Of a stretch of DNA of 41,150 nucleotides, positions 1 through 41,150 are shown piece by piece. The DNA is taken from positions 1 to 41,150 of IMG/VR virus record IMGVR_UViG_3300033141_001541. One strand, 5' to 3'. The notes under the pieces are model-generated. The model was not told the DNA's origin, searched no databases, and saw only the letters and a list, made by a program, of their open reading frames with translations. Numbering within the stretch: position 1 is the stretch's first letter; each line of letters starts with the position of its first letter. Source of the stretch: a virus. The position numbers were made by a program, and so were the translations under genes.

Positions 1-136
1 ACCCCGGAAACGGGTCCGCCTTGGAATAAATGACGTACTTTTTCAGCGCGGATTCCGCGCCCGCGTGGGCCGGGAACAAAAACCCGGCCACGAGAAAAAT
101 TGTCAAAATCGTGAATAAAAATCGCTTTGCTTTCAT
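1..136 (-). CDS. Exported protein, N-terminal fragment cut by the window edge
   Basis: The ATG at 136 is preceded by GGAG and opens a frame that runs off the left edge. It begins MKAKRFLFTILTIFLVAGFL and continues through FPAHAGAES: basic n-region, hydrophobic core and an AHA-G signal-peptidase-I-type site. It lies just downstream of the tail-fibre gene in the same direction, separated by 13 bases. Only about 45 residues are visible and no domain can be named. It could be the first part of the gene whose end is seen at the right edge, if the genome is circular. Direct joining of the two ends does not keep the frame, so this is unproven. Confidence 0.6.
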   Translation of the reverse strand, partial: MKAKRFLFTILTIFLVAGFLFPAHAGAESALKKYVIYSKADPFPG

Positions 137-149
137 TTGCTTTTTCTCC

Positions 150-1409
150 TTACATTCCGGCGGGAAAAAACCAGCCATTCATATAAATAGAGCCGGTGGC
201 AGAACTATCTGCGGCCTCTTTATATTCAACAATCTGTGAAGAATCTGTAAAGACCGGCACCGTATTTTCCATCGTTGAGCCTGTCCGTATTACTTGAATC
301 CCAGTTGTGCCTGTTTGCCCATTCACTCTGAAATAGAGATATGAAGAACCACCGGAGCCTCCCCCGTAGGCGTTTAGCAATACTTTTGTACAAAACGCAG
401 GGGCTGAAACGGTTAAATCCGTCCAGGAGTCCGGCCATTCACCACTATGTTCTTGTATATGATCGGCAGGGTTGACTTGCTCCCCGCCGTCGTGGAAAAA
501 CTCCAACAGCTGCGAACTGCCATTGGTCAGCACCCCAAAGATCGTCCTGTCATCCGTGTCCTGGTAGACACCTCCCTTGGTGCCGGAGTAATCCGGAGTC
601 ACATTTGCTGCGCGGCGGTTGATAAAGTTGGATGCTGTTAGCGTGCCCGCTGCACTTACAGTAGAATAGTCAATGGCGATATAGTGCCACTCGCTTGCGG
701 TCAGGTCATCGGAGTTGGCATTGGATCCGCCGGAACCCAAATCGAACGTGATGTTGGATGTCCAGTAGCACCAGCCCTTACCATAGAGATAGCACCCGCC
801 TGGGCCGATCGTGATGGTGTCCGTGTCCACATAGGCAAACTGAGGCCGGGAATACTGGAACATAGCGCCAAACGCGGCGGACAGGTTTCCCGGCGTCACC
901 GCCTTGTCCGTGGCGGACATGGCGATGGTTTCCGCGTCCGTGGCGGTCTCTATGATGCCCTTCTGGGAGGTTGACGCGTCCAGCGCCCCCAGGTTCCCCG
1001 GCGTCACCGCCTTGTCGGTGGCCGTCAGGGCTTGCGTCTCCGCGTCGGTCGCCGTTTCCAGGATCCCCTTGTTGGACGTGGAGGCGTCTTCCCCGCTGAT
1101 CGTCAGGGTTTCGTTGCCGCCGTCGGACCCCTCCGTCAGGTCGATCCCTTCGCCGGCCACCAGCTTGCCGTTGATATAGCCAACGGTGCTGTCGTTGCTG
1201 CTGACCAGCACGCCGGACCCGGCTTCGATGGCGTCCACCGCCGTGAACAACTCGGTCAGGTCGTCCACCAAAAGCGTCTGGATCGCGTCCTTGACGGTCG
1301 TGTCGTCGCTGTACGTTTCGATCCCGGCACCGGCGTAGATCAGGCCGGCACAGGCCAGCACGATAGGCACGGCCAGCCATAGCAACCGCTTTTTCATCTT
1401 CCTGCTCAT
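150..1409 (-). CDS. Tail fibre/receptor-binding protein with two fibre repeats and a signal-like N terminus
   Basis: 419 residues, start at 1409 behind AAGGAGG. Residues 1-28 look like a signal peptide or membrane anchor (KKRLLWLAVPIVLACAGLIY). Around residues 108-180 there are two tandem copies of a fibre repeat of about 36 residues, DAST(S)xKGIxETATDAET followed by ATDKAVTPGNL. This is the classic repeat of Phage_fiber_2-type tail fibres. The C-terminal 230 residues are rich in Gly, Ser, Thr and aromatic residues and carry AYGGGSGGSS, as expected of a beta-rich receptor-binding tip. It lies downstream of the adaptor and nozzle genes, fitting a tail fibre. The secretion-type N terminus is odd for a virion protein assembled in the cytoplasm. 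Confidence 0.75.
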   Translation of the reverse strand: MSRKMKKRLLWLAVPIVLACAGLIYAGAGIETYSDDTTVKDAIQTLLVDDLTELFTAVDAIEAGSGVLVSSNDSTVGYINGKLVAGEGIDLTEGSDGGNETLTISGEDASTSNKGILETATDAETQALTATDKAVTPGNLGALDASTSQKGIIETATDAETIAMSATDKAVTPGNLSAAFGAMFQYSRPQFAYVDTDTITIGPGGCYLYGKGWCYWTSNITFDLGSGGSNANSDDLTASEWHYIAIDYSTVSAAGTLTASNFINRRAANVTPDYSGTKGGVYQDTDDRTIFGVLTNGSSQLLEFFHDGGEQVNPADHIQEHSGEWPDSWTDLTVSAPAFCTKVLLNAYGGGSGGSSYLYFRVNGQTGTTGIQVIRTGSTMENTVPVFTDSSQIVEYKEAADSSATGSIYMNGWFFPAGM

Positions 1410-1418
1410 TTTGCCTCC

Positions 1419-3770
1419 TTACGCGCTCAAATGCCGCCGCAGCCAGATCATGCCGTCGATGTGCAGCGGATAACCCGCCAGCGCCACGTCCTGGACCCCG
1501 AACTGGACGCTCCGGGCGTTAAAGTGCTTTTCCTTCCACATGGTCGCCAGCTGATCGCCACCCAGCGAAAAATCCGCGTCCCCCAGGTCCATCAGGGCGT
1601 CCCCCACCGTGATCGAGTCGGAGATCAGCAGCTCATGGACAAACGTGTGAAACGGTGTCACGGTGCGGCCGTTGCGGTAGATTGCAATCGTGATCTCCGC
1701 GCCCGTGTACGAGCTGCCGAAGATCTGATAGTATTCAAATTCGTTGTGCTTGAACGGCAGGTAAATATAAGCCGTCCGCATCCTCGGGATGATCTGGTGC
1801 GTGCCCAAGTCCTTGTACTCGTCGCCGTCCAGCTTATAAACGAACCCGTCGGACCCTCCCATAAAAAAAGCCCCTTCGTGGTACGCAAAGCAGGTCGGGA
1901 CCATTATCACCCGGATGTCGTGCGTGTAATCGTCCGGGTCCGCGGATCCGCCGCCCTCGGATTCGGCCATTTTGATATAGACCGTGTTGTATCCCAGGCT
2001 GTCGTTGTCCCCGTAGTCCCAGGACCCGGCGCTCAGGCTGCCGGCGGTCCCTTCGGGCCACTTCACGTTGTCCACCGTTATAAAATCGGGTTCGGCTATG
2101 CCTGGATCCCCGCCGGCAGCCGCCTCCAGGTAGAACTCCCCGGCGGCGGCGGCGCTCTCCGTCCATTTGTAGGCCGACCGGACCAGCCGGTCCCGGTAGA
2201 ACTCGAACTCGCACCAGGGATACCGGAACCCCTCGCCGTTGGGCTCCACCACCGGGTACTTGATCCGGGCCACCAGGACCCGGTGCCAGTCGGGCATCAC
2301 CAGCCAGAACTGCCCGTCTGTCGGATAATAGGCCGCCAGCGCCGTGTCCGTGTCCCAGTAGTCCTCGATCCGCTTCATAATCGGGTCGTCCACCCGGGAA
2401 GCCCTCAAGTCACCGTATGCCTGGACGCCGGAGATCGGGTACACGCCGTCCCGGGAGGCGGACCACATATCATTGACCACGCTGATCAGGCAGCGATGAT
2501 TCGTCCAGACCTTCTGGAACGTCACCGGCAACGAGTACGAGCTGGGTTCGCCGCCCGTCAGCCGGGCGACGTAGGGGTGATTTTCCTTACCGTACACCAG
2601 TACGTCTTCGTAAATGTTTTCCACACCGCCGATCGGGAAACTGTTGGCGTTCCCGTCCACGGCCCCGACGTATCCGCCCCCGTCGGCCGTGCTCCAGTCC
2701 AGGTGCGTCAGGTTGCCGAACCACAACCACCCAGGGTTGTCCGGGTCGCCGGCGACGAACGGCCGCCCCAGCGCCACCGTGCCGAAAGCCCCTTTCGGCG
2801 GCATCCCGGGGCGGAGCGCTGCGATGGGCGTTTTGGTGGCGTCCGCGTGCCAGGACCCGTCATAGTAATAGGCCGTCCCGCCGCTGGCCACCGTGGTGCA
2901 GTGCACCTTGACATAGTTGGAGCTGTCGCCGCCCGTGTGCTCAATGCTGAAATAATAAGCGACGTTGGGGCTCAACTCGGTAGTAATGTCCGACTCGGTG
3001 AATGTAACACTCACCTGCTCGGACACAGAGGTCAGTTCAGAGGCATCCGCCATGAGGTCCTTGGCGGCCATTACCGAACCATTGGACACCCTGCGAATCC
3101 GAATAGTGATGGCCGATGCGCTGGGTGTTCCCTGGGCGGACAGCTCAACCGTGACGGTCGTGGGCGGTATGGTGTATCCGGCGGTCCACGCCTGGCTGGT
3201 GAACTTTACCGCGATGCGCGTATTCGTCCCGTTGCCCAGTGCCAGGGTCGTGTCGTCGGACCCGTTGAGGTTGTTGAACTGATACCCGCTGGATCCCGTG
3301 CCGTCGTCATAGGCGATCTTGATTTTGCTCACGCCGTCCAGGTACTTGATGAACGAGCCGTCCAGAAGCAGCGCCACGCCATTGTACGGCAGGATCGTCG
3401 CGTCGCCCTCCAGGGTGCCGATCAGCGTCGGGTCCAGGGAGCCGTCCAGGTAATAGATCTTATAATTGGCGTCGATTAGCAGCTCGTACTCCGTGGCGCC
3501 GATCAGCACCTTCTTGAACGCCTTCACGGCGGCGGAGGAGGCCGCGGCGGCGTTGGTGTATTTAGAGATGGCCGCCCGGCTCTTGAGGTGTCCCGCCTGG
3601 TTGTGGATGTGAAAATTGACGCATTCGGCCAGCTCGGTCGGCTTGACCTGAGTGGCTTGCTGATGATCCACAACATGAAGCCCGTGCCGCCAGCCGTCGA
3701 ACGTGAGCGCGTCCCGCTGGTAGCTCGGCGGCTTCATCTGCTTGACGGCGAACCCCGCGTAAAGACTCAT
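1419..3770 (-). CDS. Tail nozzle protein (P22 gp10/T7 gp12-like, beta-propeller type)
   Basis: 783 residues from the ATG at 3770, which overlaps the stop of the adaptor gene (ATGA) and has GGAGGG just upstream. A start 16 codons earlier is possible but lies inside the adaptor frame with no ribosome site. Features include an N-terminal CVNFHIHNQAGHLKSR segment, an early KKVLIGATEYELLIDANY strand pair, a central LGRPFVAGDPDNPGWLWFGN segment and WSASRDGVYPISG. This pattern is typical of the long beta-rich stabilisation/nozzle proteins that plug podovirus tails. Its position directly after the adaptor supports the call. Homology was judged by eye. Confidence 0.7.
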   Translation of the reverse strand: MSLYAGFAVKQMKPPSYQRDALTFDGWRHGLHVVDHQQATQVKPTELAECVNFHIHNQAGHLKSRAAISKYTNAAAASSAAVKAFKKVLIGATEYELLIDANYKIYYLDGSLDPTLIGTLEGDATILPYNGVALLLDGSFIKYLDGVSKIKIAYDDGTGSSGYQFNNLNGSDDTTLALGNGTNTRIAVKFTSQAWTAGYTIPPTTVTVELSAQGTPSASAITIRIRRVSNGSVMAAKDLMADASELTSVSEQVSVTFTESDITTELSPNVAYYFSIEHTGGDSSNYVKVHCTTVASGGTAYYYDGSWHADATKTPIAALRPGMPPKGAFGTVALGRPFVAGDPDNPGWLWFGNLTHLDWSTADGGGYVGAVDGNANSFPIGGVENIYEDVLVYGKENHPYVARLTGGEPSSYSLPVTFQKVWTNHRCLISVVNDMWSASRDGVYPISGVQAYGDLRASRVDDPIMKRIEDYWDTDTALAAYYPTDGQFWLVMPDWHRVLVARIKYPVVEPNGEGFRYPWCEFEFYRDRLVRSAYKWTESAAAAGEFYLEAAAGGDPGIAEPDFITVDNVKWPEGTAGSLSAGSWDYGDNDSLGYNTVYIKMAESEGGGSADPDDYTHDIRVIMVPTCFAYHEGAFFMGGSDGFVYKLDGDEYKDLGTHQIIPRMRTAYIYLPFKHNEFEYYQIFGSSYTGAEITIAIYRNGRTVTPFHTFVHELLISDSITVGDALMDLGDADFSLGGDQLATMWKEKHFNARSVQFGVQDVALAGYPLHIDGMIWLRRHLSA

Positions 3771-4426
3771 ACGCCCTCCAGCTCGAACAGGCCGCCCTTG
3801 TGCCGGCGCCGGCGGCATCCCCGATTATAGACCGCAGCCATGGCCCGGTCGTGGGCCATGTCCACCTTGAGGGCCTGAAACCGGACGTCCCGCTCCTGCA
3901 CGCCTAGCATCTCCATGGCCAGCCGCTCGATCATGAACTGGTCCCAGATCCCGGCAAACGGAACCGTGTCGGTCGTGTCTTCGAACTCGGTCAGGGGCTT
4001 CCAGTACTGGCAATAAACCGTGTATGTCGTGTCCGGGACCGGGAGGAACCCCACATTGCCGTCCTCGGTGACGTAAAAGTGTTCCGGCTCTGACTCGGAG
4101 TTGGTATCGTCATAATCGAACAGCACCTTGTCCGCCTCGTCCACCTGGGTCAGATACCAGTCTTCACCGTCCAGCCACACCCCGTCGTCCATGAACCCCT
4201 CGAACGAAAAGGAAGGGGTGTATTCGATCGTCCCGTCCGACAGGGTGATCGTGCCGTGGCCGTAGGCCAGGTTGGACTCCACGCGCCGCAGGTCGGCCCA
4301 TATCTCGTGCAGGATATCGTTGGCGAACGATACCAGGATGGCGTCGTCGTCGTCGCTCGCGTAGATCAGCGCGTCGGTATCCCGGACTTTGTACCGGGCC
4401 CGGGTGATGATCGTCGATAGGGTCAT
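3767..4426 (-). CDS. Head-to-tail adaptor (T7 gp11-like tail tubular protein A)
   Basis: 219 residues, with GAGGT upstream of the ATG at 4426. The N-terminal helix region (STIITRARYKVRDTDA, then FANDILHEIWADLRRVE) is followed by a beta-rich middle. A helical C-terminal part contains YWKPLTEFEDTTDTVPF and WDQFMIERLAMEMLGVQERD. The helix-beta-helix layout and the Y-x-x-P...D-x-x-P-F...I...A...ML signature are those of the podovirus adaptor that binds under the portal. Its stop overlaps the nozzle start, implying coupled translation. A basic C-terminal run (CRRRRHK) may contact DNA or neighbouring subunits. Confidence 0.75.
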   Translation of the reverse strand: MTLSTIITRARYKVRDTDALIYASDDDDAILVSFANDILHEIWADLRRVESNLAYGHGTITLSDGTIEYTPSFSFEGFMDDGVWLDGEDWYLTQVDEADKVLFDYDDTNSESEPEHFYVTEDGNVGFLPVPDTTYTVYCQYWKPLTEFEDTTDTVPFAGIWDQFMIERLAMEMLGVQERDVRFQALKVDMAHDRAMAAVYNRGCRRRRHKGGLFELEGV

Positions 4427-4430
4427 GGCG

Positions 4431-4727
4431 CTACCTCAAAATAATAATGACATACGCCCCGGAGTTCAGGGTGCAGGCCGAAAAGTCCAAAAGCGGCTTG
4501 AATCTTGCATTGCTCGGAAAGTACTTGATCCTCGAATCCCCATCGGTGCTATTTGCGTAAAATATGACAGGCCCGGTGTCCGACTGGTCCTTGATGGTGC
4601 AAATGTCGTTCGTCGCGCCCGGAACGAACTGGATCGAATCGATGTCCATCCATTCGCCGGGGTCCCAATCGGAATCAATGCCCGAAATCTCGTAGCCGTG
4701 CCTGAAAACCTTGATCGTGTTTGCCAT
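4431..4727 (-). CDS. Small beta-rich virion-associated protein, unrecognised
   Basis: 98 residues, with AAAAGGAGG seven bases before the ATG at 4727. It opens MANTIKVFRHGYEISGIDSDWDPGEWMDI and alternates short hydrophobic strands with charged turns up to GAYVIIILR. There is no signal peptide or membrane helix. It lies four bases upstream of the adaptor gene in the tail module, so a small tail or head-completion role is likely. The sequence itself does not identify a family. Confidence 0.65.
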   Translation of the reverse strand: MANTIKVFRHGYEISGIDSDWDPGEWMDIDSIQFVPGATNDICTIKDQSDTGPVIFYANSTDGDSRIKYFPSNARFKPLLDFSACTLNSGAYVIIILR

Positions 4728-4740
4728 CTCTTGCCTCCTT

Positions 4741-4899
4741 TTATGACAATGCCATGCTCATACCCATTTTATAGAATCCACCGCCGAGCCCACCGAGTGC
4801 TTCAAGAGTCGATAAAAATCCGCAAGTGATTATCAGCGGGTTGCTGTAACCTCCACCCGACGCTAAAAACCCAAACGTTAAAATTCCTAGGTTATCCAT
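4741..4899 (-). CDS. Short hydrophobic protein, 52 residues
   Basis: The ATG at 4899 overlaps the last codons of the preceding gene (CATGGATAA) and has AAAGGA nine bases upstream. The frame runs MDNLGILTFGFLASGGGYSN, then two hydrophobic Gly-rich stretches around LIITCGFL and ALGGLGGGFYKMGMSMALS, and ends at 4741. It fills an otherwise empty 165-base gap between two well-supported genes and has a coupled start. The composition suggests one or two short membrane-inserting segments. No family recognised. Confidence 0.55.
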   Translation of the reverse strand: MDNLGILTFGFLASGGGYSNPLIITCGFLSTLEALGGLGGGFYKMGMSMALS

Positions 4900-5593
4900 G
4901 CGCTGCAATCCTTTTCAGCTTTTTCCACCATATTTTCGGTTTTAAGTAGTCCGGGATCGTCAAAAAGTTCTTGATCGGCCTCAACATTTGATTGGTCTGT
5001 GATGCCTCGGACATCAGCACGCCGAGCATGGTGTATAACCGTTCAACCTCCGCCGTGGCCCCGCCCTCCGAAAGCGTCGCTCTGATAGACCCCAGGTACT
5101 GTTCCGGCTGCATAAACGATTCTTCCCAGAGCTTTTTCCCGCGCTTAAATTCATCGTGGACCAAAGCTGCAAGCCCTGTTGCCTCCTGGATTTCTTTACT
5201 GTGCTGCCCGAGCATCTTTCGCATCGTGGCAATCTCTGCCGCAACCCTGTCAAATGCGGACTGTATATTCAGCATCGTGTTTGGATGCTTGAGATTTTCC
5301 ACAACGTCCAAATTGCCCTGTCTCTTGCGGCACTCGATTAATATATAGTTGTCAATCCAAAAGTGCTCCGGGAAAAAGCCTTCGTCAAACTTCCGCTGAT
5401 ACGCCTCTGGGTAGATTTCTCGGTTCATCCAGGGGGTGTTCCCCTTGAGCATTTCCTTATAGACATCCTGGATAACCTGAACCGCCACAAGCGGCGCCAC
5501 GCCCTGCTTCGGAAGTTGGAGCCAGTGCATCAGCCTTTGAACACTTACTCCGTACTCGCCATACTTTCTTTCCAAATCGTCGATTTTAATCAT
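4892..5593 (-). CDS. Helical protein of unknown role in the tail module
   Basis: 233 residues; its ATG overlaps the stop of the next upstream gene (ATGA at 5593) and GGGACC lies upstream. It is mainly helical and highly charged. Residues 1-100 contain aromatic-rich parts (PWMNREIYPEAYQRKF, FFPEHFWIDNYILIECRKR). Residues 105-200 look like coiled coil (FDRVAAEIATMRKMLGQH, EVERLYTMLGVLMSE). It ends in a basic tail (KPKIWWKKLKRIAAHG). Lower GC than its neighbours suggests a separate origin. It may be a fibre chaperone or accessory protein because it sits between receptor-binding and tail genes, but nothing in the sequence proves this. Confidence 0.65.
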   Translation of the reverse strand: MIKIDDLERKYGEYGVSVQRLMHWLQLPKQGVAPLVAVQVIQDVYKEMLKGNTPWMNREIYPEAYQRKFDEGFFPEHFWIDNYILIECRKRQGNLDVVENLKHPNTMLNIQSAFDRVAAEIATMRKMLGQHSKEIQEATGLAALVHDEFKRGKKLWEESFMQPEQYLGSIRATLSEGGATAEVERLYTMLGVLMSEASQTNQMLRPIKNFLTIPDYLKPKIWWKKLKRIAAHG

Positions 5594-6450
5594 GCCGGGT
5601 CCCTATAATTGATGGATGAACTTGTATAGACCGTAAACCCATAGCTCTCCGTTGTATTATCGTCCTTGTAAATTTTAAATGTGTCCGGGTTTGCGGATTC
5701 GTCAATCCGCCACTCGTTTTTCGCAAAATGCCGCAGCCAGCGCAGGGTCTCCCCGACGGACCCGGCCGCCAGCGTATCCCCGTCTCCACAGGCACCTGCC
5801 CCTTTGAGCGCATCCAGGACTTCGCTCTGCACCTCTGCATCCCAAGCGGCATTCCACGGAATGGCCGTCAGCCCGGCACCAGCAGCCCCGATGTCGTCCG
5901 TCTGTGATTCGATGTCTGCCAGGTTCGCCGCAACCGTCGCGCCACTGCCAAGGTCGCCCGGGGTGCCCAACCGTGTTACCAAGTTGTCAATATCCGTCCC
6001 AATTTGTGCATCCAGGTCCAGACCTCCGGCATCACTGATCGGGAGCCCCCCGGCAGCATCGGCGGCGGCGTTAGGCAAAGCAGTCATGCCCATTCGCACG
6101 CTGTCATACGGGTCGTAGTCCACCAATGGCACATATACTCCGATCACGATCACGTCGGTCACATTGCCGCCCACCATCACGCCGTCAGCACTGGCGGCAA
6201 CCGCTGCGTCCGGCAGGTCAAGGCGGTAGTACCCGTCCCCGATATGCTCGATCCCGCCGTCGCTGTGTGCCGCATCAAGGGAGGCCAAGGCCGCTTCCGT
6301 TATACTGGTTTTCGTCGCCCCTTCCCGGCGATACCACAGGTCAATGCCAGCCGTATCATAGTCAACGCCGGTCTCGGGCGTCCCGTCACTTGAGTCAATA
6401 ATGCGGATCACAACGCTTTGATCCGTGGAGCCTTTCTTTACAGGGCGCAT
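5590..6450 (-). CDS. Putative tail/receptor-binding protein with Ala-Gly-Asp-rich middle
   Basis: 286 residues, with GGAGGGAC before the ATG at 6450. Residues 1-110 form a beta-rich head (SVVIRIIDSSDG, GIDLWYRREGA, DGYYRLDLPDAAVA, VTDVIVIGVYVPLVDYDPYD). Residues 115-215 are a long low-complexity stalk rich in Ala, Gly and Asp (LPNAAADAAGGLPISDAGG). The C-terminal 60 residues contain RWLRHFAKNEWRID and a beta pair. Head-stalk-tip proteins of this type are common among phage receptor-binding/fibre genes. It overlaps the LamG-like gene on one side and the helical gene on the other, implying one transcript. Confidence 0.65.
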   Translation of the reverse strand: MRPVKKGSTDQSVVIRIIDSSDGTPETGVDYDTAGIDLWYRREGATKTSITEAALASLDAAHSDGGIEHIGDGYYRLDLPDAAVAASADGVMVGGNVTDVIVIGVYVPLVDYDPYDSVRMGMTALPNAAADAAGGLPISDAGGLDLDAQIGTDIDNLVTRLGTPGDLGSGATVAANLADIESQTDDIGAAGAGLTAIPWNAAWDAEVQSEVLDALKGAGACGDGDTLAAGSVGETLRWLRHFAKNEWRIDESANPDTFKIYKDDNTTESYGFTVYTSSSINYRDPA

Positions 6451-7256
6451 ATCGTCCCTCCGTTAAATTGATTCAGGTTTTGCATGATAATTGGTACTAC
6501 CGAGCCAGCCCCCGCCGCCTCATACGTCCACAACTCAATCGGATCGGGCCGGAACATCTGGTAGGGGTCGAGGTGGAGGGAGAGGATTTCAGATGCAGTG
6601 GGGGCGCGGTCGAATAAATAAGCATATACTATATCGCCATCAAATGGTTCAGATGAACCATCCCCTTGCGCCCCTATTGCTCTATCGTTACCCGTGTTTG
6701 ACTTTATGTTCCCACTATTAGCAAGACCTGATCCCAGAGCGCGTTCGTTCTCATAAATCCTCTGTTCAGCGCCATCATATATAGCCGCGATTTGTACGAA
6801 CTCTTTAGCTCCTGTTTGCCCCGAATGGTTATAATTCAATGATGAAGAAGCGTGTACTCTAAAACGCCATGTATTGGTATTAGCATACATGAGCCGAAAC
6901 TGCCCTACATTGTCCCTATCTCCATCAAATACAAAATAGGTCGTGTCAGGAGAACCGCTTGGATTAAAATTGGGGATCAAGCCGACTACGATACCAACCT
7001 GATCCCCTGTAATGTCTATTGAAGGTGAGTATAAAAGCGTTGCCCCCGCAGACGTTGAGTCCAAAGCTGTGCCCTTGGTAGATACTGACCATGAAGCGTT
7101 TGCTAGTAGGGTTGCATTATTACCGTTTCCTGAGCGATCATAGGCTCGTTTCCCACGTCCTTCATTAAACAACCACGCACCCACCAATCCCTTTGCAAGC
7201 GGATGATGCTTATTCAGTACCGCCCCAACCGGCGGCTTTAGAATATATCGGCTCAT
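6438..7256 (-). CDS. LamG/concanavalin-A-like lectin-domain virion protein
   Basis: 272 residues. After a short N-terminal part, residues 18-240 show the laminin-G-like jelly-roll pattern: GLVGAWLFNEGRGKRAYDRS, then GNGNNATL, strands such as VGIVVGLIPNF and RLMYANTNTWRFRVHASSS, QIAAIYDGAEQRIYENERA and a final DGDIVYAYLFDRAPTASEI. The 'AW-F-E-G-G--DRSGNGN' opening is the usual signature of such domains in phage tail and adhesion proteins. It probably binds host surface glycans. The DNA is relatively AT-rich, suggesting domain exchange. The start overlaps the TAG of the upstream gene. Confidence 0.8.
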   Translation of the reverse strand: MSRYILKPPVGAVLNKHHPLAKGLVGAWLFNEGRGKRAYDRSGNGNNATLLANASWSVSTKGTALDSTSAGATLLYSPSIDITGDQVGIVVGLIPNFNPSGSPDTTYFVFDGDRDNVGQFRLMYANTNTWRFRVHASSSLNYNHSGQTGAKEFVQIAAIYDGAEQRIYENERALGSGLANSGNIKSNTGNDRAIGAQGDGSSEPFDGDIVYAYLFDRAPTASEILSLHLDPYQMFRPDPIELWTYEAAGAGSVVPIIMQNLNQFNGGTICAL

Positions 7257-7259
7257 AAT

Positions 7260-7694
7260 CTAAAACTCGAAGTTGACCGCTCTGTCTTCGTCTTCGGCAT
7301 CGGTGCTGAATTCCAGCACGGCCACCAGCCTCAAATCGCTGATGTCAAAATCCGCCTGGTCGCTCGGCCAGTTGGTGTTGTCGTCGCTTTCTTCGAGATA
7401 GAGATAGGCATACCCGTCCGTGCTGTTAACGTCCGCCGTCATCTCGAAGTAGCCCTTGATGCCCCAGTACAGATTCGAGGTGTTGTCGATCACGCTTCCC
7501 TCGACTTCCCCCTCGTCAGCGATTGTCTCACCCGCACCGAAACCAAGGTCCTCCGTGATAACCGTTCCGTAGGACAAATCGCCGGACGACAACTTCCAGG
7601 GAAGCAACCGAATAGCAATCCTCGCGCCGCTGTCATAGGTCAGCGTCTGGTCGGCGCCCCACTTCATCCTCAGTCGATAGTATTTTGCTAACAC
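7260..7694 (-). CDS. Beta-rich tail-module protein of unknown function
   Basis: 144 residues starting with GTG at 7694, chosen because AGGAGGGAGACA directly precedes it. It shows alternating strands (KYYRLRMKWGADQTLTYDSG, GYFEMTADVNSTDGYAYLYL), an acidic stretch EESDDNTNWPSDQADFDISD and an ending AVNFEF. There is no signal peptide. It is placed between the LamG protein and a 97-residue helical protein. The composition resembles small structural proteins attached to fibres or baseplates. No family is claimed. Confidence 0.6.
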   Translation of the reverse strand: MLAKYYRLRMKWGADQTLTYDSGARIAIRLLPWKLSSGDLSYGTVITEDLGFGAGETIADEGEVEGSVIDNTSNLYWGIKGYFEMTADVNSTDGYAYLYLEESDDNTNWPSDQADFDISDLRLVAVLEFSTDAEDEDRAVNFEF

Positions 7695-7704
7695 TGTCTC
7701 CCTC

Positions 7705-7998
7705 CTAACTGTTCAAATAAGCGTCAAGGCTGGATTGCAGATCGGAACAAAGGGTCCCGAAAGCGGCTTTGTTGTAAACCGCTCTTTCCGCAATCACCTT
7801 GTCGACAGCTTCTTTGATTTTCTTTTGAAGTACGGTTTGAACTGCACTCATGGTATCGCCTTCAACGTATCGCTTGGAAAACGCCTGGTTGAGAATCTCC
7901 ACGCCGTCTTCCTGCACGACCACATCGACGGTAACATCAAACTCCGCCGGTGAAATCTGCGTTACCGTGCCTTTCGTTACTTGAGTTGTGTATGCCAT
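7705..7998 (-). CDS. Small tail-module protein, unrecognised
   Basis: 97 residues behind TTGGAGGATAAAGCGA and ATG at 7998. The first half is beta-rich (TTQVTKGTVTQISPAEFDVTV, VVQEDGVEILNQAF). The second half is a long helix (SAVQTVLQKKIKEAVDKVIAER, then DLQSSLDAYL). It is cytosolic in character. It forms the upstream boundary of the receptor-binding cluster. Function unknown; a chaperone or virion accessory protein is possible. Confidence 0.6.
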   Translation of the reverse strand: MAYTTQVTKGTVTQISPAEFDVTVDVVVQEDGVEILNQAFSKRYVEGDTMSAVQTVLQKKIKEAVDKVIAERAVYNKAAFGTLCSDLQSSLDAYLNS

Positions 7999-8038
7999 TC
8001 GCTTTATCCTCCAAATTTATTCTGATGTTTTTCGTGCG

Positions 8039-8386
8039 TTATTCTACTCTTGTGGCGTTAATGTTTTCGATGAGGCCATTGCCGTATTCATAATGGTTGC
8101 CGTCTCCATTATAGGCGCGTCCTCCCCAGACGCCGCCTTGCCGCTCCCACCACTCGCCCAGGCAGCGATGGGATTCACAATCCCGCAGATATTCTCCCGT
8201 TTCCCGGTCGAACAGGTTCAAATCAACCGCCAACCGGTCGTGGTGCTTGCTGGTCTTGCTGCCGTATGGGCACCGCGGGTCACGATAGGCATCACCAAGC
8301 GTGACCTCAAAACCAAGCTCAAAGGCCATGTCAATCAGCCGGGGAACCATTCTCGTGAACGCGATCTGTTTCTCTTTCAGCGTCAT
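8039..8386 (-). CDS. M15-family peptidase (VanY/D-Ala-D-Ala carboxypeptidase-like endolysin)
   Basis: 115 residues, start at 8386 after AGAGGACACAGC. The motif SKHHDRLAVDLNLF contains the S-x-H-x-x-x-x-A-x-D zinc-binding signature of peptidase M15. WGGRAYNGDGNHYEYG carries the second His for zinc near residue 98. An EK-x-F-x-RMVPRLIDMAFELGFEV opening matches the family's N-terminal helix. Such proteins cut peptide cross-links in peptidoglycan and serve as phage endolysins. No signal peptide is present, so it would need a holin; the membrane protein at 8669-8896 is the obvious partner. Confidence 0.85.
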   Translation of the reverse strand: MTLKEKQIAFTRMVPRLIDMAFELGFEVTLGDAYRDPRCPYGSKTSKHHDRLAVDLNLFDRETGEYLRDCESHRCLGEWWERQGGVWGGRAYNGDGNHYEYGNGLIENINATRVE

Positions 8387-8534
8387 GCTGTGTCCTCTGG
8401 TAACTGTGCTTTTCGATTTTTTTCGAAATGTCGCAATTATGACACTCGATGTTGATCTTTGTTTCTCCGTTTGCCGCCAGATGCCGTAAGCGGTCTTTTA
8501 TCCGGCGCTCGAACGCGATCATTTCCAGCGACAT
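8331..8534 (-). CDS. Small charged protein overlapping the endolysin start
   Basis: 67 residues from the ATG at 8534, chosen because AGGAGA lies nine bases upstream; an in-frame ATG at 8573 has no such site. The frame runs MSLEMIAFERRIKDRLRHLA, then contains ECHNCDISKKIEKHSYQ, and ends inside the endolysin gene. The first part looks like an amphipathic helix and there is one C-x-x-C pair. It overlaps the zinc-ribbon gene by about 98 bases and the endolysin by 56. Such nesting suits a lysis cassette, but the product is not recognised and the overlap lowers confidence. Confidence 0.45.
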   Translation of the reverse strand: MSLEMIAFERRIKDRLRHLAANGETKINIECHNCDISKKIEKHSYQRTQHDAERETDRVHENGSPAD

Positions 8535-8691
8535 TCTTGACAATCTCCTGAGTATCGGATTGCTTTCCGTCATTATCTGTAATCACCGCCTCCAAGCCGC
8601 ACACGCCACAAATCCAGGCATTCGAATCTTCCCATTTGAACAGTGCCGATTTGCAATAGGGACATTCTCTAAAGTCCCTTATGGCGCTCAT
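8437..8691 (-). CDS. Zinc-ribbon protein
   Basis: 84 residues, start at 8691 overlapping the end of the membrane-protein gene. It begins MSAIRDFRECPYCKSALFKW and continues ICGVCGLEAV, so two C-x-x-C knuckles 20 residues apart form a zinc ribbon. The C-terminal half is basic and unstructured and overlaps the 8331-8534 frame. It may be truncated in practice by that overlap. Role unknown; it sits between the holin-like gene and the endolysin. Confidence 0.5.
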   Translation of the reverse strand: MSAIRDFRECPYCKSALFKWEDSNAWICGVCGLEAVITDNDGKQSDTQEIVKNVAGNDRVRAPDKRPLTASGGKRRNKDQHRVS

Positions 8692-8896
8692 TGCACCTTT
8701 TTAGAAACTTGTCCCAAGTTTCTTTCCACTCGGTACGCGTGACATAATTCGGCATCCCGTTATTGCCCAGGAGAAGCCTCTTTATCTCGGCAATGTCTTC
8801 CTTTTGATTCTTTAATGTCTGCCGAAATGCTCCCCATCCCGCTCCAACTCCAACCAGCGTTACCACAGCCGGGACCCAAGAAGTTAATTCCGTCAC
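8669..8896 (-). CDS. Single-pass membrane protein, holin candidate
   Basis: 75 residues, start at 8896 (AAGGAGAATGACG context). One hydrophobic segment spans residues 8-24 (WVPAVVTLVGVGAGWGAF). It is followed by a coiled-coil-like cytoplasmic helix (QTLKNQKEDIAEIKRLLLG) and a basic C-terminal tail ending CNERHKGL. This N-terminal anchor plus coiled-coil layout is common in small phage membrane proteins beside endolysins. It is the best holin candidate here, inferred from neighbours rather than from a recognised family. Confidence 0.6.
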   Translation of the reverse strand: MTELTSWVPAVVTLVGVGAGWGAFRQTLKNQKEDIAEIKRLLLGNNGMPNYVTRTEWKETWDKFLKRCNERHKGL

Positions 8897-9156
8897 GTCA
8901 TTCTCCTTATCAACCTATAGCGCAGCCAGGCCGGCCACCCGAAAAGCGTTACGCCAAGAAACATCAGATAACCAACTACCGGATGCCCGGTATGATAGAC
9001 GCACACCATCAGGTCCACATCTATGTCCCATTTACTACCAATCCCATCCGCATAAGCATAATCGTGCGCCACGCAGCAGTGATGCCACGCCCCCTCCGGC
9101 CACAACGTGCATCCAGGCCGGTCGGTGTCCCACTTTTTCAGCCGCTGCCAAACCAT
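8893..9156 (-). CDS. Phospholipase A2-like membrane-associated protein
   Basis: 87 residues. The segment CTLWPEGAWHHCCVAHDYAY carries the C-C-x-x-H-D core of phospholipase A2 folds, where the His-Asp pair is catalytic. It is followed by DGIGSKWDIDVDLMVC and a hydrophobic stretch GHPVVGYLMFLGVTLFGWPAWL that could enter the membrane. The length is shorter than classical PLA2 enzymes, and the usual calcium loop is reduced. Its place in the lysis/envelope cluster fits a membrane-damaging or envelope-remodelling role. Enzymatic activity is an inference from the motif only. Confidence 0.6.
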   Translation of the reverse strand: MVWQRLKKWDTDRPGCTLWPEGAWHHCCVAHDYAYADGIGSKWDIDVDLMVCVYHTGHPVVGYLMFLGVTLFGWPAWLRYRLIRRMT

Positions 9157-9227
9157 CGGCGGATCTTCTTCTTAATGTTTTCGATGCCCAACACCACGGC
9201 GGCGACGAGGTAGTAAATCGTGTGCAT
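9138..9227 (-). CDS. 29-residue single-pass membrane peptide
   Basis: The frame MHTIYYLVAAVVLGIENIKK continues KIRRWFGSG and stops at 9138. It has a short hydrophobic N-terminal segment and a strongly basic C-terminal end. Its start follows the stop of the preceding gene in the junction TAACGATG, the same junction used between 9577 and 9574, which suggests coupled translation. It overlaps the start of the phospholipase-like gene. Too short to assign; a small holin, antiholin or lysis peptide is possible. Confidence 0.45.
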   Translation of the reverse strand: MHTIYYLVAAVVLGIENIKKKIRRWFGSG

Positions 9228-9229
9228 CG

Positions 9230-9574
9230 TTATGCTTGGGCCTTCTCGGCGCGGTCAAAGGACATGGCCCGGTCCATGGCCTTCATCAAAAAGTCGTCCC
9301 AGATCGCGTCCGGGTCGTCGATGGCGGCAAGCAAAAACTCCCGGTATTCGGCGTATGTCTCGCATGCCATCCTGTAAAATTCCTCGATGCCCAACTGCGC
9401 CATTCCGGCCACGCCCTTGGCAGGGTCGAAAAACATGTCCACAAGAGCCAAAAACGCGTCGTCCACCCTGGTGGCGGAGGCTTCCACCTTCGACGCCAGG
9501 ACGGGGCGGACGTAGTGCATGTAAATTTTCTGGGCCATCTTGAGCAAAAACCCGAGTTTTAGTGCGGCAAACAT
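9230..9574 (-). CDS. Helical protein of unknown function in the lysis/envelope cluster
   Basis: 114 residues from the ATG at 9574, chosen for AGGAGAAGTAACG upstream; earlier in-frame codons overlap another small gene. The N terminus MFAALKLGFLLKMAQKIYMH is amphipathic to hydrophobic. The rest is helical with many acidic residues (VDMFFDPAKGVAGMAQLGIE, DDPDAIWDDFLMKAMDRAM). No signal peptide site. No family recognised. Confidence 0.6.
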   Translation of the reverse strand: MFAALKLGFLLKMAQKIYMHYVRPVLASKVEASATRVDDAFLALVDMFFDPAKGVAGMAQLGIEEFYRMACETYAEYREFLLAAIDDPDAIWDDFLMKAMDRAMSFDRAEKAQA

Positions 9575-9576
9575 CG

Positions 9577-9678
9577 TTACTTCTCCTTCTCCCAATTCGC
9601 TTTCTTGTTTTTCTTGAGCGCCCGCTTGAATCTTCTCCGCTTGCGCCACTGTTTAAACTTCTCCCAAAGCAAGTTCAC
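9577..9678 (-). CDS. 33-residue very basic peptide
   Basis: GTG at 9678 opens VNLLWEKFKQWRKRRRFKRA, then LKKNKKANWEKEK, ending at 9577 in the junction TAACGATG with the next gene. About half the residues are Lys or Arg and there are three Trp. It fills the gap between the lipoprotein gene and the helical-protein gene and appears translationally coupled. It could bind nucleic acid or membranes. The start lacks a strong ribosome site, so this is tentative. Confidence 0.4.
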   Translation of the reverse strand: MNLLWEKFKQWRKRRRFKRALKKNKKANWEKEK

Positions 9679-9692
9679 GGGAATCCATATAA

Positions 9693-10286
9693 TTACTCGA
9701 GGAAATCCCACGGCATTGCTCCAAGATTCCAATCGCCTTGCTGAATAAAAGAGTCATCACCGTCGATGGAGTAAGTGTTGTGAGACCCGAAATGGAAGCT
9801 GTCTTTGATATCCGTGTTATACGAATCCCTGATAGTGGATGAATAATCCCACATGGGCGCAAAAACCCCGTCGTCATACACCTGGATATCGCGCAGGGAG
9901 TTATAGTCGCGCCCCACGGAATTGAAGCTGTCCTGGTAGTAGTTGTTATGCCCGGCGACGTTGGCCAGGTCCGTTATCATGTCCGTGACCAGCCCAACGC
10001 CCACAACCGTAGCCGCGGCCTTGACCGTAGTCCCGGCCAAGCGCCAAGCGGGATGAACCTTCGGCTCGTAGGGCTTGACCTCGATCCGTTCCGGCGGCAG
10101 GTGAACCTCCACGTTCCGAATCAGGCCGTTGGGGTCTACCTCCAGCTTCAAAAGGGGTTTGCGCGTCATTGTGCGCCACGCCCTGACTTCCTTCAGGTAC
10201 GCCGTGTAATTCGGGTCCACCGTTTTCGTAGTGGCGCACCCGGCCATCCACAAAGAACACAATAAAATTAAGAGAAGTTTTTTCAT
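9693..10286 (-). CDS. Phage lipoprotein
   Basis: 197 residues, GAGGT upstream of the ATG at 10286. MKKLLLILLCSLWMAGCATT is a textbook lipoprotein signal: basic n-region, Leu-rich core and lipobox W-M-A-G-C with Cys17 as the lipidated residue. A second hydrophobic stretch near residues 85-110 (TTVKAAATVVGVGLVTDMI) may insert into a membrane. The C-terminal 80 residues are Asp-, Ser- and aromatic-rich (SFHFGSHNTYSIDGDDSF). Candidate roles are envelope modification, superinfection exclusion or a spanin-like function; no spanin partner is clear. Confidence 0.75.
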   Translation of the reverse strand: MKKLLLILLCSLWMAGCATTKTVDPNYTAYLKEVRAWRTMTRKPLLKLEVDPNGLIRNVEVHLPPERIEVKPYEPKVHPAWRLAGTTVKAAATVVGVGLVTDMITDLANVAGHNNYYQDSFNSVGRDYNSLRDIQVYDDGVFAPMWDYSSTIRDSYNTDIKDSFHFGSHNTYSIDGDDSFIQQGDWNLGAMPWDFLE

Positions 10287-10295
10287 ATTGATGCA

Positions 10296-10706
10296 TCACC
10301 TCGATACGATTTCAATCATGAAGTTGGGCACCCGCCGCCGCAGCTTGATCAGGCCGGTCTCCCGGTCCCGGCTGGCCGTGAACCCGGGAAAGTTGTCCTC
10401 CGCGATCTTAAGCGGGTTCGCTGTTTCGTACATCCCGGAGCCCTCCGGAACGGTGATCTCGCTTTCCTCCACCGAATCCCGCAGGATGTTCAACTGCGCC
10501 TCGGTCAGGTCCACCGGCTTGCCGGGGGAGAACACGATCCGGCCGTTGGGATCCCCCAGGTCGTTCACCGTGATCGGCAGGTCCTTATTGTCGTCGTCCA
10601 CGTTGAGCCGGTGGACGATCACCTTGACTCGTTTCTTCCGCGCCGGGTCCATCGTCGGCTGGTAGTCCATGGTTTCTTCTTTTTTTTCGGGTGTCGCCTG
10701 TGGCAT
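10296..10706 (-). CDS. Small structural-module protein, unrecognised
   Basis: 136 residues, AAAGGAGTAAACAGT before the ATG at 10706. The first 25 residues are charged and unstructured. The rest is a compact beta-rich domain (KRVKVIVHRLNVDDD, GRIVFSPGKPVDLTEAQLNIL, LIKLRRRVPNFMIEIVSR). The segment 'F-PG-PVDLTEAQ--IL-DSV' looks like a small phage head protein with a beta hairpin plus helix. It follows the capsid and second head gene, so a head-completion or decoration role is possible. Confidence 0.6.
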   Translation of the reverse strand: MPQATPEKKEETMDYQPTMDPARKKRVKVIVHRLNVDDDNKDLPITVNDLGDPNGRIVFSPGKPVDLTEAQLNILRDSVEESEITVPEGSGMYETANPLKIAEDNFPGFTASRDRETGLIKLRRRVPNFMIEIVSR

Positions 10707-10737
10707 ACTGTTTACTCCTTTGGTTAGGGTTGTGGGG

Positions 10738-10769
10738 CCCCGGCCCGGGCGATAAACCCAAGGCCGGGG
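10738..10769 (-). other. GC-rich hairpin between two head genes
   Basis: On the minus strand CCCCGGCC at 10769-10762 pairs perfectly with GGCCGGGG at 10745-10738 around a 16-base loop. It lies in the 100-base gap after the 10807-11481 gene. No T-run follows, so it is a poor intrinsic terminator. It could be an mRNA-processing or stability hairpin that sets the high level of capsid messages upstream. Confidence 0.5.
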
Positions 10770-10806
10770 GTTGGCGGTTGGCGGAGGGAGAGTCCGCGCG
10801 CCGGGG

Positions 10807-11481
10807 TTAGGTCATGTAACCGAGATCGGAACGCGGATAGACGATGTTCGGCGGGTAAACGAAAAACACGTCATCCGTGTCGATGTCCGCCGCTGCGGTC
10901 GCCGTTTCCAAGTCCGATTCCACCAGGTTGATCGTGTTGTAGATGCTGGTTCCGCTGTACTTTTCCAGGGAACCGACAAACGCGATATTCCCGTTGCTCT
11001 GGTTGTAGACGATATGACCACGGCTCACGCCGCACGCCTCGAAATCCACGTCCTTGTCGGTGCACTTGCTGGCGTTGTTCGTGTCGCCGTCATGGGTGCA
11101 CGGCCCGACGATCAGGTCCGTGGCTTCGAAAACCAGGATGTTCACCAGCTTGTCGTCGGCCAAAAGGCCGGCGTCACTGGTGACCTGGATGCCGTTGGCC
11201 TTCCAGAACTCGTAAGCCTTGACCTCGGACGGGTCCGAACTCAGGGCCGAGGGCTTATCCGTGAACTGGACCAGCTTGATCCCCGCATTAGTCAACAGGG
11301 AGCGGTCGCCGGCGGCCACGCGGCCCAGGGAGGCGTCGTTGGCCATGCCCTGGAACCAAAGGGTCTCCTGGCCGTCGTACTGGCTGGTCACCACGACCTT
11401 GCCCGGGACAAAGCCCAGGTAAATGAACAGGTCGTTGGTGTCCATCATCGGGACGTTGATGCATCTGAATCTGCCTTGCAT
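10807..11481 (-). CDS. Probable head protein (decoration or head-fibre candidate)
   Basis: 224 residues behind GAGGAGGTGAAGGAATT and ATG at 11481. It is beta-rich throughout (RCINVPMMDTNDLFIYLGFV, GKVVVTSQYDGQETLWFQGM, DKLVNILVFEATDLIVG). There are four Cys (in PCTHDG, SKCTDKD and EACGVSR, plus one near the N terminus) and a C terminus VYPPNIVYPRSDLGYMT. It lies immediately downstream of the major capsid gene with a strong ribosome site, the position usual for capsid decoration proteins. The family is not recognised. Confidence 0.6.
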   Translation of the reverse strand: MQGRFRCINVPMMDTNDLFIYLGFVPGKVVVTSQYDGQETLWFQGMANDASLGRVAAGDRSLLTNAGIKLVQFTDKPSALSSDPSEVKAYEFWKANGIQVTSDAGLLADDKLVNILVFEATDLIVGPCTHDGDTNNASKCTDKDVDFEACGVSRGHIVYNQSNGNIAFVGSLEKYSGTSIYNTINLVESDLETATAAADIDTDDVFFVYPPNIVYPRSDLGYMT

Positions 11482-11502
11482 AATTCCTTCACCTCCTCTC
11501 GA

Positions 11503-12507
11503 TTACAGGCTGGTGGCGCCGACTTCGATCCTCACCATCCAGTCCTGCTGGAGGATCTTGGCGACGGTTGCGGCTTTCCAGCCGGATGTCCCGCGCTGGT
11601 TCAGCGGGTCGTCCGCGCCGGCGGAGCCGAGTTTCTTGACGATGTTCTTGATCCCCTCCCGCACCAGCGGCGTCATGCCGTAGGCGTTCTTGGCGATCAC
11701 CAGGACCGAGTACACGTCGATGTTCGACGCGCTCGTGCTCTTGAGCCCGGTAGTGCCCACGGACCCGCCGCCGTCGGCCCAGATCTTGGAGTTGGTGGTC
11801 AGCAGCCAGCGGATGTTCCCGGTGGCGCCGATCTCCTCGTCCATGACGTCCTTCTGGGCGGCGTATTCAGACACCGGGGTCCAGCCCTTGAGCTGCTCGA
11901 TGTCGTACTCCAGGTCGGGGTGGGTGATGGCGATAAAGGCCGGCCGGATGGGCATGGTGTTGATCTTCGCCCCGCCCATGATCATCTCGCGGACCATCTT
12001 GGCGTTGTTCCGGCGCAGCGTGTTGACCGCACTGGCCACGTCGTTGTCACCGATGGCGGTCACGACGGACGTCCGGGCCGAAACGCCGTTGCCGTACCGG
12101 ACGGTCGTACCAGCCACCAGGACGTCCCGGTGGATGGTGTCGATGGACAGGCCGGCTTGCTCGCCCAACACCTCGTCCGCGATGGACAACAGGTTGGCGT
12201 CCAGGCCGGTGTCCAGGAGTACGTCGGTGAAGGTGACATAATCGCCGTAGAACTTGACCCGGGCGTAAATGTCGGACACCGACAGCTTCTTGCCGCTCGG
12301 GGTCACGCCCTCGACCAGCGGCGTGGTATTCGCAGGCAAAGAGGCGTACTTCCGAAAGTTGATCCGGTCGCTTTGGTTCTTGGGCAGCGGCCGGGTTTGA
12401 CCGAACCGCGAGTGGAGCAGGGCGGGGACCGCCCTTTCCAGTAGCGCCCGGTCGTAATATCCCTGCATACTGGTCGGGATATCGCTGGTGGTCGTGATTA
12501 AAGGCAT
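11503..12507 (-). CDS. Major capsid protein, N4-gp56 family
   Basis: 334 residues, AGGAGGTAAACG before the ATG at 12507. The N terminus MPLITTTSDIPTSMQGYYDR is followed by ALLERAVPALLHSRFGQ and NFRKYASLPANTTPLVEGVT, then the conserved ARVKFYGDYVTFTDVLLDT and an RTSVVTAIGDNDVASAVN-type spine helix. This order is characteristic of the N4-gp56 HK97-fold capsid family. It follows the scaffold gene and precedes the probable decoration protein, the standard head-gene order. Confidence 0.88.
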   Translation of the reverse strand: MPLITTTSDIPTSMQGYYDRALLERAVPALLHSRFGQTRPLPKNQSDRINFRKYASLPANTTPLVEGVTPSGKKLSVSDIYARVKFYGDYVTFTDVLLDTGLDANLLSIADEVLGEQAGLSIDTIHRDVLVAGTTVRYGNGVSARTSVVTAIGDNDVASAVNTLRRNNAKMVREMIMGGAKINTMPIRPAFIAITHPDLEYDIEQLKGWTPVSEYAAQKDVMDEEIGATGNIRWLLTTNSKIWADGGGSVGTTGLKSTSASNIDVYSVLVIAKNAYGMTPLVREGIKNIVKKLGSAGADDPLNQRGTSGWKAATVAKILQQDWMVRIEVGATSL

Positions 12508-12521
12508 CGTTTACCTCCTAT

Positions 12522-13535
12522 TCAGTAACCCTTGAGCTCCTGGAGCTTCTTGCGGAACTCTCCGCGCGGAAGGTTCCAGACGAACTCAGGGGAGTCTTTT
12601 GGGTTTCTTGGGGGCTCCCCACCGCCCGGCTTGGCACGGAACGCCGGCGGCGCCGGGGGGCTGGACTCGGCCGGAGGCTTGAGCGTCGGCTTGGGCGACG
12701 CCGGGGGGCTGGACTTTTCCAGGTCCTCCTTGACGGCCTTATAAAACTTGACCATCGGCAGGTAGTTTCCCCGGCTGGTCTCGGCCATCAGCTCGTTGAA
12801 CTCACGATGGGGCAGGTTCTCCGCATAGTCCTTGAGGTGCCCCACCACGGCCGGGAAGCCGTCCGGGTCGTAGCTGATCAGCACGTTGCCGATATCCCGC
12901 ACGATGTTCTTTTCGCTGTCGGCCTTCGGCTTGAAGTGCTCCTGGAGCGTTTCGTAATTGGCCGCCAGCCAATCCTCATCCGACTCGAACTCGGAGATGG
13001 GCTTGAGCTTGGGCCGCTCCCGGCGCGCCTCCTCCTGCCGGGTCTCCTGCTCCGCCCGCCGGCCGTCCAGGTAGTCCTGGAGCGCCTTGGCAGCACCCGG
13101 GACGGCGTCCACGATCTCCACGATCCGCCGGTGAGGGCCAATCTTTTGGTCATAGTCGAACCCCTTCTGCGCGAGCTCGACCAGCTTGTCCCGGGTGACG
13201 CGGTGCTTGACCCCGTTGTGTACGATTTCAAACTCGTCCTCATGTCCATCATCAGCACCCTGGGCGCCGGTTTCCGGGGATGCTCCCCCTCCCGTGTCGG
13301 CGCCCCGGGCCTGTTGGCTGTCGTCGGGGGGCGTTTCCGCGTCCCCTCCAGCCGGTGGCGGTGCTCCGGTGTCTCCCCCGTCCGGCGCGGCGGGTCCTCC
13401 GTCGTCCTCCCAGGCGCCCGTGTCCTCGTCCGCGTGCGACTTTTTCGCGTCGAGATCGGCTTTGAACTCCTCGGTGGACATCTCGAAGGGGTCCTTGCGC
13501 TCTGCGGGTTCGTGTCCCTTCTTTTTCTTCGCCAT
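12522..13535 (-). CDS. Capsid scaffolding protein
   Basis: 337 residues from the ATG at 13535, preceded by AAGGAGGAAAATTTT. An N-terminal basic run (MAKKKKGHE) leads into a long acidic, Gly/Pro-rich disordered stretch. A helical middle follows (VTRDKLVELAQKGFDYDQKI, AAKALQDYLDGRRAEQETRQ), then a Pro-rich linker and a helical C terminus (LPRGEFRKKLQELKGY) of the type that binds coat protein. Highly charged disordered-helical proteins directly upstream of a capsid gene are the usual scaffold. The call rests on composition and position. Confidence 0.75.
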   Translation of the reverse strand: MAKKKKGHEPAERKDPFEMSTEEFKADLDAKKSHADEDTGAWEDDGGPAAPDGGDTGAPPPAGGDAETPPDDSQQARGADTGGGASPETGAQGADDGHEDEFEIVHNGVKHRVTRDKLVELAQKGFDYDQKIGPHRRIVEIVDAVPGAAKALQDYLDGRRAEQETRQEEARRERPKLKPISEFESDEDWLAANYETLQEHFKPKADSEKNIVRDIGNVLISYDPDGFPAVVGHLKDYAENLPHREFNELMAETSRGNYLPMVKFYKAVKEDLEKSSPPASPKPTLKPPAESSPPAPPAFRAKPGGGEPPRNPKDSPEFVWNLPRGEFRKKLQELKGY

Positions 13536-13574
13536 AAAATTTTCCTCCTTGAATTTTGGCTTGGAGGGCAAAAG

Positions 13575-13616
13575 AAAAGGGGCGAAGATGGTGAGGTGGC
13601 ACCACCTTGCCCCTTT
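13575..13616 (-). terminator. Intrinsic terminator upstream of the scaffold gene
   Basis: On the minus strand AAAGGGGC (13616-13609) pairs with GCCCCTTTT (13583-13575). A second hairpin, AGGTGG/CCACCT, is nested inside. A T-rich tract TTTTCTTTT follows the stem. It separates the portal group from scaffold and capsid, so it probably dampens read-through, or the capsid genes have a promoter of their own. No clear promoter was found between 13575 and 13535. Confidence 0.65.
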
Positions 13617-13665
13617 GTCTTTTCTTGCGTCGCCTCGGGTTGGCCGGCCCTTGACGAACCCTCGT

Positions 13666-13983
13666 CTATACGTCTATGTCGTCGCTGAAATGCTTCTCCC
13701 GTATCAGGGTATCCGTCGCGTCGCTGACCATCCGCTCGAAATACTGCTGGAACTCGTGCAGGTTCTTGAGCCGGTGCAGCGCAGCCCGCAGGTCCTTCTC
13801 GGGGGCGTCCCACGCCAGGTTAGCAAACTGGTTCACCGCTTCCAGCCCGGCCCGGCCGAAAAACCGGACCACCAGGGGGTGCTCCAGCAGCTGCCGGGCC
13901 TCGTGCCCCTCCCGGACGATCCGCTGGCGCTCCTGCTCATCGGCCTCCTGCGCCTCCTCAGAGGACAACCTGCGGTCGTTCAT
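13666..13983 (-). CDS. Small helical protein after the portal, unrecognised
   Basis: 105 residues; it overlaps the end of the portal gene by 26 bases. Nearly all helical: SSEEAQEADEQERQRIVREG, LEAVNQFANLAWDAPEKDLR and LHEFQQYFERMVSDATDTL. It ends ...REKHFSDDIDV. Small helical proteins are regularly found between portal and scaffold in podoviruses of this type, but their role is not established. Coupled translation with the portal is likely. Confidence 0.65.
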   Translation of the reverse strand: MNDRRLSSEEAQEADEQERQRIVREGHEARQLLEHPLVVRFFGRAGLEAVNQFANLAWDAPEKDLRAALHRLKNLHEFQQYFERMVSDATDTLIREKHFSDDIDV

Positions 13984-15976
13984 CCTTCACCACCCCCAAC
14001 AGCTTGAGCCGGGCGTCCGTCTCGGCTTTATGCTCCTCCAGCGCCAGCTCCCGGTCCTTGGTTTCAATATCGCTCATGGCCTTAGCCGATTGCAGCCGGA
14101 GCTTGTCCTGCTCCAGGAGCATCTTGGCCTGGGCCATCGCCATGGCCATCTGCGCCTGTTCCGTTCCGGCCTCGGACTTCTGCGCCAAGATCTCCGCCCA
14201 CTGCTTGAGCCCGATCACATACTCGTCGGTGTCCCTGAACCCCAGGCTGGCCGCGTGCCGGGTCATCATGTTGTGGACCTGCTGGAGGCCCAGAGCCCCG
14301 GGATACCGCTGATCAATGGCCGACTGGAACCCGAACATCTCCTGGATCTTCCGGGCCTCGATCATCCCGACCTCGGCTTCCACGCCCATGTCCACGGTGA
14401 CCTTGATGGTCCCCTGGAGCATATCCGGCGTGACCTCCACTTCCCGGCCCCGCACCCGGGTGACGAACGGTTTCCGGCGGTAAATCTGATAAAGCATGGC
14501 GCACTTCCGGTAGAAGTCCCGGAGCCCGGTTTCCGCGAACACCCGGGCGATCAGTTCCATGCGCTGCTGGGCCGCGCTCATGATCATCTCCATGCCCCGG
14601 GCCGTCTTGTTGAGAGAATCCGCATCGGTGCCCTGGTTGTACCGGGTGTTGCCGATCCGGTCCTCCTTCATCCCCTTGATGTATTCGAGCAGGTTCAAAA
14701 CGCTCGGGTGGAACGGCTGCGGGTCCATGCGCTGGGTAGTGGTGGGGTCCCCGCGGATCAGGTCTCCCGGGATCGGGTTCAACAGCCGCCGGGCGTCGAT
14801 GCTGGGATCCTTGGAAAACCAAAGACCTAAGTTCTGAAAATCGAAATTGTCCAACACCCGGCGCGTGACCATGGTCATCAGGTTCTGGATCGGTACAATC
14901 AGGTCGCTGTACGAGATGCCGAACAGCCTGTAACAATCCAAAATAGGGGAGAGCCCGCAGATCGGCAGGATCCCCTCGGAGTTGTCCTCGTACCGAAGCA
15001 GGTGCTTGTCAGCCATCCAGCACACCACGTCTTCCAGGTATCCGTCCCCGTCGATGTCCAGGCGGGTGAACCACTCGGTCAGCAGGTACTCCTTGCGGCC
15101 GCCTTTGGCCGGCATATCCTGGCCGGTGGTCTCCTGCTCATCGTAGTACCGCTGCCGCTCGGTCTCGCCGTCGTCAGTGGGCGCCTCCCAGGCCCGCTTG
15201 CTGGTCTCCTCATCGACTTCCCGCTCCAGGGCCTCTAAGCCCTTGAAATAATCGCCGCCGCGCGCCCGGTTCACCCGCTTGAGGTAGTCAAGCGTCACCT
15301 TGGTCTGGTGGCCCTTGGGGTGCTCGTCGTTGATCGTCCTGCTGTCGGCAGCACAAATGAACTCCCAGTGCGGCAGCCCGCTCACGGTCAGGCCGTACTT
15401 GCGGACTACGCGCACCCGGGTCCGCACGTTGGCGTAAACGTATTGTCCCGTGGCGCCGTCGAACACCTCCTCGAACCCCTGGATCTGCACGTCCGGGTCC
15501 GCCGCCAGCTCGTTCATCTGGTCGAGCCCCAGCTGCGGCCAGGTGACCGTCTGCTGCTCGTAGTCCAGCTCCCAGCCCACCTTGCAGAAACCCGTGTCAG
15601 ACACCATGGAGTCCTTGAACCACTCGTAAAACGCCCGGAACAGGCTCTCGTCCTGGCCGGAGTTGAGGTCTTCCTGGATCTGGTTCATCAGGGCCTGGCC
15701 CACCCAGGGCTCCTGGCCCTCGATCATGATGTTTATCTTCGGGTCGCCGCTGGCGAACTGCCGGATCAGGTACGGGAGCGTCCATTCCACGGCTTCCATC
15801 AGGTCGCGGGAAATGAACTTGCTCCGGCCCTTCATCTCGTTCCCGTAGGGCCGGCCGTAGTACCGGTCCCACCGCTTGACACGCTCCGGCATCCGATTGT
15901 TGTCGATGTACCGGCGGGCCGCGTCGATCTCCGCGTTTACCGCCTTGGCGATCTCGCCCCACTCCATTTTAGCCAT
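13958..15976 (-). CDS. Portal protein
   Basis: 672 residues, AAGGTGATTCGAA upstream. The N-terminal helix (EIAKAVNAEIDAARRYIDNN) is followed by the RWDRYYGRPYGNEMKGRSKF segment and a long wing. A core carries LTEWFTRLDIDGDGYLEDV and the NLMTMVTRRVLDNFDFQNLG clip/stem region. A long C-terminal helical barrel (QAQMAMAMAQAKMLLEQDKL) completes the protein. The size and segment order match portals of short-tailed phages with N4-gp56 capsids. It forms the dodecameric DNA gate and motor docking ring. It overlaps the acyltransferase upstream by eight bases. Confidence 0.85.
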   Translation of the reverse strand: MAKMEWGEIAKAVNAEIDAARRYIDNNRMPERVKRWDRYYGRPYGNEMKGRSKFISRDLMEAVEWTLPYLIRQFASGDPKINIMIEGQEPWVGQALMNQIQEDLNSGQDESLFRAFYEWFKDSMVSDTGFCKVGWELDYEQQTVTWPQLGLDQMNELAADPDVQIQGFEEVFDGATGQYVYANVRTRVRVVRKYGLTVSGLPHWEFICAADSRTINDEHPKGHQTKVTLDYLKRVNRARGGDYFKGLEALEREVDEETSKRAWEAPTDDGETERQRYYDEQETTGQDMPAKGGRKEYLLTEWFTRLDIDGDGYLEDVVCWMADKHLLRYEDNSEGILPICGLSPILDCYRLFGISYSDLIVPIQNLMTMVTRRVLDNFDFQNLGLWFSKDPSIDARRLLNPIPGDLIRGDPTTTQRMDPQPFHPSVLNLLEYIKGMKEDRIGNTRYNQGTDADSLNKTARGMEMIMSAAQQRMELIARVFAETGLRDFYRKCAMLYQIYRRKPFVTRVRGREVEVTPDMLQGTIKVTVDMGVEAEVGMIEARKIQEMFGFQSAIDQRYPGALGLQQVHNMMTRHAASLGFRDTDEYVIGLKQWAEILAQKSEAGTEQAQMAMAMAQAKMLLEQDKLRLQSAKAMSDIETKDRELALEEHKAETDARLKLLGVVKDERPQVVL

Positions 15977-16550
15977 TTCGAATCACCTTGAACATTCTGG
16001 CCGGCGTCCCGACCACCACCACGCCGGAGGGCACGTCCCGGGTCACCAGGGATCCGGCGCCCACCAGGGATCCGGCGCCGATGGTCACGCCCGGGCAGAT
16101 AACCGCGCCTGCACCGATGCTTGCGCCATCCTCCACCCGGGTCACGCCGTCCCGTATCTTCCCGGCGTCCGCGTCGCGCACTTTGGGATACTTGACGTTC
16201 GTGAACACGACACAAGGGCCGATAAACACGTTATCTCCGATCTCCACAGAGTCCGGGATGAAGTTGAACCCCTGAAGCCGGCAGTTACGGCCGATCTTGA
16301 CCGGGCCCACGATATTGACATACCGGCCGATCACGCAATCGTCACCGATCTCCGCGGACGGGGAAATGTCCGCCGGAGGCCACACTATGATCCCCCGCTC
16401 GCAATGGATAGGCGGCCGGTGGGGTAGCGCGGCTTCGTGGCCGTCCATCCAGCCCCGATGCACTTCAACCAGGTCGCACAGGTCGTTGTTCATTATCTGG
16501 ATGGCTTCCTGAACACTGACAATCCGCTCTGTCACCTTAGGATCGCTCAT
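15969..16550 (-). CDS. Hexapeptide-repeat (left-handed beta-helix) acyltransferase
   Basis: 193 residues, GAGG upstream of the ATG at 16550. After a helical N terminus (VQEAIQIMNNDLCDLVEVHR), residues 65-175 are tandem [LIV]-G-x4 hexapeptides: AEIGDDCVIGRYVNIVGPVK, IGDNVFIGPCVVFTNVKYP, GASIGAGAVICPGVTIGAGS and LVGAGSLVTRDVPSGVVVVG. This is the fold of sugar O- and N-acetyltransferases (WbbJ/LacA type). A basic C-terminal tail follows. It overlaps the glycosyltransferase upstream and the portal downstream, so it is co-expressed with head genes. The substrate cannot be read from the sequence. Confidence 0.85.
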   Translation of the reverse strand: MSDPKVTERIVSVQEAIQIMNNDLCDLVEVHRGWMDGHEAALPHRPPIHCERGIIVWPPADISPSAEIGDDCVIGRYVNIVGPVKIGRNCRLQGFNFIPDSVEIGDNVFIGPCVVFTNVKYPKVRDADAGKIRDGVTRVEDGASIGAGAVICPGVTIGAGSLVGAGSLVTRDVPSGVVVVGTPARMFKVIRNG

Positions 16551-17539
16551 GGCTTGGCCTCGTGATAGAGTCGCTGCAGGTTGATCACCTCGTCGTCCAT
16601 GAACCGGCTCAGCTTCGGCGGGATAAGGCGCTGCTCGTGATACCTCTCGGTCAGGTCCTTGATGCTCTTGCAGTGCACGCCCACGCCGTGTTCTTCAACG
16701 TACCGGCCCAGGAGCTCGGCATGGAGCACCAGGACCGGGATACCGGCCGCCCAATACTCCCAGAACTTGTTGGAATACGCCGCATTCCACTGTCGGGTCT
16801 CCCGCACGCACCCGCAGAACCCCCACCGATACCGGGTCAGGTTGTCCAGCAGTGTCCGGTACTCCAAGGGCTTACACAACACCGCGCCGGCGGACAGGTA
16901 CAGGGGATCGTCCTGGGGCCGGTTATTGGACGAATACAAGAAAAACGGGATATTGGCGTCGGTGCAGGCTTTGACCAAGGGGACTAGGTTCCGATGGCGA
17001 ACCGATGTCGCCGTCCCGCCCTGGTAAACAATACCGCCGGCTTTCGGCATCTGCTCGATGCCAGCGGCCATGGAGCGCGTCAAAAGCGACGGGACCTCAA
17101 TCGCGGGAATGTCCTTGAGCCTCGGCCAGCGCTCCTCGTGGAGGGCGCGATAGGCGGGGTTGGGCCAGACCATTGCGTCGCACACTGCAAACGCGCCCTC
17201 CTCATCCTCCCGGGCCTGGCCCGTCCGGCCGAACTCCGTGTCGTGGCAATCGAAAACAACGGGGATCCGCTTCGGGGCAACAAACCGGGTGACCGCCACA
17301 GGCCAGGTGGGCTCGTTGGCGACCTGGACGGCGTCGAACTGCTCCAGGTTCATCGACGTCAGCTTATCGTGCAGCCCCTTGGGCGTGTCCGCAAACCAGT
17401 GGACCCGCGGCACCTGGTGGAGCAGGTCCGGCCGCATCTGCGCGACCAGGTATTCAACCTCGTGGCCGTTTTCAGACAGCGCCGTGCCGAACTTCCAGGC
17501 TCGAACACACAGGTTATATTCGACAATGAGGATCCGCAT
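16547..17539 (-). CDS. GT-B-type glycosyltransferase (GT4-like)
   Basis: 330 residues. MRILIVEYNLCVRAWKFGTA and LSENGHEVEYLV form the first Rossmann strand and helix. PVVFDCHDTEFGR closes the N-terminal domain. The C-terminal domain has GGIVYQGGTATSVRHRNLVP and the nucleotide-sugar pocket SNKFWEYWAAGIPVLVLHAE with E-x7-like Glu, as in GT4-type retaining enzymes. It sits between the terminase side and the portal, directly coupled to the acyltransferase. The pair may modify host surface glycan, capsid protein or DNA bases. Confidence 0.8.
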   Translation of the reverse strand: MRILIVEYNLCVRAWKFGTALSENGHEVEYLVAQMRPDLLHQVPRVHWFADTPKGLHDKLTSMNLEQFDAVQVANEPTWPVAVTRFVAPKRIPVVFDCHDTEFGRTGQAREDEEGAFAVCDAMVWPNPAYRALHEERWPRLKDIPAIEVPSLLTRSMAAGIEQMPKAGGIVYQGGTATSVRHRNLVPLVKACTDANIPFFLYSSNNRPQDDPLYLSAGAVLCKPLEYRTLLDNLTRYRWGFCGCVRETRQWNAAYSNKFWEYWAAGIPVLVLHAELLGRYVEEHGVGVHCKSIKDLTERYHEQRLIPPKLSRFMDDEVINLQRLYHEAKP

Positions 17540-17544
17540 ACCGA

Positions 17545-17790
17545 TCAGGTGTCCAGGTTATTGTCGAACGTTTCCGCCGTGCTCGCGGACAGCGTGCCGG
17601 TGTCGCTCTGCGGGGTGGAGCTGTTGTAAGTGGCGCTCTGCCCCCCGTTGCACCGATGCGTGTGGTTGTCAAATGCGGTCTTGTTCGCCGCGGCGTCGGT
17701 GTAAATCTGGTCGAAGATCTTGCGCAGGGCGTTTTTACTGCGCGTGTCCAGCGATATCTCGTTGATCCAGGCATCAATGTTTACACTCAT
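17545..17790 (-). CDS. Small phage structural-module protein
   Basis: 81 residues, CAGGAGGATAAACCTA before the ATG at 17790. A helical first half (DAWINEISLDTRSKNALRKI, FDQIYTDAAANKTAFDNHTH) ends in the NHTHRC motif, which is common in small virion proteins with trimeric fibres. The second half is Ser/Thr-rich and unstructured (YNSSTPQSDTGTLSASTAE). It lies between terminase and glycosyltransferase. The role is unknown; a head-fibre or decoration role is one possibility. Confidence 0.6.
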   Translation of the reverse strand: MSVNIDAWINEISLDTRSKNALRKIFDQIYTDAAANKTAFDNHTHRCNGGQSATYNSSTPQSDTGTLSASTAETFDNNLDT

Positions 17791-17811
17791 TAGGTTTATC
17801 CTCCTGTTGGG

Positions 17812-19227
17812 TTAAATGTACTCCGCGTCCCGCCGGGCGATGATTTCCTCCCGGTAGGAATCGATTATCGGCTGCCGGACCTGGGCGTCGCTCGATCTGG
17901 CCATCTTGAGCAAGACGTACTGGAGCGCGTCGTGCACATGGCTGTATTTGTTCTTTTCCGGCTTGTCTGAGTATATCCCCGAGTTGGCGATCTCCGGGTA
18001 ATGGTATCCGCCCAGGAACCCATTGATCAGGCGTATACAGCTCGGGTCAATCAACAGCCCGTCGATCCTGCCAAGCGCCCTCTCAACGGCTTCCCGCCGG
18101 GCGTCCCAGTTGTTATCGCTGGGCTGGACATTCACGTTGCAGGTTTGTCGCATCAAGTCGGCGTTGCTGGTGAATCCCCCTGTCCGCTTGCTGTATTTGT
18201 TTTCACCGGCGGGGTCTGCAAAGTCATGGTAACTTGCGTTCGGCCACAATAGATTGCACTGCGCCGTCACCATCTCGGTGAAATCCACAATCCCCATCCG
18301 GTCCGAGTGAAATTCCCGGAGCACCTGGTAATAGCCGGCTGTCGGCTCCTGGAGCACGACAGCGGCGGGGCAGTTCCCCGAGTTGTCCCACCCGCGCCAC
18401 AGCTCTCCCTTGGCCCAGACCAGGGGCTGCTCCGCAACATGGATATTTTTTCGGAACTTGTTGTAAACCACCCTGCCCTTGATTAGGGCGCCCGGCTTGC
18501 CCTCAACATACATCGCAACCCAGTCCGGGTTGTCCCGGTAGTCGTCGATCAGGTGGTCGTAGTAATTCGGCGGGAGATTGGCTTCGTTTTCTCTGGGCGG
18601 CTGCCAGAATCCTTCATGGCCCTCGAGCGGCGACTTAATGGGCAACGGGCCCGGGACCTCGGTTTTCCAGTCAAACATCCAGTAGGTGGGGTGTTCAATG
18701 TCCGGCGGGTTGGTGGTCTCAATCCCATAACGGCGGGGGGACTTGCGGGGATAGCGGCCGATCCGGTTCAGGAGCATGCGCCTGACGTCCTGGTGGACCT
18801 CGATGGATTCATCGATCCAGTAGCCGGTGATCTCCAGGCTCTTAAACTTGGCAACCTGGTCCGGGCGGTCGCAGGAGCGGAACAGAACTTCAACCCCGAT
18901 GCCGGGATCCGGATATTTCAGCGTGTAGATGTTTTCGAGTTTGTGGTGGTGGCCCCAGTAAAACCAATCGAATAGCGTGCGCTGCGTAGTGTCCCGCAAC
19001 TCTGGATAGGAATTGCGGATAACAACCCATCGTGTCGCTGTGATGCCGTGCTCCTCGAACAGATAAAAGGGCAGGTAATAGCAGATCTCCCAGGCCGCCG
19101 CGGTTGTCTTGCCGGATCCGACAGGGCCCACGATGCACCGGATATCCGCATTTGACTCATGAAACATCTTGAGGGTCGGTAATGCTTCGTATTGCGGTAT
19201 TTCGCTGGCCAGGGCTGCGTTAATCAT
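17812..19227 (-). CDS. terL: Terminase large subunit
   Basis: About 471 residues from the ATG at 19227; a TTG at 19233 is also possible. The N-terminal ATPase has Walker A GPVGSGKT (residues 36-43), a coupling RWVVIRNSYPELRDTT segment, and Walker B ITGYWIDES with the catalytic Glu. The C-terminal nuclease contains WRGWDNSGNCPAAVVLQEP and YHDFADPAGENKYSK with acidic metal ligands, then HVHDALQYVLLKM. This is a complete DNA-packaging motor and headful/unit-length nuclease. It is preceded by the terS candidate and followed by a small structural gene. Confidence 0.92.
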   Translation of the reverse strand: MINAALASEIPQYEALPTLKMFHESNADIRCIVGPVGSGKTTAAAWEICYYLPFYLFEEHGITATRWVVIRNSYPELRDTTQRTLFDWFYWGHHHKLENIYTLKYPDPGIGVEVLFRSCDRPDQVAKFKSLEITGYWIDESIEVHQDVRRMLLNRIGRYPRKSPRRYGIETTNPPDIEHPTYWMFDWKTEVPGPLPIKSPLEGHEGFWQPPRENEANLPPNYYDHLIDDYRDNPDWVAMYVEGKPGALIKGRVVYNKFRKNIHVAEQPLVWAKGELWRGWDNSGNCPAAVVLQEPTAGYYQVLREFHSDRMGIVDFTEMVTAQCNLLWPNASYHDFADPAGENKYSKRTGGFTSNADLMRQTCNVNVQPSDNNWDARREAVERALGRIDGLLIDPSCIRLINGFLGGYHYPEIANSGIYSDKPEKNKYSHVHDALQYVLLKMARSSDAQVRQPIIDSYREEIIARRDAEYI

Positions 19228-19239
19228 CGACAATCCGAG

Positions 19240-19566
19240 TTATTCTCGCTTTTTCTTGATTGTTGGGTCCGGCTTGAGGATGGCGACAGTCCCCTCGAGC
19301 TCGCTTTTCGTCGGGGCCTTGCCGCCCATGATATCCACCGCCAGGGTCAACGCGTGCAGGCGGGTCGTGTTGTCCACCAGGCGCTCGCTGTAGATGATGC
19401 GGTCGTCACTCCCCTTAAACGCCTTGACCACCTTGGCGCTCATGAGCTGTTTGAGCCGCATCGCCACAAAGTCCGGGGTCACCCGCCGGCGCTCCAGGGC
19501 CTCCAGCAACTGCAGGCGTACATTCTCCGCAGATTTATGGCCGTTCAATATAGCTCCATCGTTCAT
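19240..19566 (-). CDS. terS: Terminase small subunit (probable)
   Basis: 108 residues from the ATG at 19566; an upstream in-frame ATG adds 18 residues but lacks conserved character. Helical throughout: HKSAENVRLQLLEALERRRV, TPDFVAMRLKQLMSAKVVKA and RLVDNTTRLHALTLAVDIMG, ending in a basic tail KPDPTIKKKRE. Size, helical build and position right before terL fit a small terminase that recognises packaging sites. The neighbouring HTH protein at 19651-19869 is an alternative DNA-recognition partner. Confidence 0.7.
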   Translation of the reverse strand: MNDGAILNGHKSAENVRLQLLEALERRRVTPDFVAMRLKQLMSAKVVKAFKGSDDRIIYSERLVDNTTRLHALTLAVDIMGGKAPTKSELEGTVAILKPDPTIKKKRE

Positions 19567-19650
19567 GTTTCGCAGTGTAAGTGGTTGATAATACGGCGTC
19601 AACAGACAGTGGGCGTGCAAAGGCGGGGTAAAGGGGGGTTAAAATAGGAG

Positions 19651-19869
19651 TCAATCCTGTGCAATATTCATCTTTCTGAGCCGATTATATTCCACCAGCC
19701 ATTGATCCATCTCCCACGGGATGATGGCCGGCGTGTTCCCGGGCAGTCGGTGGACAGGCATCCCGTACTTGTAGTGCAGCGTCTTTGCGGTGCGGACAGA
19801 GCAGTCGATGTACCGCGCAATGCCCTTCCAGGTGCGGATCCACCCGGGCGGTCCGAGATATTGACTCAC
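19651..19869 (-). CDS. Helix-turn-helix DNA-binding protein (excisionase/HTH_17-like)
   Basis: 72 residues starting with GTG at 19869 inside the overlap GTGA with the zinc-binding gene; GAGGAG lies eight bases upstream. WKGIARYIDCSVRTAKTLHY is a winged or MerR-like helix-turn-helix, followed by KYGMPVHRLPGNTPAIIPWE and DQWL, as in Xis/HTH_17 proteins. It lies next to terS, not beside int. It could be a packaging-site binder or a transcription regulator of late genes. Confidence 0.7.
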   Translation of the reverse strand: MSQYLGPPGWIRTWKGIARYIDCSVRTAKTLHYKYGMPVHRLPGNTPAIIPWEMDQWLVEYNRLRKMNIAQD

Positions 19870-20120
19870 TGGTTGCTCTCCTCGGGGTCCGGGTCTCCGC
19901 TCCCGGCCAGCCGTCCGCAGTTGGCGCAGATATACCCGGCGTGTACCGGGAATGGGAACTCGTGGCCGATGGGTGAATAGAACTTTGAAATCACCCTGAC
20001 CTGATAAATCTTGATCCAGTTAATGTTCTCGCACTGTTCGCACTTCATGACGGGGGAGAAGCGTACCGCCTCTTTTGACAACTTGACCTGAGGCTGTTGT
20101 TGTCCATCACCGTTGCTCAT
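19866..20120 (-). CDS. Zinc-ribbon protein
   Basis: 84 residues behind ATAGGAGAGTCCC and ATG at 20120. The CEQCENINW and CANCGRL knuckles lie about 35 residues apart and make a zinc ribbon. The stretch between them is beta-rich (WIKIYQVRVISKFYSPIGHE). The C terminus is acidic. It overlaps the HTH gene by four bases. A nucleic-acid-binding accessory role is plausible; no family is recognised. Confidence 0.65.
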   Translation of the reverse strand: MSNGDGQQQPQVKLSKEAVRFSPVMKCEQCENINWIKIYQVRVISKFYSPIGHEFPFPVHAGYICANCGRLAGSGDPDPEESNQ

Positions 20121-20129
20121 GGGACTCTC

Positions 20130-20549
20130 CTATTCGATCACGAGTATGGTCATACCCCGGGCGTCCAGGGTGTAATTTTTAGCCGCGTGGACCTCGACGA
20201 TCTGCTTGTCGTCCAGCCAGGCCACGCCGTTGAGACAGTCTTTTACAAATTTCAACAGATTATCGATGTCCAGCTTTTTGCAATGTGGCACCTGGTGGTC
20301 GTTGCCGGCCTCCAGTTCCAGCCGCAGCTTCTTGGGTATGGACTTGGGACACGGGAATAGAAACGTCGCGTACAGGCAGACGGGCCCTCCGAGTGGTTCT
20401 TTTAGCTCCTTGAGCTGCTCTTTGGCTTCCAGGATCCACCTTCCCTCCTCGGTTATCTGGGTGTTGTAGGTACCCACGAATTTACCTTTCCGAAAAAACC
20501 TCGGTCTTGCTTTTGATATCGGCTTACCGGGTATCACGATTTGATACAT
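20130..20549 (-). CDS. rusA: RusA-like Holliday-junction resolvase
   Basis: 139 residues from the ATG at 20549, chosen because GGGGAAGG precedes it by six bases; the ATG at 20555 lies inside that ribosome site. IVIPGKPISKARPRFFRKG is the family opening. HCKKLDIDNLLKFVKDCLNG followed by VAWLDDKQIVEVHAAK gives the D-x-D-N...D-D acidic cluster (about residues 94-114) that binds magnesium in RusA. It resolves branched DNA after replication or recombination before packaging. It overlaps the small gene upstream. Confidence 0.88.
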   Translation of the reverse strand: MYQIVIPGKPISKARPRFFRKGKFVGTYNTQITEEGRWILEAKEQLKELKEPLGGPVCLYATFLFPCPKSIPKKLRLELEAGNDHQVPHCKKLDIDNLLKFVKDCLNGVAWLDDKQIVEVHAAKNYTLDARGMTILVIE

Positions 20550-20757
20550 GATCATCCTTCCCCCACGGCCCTTGTTCTGGCAGCGGCTTCAGCTTGGGTT
20601 TAATCTTCCGTGCCAGGCGCTTTCCGATTGGGCACCCCAGACACGCTTCAAGGTTCTTGTAAAATCGATAAACCCACTTCGGCGACGTGGTAGCCACCAC
20701 ATACCGGGTGGCGCAGGTCATTTCGCCTATCTTAGCTTTGTTTCGGGAGCACCACAT
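20524..20757 (-). CDS. Small basic Cys-containing protein
   Basis: 77 residues filling the space between the methyltransferase and rusA, overlapping both ends by about 30 bases. MWCSRNKAKIGEMTCATRYV and KNLEACLGCPIGKRLARKI carry four Cys in a possible zinc site. The net charge is strongly positive (RLARKIKPKLKPLPEQ). It probably binds nucleic acid. No family named. Confidence 0.5.
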   Translation of the reverse strand: MWCSRNKAKIGEMTCATRYVVATTSPKWVYRFYKNLEACLGCPIGKRLARKIKPKLKPLPEQGPWGKDDHVSNRDTR

Positions 20758-21440
20758 ATCGCCTCCATAATAGGCACAACCACTTGTGGAACTATGGCGT
20801 TTCCGAGTGCTCTAAGTCGGTCCACCCAGGAGGATACCCCATTATCCATTCGACAATCTCCGGTCCTGGCCGAGCGCCAAGTTCCTCTTGGAGGCGTAGT
20901 CCACGGTTTTTGGTTAATCGTGGGTGATCTTCCGATCCCGGCGACCTCGTGGAGTCGCTTGCGACTGGAGTTGGCAATAATGAACACACGCCGGCGTCTA
21001 TGAGGCAGGCCACAATCTGAAGCCTGTCGTTCAAATCGGGCAAAACAATAGCCAGCTTCCTCCAAAGATATCGCAACTTGATTTTCCCAGTCTTGGTTGC
21101 CGGGAGGCTGTTCAACGATACACCATTCCGGTCTAACCAATCGAATAATTCTGTCCATTTTAGGATAGAGAGTTTCACCAGTCCGGCATCCTTGTATCGC
21201 CGCAGCAACGCTTGTATGTTTGCAGGGTGGGCCTCCCGTGAGAAGATCGATAACTGTTCCATTGTGTTTATACTCCCGGATGTCTGATATTATCGGCACG
21301 TCCGGCCAGTGCTTCCGAAGCACCTTTTGGCAAAACGGGTCAATCTCCACAAAGGCATGGATTTCATGCTCATCCCCCCATACCCCTTGAGCGGCCAGTG
21401 CGAAGCCACCGATGCCTGAAAACAAGTCAAGGTGCTTCAT
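20727..21440 (-). CDS. DNA (cytosine-5) methyltransferase, short phage type
   Basis: 237 residues. Motif I LFSGIGGFALAA binds AdoMet (residues 5-16) and VEIDPFCQKVL is motif II. Motif IV is TGGPPCKHTS with the catalytic Cys in the P-C dipeptide. Motif VI is VEQPPG instead of the usual E-N-V. Motif VIII is PHRRRRVFIIA and motifs IX/X are RLRALGNAIVPQVV. The target-recognition region between VIII and IX is only about 45 residues, so the enzyme is short. It may protect phage DNA from restriction. The Q for N change in motif VI is unusual but all other motifs are intact. Confidence 0.85.
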   Translation of the reverse strand: MKHLDLFSGIGGFALAAQGVWGDEHEIHAFVEIDPFCQKVLRKHWPDVPIISDIREYKHNGTVIDLLTGGPPCKHTSVAAAIQGCRTGETLYPKMDRIIRLVRPEWCIVEQPPGNQDWENQVAISLEEAGYCFARFERQASDCGLPHRRRRVFIIANSSRKRLHEVAGIGRSPTINQKPWTTPPRGTWRSARTGDCRMDNGVSSWVDRLRALGNAIVPQVVVPIMEAICGAPETKLR

Positions 21441-21446
21441 GGCCTC

Positions 21447-21638
21447 TCATTTCCGTTTTAAGCGACTTTCCCGTTTTGCCCTTACCTGAATATCCCCCCG
21501 GTTCCGAAGTACGCTTAAAAGCGATTTCCAGCGCCTTTCCTTAGGGATGCTATAAACATCCCACCAGGCTTTCGGGTCCAGGGCCAGTTCCAGGAGTTCC
21601 CGAAGTTCGGTCCGGGTGATGGTGGTGGGGGACCTCAA
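21447..21638 (-). CDS. Small replication-module protein
   Basis: 63 residues: MRSPTTITRTELRELLELAL, then DPKAWWDVYSIPKERRWKSL and a basic tail VRAKRESRLKRK. It is mostly helical with one Trp pair. Its start overlaps the stop of the upstream gene by four bases. It could be a small DNA-binding adaptor. Unrecognised. Confidence 0.6.
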   Translation of the reverse strand: MRSPTTITRTELRELLELALDPKAWWDVYSIPKERRWKSLLSVLRNRGDIQVRAKRESRLKRK

Positions 21639-22150
21639 AACGGTAGCTCCGCGTTTTCCGCCACCCGTTTTGCCATCTGCTCCGTTGTCTCCCTGGTCGG
21701 TTTCCAGTCTCCTGGATCCTTGAGCGGCCAGACAATCAGGCCCTCAGCCTCGCACTCAGACCGGAGGCGGCGGGGAATGTTCGTTGAAGCACCAAAATGC
21801 CTCTCCCAGTTATTGCACCCGCCGCACCGGCACACCCACAGGTGGGCGTGGTCCCGCTTGCGCAGCCACAGCACGCCCTTGTCCTGGCAATCCGTGCAAT
21901 TGTTGTAAATCCGGACAATCTTGCCGGGGTTCATCTTTTGCCACACGGACCACCCGGTTTTCATCGCCATAGGGAGGTTCGTCGGGGGCTTTTCGTTCTG
22001 GGTGATAAACTTGTAAATCTCCGGCACGGCCAAGTCGGGTATGTGTTGTACCTCGTCAAACCATAGCTCCAACTGCCGGGTGTCCGGGTGCTTGCGGTTG
22101 AAGTAGGTGAAGATGTCGCCGATGAGTTGGGTAAACGTTTCATGTTTCAT
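21635..22150 (-). CDS. Possible helicase-loader/replication protein with zinc knuckle
   Basis: 171 residues. The N-terminal 80 residues are helical (FTQLIGDIFTYFNRKHPDTR, LELWFDEVQHIPDLAVPEIY, KFITQNEKPPTNLPMAMKTG), like the small loader proteins (G39P, lambda P type) that sample a DnaB partner. Then CTDCQDKGVLWLRKRDHAHL, WVCRCGGCNNWERHFG form a four-Cys zinc site. It lies directly downstream of the replication initiator and overlaps it, the position lambda P has after O. No helicase is encoded, so host DnaB is the likely partner. Confidence 0.55.
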   Translation of the reverse strand: MKHETFTQLIGDIFTYFNRKHPDTRQLELWFDEVQHIPDLAVPEIYKFITQNEKPPTNLPMAMKTGWSVWQKMNPGKIVRIYNNCTDCQDKGVLWLRKRDHAHLWVCRCGGCNNWERHFGASTNIPRRLRSECEAEGLIVWPLKDPGDWKPTRETTEQMAKRVAENAELPF

Positions 22151-22868
22151 TTCTTTTCCCTTTGGCTAAAAATTCGGCGTAGGGGTCTCTTTTGTTCAGC
22201 GGCTCAAATACGGTTTGCCATCCCCTTTCAATCGCCGTCTCGATCAGTTCTTTGGGATCGTATCCCTTCAAGCGGAGTAAGTTCAGTTTTTTGATAAACA
22301 GTTCTTGTGCTTTGTCCGACATCTGTTTACGGAGTTTTTTTCTGTGTTCCAGAAAATCTTTGAACAAATCACGGTCAAGCCAGTCCGGTAAAATCAGCTG
22401 GGTTTGAGAAGGGGGGGTAAGGGGGGGTTGTTTTTTATTATTGTCTTTATTGTCTTTTGTGTTTGTCGTTTTTGACAACGATTTGTTGTCGTTTTTGACA
22501 ACCCCTGTTGTCGTTTTTGACAACGTTGTCGTTTTTGACAACACCTTCCACTCTTTATAATTCTTGTTAAATCGGTATGTTGCGGTATTGCAGTTGTCGT
22601 TTTTGACAACGCAGTTGTCATTTTTGACAACAATGTTTTTTGAGATAAGCCCCCTTAACGCCCTGCACACGTTGCTTTTATTCATCCCCGTTGCTTCAAC
22701 AAATTGAGAGTTGGAAATAGAGTCTTCTTTCTTGTTGTAACCATACGTTTTGCGTATGATAAAATCTAAACACTGACGCTCTTCACCTGGTATCCGGTAT
22801 CTAATCAAGGCGTCCAAAATCTCGTTCGCTATTCGCGTGTGTCCGTTTTCAACTTGCGGCGATGGCAT
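22140..22868 (-). CDS. Replication initiator, phage O-like, with origin iterons in the gene
   Basis: 242 residues. The N-terminal domain MPSPQVENGHTRIANEILDA, then LIRYRIPGEERQCLDFIIRK and a winged helix (SNSQFVEATGMNKSNVCRAL) is the Phage_rep_O domain. The middle (about residues 85-150) is a low-complexity Asn/Lys/Thr linker, encoded by the iterons, with repeats such as VVKNDN and LSKTTT. The C terminus (LPDWLDRDLFKDFLEHRKKL) resembles the part of O that contacts the loader. The gene is AT-richer than neighbours. It probably binds its own iterons to open the origin. Confidence 0.82.
   Translation of the reverse strand: MPSPQVENGHTRIANEILDALIRYRIPGEERQCLDFIIRKTYGYNKKEDSISNSQFVEATGMNKSNVCRALRGLISKNIVVKNDNCVVKNDNCNTATYRFNKNYKEWKVLSKTTTLSKTTTGVVKNDNKSLSKTTNTKDNKDNNKKQPPLTPPSQTQLILPDWLDRDLFKDFLEHRKKLRKQMSDKAQELFIKKLNLLRLKGYDPKELIETAIERGWQTVFEPLNKRDPYAEFLAKGKRNET
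22421..22631. repeat. Six iterons and AT-rich segment: probable replication origin
   Basis: Six copies of GTTGTCGTTTTTGACAAC lie at 22463-22479 (first base divergent), 22485-22502, 22507-22524, 22525-22542, 22593-22610 and 22614-22631 (one changed base). Each is an inverted repeat GTTGTC/GACAAC around a six-base spacer. Spacings of about 18-23 bases place several on one helix face. An AT-rich tract lies at 22425-22460. All sit inside the initiator gene, as in lambda ori within O. Confidence 0.8.
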
Positions 22869-23295
22869 TTTTATTTTCCAGGTGCTGAAAATACCTTTCT
22901 TTCATTTCAGACATAATTTCAGGTGATCGAAGCATATATTCAACAATGGAAGCCATGACCTCCGGTGTGTGAAAAGGTTCCATAAACGCAAAGCCACAAG
23001 CGATTTCATGAATTTGAGCAGACATAAACCCATTTTCGGCAAGCGCTGATAAAAGCAGCTTTTCAAATATGGGCTTGCTTTCCTTTTCCTGCTCATGGCA
23101 ATATGCACAAAGGGTCACCAAAAACCTGTCTTCGTATTCCCATGGCTTATTGCCTTTTTTGTAAACCAGATGGTGAACATGGAGCGTTTCGGATTCGTCT
23201 CCGCATTCTTGGCAAGACCACCCATCCCTTTCTAAAATTTTCAGCCTTTTCTTTTGCCATCTCGGATCGCGCAACATACTGCTGTATTTGCTCAT
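22849..23295 (-). CDS. HNH-motif nuclease-like protein
   Basis: 148 residues from the ATG at 23295, with AAGGAGAGAAGGTC directly upstream. The frame stays open to 23394, but that part crosses the structured RNA and reads like translated non-coding DNA. RWQKKRLKILERDGWSCQEC, then LHVHHLVYKKGNKPWEYEDR and LVTLCAYCHEQEK form a complete treble-clef HNH domain (C-x-x-C...H-H...C-x-x-C-H). The C-terminal 75 residues are helical. Small HNH proteins act as nicking nucleases in packaging, homing or recombination. This one lies in the replication module. Confidence 0.8.
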   Translation of the reverse strand: MSKYSSMLRDPRWQKKRLKILERDGWSCQECGDESETLHVHHLVYKKGNKPWEYEDRFLVTLCAYCHEQEKESKPIFEKLLLSALAENGFMSAQIHEIACGFAFMEPFHTPEVMASIVEYMLRSPEIMSEMKERYFQHLENKNAIAAS

Positions 23296-23315
23296 GACCT
23301 TCTCTCCTTGTTGTT

Positions 23316-23385
23316 TTGCGCGGGGGTTCGCCGCCCCGTCTGGTGGGCGTTGGGCTAGACGCTTGTTCCACCAGCCCCCGCGCAA
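23316..23385 (-). ncRNA. Compact 70-nt structured RNA element upstream of the HNH gene
   Basis: On the minus strand an 11-bp perfect outer helix pairs TTGCGCGGGGG (23385-23375) with CCCCCGCGCAA (23326-23316). Next inside, CTGGTGG (23374-23368) pairs with CCACCAG (23346-23340), seven perfect pairs stacked on the first helix. A GCGT/ACGC hairpin lies inside. An unpaired 13-base strand (23339-23327) could form a competing hairpin. It fills nearly the whole gap before the HNH ribosome site. It may be a cis-regulator, a processed RNA or a partner of the HNH protein. Confidence 0.6.
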
Positions 23386-23390
23386 GATTG

Positions 23391-23666
23391 TCACTTTCTG
23401 GATGTCTCCTTGTTATCCTCTGCCAGTTCATACGTCTGCTCGAAAATGTCCGGCTTGCATGGGTAGTGTTCACCCTGTACGCCTGTAATAATCCAGTCCC
23501 CTAATTCGCCCACCATTTCACCTTCCAGCGTAGGAATGCGAACTTGGCGCTTGACTGGATCATAAATCAGACCGGGAATGTGTTCAGGGTTCGGGTGTGG
23601 ATCATCAAACATTGCATCTGTGATTTGCACGGCTTCAATCGTTATAGGTTTTTTGCGGAACTTCAT
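23391..23666 (-). CDS. PGDYG-type small phage protein
   Basis: 91 residues, AAGGAGGCACC before the ATG at 23666. MKFRKKPITIEAVQITDAMF, then RQVRIPTLEGEMVGELGDWI and ITGVQGEHYPCKPDIFEQTYE is the pattern of a widespread small phage family: an 'RKPI-IEAVQ' opening and a 'GDWIITGV-GE-YPCKPDIFE-TYE' close. The biochemical role is unknown. It lies between the recombination genes and the HNH gene. Confidence 0.75.
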   Translation of the reverse strand: MKFRKKPITIEAVQITDAMFDDPHPNPEHIPGLIYDPVKRQVRIPTLEGEMVGELGDWIITGVQGEHYPCKPDIFEQTYELAEDNKETSRK

Positions 23667-23675
23667 GGTGCCTCC

Positions 23676-25058
23676 TTAAAACGCCTCCCCGCTATGCTTC
23701 ACCATGTACCGATAGACCTTGCCCAGATCTTCTTCGGTCACGACGTCCTTGTTCCGGGTCATCACATCCTTGCGCCATATCTCACGGGCCAGCTCGCTAC
23801 GCCGGAGCAGGTCCACCAGGTTGTAGAACGTGTCGCCGTCCCGGTACTTCACGCACGAAAGCAGGGCGTCAACTTCCTCGTCCACATCCGGCTCTTGCGG
23901 TTCCGGGTCAGTCTCCACGACCTGCTCAACGGGTCTCCCGGCAGCGTTGAAAGGGCAGGGGGTGTCATACAGATTGCCCCACTTCGCCATGGCCTCGTCG
24001 ATGATTTCCTGGGGTGCTTCGTGGAGGGTATCCAGATTTTTATGCACGAAAGTGGTGTAACCCGTGCCACGCAGTTTAATCCAATTATTCCGAGCCCATA
24101 TATGGCTTGGAACCTCTATCGGGGGGTTACCAGTGGCCGTAGGGTCCTTAGTGTGGGGTTCCCTCTTGCCGTTCAACCGCTCTTTCAGCCTGGCCGCCAT
24201 GTCCATAGTTTTGGCCTTCAGGTCTTCCCCGGCCGTTTGCGCGATGTAGTCCGCCCAAGTGGCTTCTCCGTCTCGAATGGTCTGAAAGACGGACCGGAGA
24301 TCGATTAGCTCTGCTGGCGAAACTGTCGATATGGTGTGCCCGAGGTATTTCTCGATTTCGCTTGGTTTCACCCCGATGGAGCTGAACGAATCCAGAATCC
24401 GCTTTTTCTCTCCTTCCGGGTCCTTCTTAATACCCTCTGCAATCGTCCTCCTGGCCACGTCCAGGGCTTCGTCGATAATATCCGAAGGAATCAGCCGGAG
24501 ACCCTCGTTGCGCTTCCCTTTGGAGATCCAGGCCGCCTCCTTCGTGGCCATCTCTTCCTCGGTGGCTTTCAAAATGTATACCTTATCTCCGTAGGAGTTG
24601 ACCCGCTCCCCGATCACGTCGTTCTCCCTCCCCGCTTTACTCCGTCGCTCGATTATCTTCTGGAGGGTGTAGTCTCGGGAATGGGTAATGTTGTTTTCCA
24701 TGTCTACGCAGGACACGCGGATCCGGCGCACCATTTCGTCTTCATATAGGATAAACGACTGAGTGGTGACGTTGCCCCAATAATTGAGCGCCACCTCCGC
24801 GAACCGAACGCTCGGTCCCCTGATCTTCTTCCCGCCGACGGGTTTGGCGTACTCAACCCGCTTCGCCATGTCCGTGCGACCACACGCCCGCAGGATGTTG
24901 TCCCGGGCGTCCATCTCGTTTCTCGGCTTGAGCAAAGCCATTTGATACCCGGCAAAGATCGCCGCTTTCGCCGCCTCTGCCGCAGCAATGGCAGAAGGGT
25001 CCGCAGCCATGAACGCCGTGTTTTTCTTCTGCACCCCGTATGTTGCCAATTCTTCCAT
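23676..25058 (-). CDS. Probable single-strand annealing recombinase
   Basis: 460 residues, AAGGAGGGAGAG before the ATG at 25058. LKPRNEMDARDNILRACGRT, then KPVGGKKIRGPSVRFAEVAL and NYWGNVTTQSFILYEDEMVR are the conserved opening of a large phage family seen next to YqaJ nucleases. RRTIAEGIKKDPEGEKKRIL and FSSIGVKPSEIEKYLGHTIS resemble the C-terminal helices of annealing proteins. It lies directly downstream of the exonuclease, the usual Exo/Beta or RecE/RecT pairing. The C-terminal 130 residues are acidic and variable. SSAP activity is inferred from the neighbour and pattern. Confidence 0.65.
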   Translation of the reverse strand: MEELATYGVQKKNTAFMAADPSAIAAAEAAKAAIFAGYQMALLKPRNEMDARDNILRACGRTDMAKRVEYAKPVGGKKIRGPSVRFAEVALNYWGNVTTQSFILYEDEMVRRIRVSCVDMENNITHSRDYTLQKIIERRSKAGRENDVIGERVNSYGDKVYILKATEEEMATKEAAWISKGKRNEGLRLIPSDIIDEALDVARRTIAEGIKKDPEGEKKRILDSFSSIGVKPSEIEKYLGHTISTVSPAELIDLRSVFQTIRDGEATWADYIAQTAGEDLKAKTMDMAARLKERLNGKREPHTKDPTATGNPPIEVPSHIWARNNWIKLRGTGYTTFVHKNLDTLHEAPQEIIDEAMAKWGNLYDTPCPFNAAGRPVEQVVETDPEPQEPDVDEEVDALLSCVKYRDGDTFYNLVDLLRRSELAREIWRKDVMTRNKDVVTEEDLGKVYRYMVKHSGEAF

Positions 25059-25076
25059 CTCTCTCCCTCCTTTTCA

Positions 25077-25994
25077 TTACTCCAAAAAATACGGCCTGAA
25101 CGCCCGGATGGGCTTTCCAAGCCTGTAAAACGCTTCCAGGTCTAACTCTGGGTGCGCCCTGGCGAACGCTTTGACGTCGAACGTCCGGCGTCCGTTCTGT
25201 TCTTTCCAGTAGATCCGGGCCCCCGCGCCCTCGGCCACAGACGCCCCGTGCTTCGTCATGATCTCCTGGATCTTGGCCTTGGCCGCGTCCTCGATCATCT
25301 TAGCGTCCTCGGCCAACCGCTTTGCTTCCTTGAGATCCTGGACGGCCTGGAACCAGTCGGGATCGTCCATCGTGACGACTTCACCCTGGGCCGCCAGCGG
25401 CAGGTTCAACTCGACTGGCTCCTGGTAAATCTCGGGGCGGATATTTTGCAGTACTTTGTTGTTCCAGAAGTCCGCGACTTTGGCTTCGATCATGGTTTGG
25501 ATCTCCCGGTCCGGCTCCAGGTCGAAGTACAGCAGCTGCCAGGAGTCATAATCCACCGTCGCGAACGTGCTCACGTCGTACCCGGTGAGCAGGAGGTATC
25601 CCTGGATTTGCAGCAAAGTGCTTCCGTCCAGGCCCTCCCGCTTGATCTTTCGGATCATGTGTGAGTTTCGGCTCTTGATCTCCAGCACGCCCGGGTGTTT
25701 CTGATCCAGCAGCTGCCGCCGGTCGATATGGCCAACCAGGAACGGCAGCGCCGGGTGCACGAACTTGACGCCATGCTTCTGAACCGCCCGGCCAGTTTCG
25801 ATGGAGTACTTCCTTGCGATAGTGTCCTCCATCATGTGCCCCCGCTCCATTTGTGGCGTTTGTTCCACGGTGGCCAGGCCCATCAGCCTGTCGAAGACAT
25901 CGCCGGCGTTCCGATACGGGTCCACGCCGCAGATCGCTCCCAAGTCGGAGCAGCCGACATTCCTTTTTAAAGTTTCTTCGATGGTTGCATTCAT
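25077..25994 (-). CDS. YqaJ/lambda-Exo-like 5'-3' exonuclease
   Basis: 305 residues, AAAGGAGGGAGAAGCA before the ATG at 25994. The PD-(D/E)XK core is complete: GCSDLGAICGVDPYRNAGDV near residue 14, MERGHMMEDTIARKY (acidic helix), FLVGHIDRRQ (catalytic Asp), VLEIKSRN (E-x-K) and LLQIQGYLLLTG (Q-x-x-Y). This matches lambda exonuclease and YqaJ viral recombinases. It resects DNA ends to make the 3' tails used by the annealing protein encoded next. Confidence 0.85.
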   Translation of the reverse strand: MNATIEETLKRNVGCSDLGAICGVDPYRNAGDVFDRLMGLATVEQTPQMERGHMMEDTIARKYSIETGRAVQKHGVKFVHPALPFLVGHIDRRQLLDQKHPGVLEIKSRNSHMIRKIKREGLDGSTLLQIQGYLLLTGYDVSTFATVDYDSWQLLYFDLEPDREIQTMIEAKVADFWNNKVLQNIRPEIYQEPVELNLPLAAQGEVVTMDDPDWFQAVQDLKEAKRLAEDAKMIEDAAKAKIQEIMTKHGASVAEGAGARIYWKEQNGRRTFDVKAFARAHPELDLEAFYRLGKPIRAFRPYFLE

Positions 25995-26009
25995 TGCTTC
26001 TCCCTCCTT

Positions 26010-26120
26010 TCACATCTGTATAGATTCACTTTGCTTTCTCCCTCTCACAATCTTCACATCCAGCATCGACACCTTCATCCATGAGCAATAAACTTCAAGC
26101 TCAAGCGTTAAACTTGGCAT
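26010..26120 (-). CDS. 36-residue peptide before the exonuclease
   Basis: ATG at 26120 follows a G-run (GAGGGGGGTGCC) and opens MPSLTLELEVYCSWMKVSML, then DVKIVRGRKQSESIQM. It overlaps the stop of the upstream gene by 13 bases and ends 16 bases before the exonuclease start. Part of the frame is made by a 26-base repeat (26016-26041), so it may be a by-product of duplication rather than a real gene. Confidence 0.3.
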   Translation of the reverse strand: MPSLTLELEVYCSWMKVSMLDVKIVRGRKQSESIQM

Positions 26121-26362
26121 GGCACCCCCCTCAGAAATACACCGCGCTTACAGCGCGGATCTTCACTCGCCAAAAACTCTATCGTTTCTAGCACTCTGTC
26201 TGACATGAATCCGATGTCTTCATCATCCAAATACTTTCTGATTTTCTGATAGGCTTCGGTTGGATCGCTAGCTACGACAAAGGAGTCGCCATAGGAGATG
26301 CCCATCACAGCTGATTGCATCCCTTTGAGTTTTACTCTGTACAGATTCACTTTGCTTTCTCC
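26016..26362. repeat. Two 26-base direct repeats, each with a ribosome site and GTG start
   Basis: Positions 26016-26041 and 26337-26362 differ at one base. On the minus strand both read GGAGAAAGCAAAGTGAATCT and then RTACAG. The right copy supplies the ribosome site and GTG start of the 26108-26350 gene. The left copy leads only to a 12-codon frame that ends at the exonuclease start. It looks like a duplication of a gene start. Confidence 0.7.
26108..26350 (-). CDS. Small early protein, unrecognised
   Basis: 80 residues from the GTG at 26350, chosen for AAAGGAGAAAGCAAA directly before it; codons further upstream are inside an intergenic repeat. VNLYRVKLKGMQSAVMGISY, then GDSFVVASDPTEAYQKIRKY, with LDDEDIGFMSDRVLETIEFL. 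One alpha-beta domain with a 'V-ASDP-EAY-KIR-YLD' segment, of a type common in small phage early proteins. Function unknown. Confidence 0.65.
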   Translation of the reverse strand: MNLYRVKLKGMQSAVMGISYGDSFVVASDPTEAYQKIRKYLDDEDIGFMSDRVLETIEFLASEDPRCKRGVFLRGVPCQV

Positions 26363-26384
26363 TTTTAAAATTGGTGCAGGCCGG

Positions 26385-26540
26385 TCAAGTATAGAAAGCC
26401 ACATTGTCATTTATAACAAACAGCACTCTCCCTTCAGAGTCTAACACGGTTTGTCTATGAATCTTTATCGGATAGTATTCCCCAGAGGAGTCTATGTTAT
26501 TGTATTTATCTTCTAATTCATCCCTACCTTCTTTGCTCAT
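26385..26540 (-). CDS. Small early protein, unrecognised
   Basis: 51 residues from the ATG at 26540, with AAAGGAGGAGCA directly upstream. MSKEGRDELEDKYNNIDSSG, then EYYPIKIHRQTVLDSEGRVL and FVINDNVAFYT: charged helix followed by two or three beta strands. No family recognised. The DNA is AT-rich compared with the recombination genes. Confidence 0.6.
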   Translation of the reverse strand: MSKEGRDELEDKYNNIDSSGEYYPIKIHRQTVLDSEGRVLFVINDNVAFYT

Positions 26541-26575
26541 TGCTCCTCCTTTATCGGTTTTGTCTGTCAATACTG

Positions 26576-26878
26576 TTAATCATCTGGGTGTATGCCATAT
26601 CTCCTGAACCACCACCATTTATCAGAGTTGTATTCCTTCCATTTTTTTACCCATTTTTTTCTTGTGTTTGTTGGGCCTTCATCACAGAATTTACAAACAA
26701 GCGGGTTCCCCGGTGCTTCTTTCAGGTTGTTAGTATATTGCCATCGCCAGTAATCACCGGGCTTAAAATGTCTTCCGCAAAAACCACACCGAAAATGCCT
26801 GCCGTCTTTCTTCCCGCCCCACGGCGCCTGGCAATCCTCTATTGTGGCTGTTCGTGGCTTTCCGTCTGTAAAACTCAT
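26576..26878 (-). CDS. Zinc-finger early protein
   Basis: 100 residues, start at 26878 (GGAGGAGAAATAGGCC upstream). KKDGRHFRCGFCGRHFKPGD, then YWRWQYTNNLKEAPGNPLVC and KFCDEGPTN give two C-x-x-C knuckles 33 residues apart. The C-terminal part is basic and Trp-rich (KWVKKWKEYNSDKWWWFRRY). Likely a nucleic-acid-binding early protein, cytosolic. Confidence 0.7.
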   Translation of the reverse strand: MSFTDGKPRTATIEDCQAPWGGKKDGRHFRCGFCGRHFKPGDYWRWQYTNNLKEAPGNPLVCKFCDEGPTNTRKKWVKKWKEYNSDKWWWFRRYGIHPDD

Positions 26879-26974
26879 GGCCTATTTCTCCTCCTTATAA
26901 TTGGTGCAGGCCGGATTCCCCACCCGGCCCCTTCTCCTGGTTTCCTCGGCTTGGCTATACACGTTGTCAGCCGC

Positions 26975-27187
26975 TTAACCATCCGAACAGGAGGAGAGTT
27001 TTCCCTCCACACACCATCCCGGCGCTGACACCCCGCTGCACCAATCGCACCGTTGAGGCTTGTCGTCCTCAAACGCACTATTTATCGCCAGTACCAGCCC
27101 TGGAACAAGATTGCATCCATATTGGATTGACCCGTCACCAAACCATTGAGAGGTTAAGTGGCGGCAACCATAACAATAATCATCCAT
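26975..27187 (-). CDS. Cys-rich small early protein
   Basis: 70 residues: MDDYCYGCRHLTSQWFGDGS, then IQYGCNLVPGLVLAINSAFE and CDWCSGVSAPGWCVEGKLSS. Seven Cys, several in C-x-x-C pairs, indicate one or two zinc sites. AGGAGGG lies 17 bases before the ATG, which is far, so the start is uncertain. Unrecognised. Confidence 0.55.
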   Translation of the reverse strand: MDDYCYGCRHLTSQWFGDGSIQYGCNLVPGLVLAINSAFEDDKPQRCDWCSGVSAPGWCVEGKLSSCSDG

Positions 27188-27227
27188 GTTTTCTCGCGTT
27201 TTATCCCTCCTTAATTAAGGCCGAAAA

Positions 27228-27455
27228 TCAAACATCCCATCCGACCTGTTGGGTCACCAGCGTTCGCTTCCCAACCTGCCAAACCAAGGGTTCCTTCCCG
27301 AAGGGCTGGCCGGGTCCATAGTAAAACTGCTCCCAGCCTGATCTTGAAACAGCCTGTTCTTGTGACATATCACCATAGAAGTACACCGCATTGATCCACG
27401 ATGCCCCATGATCGCCCGCTTTAAATCGCCCTCTAAATACTTCTTTCGCTCCCAT
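27228..27455 (-). CDS. Small early protein, unrecognised
   Basis: 75 residues from the ATG at 27455, AAAGGAGGGGAATAAG upstream; earlier in-frame codons lie inside the upstream gene. MGAKEVFRGRFKAGDHGASW, then INAVYFYGDMSQEQAVSRSG and WEQFYYGPGQPFGKEPLVW. A compact aromatic-rich beta protein. Function unknown; it belongs to the string of small early genes controlled by the leftward promoter. Confidence 0.65.
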   Translation of the reverse strand: MGAKEVFRGRFKAGDHGASWINAVYFYGDMSQEQAVSRSGWEQFYYGPGQPFGKEPLVWQVGKRTLVTQQVGWDV

Positions 27456-27477
27456 CTTATTCCCCTCCTTTCTCCTT

Positions 27478-27720
27478 CTATCCCCACACCACCAGCACAA
27501 ATACCGCCCCCAGCAGTATTCCCGCCAAGCAGACAGCAAACAGCTTTAGAGCGGACAACCCGGCCTCCAGGTAATCCTCTAATTCCAAGTTTCTCTCCCG
27601 CCGCGTAATCTGGCCGCTCTCGGCCAATCTCCTGAAATAGGGTTCTAACTCGTGGGGCTCCAGGGTGCGGAACGGCAGCTCCTTATCCAAGTCAATCGGG
27701 ATTGGTTTTCCTTCGGCCAT
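27478..27720 (-). CDS. Tail-anchored membrane protein
   Basis: 80 residues from the ATG at 27720, AAAGGAGGACGTC upstream. A charged cytosolic part (PIDLDKELPFRTLEPHELEP, YFRRLAESGQITRRERNLEL) is followed by one C-terminal membrane helix (ALKLFAVCLAGILLGAVFVL, then VVWG). An early-expressed tail-anchored protein could act at the inner membrane, for example in exclusion or host takeover. No family recognised. Confidence 0.65.
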   Translation of the reverse strand: MAEGKPIPIDLDKELPFRTLEPHELEPYFRRLAESGQITRRERNLELEDYLEAGLSALKLFAVCLAGILLGAVFVLVVWG

Positions 27721-27895
27721 GACGTCCTCCTTTCCAACCCTTGCGCGGACTAACAAACGATTCCACGCGGCCGATATACGGTTTGCGCCGCGCTGCCAGC
27801 GCCTTTCGCTGGAGCTGCAGCGCCTTTATCGCTTCGTCAATCGCGCAAAGCGCCTCGTCAATCTCGGATATCTTCGGGAGTTCTTCTAGTTTCAT
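27692..27895 (-). CDS. Small coiled-coil early protein
   Basis: 67 residues from the ATG at 27895. MKLEELPKISEIDEALCAID, then EAIKALQLQRKALAARRKPY is a helical coiled-coil-like segment with a basic C-terminal tail (SPRKGWKGGRHGRRKTNPD). The ribosome site is weak. It overlaps the membrane-protein start by 29 bases. Unrecognised. Confidence 0.55.
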   Translation of the reverse strand: MKLEELPKISEIDEALCAIDEAIKALQLQRKALAARRKPYIGRVESFVSPRKGWKGGRHGRRKTNPD

Positions 27896-27918
27896 TATTT
27901 TCTAGTAGTTTATAGTGG

Positions 27919-28125
27919 TTACTGACTTGACTCATCCCGCTGCTGATGTATAAATGCCCACAGTGCTGGTGAGTCCAATTTTTGGAGCAGGTATTTCCGC
28001 ACGGCGCGGGAGATGAATTTGCTTCTCGTGTAATCGTACCGCTCGCAGTAGATGTCGATGTCAAGCAAAAGGTCTGAGGGGATGGAGATGCTAATCGTTT
28101 CGGTTTGGTCTCTGCTGGGTATCAT
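27919..28125 (-). CDS. Ribbon-helix-helix (CopG/Arc-like) regulator
   Basis: 68 residues. ETISISIPSDLLLDIDIYCE, then RYDYTRSKFISRAVRKYLLQ is a ribbon-helix-helix DNA-binding fold: one beta strand (residues 8-14), then two helices with the S-[RK]-S/K-F-I turn. It overlaps the Cro-like gene by 35 bases, so they are co-transcribed. Such proteins are frequent second regulators in phage early operons. Confidence 0.75.
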   Translation of the reverse strand: MIPSRDQTETISISIPSDLLLDIDIYCERYDYTRSKFISRAVRKYLLQKLDSPALWAFIHQQRDESSQ

Positions 28126-28354
28126 CGAAAAGCTCCTTTGCGTCCACGCCGTAGATAGCGGCGATGGCGTTTTGTATATCCGGGTTGGTGCGCTCTCCGT
28201 TGATGGTCTTGGTGATGGTCTGCCGGGACACTTTGAGGCTCCGGGCGATTTCCGGCTGGGTAATGCCCGTGAGCTTGTGCAGCGACTTACGGATGTTCAC
28301 GAGCGGGAATCCCAGGAGCTTGAGTTGAGCGATCGCAAGTTGAACCTGGTCCAT
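28091..28354 (-). CDS. Cro/CI-type XRE regulator
   Basis: 87 residues from the ATG at 28354, AAAGGAGACAACCCCAAA upstream. KLLGFPLVNIRKSLHKLTGI, then TQPEIARSLKVSRQTITKTI and NGERTNPDIQNAIAAIYGVD is an XRE helix-turn-helix. The reading frame is open upstream to the ATG at 28537, which also has AAAGGAGA. That extension would cross the structured RNA and has no protein-like pattern. It is the first gene of the leftward early operon and divergent from the repressor, so it is the likely Cro. Confidence 0.78.
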   Translation of the reverse strand: MDQVQLAIAQLKLLGFPLVNIRKSLHKLTGITQPEIARSLKVSRQTITKTINGERTNPDIQNAIAAIYGVDAKELFDDTQQRPNRND

Positions 28355-28397
28355 TTTGGGGTTGTCTCCTTTGTTACGGTGTGATAAGGGGACTCTT

Positions 28398-28535
28398 GGG
28401 CGGGGTGTGTCCGTTGCGTCTGAAGTAGTCCGGGGTGCCTCGGCAGCCCCGCACGAAACGAGACCGGCAAGGTCTCTCTGCGCCGAGTACCGGAGAGATA
28501 CCCTTGTCGTTCGTGTCGCAACGGAAGCCCCGCCC
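28398..28535 (-). ncRNA. 138-nt structured leader RNA (three-way junction)
   Basis: Minus strand. Basal helix: CCCCGCCC (28528-28535) with GGGCGGGG (28398-28405), then CGCAACGG (28517-28524) with CCGTTGCG (28411-28418), 16 perfect pairs around one internal loop. Arm 1: TTCGTG/CACGAA (28510-28515/28452-28457), CCTTG/CAAGG (28502-28506/28468-28472) and GAGAGA/TCTCTC (28493-28498/28473-28478). Arm 2: CCCCG/CGGGG (28447-28451/28431-28435) with TGCC/GGCA inside. Arms 1 and 2 are directly adjacent and could stack. A 12-base unpaired strand (28419-28430) joins arm 2 to the base. It lies between the early promoter and cro. Confidence 0.65.
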
Positions 28536-28571
28536 ATGTTTGAGTCTCCTTTGATATGGACTTTAGGGCGT

Positions 28572-28599
28572 AGGATACATTTAAAATAGAGCGTGTCAA
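28572..28599 (-). promoter_or_regulatory. Leftward early promoter with operator-like repeats
   Basis: On the minus strand TTGACA (28599-28594) and TATCCT (28577-28572) are 16 bases apart, a good sigma-70 promoter pointing at cro. The 10-base direct repeat CATTTAAAAT at 28578-28587 lies in its spacer and recurs at 28610-28619 across the repressor start. These are plausible binding sites for repressor or Cro. A weaker rightward promoter (TTGATA at 28551, GATACA at 28574, 17 bases apart) may drive the repressor. Confidence 0.65.
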
Positions 28600-28617
28600 G
28601 AAAAAAATGCATTTAAA

Positions 28618-29034
28618 ATGAAGAAAGATTTATCTGACATCCCAATTCAAGATATATGTGAAAGGGTTCGGACTCTTAGGGATGGGATATTAAAATTAGA
28701 TACAAGCTCAATTTGTTCCTTGTTATCAATTAATTACACAACATATATGACCTATGAAAACAACAGAATCCCACCGTCAGACGTTCTTTATAAAATTAAG
28801 AAGCTGTTTCCAGATAAAGTGGATTTAAACTGGCTGATCCTCGGAAAAGAGGGTCGAGGGGACGAAAAACAGAAGGAAGGAGTTTTTATGGGAGTGCATG
28901 AGGACCTTCTCAGGGACCTACTAAGACGCGTGCAGAAGTTAGAGGATATGTGCCAACAGTTTTTAGCGGAGAAGGACTTTAAAAAAAACAGCCCCGAAAA
29001 ACCCGGAGAAGGTGAAAAGAAAAAAACGGGGTAA
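28618..29034 (+). CDS. Phage repressor (XRE HTH, coiled-coil C terminus)
   Basis: 138 residues. KKDLSDIPIQDICERVRTLR, then SSICSLLSINYTTYMTYENN is a helix-turn-helix; the C-terminal half has a coiled coil (LRDLLRRVQKLEDMCQQFLA) and a Lys-rich tail. There is no LexA-type peptidase domain, so induction would not be by RecA self-cleavage. No ribosome site precedes the ATG, and the repeat overlaps it, so a short or leaderless message is likely. The AT-rich DNA differs from flanking genes. Confidence 0.7.
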   Translation: MKKDLSDIPIQDICERVRTLRDGILKLDTSSICSLLSINYTTYMTYENNRIPPSDVLYKIKKLFPDKVDLNWLILGKEGRGDEKQKEGVFMGVHEDLLRDLLRRVQKLEDMCQQFLAEKDFKKNSPEKPGEGEKKKTG

Positions 29035-29070
29035 CATAATTTTGTTCCCCACCAACAAAGGAGGGCCGCC

Positions 29071-29412
29071 ATGAAGACCATCAGCACCATAGCACTTGCC
29101 ATATCATGTGTTATGCTCCCGGCCGTTGCCCTGGCAGACGGCACGGACGTGTTCAGGTGGAACATCTGGGAGGACCGGATTGAAAACGCTCCGGGTAATT
29201 CCCGGCCCCGGTACAACCCCATGGCCGACGAGTGGCAGGTGGCGCCGGACTATTACAAGAACAAGTGGAACCACATGGAAGACCGCCATCGCTACGTCCA
29301 CCCGGATGCTGAGATTAATTTCAACCCCATGCAGGATGAATGGCAGTACCGGCGCCCCGGCGGCAAAAACCGCTGGAATCCCTGGACGGACCGCTGGGAA
29401 TACGATCGGTGA
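29071..29412 (+). CDS. Exported Trp-rich repeat protein, lysogenic conversion candidate
   Basis: 113 residues behind AAAGGAGGGCCGCC. MKTISTIALAISCVMLPAVA plus LADG is a signal peptide with an A-L-A cut site. The mature part is a set of degenerate repeats of the form [WYF]-N-x-[MW]-x-D-x-[WH]: RWNIWEDR, RYNPMADEW, KWNHMEDRH, NFNPMQDEW and RWNPWTDRW. It sits between repressor and integrase on the lysogeny strand and its stop overlaps the int GTG. A periplasmic or surface role in the lysogen is likely; function unknown. Confidence 0.7.
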   Translation: MKTISTIALAISCVMLPAVALADGTDVFRWNIWEDRIENAPGNSRPRYNPMADEWQVAPDYYKNKWNHMEDRHRYVHPDAEINFNPMQDEWQYRRPGGKNRWNPWTDRWEYDR

Positions 29413-30503
29413 GTGTCCACCAGAAGCCGGGCGGCCGCTGGGCCGTATCCTATTATATAGGTGGCCGGCAGCGGTGGCGGTACTTCGGCCGGGGGAATGA
29501 GGCCGAACAGGCGGCAAGGGTGTTCGACGCGACGATCCGGGCCACCAGCTCCCGGTCGAAGTCGGGGCCAACGTTTACCCAGCTGGTGAACCGTTACGTC
29601 CATGCCAAAGCCGGTTTGGTGGCCGAATCCACCATGTGTAATTGGGAGTGGAAGTTCTCCCAGGTGATCCTCCCGGAGATCGGCCACCTCATGGCCGAAA
29701 CCATCGACGAGTCCACCCTGGACCATTACGTCACCACCCGGTTGCAACGGGTCAAGCGGGTGACGGTGGCCCGGGAGTTGTCCGACATCCAGGCGGTGTT
29801 GAACTGGGCGGCCAATCGGCGGTTTATATCCCAGAACCGGGCGGCCGGTTATCGGAAGCCCAGGCGGGACGACGCCATTATTGACCCGCCGTCCCTGGAG
29901 GAGCTCGCCGCGATATGGGCACACGCCAGCCCCCAGCTCCGGCGAGCGGTCCTCCTGGTCTATTTTACCGGGATCCGGCCCGGGCGGTCCGAGTTGCTGG
30001 CGCTGACATGGGACGACTATCACCCGGACACCGGGATTTTGACCGTCCGGTCCGCAGCCAAGGGGGGCCCTCGGGTCCGGCGGATCCCGGTGCACAAACA
30101 GCTTGCAGAGCATCTCAATAGATGGTATGAAGCGGACGATTCGGCTTATCCAGGCGCTCAAATTCGGCCGATCGTCCACAATAAAGGGCAGAGGGTGGGA
30201 TCATTGAAAACCACCTGGAAATCGACGCTCAGGCGAGCAAAAATACAACGGCGGCTGCGTATGTACGACCTGCGGCACGCCGCCATCACGGCCCTGGTGG
30301 CCCGGGGGGACCTCAAGACGGTCTCGAGTATCGCCGGCCACAGCCGGGAGGACACCACGCTGCGGGTATATGCCCACTCGTCGCCCGACCTGGCCCGGGA
30401 ACTGGTGGACCGCGTCCCCGCCCTGGAGCTTGACAATGTAAAAACCGAAAATCTTAGCCAGGTATCGCAGCAAACGCAGTCGGGAAGTGGCTCAGTCTGG
30501 TAG
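29409..30503 (+). CDS. int: Tyrosine integrase
   Basis: 364 residues from the GTG at 29409, chosen because it overlaps the previous stop (GTGA). An ATG at 29340 is possible but lies inside the signal-protein gene. VHQKPGGRWAVSYYIGGRQR is an N-terminal AP2-like arm-binding strand set. PTFTQLVNRYVHAKAGL opens the SAM-like core-binding domain. The catalytic domain has TGIRPGRSELLALTWDD (Arg I), RSAAKGGPRVRRIPV (Lys), YDLRHAAITAL (Arg II; Tyr in place of the usual first His), GHSREDTTLRVYAHSS (His III and the nucleophile Tyr). The last codons and the TAG stop are formed by the tRNA-Pro attP core. Confidence 0.88.
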   Translation: MSVHQKPGGRWAVSYYIGGRQRWRYFGRGNEAEQAARVFDATIRATSSRSKSGPTFTQLVNRYVHAKAGLVAESTMCNWEWKFSQVILPEIGHLMAETIDESTLDHYVTTRLQRVKRVTVARELSDIQAVLNWAANRRFISQNRAAGYRKPRRDDAIIDPPSLEELAAIWAHASPQLRRAVLLVYFTGIRPGRSELLALTWDDYHPDTGILTVRSAAKGGPRVRRIPVHKQLAEHLNRWYEADDSAYPGAQIRPIVHNKGQRVGSLKTTWKSTLRRAKIQRRLRMYDLRHAAITALVARGDLKTVSSIAGHSREDTTLRVYAHSSPDLARELVDRVPALELDNVKTENLSQVSQQTQSGSGSVW

Positions 30504-30519
30504 AGCACAGCGTTCGGGA
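30481..30519 (+). other. attP core: 5' half of a tRNA-Pro(CGG)
   Basis: The 39 bases CGGGAAGTGGCTCAGTCTGG, then TAGAGCACAGCGTTCGGGA match the acceptor 5' strand, D-arm and anticodon stem-loop of a bacterial tRNA-Pro with anticodon CGG. Homology stops at the end of the anticodon loop; the following GGCGGG does not pair with CAGCG. The int stop TAG (30501-30503) lies in the D-loop part. Phage genes flank both sides, so this is attP in free or circular form, not an occupied site. Confidence 0.75.
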
Positions 30520-30540
30520 GGCGGGAGTTAGGTATAGTCA

Positions 30541-30566
30541 AGCGTCTGAAATCAGGCGCTTTTTTA
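30541..30566 (+). terminator. Intrinsic terminator after int
   Basis: AGCGTCTGA (30541-30549) pairs with TCAGGCGCT (30552-30560) with one G-T pair, followed by TTTTTTA. It lies 38 bases after the int stop and ends the rightward lysogeny transcript before the converging giant gene at 30600. Confidence 0.8.
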
Positions 30567-30599
30567 TTTCATACTGACAATGGCGGACAATTAGCCGGC

Positions 30600-33500
30600 T
30601 CACAGGTCCGGCCGGCCCCTCATCAGCTTCTGTTGCAGCTTTTGGAGGTCGTCAATCTTTTTCCGGTATTCCTTTCGGTCGATCTTTTTCTGCATATACT
30701 CCCGGGTCAGCCGACCGCGCTTTTCCGATATCCGGCGCGTCAGCCGCTTCCGGGTGTTGATCTCGAACTCCTTTAGCTTCTGCATATTGGCCGGGCCCAG
30801 CTTGATCCCCAGCAGCGTACTGAGCATCGCCGTTTGAAATTCCACTGGCCGGTCCGCCCAATCGCGCACGTCCTTTCCCAGGAACGTGTTCTCGAACCCG
30901 GTCTTGAGTTTATTGAAATTATGTCCCCCCGGTGCCAGCGGCGGGGAAATCTCCTTCCAAGTGTAATCAAGGTATGTCCCCAGGATTTCCGCTGCGGCGC
31001 TGGCAAAGTCCACTTCCAGCTCCGCCTTGAGGGTCTCGTCGATGATGTCCTTCCCGGTGAACGGATCCCGGTTGGCAAGAAACGCGGCGATCAACTGCAA
31101 GGTGGGCATGTTGGGTAAAAGCGCCCGGAGCGGCAAGGGGCTTTGCCCCCACTTTTCGGCCAGGTCCCCGTAAGGCAGGATGTATGCCATGTCCAGGTAC
31201 AGGTCGTTGCCCCATTTATCCTGGAACGGCATCTTGACGTGGACGTAGGGCCCGGCCGCGACGCCCAGCTTCTGCTGCTGCCAGGGCGCCAGGAGCCGGC
31301 GTTCTTTCTCGGCCTGGGCCTCCGTCTCCCCCAGGGCCATTTGCGCGTACCGCTCGGCCCCGTACATGGCGGCCACCACGGCGGCCGTCTTCCAGGGCTT
31401 GCGGATGGTCATCTCGGCGGCCATGGGCAGCGCCTTGTAAGTGAAGACCACAAAAGGGCTCCACCACCGCTTGGCCAGCTTCACCCAGGGCGGGATGTCT
31501 CCGTAATTGAAAATGAACTTTTCAGCCTTCCGGGCGGCCTCGTCCACGCTCATGCCGGCGTCCCGGGCCTTGATGAATACGGCCATCTTGAAAAGGTGCT
31601 CGTTTCCCTGGTACAGCTCGGCAGGCAGGCTCATGGCCTTGCGGATCCAGCCTTTCAGTTTGCCGGCGTCCCGCAGCTTTCCCAGTTCGTCCCTGAGCTG
31701 GTGCAGTTCGCTGGTCACCCAGGAATTGTTGAACAGGCCCCATTCCTTGGCGGCCCTGAAATAAGGATCCACCTCTCCCCTGGCCACGGCCCGGGCAGCC
31801 TTCCCGTAAGTCTTTAGGTCCGCCGGGTTCACGTCCCCGTAAAACGCGAGCAGGGTGTTGCTCATAAAGTTCCGGGCATGGGTCGCCGGGTTCCAGATGA
31901 CCTTCCACGCCTTCCAGGTGCCCAGCGCCTTGTCGTACAGCCTCCCTGCCCCGGTTCGCCACTCGTGCACCTCCCGCAGGTCGTTCCAGACGTCTTTTCT
32001 AACCCATTTGCCGTCCAGCGCCCCGAACCGTTCGTCGGACACCTTGATAAAATTCTTGGGAACATCAACGCCCGGCCGTTTCACGATAGTCCATTCCGGT
32101 TGGTTCGCAATCGCCTCGAACAGCCTCGCCCTCAGGACGTCCGACTTCTGCACGCCGATCCCCTTGGCGATGGGATAAGGTGCGGTCTCGATCTCCCCCA
32201 TGAGACGTCGGATCTCGTAAGGGATGTCCTCCCGCATGTGGGCGTACCCCAGACTCATGGCCTTCCGGCCGGCCCTGGCCTCGGCGCGCGCCCTCTTGCC
32301 CTTCCCGAGCATCATTTCCAGGACGGCGATCTGTTCCTCGATCTCCTGGATCCCCTCCGGGTGCCCCTTCCGGCTTTGAACCTTCAACTCTCGCAGCTGC
32401 TCCCGGACTATCTTGCGCTGACTCGGGGTTAAGCCTTCGTGCTTGTCGTAAAACAGCGGGGCATACTCTTTGGCGCTGCCGTAATGGTAATAGTTGCGCC
32501 GGCGCTGGTGCAGCTCCCGGAACTTTTGATAGGCCAGCTCCTGGATTTCTTCCTTCGCCGCCTTTGCCGGGATGTCGTCCACGCCGATGCCGAAAGCGTA
32601 CTTGCGCCAGGCTTCCGTCTTGGCCTCGATGTCCGGCACAGCCATGGTCAGCTTTTTGTTCAAGTCGGCGCGTTGCCTCCGGGTCAGTTTGTCGAACCGG
32701 GAATATCTGAGAATGTCGTGCTTTTTCATGTCCTCCCGGAGTTCGGTAAATATCTCCCGGACCCGCTCGGCTTTTTTTTGCAGCTCGGGGGATGCCGTGG
32801 TGGACCCTTTCATCACCTGCATCAGGCGCTTTTGCTCCAGCTTGGTGGGGGCCAGTTTCTCCAGCTCTTTACCGAGTTCCACGGCCTTTTGCCACTCGGT
32901 TTCCGATGCCCGTTGAAATTCGCGCATCAGGTCACCGAAGTCTTTGTCCCGGTCCAGGCCGAGCCAGTACCGGGCTTCTTCATTGACAATCCGGTGGTTG
33001 ACGTACTGCTTGGCCTTGTCCAGAAACGGGGAGGCGAACCCCTGGTCCCAGGCGTTGGCGATCTTCCGGGCCAGGCGCCCGGCGGGTTTCAGGGCGGCGC
33101 CGGCGGCGGTGCCGGCCATGGCACCGATGAGGACTTTCTTGAGGTCGGAGCGTTCCGGGTTCTCCCAGTCAATACCGGTAGCACCGCCGACAGCGGCCCC
33201 GACAGCGGTGCCGGTGGGGAATCGGAGGGTGCCGTATTCCCTTAACTCCCGGGCGGCCTTTTTCCGCGCCCCAGGCATGGCCGAAGACTTGGGGAGGCTG
33301 CCTTGATCCGCCATGGATATATAACCCCCGTCCTTGGCCTTATAAATAATGTCCTGAAACGTGATATCGCTCCGTGAAAAATCAACGAGTTTCTTTATAT
33401 AGTCAAGCCGGGCGGGGGAGACTTCGTCACTCGATACGAATATGGCGCCCCGGGCGCCGGCCTGTTCTGCTTTCTGGATCAACCTGGCCGTGAACGCCTT

Positions 33501-36500
33501 CGATTCGCTCCCGGGGATATAGTCAATGTATCCAATCGGCTTGTTTTTGATATTCAGCAAAACGATGCCGGTCTTGCCGGACAGGTGCTCTCGCACATAC
33601 TTAACACCTTCATAAGGGTTTGTCAGGGCCCCTTCCGGCTCCGGGACGTCTTTAAAATACCGCTCCACGATGGGAACCCGCTTTTTAACGCCAGGCCCGG
33701 CCGCTTTTTTTAGGTCCGCCGGGGCGCCCACGGATGGTGCCAGGGCGGCGTATTTGTTCCCAGCGATGATGACATGGTCGGAATCAATACCCTTAAACGC
33801 CAGGATCTGGTCAAGGGTGTCCGCCAGGGTGATATCGTCGATGGACGGGGCCGGGTTGCCGCTTGGATGGTTATGAATAAAATAGACTTTCTTGGCGCCG
33901 GGGATATTCAATACATGGCCGGCGGTCTCAAAGGGCGCCACGGATGCTTCGCCGGAGGTCCCCTTCGAGTAGCGGTGGACCTCTAAGATCTTTCCTTTGT
34001 CGTCCGTGGCGATGATGTAGAATTGCTCTTGGGCGGACTTTCTGAGGTGTCTGACGAGACTTGCGGCGTCGGATGTGTTGCGTACGGTGCCTGAGGCGTG
34101 TAGGTGCCCAGTCTCTCTTGTCGTGATATGGGGCTGGGATAAAGCGGCAACGGAATGACCTTTCCCTTCCGTCTCGAATTTAAGGTCAAGCTGGAGTTGT
34201 TGCGGCGGTTCTTTGACAAGATGGGTGACTCCTTTGTGGTAAGTATAGTCCCCTTTTTGCGTTTTTGCAAGGGGCTCGACAAAGGCGTCCCGGAACGCCT
34301 CATCCTTTCCCTTGACCTCGAACATCTTGATCTGGTTTTTCACGTCCGAGGCCGCGTCGGAGGCAAATGCCTTGAGGGCGTCGGAAAAGGCGCGCTGGCT
34401 TTTCCCTTCGAGCCACTTGGCAAGGGTCACGGTCTCCATGTCCGCTTTTTTGGCGTCCTCACCGAATAGGCCGCGCTGGGCCAGGTATTGCTCAATGGAA
34501 TCAAACCGGCCGGCCTTGATCTCCACGAGCAACTCTGTGGCGCTTTTAATCTTCGGCGTAATGTCCCACTGTTCCCCCCGCGCCTTGATCCGGGAGATGG
34601 GCGTCAGGGTAGCCGCTACCTTATTTATAACCGTCCTCGGGGCCACTTCCAGCAGGTCCGGGTCGTCAATCACAGACCCGATAATCGTCCGCTCGATCAT
34701 GCGCTTGCCGTCTTCGTTCAAAACGCCGTATTTTTGGTTGACGTAGCGGTTAGTCTCGGATCGTGCAATCGCGCCGTCGTCCACGAGCCGGTCGATCAGC
34801 CGCGTTGCATCCGGCCGGGCCAGGTATTCGCGCAGGGTCTTGTCGGATCCTGTCAATATGTCCCCGATATACTCCAGGGTGCGCGGAGACACGTTTTTCC
34901 CCATGGACGCCGCCCGGGCGGATTCGCCCATCTCCTGGGTCATGGCCTTGTTGAGTTCAGAGGACAACCGGGACAGCGCCTTTTGTCCTTCCACGTCCTC
35001 GTCCATGAGACGGATCAGCATGGGGGACTTCATTTTCTTGACCGCCTCACGGTCGATGCCGAACTGACCGGCACGGTCGACCAGCGCCTTCCGGTAATTG
35101 TCGGCGGCTCCCTCCGTGTAGGCCCTCTGGATCAGCATGGTCCGGGCGTTTCCGCCGGCCGCCAGCATCTTCGGGGTTACCACGGGCGGGCCGTTCACCG
35201 CATCCGGATTATTTGTCAGCAGGTAGTCGGGATTGATCTTTTTGGCCCACTGGATCACCTTGTATTGCTCCGCCTTGTCCAGGTGATAGGTGCGTTCCTG
35301 GAAGCCCTGAGGATAATCCGGGCGCTTCGCAAAGCTCATGGGGTCGTGGGATGCAACCACGTCCTCGGCCTCCACCAAGGCGTATTTCGCCGGGATGCCG
35401 TCCGGGTTCCTGGGGGAATAAACACGGGTCGGGGCCCCGGCCTGCATTTTTCCCTTGACATCCTTTTTAAGAGGTGTTATGTTCCCAGTGCTTGCAGGAG
35501 GTTTACCGATGTCAGAAGTTTTCTTACTCAAAGAGGCCGACAACGTTTTCGTCCACGACGAAAGCGCGGACAAGATTTTCCGGCTCGAAGGCGACAAGCG
35601 GTTCGAGATTCGGTCGTCCGACGCCAGGGCCCGGATCATGCTAAATTCCTTCCCCATATCCAAAGAAGCCGCACTCCGCATCGCCGGCGCGTCCGCATAG
35701 TACGCCGCGTCGTAAAAAGCGCGGTTCAATTCCCTTAACTCGCTCCGCAAGCCCTGGAGTCCCTCCCGGGCGGTCTTGTCTTCCGTCTTTAAAATATCGC
35801 CGTCAACACTTCGGATCGCCTCGTATATCTTATGGCCAAGCCCCATCTTGGCATCAAATAGCCTGTCGGTGGTCAGCTGGATCTCGGAGATATGCCCGTT
35901 GGACAGCTTAACGTTCATGCTGATGTCCCGGTAACCGTCGGCAGGGCTGTCGAAGCGGTTGGCGAAAGACACAACGGGATACTTTCCCTTGATCCGCCGA
36001 AACGCCCGGAGCACCTCGTCCTTGTCTTTAAAGGTCACCGTTGACGCCAGCAGGTCCTTGATTCGCGATGCATCTCCTTGATATTCGTTCGACGCCTTTT
36101 GAATCGTCCGCTTTTTGGATTTCAGCCGGCCGATCTCTTTGGGCCGGAACCGGGGTGTCCCCCCGAATTCGTTTGCAATCCGCCTGGTAACGCTTTCATG
36201 CTCCTCTGCCACTTCGTCGGCTATCTTGTATAGATCGTCGATGGTCTTGATCTTTTGCCGGAGGGTTTTTTCCTCCTCGACGATCGCCTTCTTGGCGCCA
36301 CGGCGGATCAGCTCGGTTGTCGTGGCGTTTCCGTCTAGCACTACCAGCTTGTCGTCCGGGCGGCGATACACCCGAATAGGTGCGCGCTTCTCACCCGTCC
36401 CGGCCTCCGCCGCATCCATGAGGCGCCGGGCCTTTTCGATTTTCGCCTTGGGCCTTTCCAGGACTTCCAGGTCGTCGATGTCCACTTCAATCGAGCCCTC

Positions 36501-37631
36501 GGTGGGCTTTATGAACTTATGGGCGACGTCCTGGTCCCACTCGACCTCGGCCTCCGGGATCTTTAACCGTGCTTCCGGGATACCGGCCGCTGGCCCTTTT
36601 TCCGGTTGGAGTTGTAGATCCGGGCCGCCTTCTCCTTGGCCTTCCGGTCGGAAAGCCCTTGGTCCTTGAATTTGTCCCTCATCCGCTCGTAAGCCTTCGG
36701 CATCTGGGATCACCCCCTCTTGCTGGATTTTCCATTTTTTCATCAAGTCCGCCGGCAGGTTTTTCCTTGCCAGTCCGGGGAACTTCCGGGCCGCCCTTCG
36801 TACCGCATCCAGTATCTTTCTTTCCGCCAGGCTTTCCACCGTCAAGCCAGATAACAACCCGCCGCCCACGGCCACCAAGAGCGCCGCCTCCGGGTGTTTC
36901 GCCTCCAGGGCTTCCGCCCCGGCACCCGTCACTGTTTCTCCCAGGACGTCGATCCCGGCGGCCAGGGCTCCCCTTCCAAGGCCCGTGCCAATCTGGCGAG
37001 CGATGCCCTTCCCGGCGGCCCTTGCCGAAGACAGCCCGATTTTACCACCGGCGCCGAACCCGGCAGACGCCGCGATGGTCGGGTCAACCCACGGCTCGGT
37101 CTCCCCGAACAGCTCCTGGTAGATGTCCTCGTCGGACCTTCCTGTTTTTCGCTGAAATTCAATAAATTGCTTGCGCCGGGCGATCTCCCGGGTCATCTCT
37201 GCAATCTGCTCGTTCAGCTTTGCAAGCCCGGATCCGGGTTGCTCCGGCATCACGGGTTCTTCCGTGACGCGTTCCGGGAAGATATCCAAACCGGGGGCGG
37301 CGGGTTCCCGGGAAGGACCCTTGAGGGCGGCCATCGCCCTTTGCGCCTGTTCCTGTTCGAGCCTTTCCAGTTCCTGCTGCATCCGGGCCATCGCGGATTC
37401 GGTCACCATGCGGTAGTCAGGTTCCTGGGGCGGACCCTGATCAACGAACCCCATTGACGGCCCGGCGGCCATGGTGTCCACGCTGGGGTATTGGGGCGGG
37501 GGCGTTTCCTGCGGGGAGACCTCCGTCGTCCCGGTCCCCGTTGTCGGTTTTTCGTCGTCCCAAACCACGGCGGAAGGATCAATCTCCTCCCGCTCGTCGT
37601 CCCATACCACCTCTGCGGGGTTAATCGGCAT
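30600..37631 (-). CDS. Giant polyvalent/ejection protein with RelA/SpoT-like, ParB-like and JAB domains
   Basis: 2343 residues from the ATG at 37631 (GGGAG eight bases upstream; the TTG at 37637 is less likely). N terminus: two tandem PxxVVWDDE repeats. About residues 220-275 are Gly/Ala-rich. Near 400-460 a ParB-like piece (DKLVVLDGNATTTELIRRGA). About 510-630 is RelA/SpoT-like (DISMNVKLSNGHISEIQLTT). 645-709 is a Ser-rich linker coding opposite the antisense gene. 730-1000 is DdrB-like ParB (YLLTNNPDAVNGPPVVTPKM). About 1190-1290 is RadC/JAB with HNHPSGNPAPSIDD. 1475-1515 has glycine zippers. The remainder is helical with WNPATHARNFMSNTLLAFYG. This organisation matches polyvalent proteins delivered with phage DNA. 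Confidence 0.75.
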   Translation of the reverse strand: MPINPAEVVWDDEREEIDPSAVVWDDEKPTTGTGTTEVSPQETPPPQYPSVDTMAAGPSMGFVDQGPPQEPDYRMVTESAMARMQQELERLEQEQAQRAMAALKGPSREPAAPGLDIFPERVTEEPVMPEQPGSGLAKLNEQIAEMTREIARRKQFIEFQRKTGRSDEDIYQELFGETEPWVDPTIAASAGFGAGGKIGLSSARAAGKGIARQIGTGLGRGALAAGIDVLGETVTGAGAEALEAKHPEAALLVAVGGGLLSGLTVESLAERKILDAVRRAARKFPGLARKNLPADLMKKWKIQQEGVIPDAEGLRADEGQIQGPRAFRPEGQGEGGPDLQLQPEKGPAAGIPEARLKIPEAEVEWDQDVAHKFIKPTEGSIEVDIDDLEVLERPKAKIEKARRLMDAAEAGTGEKRAPIRVYRRPDDKLVVLDGNATTTELIRRGAKKAIVEEEKTLRQKIKTIDDLYKIADEVAEEHESVTRRIANEFGGTPRFRPKEIGRLKSKKRTIQKASNEYQGDASRIKDLLASTVTFKDKDEVLRAFRRIKGKYPVVSFANRFDSPADGYRDISMNVKLSNGHISEIQLTTDRLFDAKMGLGHKIYEAIRSVDGDILKTEDKTAREGLQGLRSELRELNRAFYDAAYYADAPAMRSAASLDMGKEFSMIRALASDDRISNRLSPSSRKILSALSSWTKTLSASLSKKTSDIGKPPASTGNITPLKKDVKGKMQAGAPTRVYSPRNPDGIPAKYALVEAEDVVASHDPMSFAKRPDYPQGFQERTYHLDKAEQYKVIQWAKKINPDYLLTNNPDAVNGPPVVTPKMLAAGGNARTMLIQRAYTEGAADNYRKALVDRAGQFGIDREAVKKMKSPMLIRLMDEDVEGQKALSRLSSELNKAMTQEMGESARAASMGKNVSPRTLEYIGDILTGSDKTLREYLARPDATRLIDRLVDDGAIARSETNRYVNQKYGVLNEDGKRMIERTIIGSVIDDPDLLEVAPRTVINKVAATLTPISRIKARGEQWDITPKIKSATELLVEIKAGRFDSIEQYLAQRGLFGEDAKKADMETVTLAKWLEGKSQRAFSDALKAFASDAASDVKNQIKMFEVKGKDEAFRDAFVEPLAKTQKGDYTYHKGVTHLVKEPPQQLQLDLKFETEGKGHSVAALSQPHITTRETGHLHASGTVRNTSDAASLVRHLRKSAQEQFYIIATDDKGKILEVHRYSKGTSGEASVAPFETAGHVLNIPGAKKVYFIHNHPSGNPAPSIDDITLADTLDQILAFKGIDSDHVIIAGNKYAALAPSVGAPADLKKAAGPGVKKRVPIVERYFKDVPEPEGALTNPYEGVKYVREHLSGKTGIVLLNIKNKPIGYIDYIPGSESKAFTARLIQKAEQAGARGAIFVSSDEVSPARLDYIKKLVDFSRSDITFQDIIYKAKDGGYISMADQGSLPKSSAMPGARKKAARELREYGTLRFPTGTAVGAAVGGATGIDWENPERSDLKKVLIGAMAGTAAGAALKPAGRLARKIANAWDQGFASPFLDKAKQYVNHRIVNEEARYWLGLDRDKDFGDLMREFQRASETEWQKAVELGKELEKLAPTKLEQKRLMQVMKGSTTASPELQKKAERVREIFTELREDMKKHDILRYSRFDKLTRRQRADLNKKLTMAVPDIEAKTEAWRKYAFGIGVDDIPAKAAKEEIQELAYQKFRELHQRRRNYYHYGSAKEYAPLFYDKHEGLTPSQRKIVREQLRELKVQSRKGHPEGIQEIEEQIAVLEMMLGKGKRARAEARAGRKAMSLGYAHMREDIPYEIRRLMGEIETAPYPIAKGIGVQKSDVLRARLFEAIANQPEWTIVKRPGVDVPKNFIKVSDERFGALDGKWVRKDVWNDLREVHEWRTGAGRLYDKALGTWKAWKVIWNPATHARNFMSNTLLAFYGDVNPADLKTYGKAARAVARGEVDPYFRAAKEWGLFNNSWVTSELHQLRDELGKLRDAGKLKGWIRKAMSLPAELYQGNEHLFKMAVFIKARDAGMSVDEAARKAEKFIFNYGDIPPWVKLAKRWWSPFVVFTYKALPMAAEMTIRKPWKTAAVVAAMYGAERYAQMALGETEAQAEKERRLLAPWQQQKLGVAAGPYVHVKMPFQDKWGNDLYLDMAYILPYGDLAEKWGQSPLPLRALLPNMPTLQLIAAFLANRDPFTGKDIIDETLKAELEVDFASAAAEILGTYLDYTWKEISPPLAPGGHNFNKLKTGFENTFLGKDVRDWADRPVEFQTAMLSTLLGIKLGPANMQKLKEFEINTRKRLTRRISEKRGRLTREYMQKKIDRKEYRKKIDDLQKLQQKLMRGRPDL
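35455..35483 (+). promoter_or_regulatory. Consensus promoter for the antisense gene
   Basis: TTGACA at 35455-35460 and TATGTT at 35478-35483 are separated by exactly 17 bases. TGT lies directly before the -10 (an extended -10). A start near 35490 would put AGGAGG (35496-35501) and the ATG (35509) within the first 20 bases of the transcript. It lies inside the giant gene but points the other way. Confidence 0.7.
35509..35700 (+). CDS. Small antisense-embedded protein of 63 residues
   Basis: ATG at 35509 with AGGAGG seven bases upstream and a near-consensus promoter 26 bases before that. MSEVFLLKEADNVFVHDESA, then DKIFRLEGDKRFEIRSSDAR and ARIMLNSFPISKEAALRIAG, ending ASA. It reads like a compact acidic protein with beta strands followed by a helix, no signal peptide and no low complexity. 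The opposite strand there codes for a Ser/Thr/Lys-rich linker of the giant protein. Both frames share wobble positions, so base composition alone cannot prove coding. A lysogeny-expressed regulator, immunity or anti-defence protein is possible. Confidence 0.6.
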   Translation: MSEVFLLKEADNVFVHDESADKIFRLEGDKRFEIRSSDARARIMLNSFPISKEAALRIAGASA

Positions 37632-38763
37632 ATTCAATACTCCCGTCGCTGTACTGCACCACTTTCCGGCCCTTGTGGGTGCCGGTGCGAACCACCTTCC
37701 GCTCGCCCTTCGGTGACGGGCTTTCCATACCCAAGCCGCTGGTCTCCGACGCCGGGATCCCGGCTTCCTTTATGATTTTTTCCGCTTCGCCGTCGTCCCA
37801 GCCAGCACCCACCAGGGCCTCCTTGATTTGAGCGGCGTCGTACCCGGCGGATTTGGCCCGCTTGGCCCAATTCTTTGCCGCGGACTTGTTCATGCCGAAA
37901 AACGCTTTACCCGGCGGTTCATCGAGCTCTGAGGCTTTCTCCTCGCTCATGGTTTTCATGTAAGCGTTTAAAATCGCCTGGGCCCGGTCCCCGGTTTGCT
38001 TCCACTCGTCAACGGCGTACTTCTGGGCCTTGGCGATCCGGTTCTGGCCCTGTGGCGTGGAGCTGTCAAACGCGCCCCGGAACAGGCTCACGATGTCGTC
38101 GTAGATGGCCTGCTCGGCCTGGAGGTCTTCGTCCTTGAACTCGGACTCCACTTCCTTTTGCGCCCGTGTCAGGGCCTTCTTTTCGCGAACCCGCACGTCC
38201 AGCGGCTTCTCCGGCGCCCGGGTCGCACGCGCTTTTTCTTTCGCAAAGGCCAGCTGTTCCTCTTTGGTCATCGGTTTCCACTGTTCCGGCGCCTTGGGCT
38301 TCAACGGGCTTTCCACGGCTTCGTAAAGGTTCGGGTTTTCCTGTATCAGCCGGGCCGCCTCCTCCTCGGGGTATTGCTGAGGAGCCCCCGGCCCGGCCTT
38401 GGCCTTGAGCCACGCCGTTTTGCCCGCCTTGGGCTCCTTGGCCGGCACGATCACCTTGATCTCGCCGGTCTTTTGGTTCTCCTGGTATATACCGATGCGC
38501 GGATCGCTCTGGAGCGGACCGAACCCAGGGTCCGAACGGTCCGCAATCGACCGGAACGACTTGACTAGCAAGATCATGTCCCGCATTTCCTCCAGGGACA
38601 GATTGTTCTTCTGCGCGAAATCCCGGAGACTCTCCGCGTTCCAATCCCGCTTTTCCGCCATGAACTTCCGGGCCACCCGGTCCATCTTCTTAGCCTTGAA
38701 CCAGTTGCTCAGCTCCACGATGCTCTGGTTGTCGGCCTGAAACGCTTCCACTGGAAATCCCAT
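37621..38763 (-). CDS. Internal virion/ejection protein, helical
   Basis: 380 residues from the ATG at 38763, AAGGAGGAAAAC upstream; the in-frame extension to 38931 is poly-Ala and overlaps the Gly-rich gene. Helical and highly charged: VELSNWFKAKKMDRVARKFM, EKRDWNAESLRDFAQKNNLS and EEQLAFAKEKARATRAPEKP. A C-terminal UBA-like helix pair (IKEALVGAGWDDGEAEKIIK) precedes a small beta tail (GTHKGRKVVQYSDGSIEYAD). It overlaps the giant gene start by 11 bases. It probably belongs to the ejectosome inside the capsid. Confidence 0.65.
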   Translation of the reverse strand: MGFPVEAFQADNQSIVELSNWFKAKKMDRVARKFMAEKRDWNAESLRDFAQKNNLSLEEMRDMILLVKSFRSIADRSDPGFGPLQSDPRIGIYQENQKTGEIKVIVPAKEPKAGKTAWLKAKAGPGAPQQYPEEEAARLIQENPNLYEAVESPLKPKAPEQWKPMTKEEQLAFAKEKARATRAPEKPLDVRVREKKALTRAQKEVESEFKDEDLQAEQAIYDDIVSLFRGAFDSSTPQGQNRIAKAQKYAVDEWKQTGDRAQAILNAYMKTMSEEKASELDEPPGKAFFGMNKSAAKNWAKRAKSAGYDAAQIKEALVGAGWDDGEAEKIIKEAGIPASETSGLGMESPSPKGERKVVRTGTHKGRKVVQYSDGSIEYAD

Positions 38764-38773
38764 GTTTTCCTCC

Positions 38774-39493
38774 TTAAAAACCGGCCGAACCGCCGGCACC
38801 GGTCCCGGCACCGCCGCTGCCGCCGAAGCCGCCGAAGCCGCCGCCACCACTGCCGCCGCCGCCCATGGACCCGAACATATTCCCGAACAAGTCCCAGAAA
38901 TTCGTGGCCTTTTTGGTCGAATCCCAAACATTGGGTTTGTCCTTCTTCTGCTGGTTCCAGTAGCCGAACAGCGATTTGAGTATCTCCTGCATCTGCTTCA
39001 TGTACTCCTGCTGGCCCCGGTTCGGCGTGAAATACAAATCGCCCTTGGCCTTGAGGCCGGCCTGGGCCATCCCGGCGCCGTATCGCTCCTTGGCCAGGTC
39101 GGACAGCGTTGAGATGGTCATCAGCGATCGCTTCGGGATATTCTTGACGTTCTGCCCCAGGATCCGAAAATTGAACGTGTAGGGCCGGTTGGTGTAGGTG
39201 TTTTTCAGGTCCTCCAGCTCGCCCCGGTACTCGTCGGTGTATTTCTGGGTCTCCCCGGTGAACCGCCCGTAGGCTTGCTTCTGGTACTCGATGTCCTCAT
39301 AGATGGCCGCCCGCATATCGTGGCCCTTCCACGGGCCCAGGCCGTACCAGCTATAAAGGAAATCATCCCAGAAGGCAGACAGCCACTGCGGCATATCCTC
39401 GGCCTCGGACGCGGCCTTGCGCTTGCCCTCCCAATCCAGGGCCGTCGAAAGGGCCGTGGCGATGATCTGAGCGGCGATTGCCCATCCACTCAT
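38774..39493 (-). CDS. Virion protein with N-terminal hydrophobic helix and Gly-rich tail
   Basis: 239 residues, AAGGAGGTAACGCC before the ATG at 39493. The N-terminal 20 residues are hydrophobic (SGWAIAAQIIATALSTALDW). A helical middle carries DIEYQKQAYGRFTGETQKYT and GAGMAQAGLKAKGDLYFTPN. The C-terminal 35 residues are almost pure Gly/Ser/Ala. A membrane-seeking helix plus flexible tail suits an internal virion protein that forms part of the DNA-ejection channel. Confidence 0.6.
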   Translation of the reverse strand: MSGWAIAAQIIATALSTALDWEGKRKAASEAEDMPQWLSAFWDDFLYSWYGLGPWKGHDMRAAIYEDIEYQKQAYGRFTGETQKYTDEYRGELEDLKNTYTNRPYTFNFRILGQNVKNIPKRSLMTISTLSDLAKERYGAGMAQAGLKAKGDLYFTPNRGQQEYMKQMQEILKSLFGYWNQQKKDKPNVWDSTKKATNFWDLFGNMFGSMGGGGSGGGGFGGFGGSGGAGTGAGGSAGF

Positions 39494-39497
39494 GGCG

Positions 39498-40148
39498 TTA
39501 CCTCCTTGATTGGTTCCACTGCTCCATAGTCTGCTTCAGCGCCTCCGCCAGCCGCTGGTCGTACTGTGAAACGACCTGGTAAACCTCGTCGATCACCGGG
39601 GCCGGGAACGCGCCGTTGGCGTCCACGCTGGTGTCCATGAACTGCGGCAGGGTCTTCCCGTAGTTGCTCATGAAATAATCGTCCGCCCACTTGAAAGCGG
39701 CATTGTCCTGGTAGCCGGCCAGCGGGTCCCCCGGCATCATGTTGCGCTGCTGGGGCGCTCCGCCGCCCTCGGGAAAGCTGCCCCCCTGCGGCGGCCCGGG
39801 CATATTCGTCTTGAACGGGCCCTGCGGGTTGAAATTGCCCCTTGGCTGGAGCGAACCACCGGTCCCCCCCGAGCCGCCGGTATATCCCCCCGAGGGCGGC
39901 CCTCCCGGGGACGGCATATCCCTCCCAGGCTCCACCGGCGCAGAGGGGTCCACGCCTTCCGGGTAGCCCCTTCTATGCCCCGGGCCATACGGCATTAGGC
40001 TCCCCGGATCTGCGTCCGGCGCAGGTTCTGGCCGTATCCGCGGCATGGGGTCCGGCCTGGTGGGGTCTGAGTACGGTTGTTTGAAAGGATCGTAAGGCGA
40101 GACCCCGCGGCCATAACGTCGGTTCATTTCGTCGAAAATGGATTCCAT
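39498..40148 (-). CDS. Pro/Gly-rich virion protein with shared N-terminal motif
   Basis: 216 residues, AAGGAGGTAAAAGACT before the ATG at 40148. Residues 19-40 read YDPFKQPYSDPTRPDPMPRI, a motif almost identical to the N terminus of the neighbouring 40163-40894 product. Residues 40-140 are Pro/Gly-rich and disordered. The C-terminal 70 residues are helical (DEVYQVVSQYDQRLAEALKQ). Probably an internal or minor virion protein. Confidence 0.6.
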   Translation of the reverse strand: MESIFDEMNRRYGRGVSPYDPFKQPYSDPTRPDPMPRIRPEPAPDADPGSLMPYGPGHRRGYPEGVDPSAPVEPGRDMPSPGGPPSGGYTGGSGGTGGSLQPRGNFNPQGPFKTNMPGPPQGGSFPEGGGAPQQRNMMPGDPLAGYQDNAAFKWADDYFMSNYGKTLPQFMDTSVDANGAFPAPVIDEVYQVVSQYDQRLAEALKQTMEQWNQSRR

Positions 40149-40162
40149 AGTCTTTTACCTCC

Positions 40163-40894
40163 TTAATAGGTTGCAATAAAACTCGCCAGCAGCTCGTAGG
40201 GCGCCAGCGGGTTGCTGTACTCGCTCGTCGAATAATTGGTGAGCGCGGTAACAGCAGATAATATGGTCGGGTACGCGAACCGGGACTCGAACGCCTTGCC
40301 CAAGATGTCCTGGCGCTTCTGCGTTTCCGCCATGGCCGCCTCGTATGCCTTGTTGGAGTACGTCGGGATGATCTGAGCCGCCGTCTTGGCGATCGCGTCG
40401 CCGGCCAGGGAGCTTTGCAGGACGTTCCGCTGCGCCAGCTGGTTTAAAATGTCCGGCATCGCCTGGTTGAGGGCCTCCTGGGCCTGGTTCCGGTACGTCC
40501 GCGCCGCCAGCTTGGAAAACACGCTCAGGTCGTCCAGGGCCCCCTGCTCGTACTCGTCGATCACGCCGGGCAGCCCCTTGGCGTACTCGATCAAAAGCGG
40601 CGTGATCTCCCCGGCCAGCTTGTCGCGCCACTCAGGCGGCAGCCCGGAGTAGCTGGAGCTGGACGGGTACTTATCCGGCTGGAAAAGATCCTCCAGGGCC
40701 CCCAGCTCCCCTTCGTACCCATCGCCGCCGCCACCACCGCCGCCACCACCGCCGCCGCCTTTTTTAGGCCTGGGATCGTAATCCGGCGCGCCGCCATACT
40801 TCGGGACCGGTTTATAATTATCCGGCACAATCCGTGGCATTGGGTCTGGCTTCTTTGGGTCCGGGTTTTTTTGTTTAAACGGATCGTAAACCAT
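40163..40894 (-). CDS. Helical virion protein with shared N-terminal motif
   Basis: 243 residues from the ATG at 40894, AAGGAGGTAATA upstream. MVYDPFKQKNPDPKKPDPMP, then RIVPDN is the motif shared with the 39498-40148 product. A pure Gly tract (about residues 45-57) links it to a helical body (GLPPEWRDKLAGEITPLLIE, QALNQAMPDILNQLAQRNVL, SNKAYEAAMAETQKRQDILG). T7- and P22-type ejection proteins have similar helical bodies. Role inferred from composition and neighbours. Confidence 0.62.
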   Translation of the reverse strand: MVYDPFKQKNPDPKKPDPMPRIVPDNYKPVPKYGGAPDYDPRPKKGGGGGGGGGGGGDGYEGELGALEDLFQPDKYPSSSSYSGLPPEWRDKLAGEITPLLIEYAKGLPGVIDEYEQGALDDLSVFSKLAARTYRNQAQEALNQAMPDILNQLAQRNVLQSSLAGDAIAKTAAQIIPTYSNKAYEAAMAETQKRQDILGKAFESRFAYPTILSAVTALTNYSTSEYSNPLAPYELLASFIATY

Positions 40895-40904
40895 TATTAC
40901 CTCC

Positions 40905-41150
40905 TTAGTCCGGCCGACCCTTTGCGAGCCAGTAAACAATACGGCTTAATTTCAAAAGATAAGCCTTCGCTTCCGCCAGGCTGGAAATATTATTCACCGC
41001 ATTTTCAACCGCCGCCCAATCGGGCAATCGGTCCGCGATCTCCTGCGCCTTCTGTTGGGCATCCAGCTCTTTTTGCTTTGCCGGGGTGATATCCTCCGGG
41101 CCGAGCGGGACAAACGCCCGCGCATCTGCATCGTATTTCACCTGTTCCGG
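40905..41150 (-). CDS. C-terminal fragment of a helical protein cut by the window edge
   Basis: The frame is open to the right edge (PEQ before the GTG at 41141), so that GTG need not be the start. It reads KYDADARAFVPLGPEDITPA, then KQKELDAQQKAQEIADRLPD and AVNNISSLAEAKAYLLKLSR. It is helical and charged and ends 11 bases before the next gene start. It may be the end of the gene that begins at 136 on the left edge, if the genome is circular. Confidence 0.6.
   Translation of the reverse strand, partial: PEQVKYDADARAFVPLGPEDITPAKQKELDAQQKAQEIADRLPDWAAVENAVNNISSLAEAKAYLLKLSRIVYWLAKGRPD

Follow-up and report, generated by a model that had tools for sequence, protein, structure and literature searches.

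Within the 5′ leader of a temperate phage's early (cro) mRNA, the stretch at 28386-28551 is predicted to fold into a long branched hairpin, and we tentatively propose that this is a cis-acting leader element, acquired by insertion, that masks a spare first translation start. As predicted, the fold exceeds what base composition would give, lies in the 5′ leader and masks a start, as would be expected of such an element. On this proposal, a self-complementary stretch of about 165-180 bp would separate the operon's original start signal from a second one that now does the work. The transcript from the early promoter would fold into the hairpin, burying the first ribosome site and its AUG, and cro would be translated from the second site. 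The structure would act in cis to keep translation off the spare start, and it may also make the message more stable or serve as a target of RNase III. We infer folding in the cell, selection of the fold, the insertion itself and any effect on cro from the observations that follow.

The DNA analysed (the window) is the whole of IMGVR_UViG_3300033141_001541, which is one virus record, 41,150 bases long. Judged by its sequence, the source is a temperate, tailed phage; the record carries head, portal, terminase and O-like replication genes, as well as genes for a YqaJ recombinase and a tyrosine integrase. Between 28.1 and 29.0 kb lies a divergent switch, with a repressor-like gene on the + strand and a cro-like helix-turn-helix (HTH) gene on the − strand. 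The features of this switch are the following:

28091-28354, − strand: cro-like helix-turn-helix gene, 87 aa (Pfam HTH_3; phage repressor PHROGs)
28572-28599, − strand: putative early promoter, TTGACA-16-TATCCT (by consensus match alone)
28575-28587, no strand assigned: probable operator copy 1, ATACATTTAAAAT, within the promoter spacer
28607-28619, no strand assigned: probable operator copy 2, ATGCATTTAAAAT, at the repressor start
28618-29034, + strand: repressor-like gene, divergent from cro, encoding 138 aa (by position and a weak match, E 1.9e-4, to a PHROG of transcriptional regulators)

The early promoter is the sole promoter-like site in the switch region and matches the consensus well, and it places the element at about +30 to +180 of the transcript. 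The near-identical 13-mers (ATRCATTTAAAAT) at the two operator positions are situated as two operators of a repressor-cro switch would be. No clear ribosome site precedes the repressor gene, whose mRNA may be leaderless. Downstream of cro, at 27919-28125 (− strand), is a small gene with a weak HicB-like antitoxin match; the lysogeny module that we call L115, described below, also has a small gene at this place. Between the repressor and integrase genes, 29071-29412 (+ strand) encodes a small protein that has recurring Trp-rich motifs and probably a signal peptide; Pfam and PHROG gave no match to it, and it is possibly expressed from the prophage. A 2,345-aa reading frame at 30600-37637 (− strand) has RadC-like and ddrB-ParB-like domains, and its product is likely to be a large internal virion or anti-defence protein. 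Within the O-like replication gene, at 22462-22648, there are about five copies of a palindromic repeat, GTTGTCGTTTTTGACAAC, which are probable iterons of the phage replication origin; this region is also among the most structured places of the contig.

The original prediction described a 138-nt element at 28398-28535, in which a perfect 16-bp basal helix closes two adjacent arms. A closed three-way-junction fold with two such arms is indeed predicted there on both strands (MFE −77 kcal/mol on the + strand and −70 on the − strand; z −6.3 and −4.7; 0 of 200 shuffles equal), but the perfect helix proved to be two 9-bp helices, GGGCGGGG/CCCCGCCC and CCGTTGCG/CGCAACGG, around a 3x5 internal loop. 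The limits also had to be widened to 28386-28551, as an outer helix had been missed in which AAGGAGACTC (28551-28542) pairs with GAGTCCCCTT, from pair 28386-28551 to pair 28395-28542. Nine of the ten positions of this helix are paired on the mRNA strand, and all ten, including one G-U, on the + strand; the pairing probability is about 1 across GGAGACUC, save for an A-C mismatch. With the outer helix included (28387-28551), the MFE is −91.7 kcal/mol on the + strand (z −6.80) and −81.0 on the − strand (z −5.35), again with 0 of 200 shuffles equal, and the closing stem comes to roughly 28 pairs. A tRNA or tmRNA search matched neither, and these identities were rejected. The predicted parts of the element are the following:

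28386-28551, − strand (drawn on the mRNA strand): whole folded element (MFE and shuffles of 28387-28551)
28386-28395, no strand assigned: outer helix, one arm (GAGUCCCCUU in the mRNA), partner 28542-28551
28542-28551, no strand assigned: outer helix, other arm (AAGGAGACUC in the mRNA), holding most of the first ribosome site
28397-28405, no strand assigned: basal helix I, arm, partner 28528-28536 (pairs common to the folds of both strands)
28410-28418, no strand assigned: basal helix II, arm, partner 28517-28525
28428-28454, no strand assigned: arm A of the three-way junction (predicted fold)
28458-28514, no strand assigned: arm B of the three-way junction, long and imperfect (predicted fold)

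The element had been said to begin at the AUG of a dummy reading frame with a good ribosome site and to be followed by a similar site before cro. Both sites were found, and they are alike at 14 of 16 positions:

28545-28552, − strand: first ribosome site, AAAGGAGA (from sequence; predicted to be masked in the folded mRNA)
28365-28372, − strand: second ribosome site, AAAGGAGA, presumed working site of cro (from sequence; ordinary opening cost)
28355-28537, − strand: first AUG and 61 in-frame codons into cro, judged non-coding (codon score; no tblastn match)

The fold predicted for the leader pairs the first ribosome site with a probability near 1, and the predicted cost of opening it (28553-28525) is 26-28 kcal/mol. 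The second site would cost 7-10 kcal/mol, in a phage where ten other genes give 1.75-11.4. Between the two AUGs, 61 codons stand open in the cro frame, and two other frames are open there too; the codon score of the 61 codons, −0.34, compares with 0.45 ± 0.27 for coding and −0.45 ± 0.32 for non-coding windows. A tblastn search of the extension against phages gave no match. Because the first site is buried at this cost and the extension is non-coding with no phage match, the first start looks dead in this model, and the second looks ordinary. A protein-coding N-terminal extension of cro was rejected on the codon score and the lack of a phage homologue, and conservation of the extended 149-residue frame as protein, which would have told against the original prediction, was thus not observed.

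The likeness of the two ribosome sites is the joint highest among 903 pairs of upstream regions in the phage. One unrelated pair ties with it, however, so a duplication of the site is only suggested. Moreover, the 14/16 direct repeat, whose copies lie 180 bp apart, overlaps the ribosome sites and is therefore partly forced by function.

Two ways in which the leader might control cro were considered and rejected. Trimming of the leader produces no consistent drop in the predicted opening cost of the second site, which argues against derepression of cro through leader cleavage; as trimming would not free this site, no switch of cro translation is predicted. Sequestration of the cro AUG by the 5′ end, through a 6-bp GUCCAU/AUGGAC helix, would shift the opening cost by only 0.6-1.7 kcal/mol.

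The stability of the fold was compared with chance by energy, since a plain inverted-repeat score proved uninformative: shuffles score equally high, and the element was not separated from them. After correction for composition, the + strand of the element ranks first and the − strand sixth among 7,452 in-register scanning windows of the contig, a rank that is favoured by the fitting of the register to the element. No window in three dinucleotide-shuffled copies of the contig was as low: the minimum there was −21.2, whereas the element scores about −26 and −23. Among 21,018 scanning windows in other fetched DNA (319 kb, phage and bacterial), on the other hand, 22 were equally extreme, which, from the way in which these windows cluster, we estimate as roughly one equally stable place per 35-40 kb of related DNA. 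About one very stable fold is thus to be expected in 41 kb, and stability by itself proves nothing. What is distinctive is the place of the fold, exactly between the early promoter and cro, rather than its stability.

The integrase led to L115, a related lysogeny module of another phage (L115:2085-3269) in which the order of genes is as in this phage: integrase, small gene and repressor, followed by a divergent cro-like gene and a small gene. The cro-like proteins are 25% identical. L115 is without the folded leader; its repressor-cro gap is 108 bp, against 263 bp here, and shows no structure beyond chance (z 0.61). This short, unstructured leader is consistent with an insertion in the present phage. 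The earlier proposal that the element was inserted between two copies of a translation start is therefore supported as to the insertion, but the tied likeness leaves the duplication of the start no more than suggested.

Searches of phages, plasmids, IMG/VR and some 780 sampled genomes turned up no relative of the element. The DNA of the region gave no match, or only short chance-level ones, against phages and plasmids. Scans of IMG/VR with the cro, repressor, YqaJ and portal proteins retrieved no relatives; relatives were retrieved with the downstream 460-aa protein, the terminase and the integrase, none of them with the leader. The exact arm GGGCGGGGNNNCCGTTGCG had 30 chance matches in IMG/VR, 0 of them with the partner arm within 300 bases. 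A single-sequence covariance model found no relative among the fetched loci. Sampled genomes of Myxococcota and Pseudomonadota (379 + 398; these may not be the phylum of the host) contained neither a relative of the element nor a close relative of cro, and the scattered matches in one of the samples were each shorter than 50 bases, which is chance level for that many genomes. There is no second copy in the 41,150-base record. With no relative found, there is no covariation to back the leader reading.

Rfam covariance models matched no family, either in the whole window at the gathering threshold or in 28300-28640 at E<=10. The C4 antisense RNA occurs in phages P1, P7 and P22. Like the present element, it is a structured leader RNA of an immunity or early operon in a phage; the element here is larger, has a long closing stem and has no antirepressor gene shown downstream. 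The C4 family (RF01695; PMC2864571) was unmatched even at E<=10. C4 RNAs carry stretches complementary to the ribosome site of the gene that they control. Here GUCUCGUUU, which is part of arm B, can by reading be matched to the complement of AAAGGAGAC at 8 of 9 positions, a likeness that may be due to chance, and it is itself largely paired in the fold. The leader of phage lambda N has an RNase III hairpin, and the element here resembles it as a long, double-stranded hairpin in an early leader, ahead of a ribosome site; in our phage, however, trimming of the leader is not predicted to make the cro site more accessible.

A further candidate is the putRNA, which brings about terminator read-through via the zinc-binding domain of the RNA polymerase β′ subunit. 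A put-like antitermination RNA in the early transcript of our phage would bind RNA polymerase and let terminators be passed. The place just downstream of the early promoter and the two adjacent arms would suit a structured early-transcript RNA of this kind, of which putL and putR of the temperate phage HK022 are examples. The HK022 putRNA, however, is about 70 nt long, with two adjacent stem-loops and no closing stem (PMC9378689), whereas the element here has 165 nt and a closing stem of considerable length. In positions 24000-33000 of HK022, which may not include a put site, the single-sequence model found no match. The C4 and antitermination-element identities are thus not supported, and we regard a put-like function as improbable.

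The main competitor of the leader reading is that the element is a mobile or selfish palindromic insertion (MITE-like), which duplicated the ribosome-site region and whose fold is a functionless by-product of inverted repeats, tolerated in the leader. MITEs and palindromic elements can insert in reading frames, and the present element resembles them in its inverted arms at both ends, its shortness, its lack of coding and the frame that it leaves open. The 16-bp near-direct repeat with the joint-highest likeness, the absence from L115 and the isolated occurrence all fit such an origin. MITEs are expected in multiple copies, however, and the element is single in the record, has no partner-armed copy in IMG/VR and is absent from the sampled genomes of two phyla (which may not include that of the host); its terminal arms also have no identical flanking duplication. 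We consider this explanation possible, if doubtful, and nearly as likely as a cis-acting leader.

Less likely than either, though next in order, is a functional + strand RNA antisense to the cro leader. By pairing with that leader it would favour lysogeny, in the manner of P22 sar, lambda OOP or C4. The molecule would be either a small antisense transcript or a section of an extended repressor mRNA leader that starts at a promoter inside or behind cro. The better fold and first rank of the + strand point this way, as do the wobble pairs. Some wobble pairs are usual in natural RNAs; the union of the two folds has five, all on the + strand, where the mRNA strand has 0 and carries A-C mismatches in their place. 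An mRNA fold with mismatches and no wobbles is the opposite of the trace expected from selection on the mRNA, and the split hints weakly that selection acted on the antisense strand or on neither, and not purely at the level of the mRNA. For a split of 5 to 0 the two-sided p is about 0.06, and no more than two or three of these pairs lie in solid helices, the others being marginal. The + strand also has no promoter-like site upstream, no terminator-like site and no Rfam match. A slightly smaller chance is given to an undescribed family of branched regulatory RNA, antisense to or within the cro leader, that would tune the choice between lysis and lysogeny. Least probable of all is a DNA-level site for recombination, replication or packaging, acting as a folded single strand or a cruciform. 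Both strands are self-complementary, as this would require, but the probable replication origin lies elsewhere, at the iterons, and the integrase gene is 0.8 kb off, with the promoter and the repressor gene between. Our ranking, made with low confidence, places the cis-acting leader at the head on account of its promoter position, its stability, the masking of the first site, the non-coding extension, the gap in L115 and the 14/16 sites; it is weakened by the 0 wobbles of the mRNA, by the recurrence of equal stability and by the lack of a predicted cro switch.

If the RNA is functional, it would add an RNA layer to the decision switch of a temperate phage at a place where L115 has nothing, and it would provide a test case for a leader structure that shuts off one start but not the following one. 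Should it be a mere insertion, it would show how a phage early operon can survive a 165-bp palindrome in its leader.
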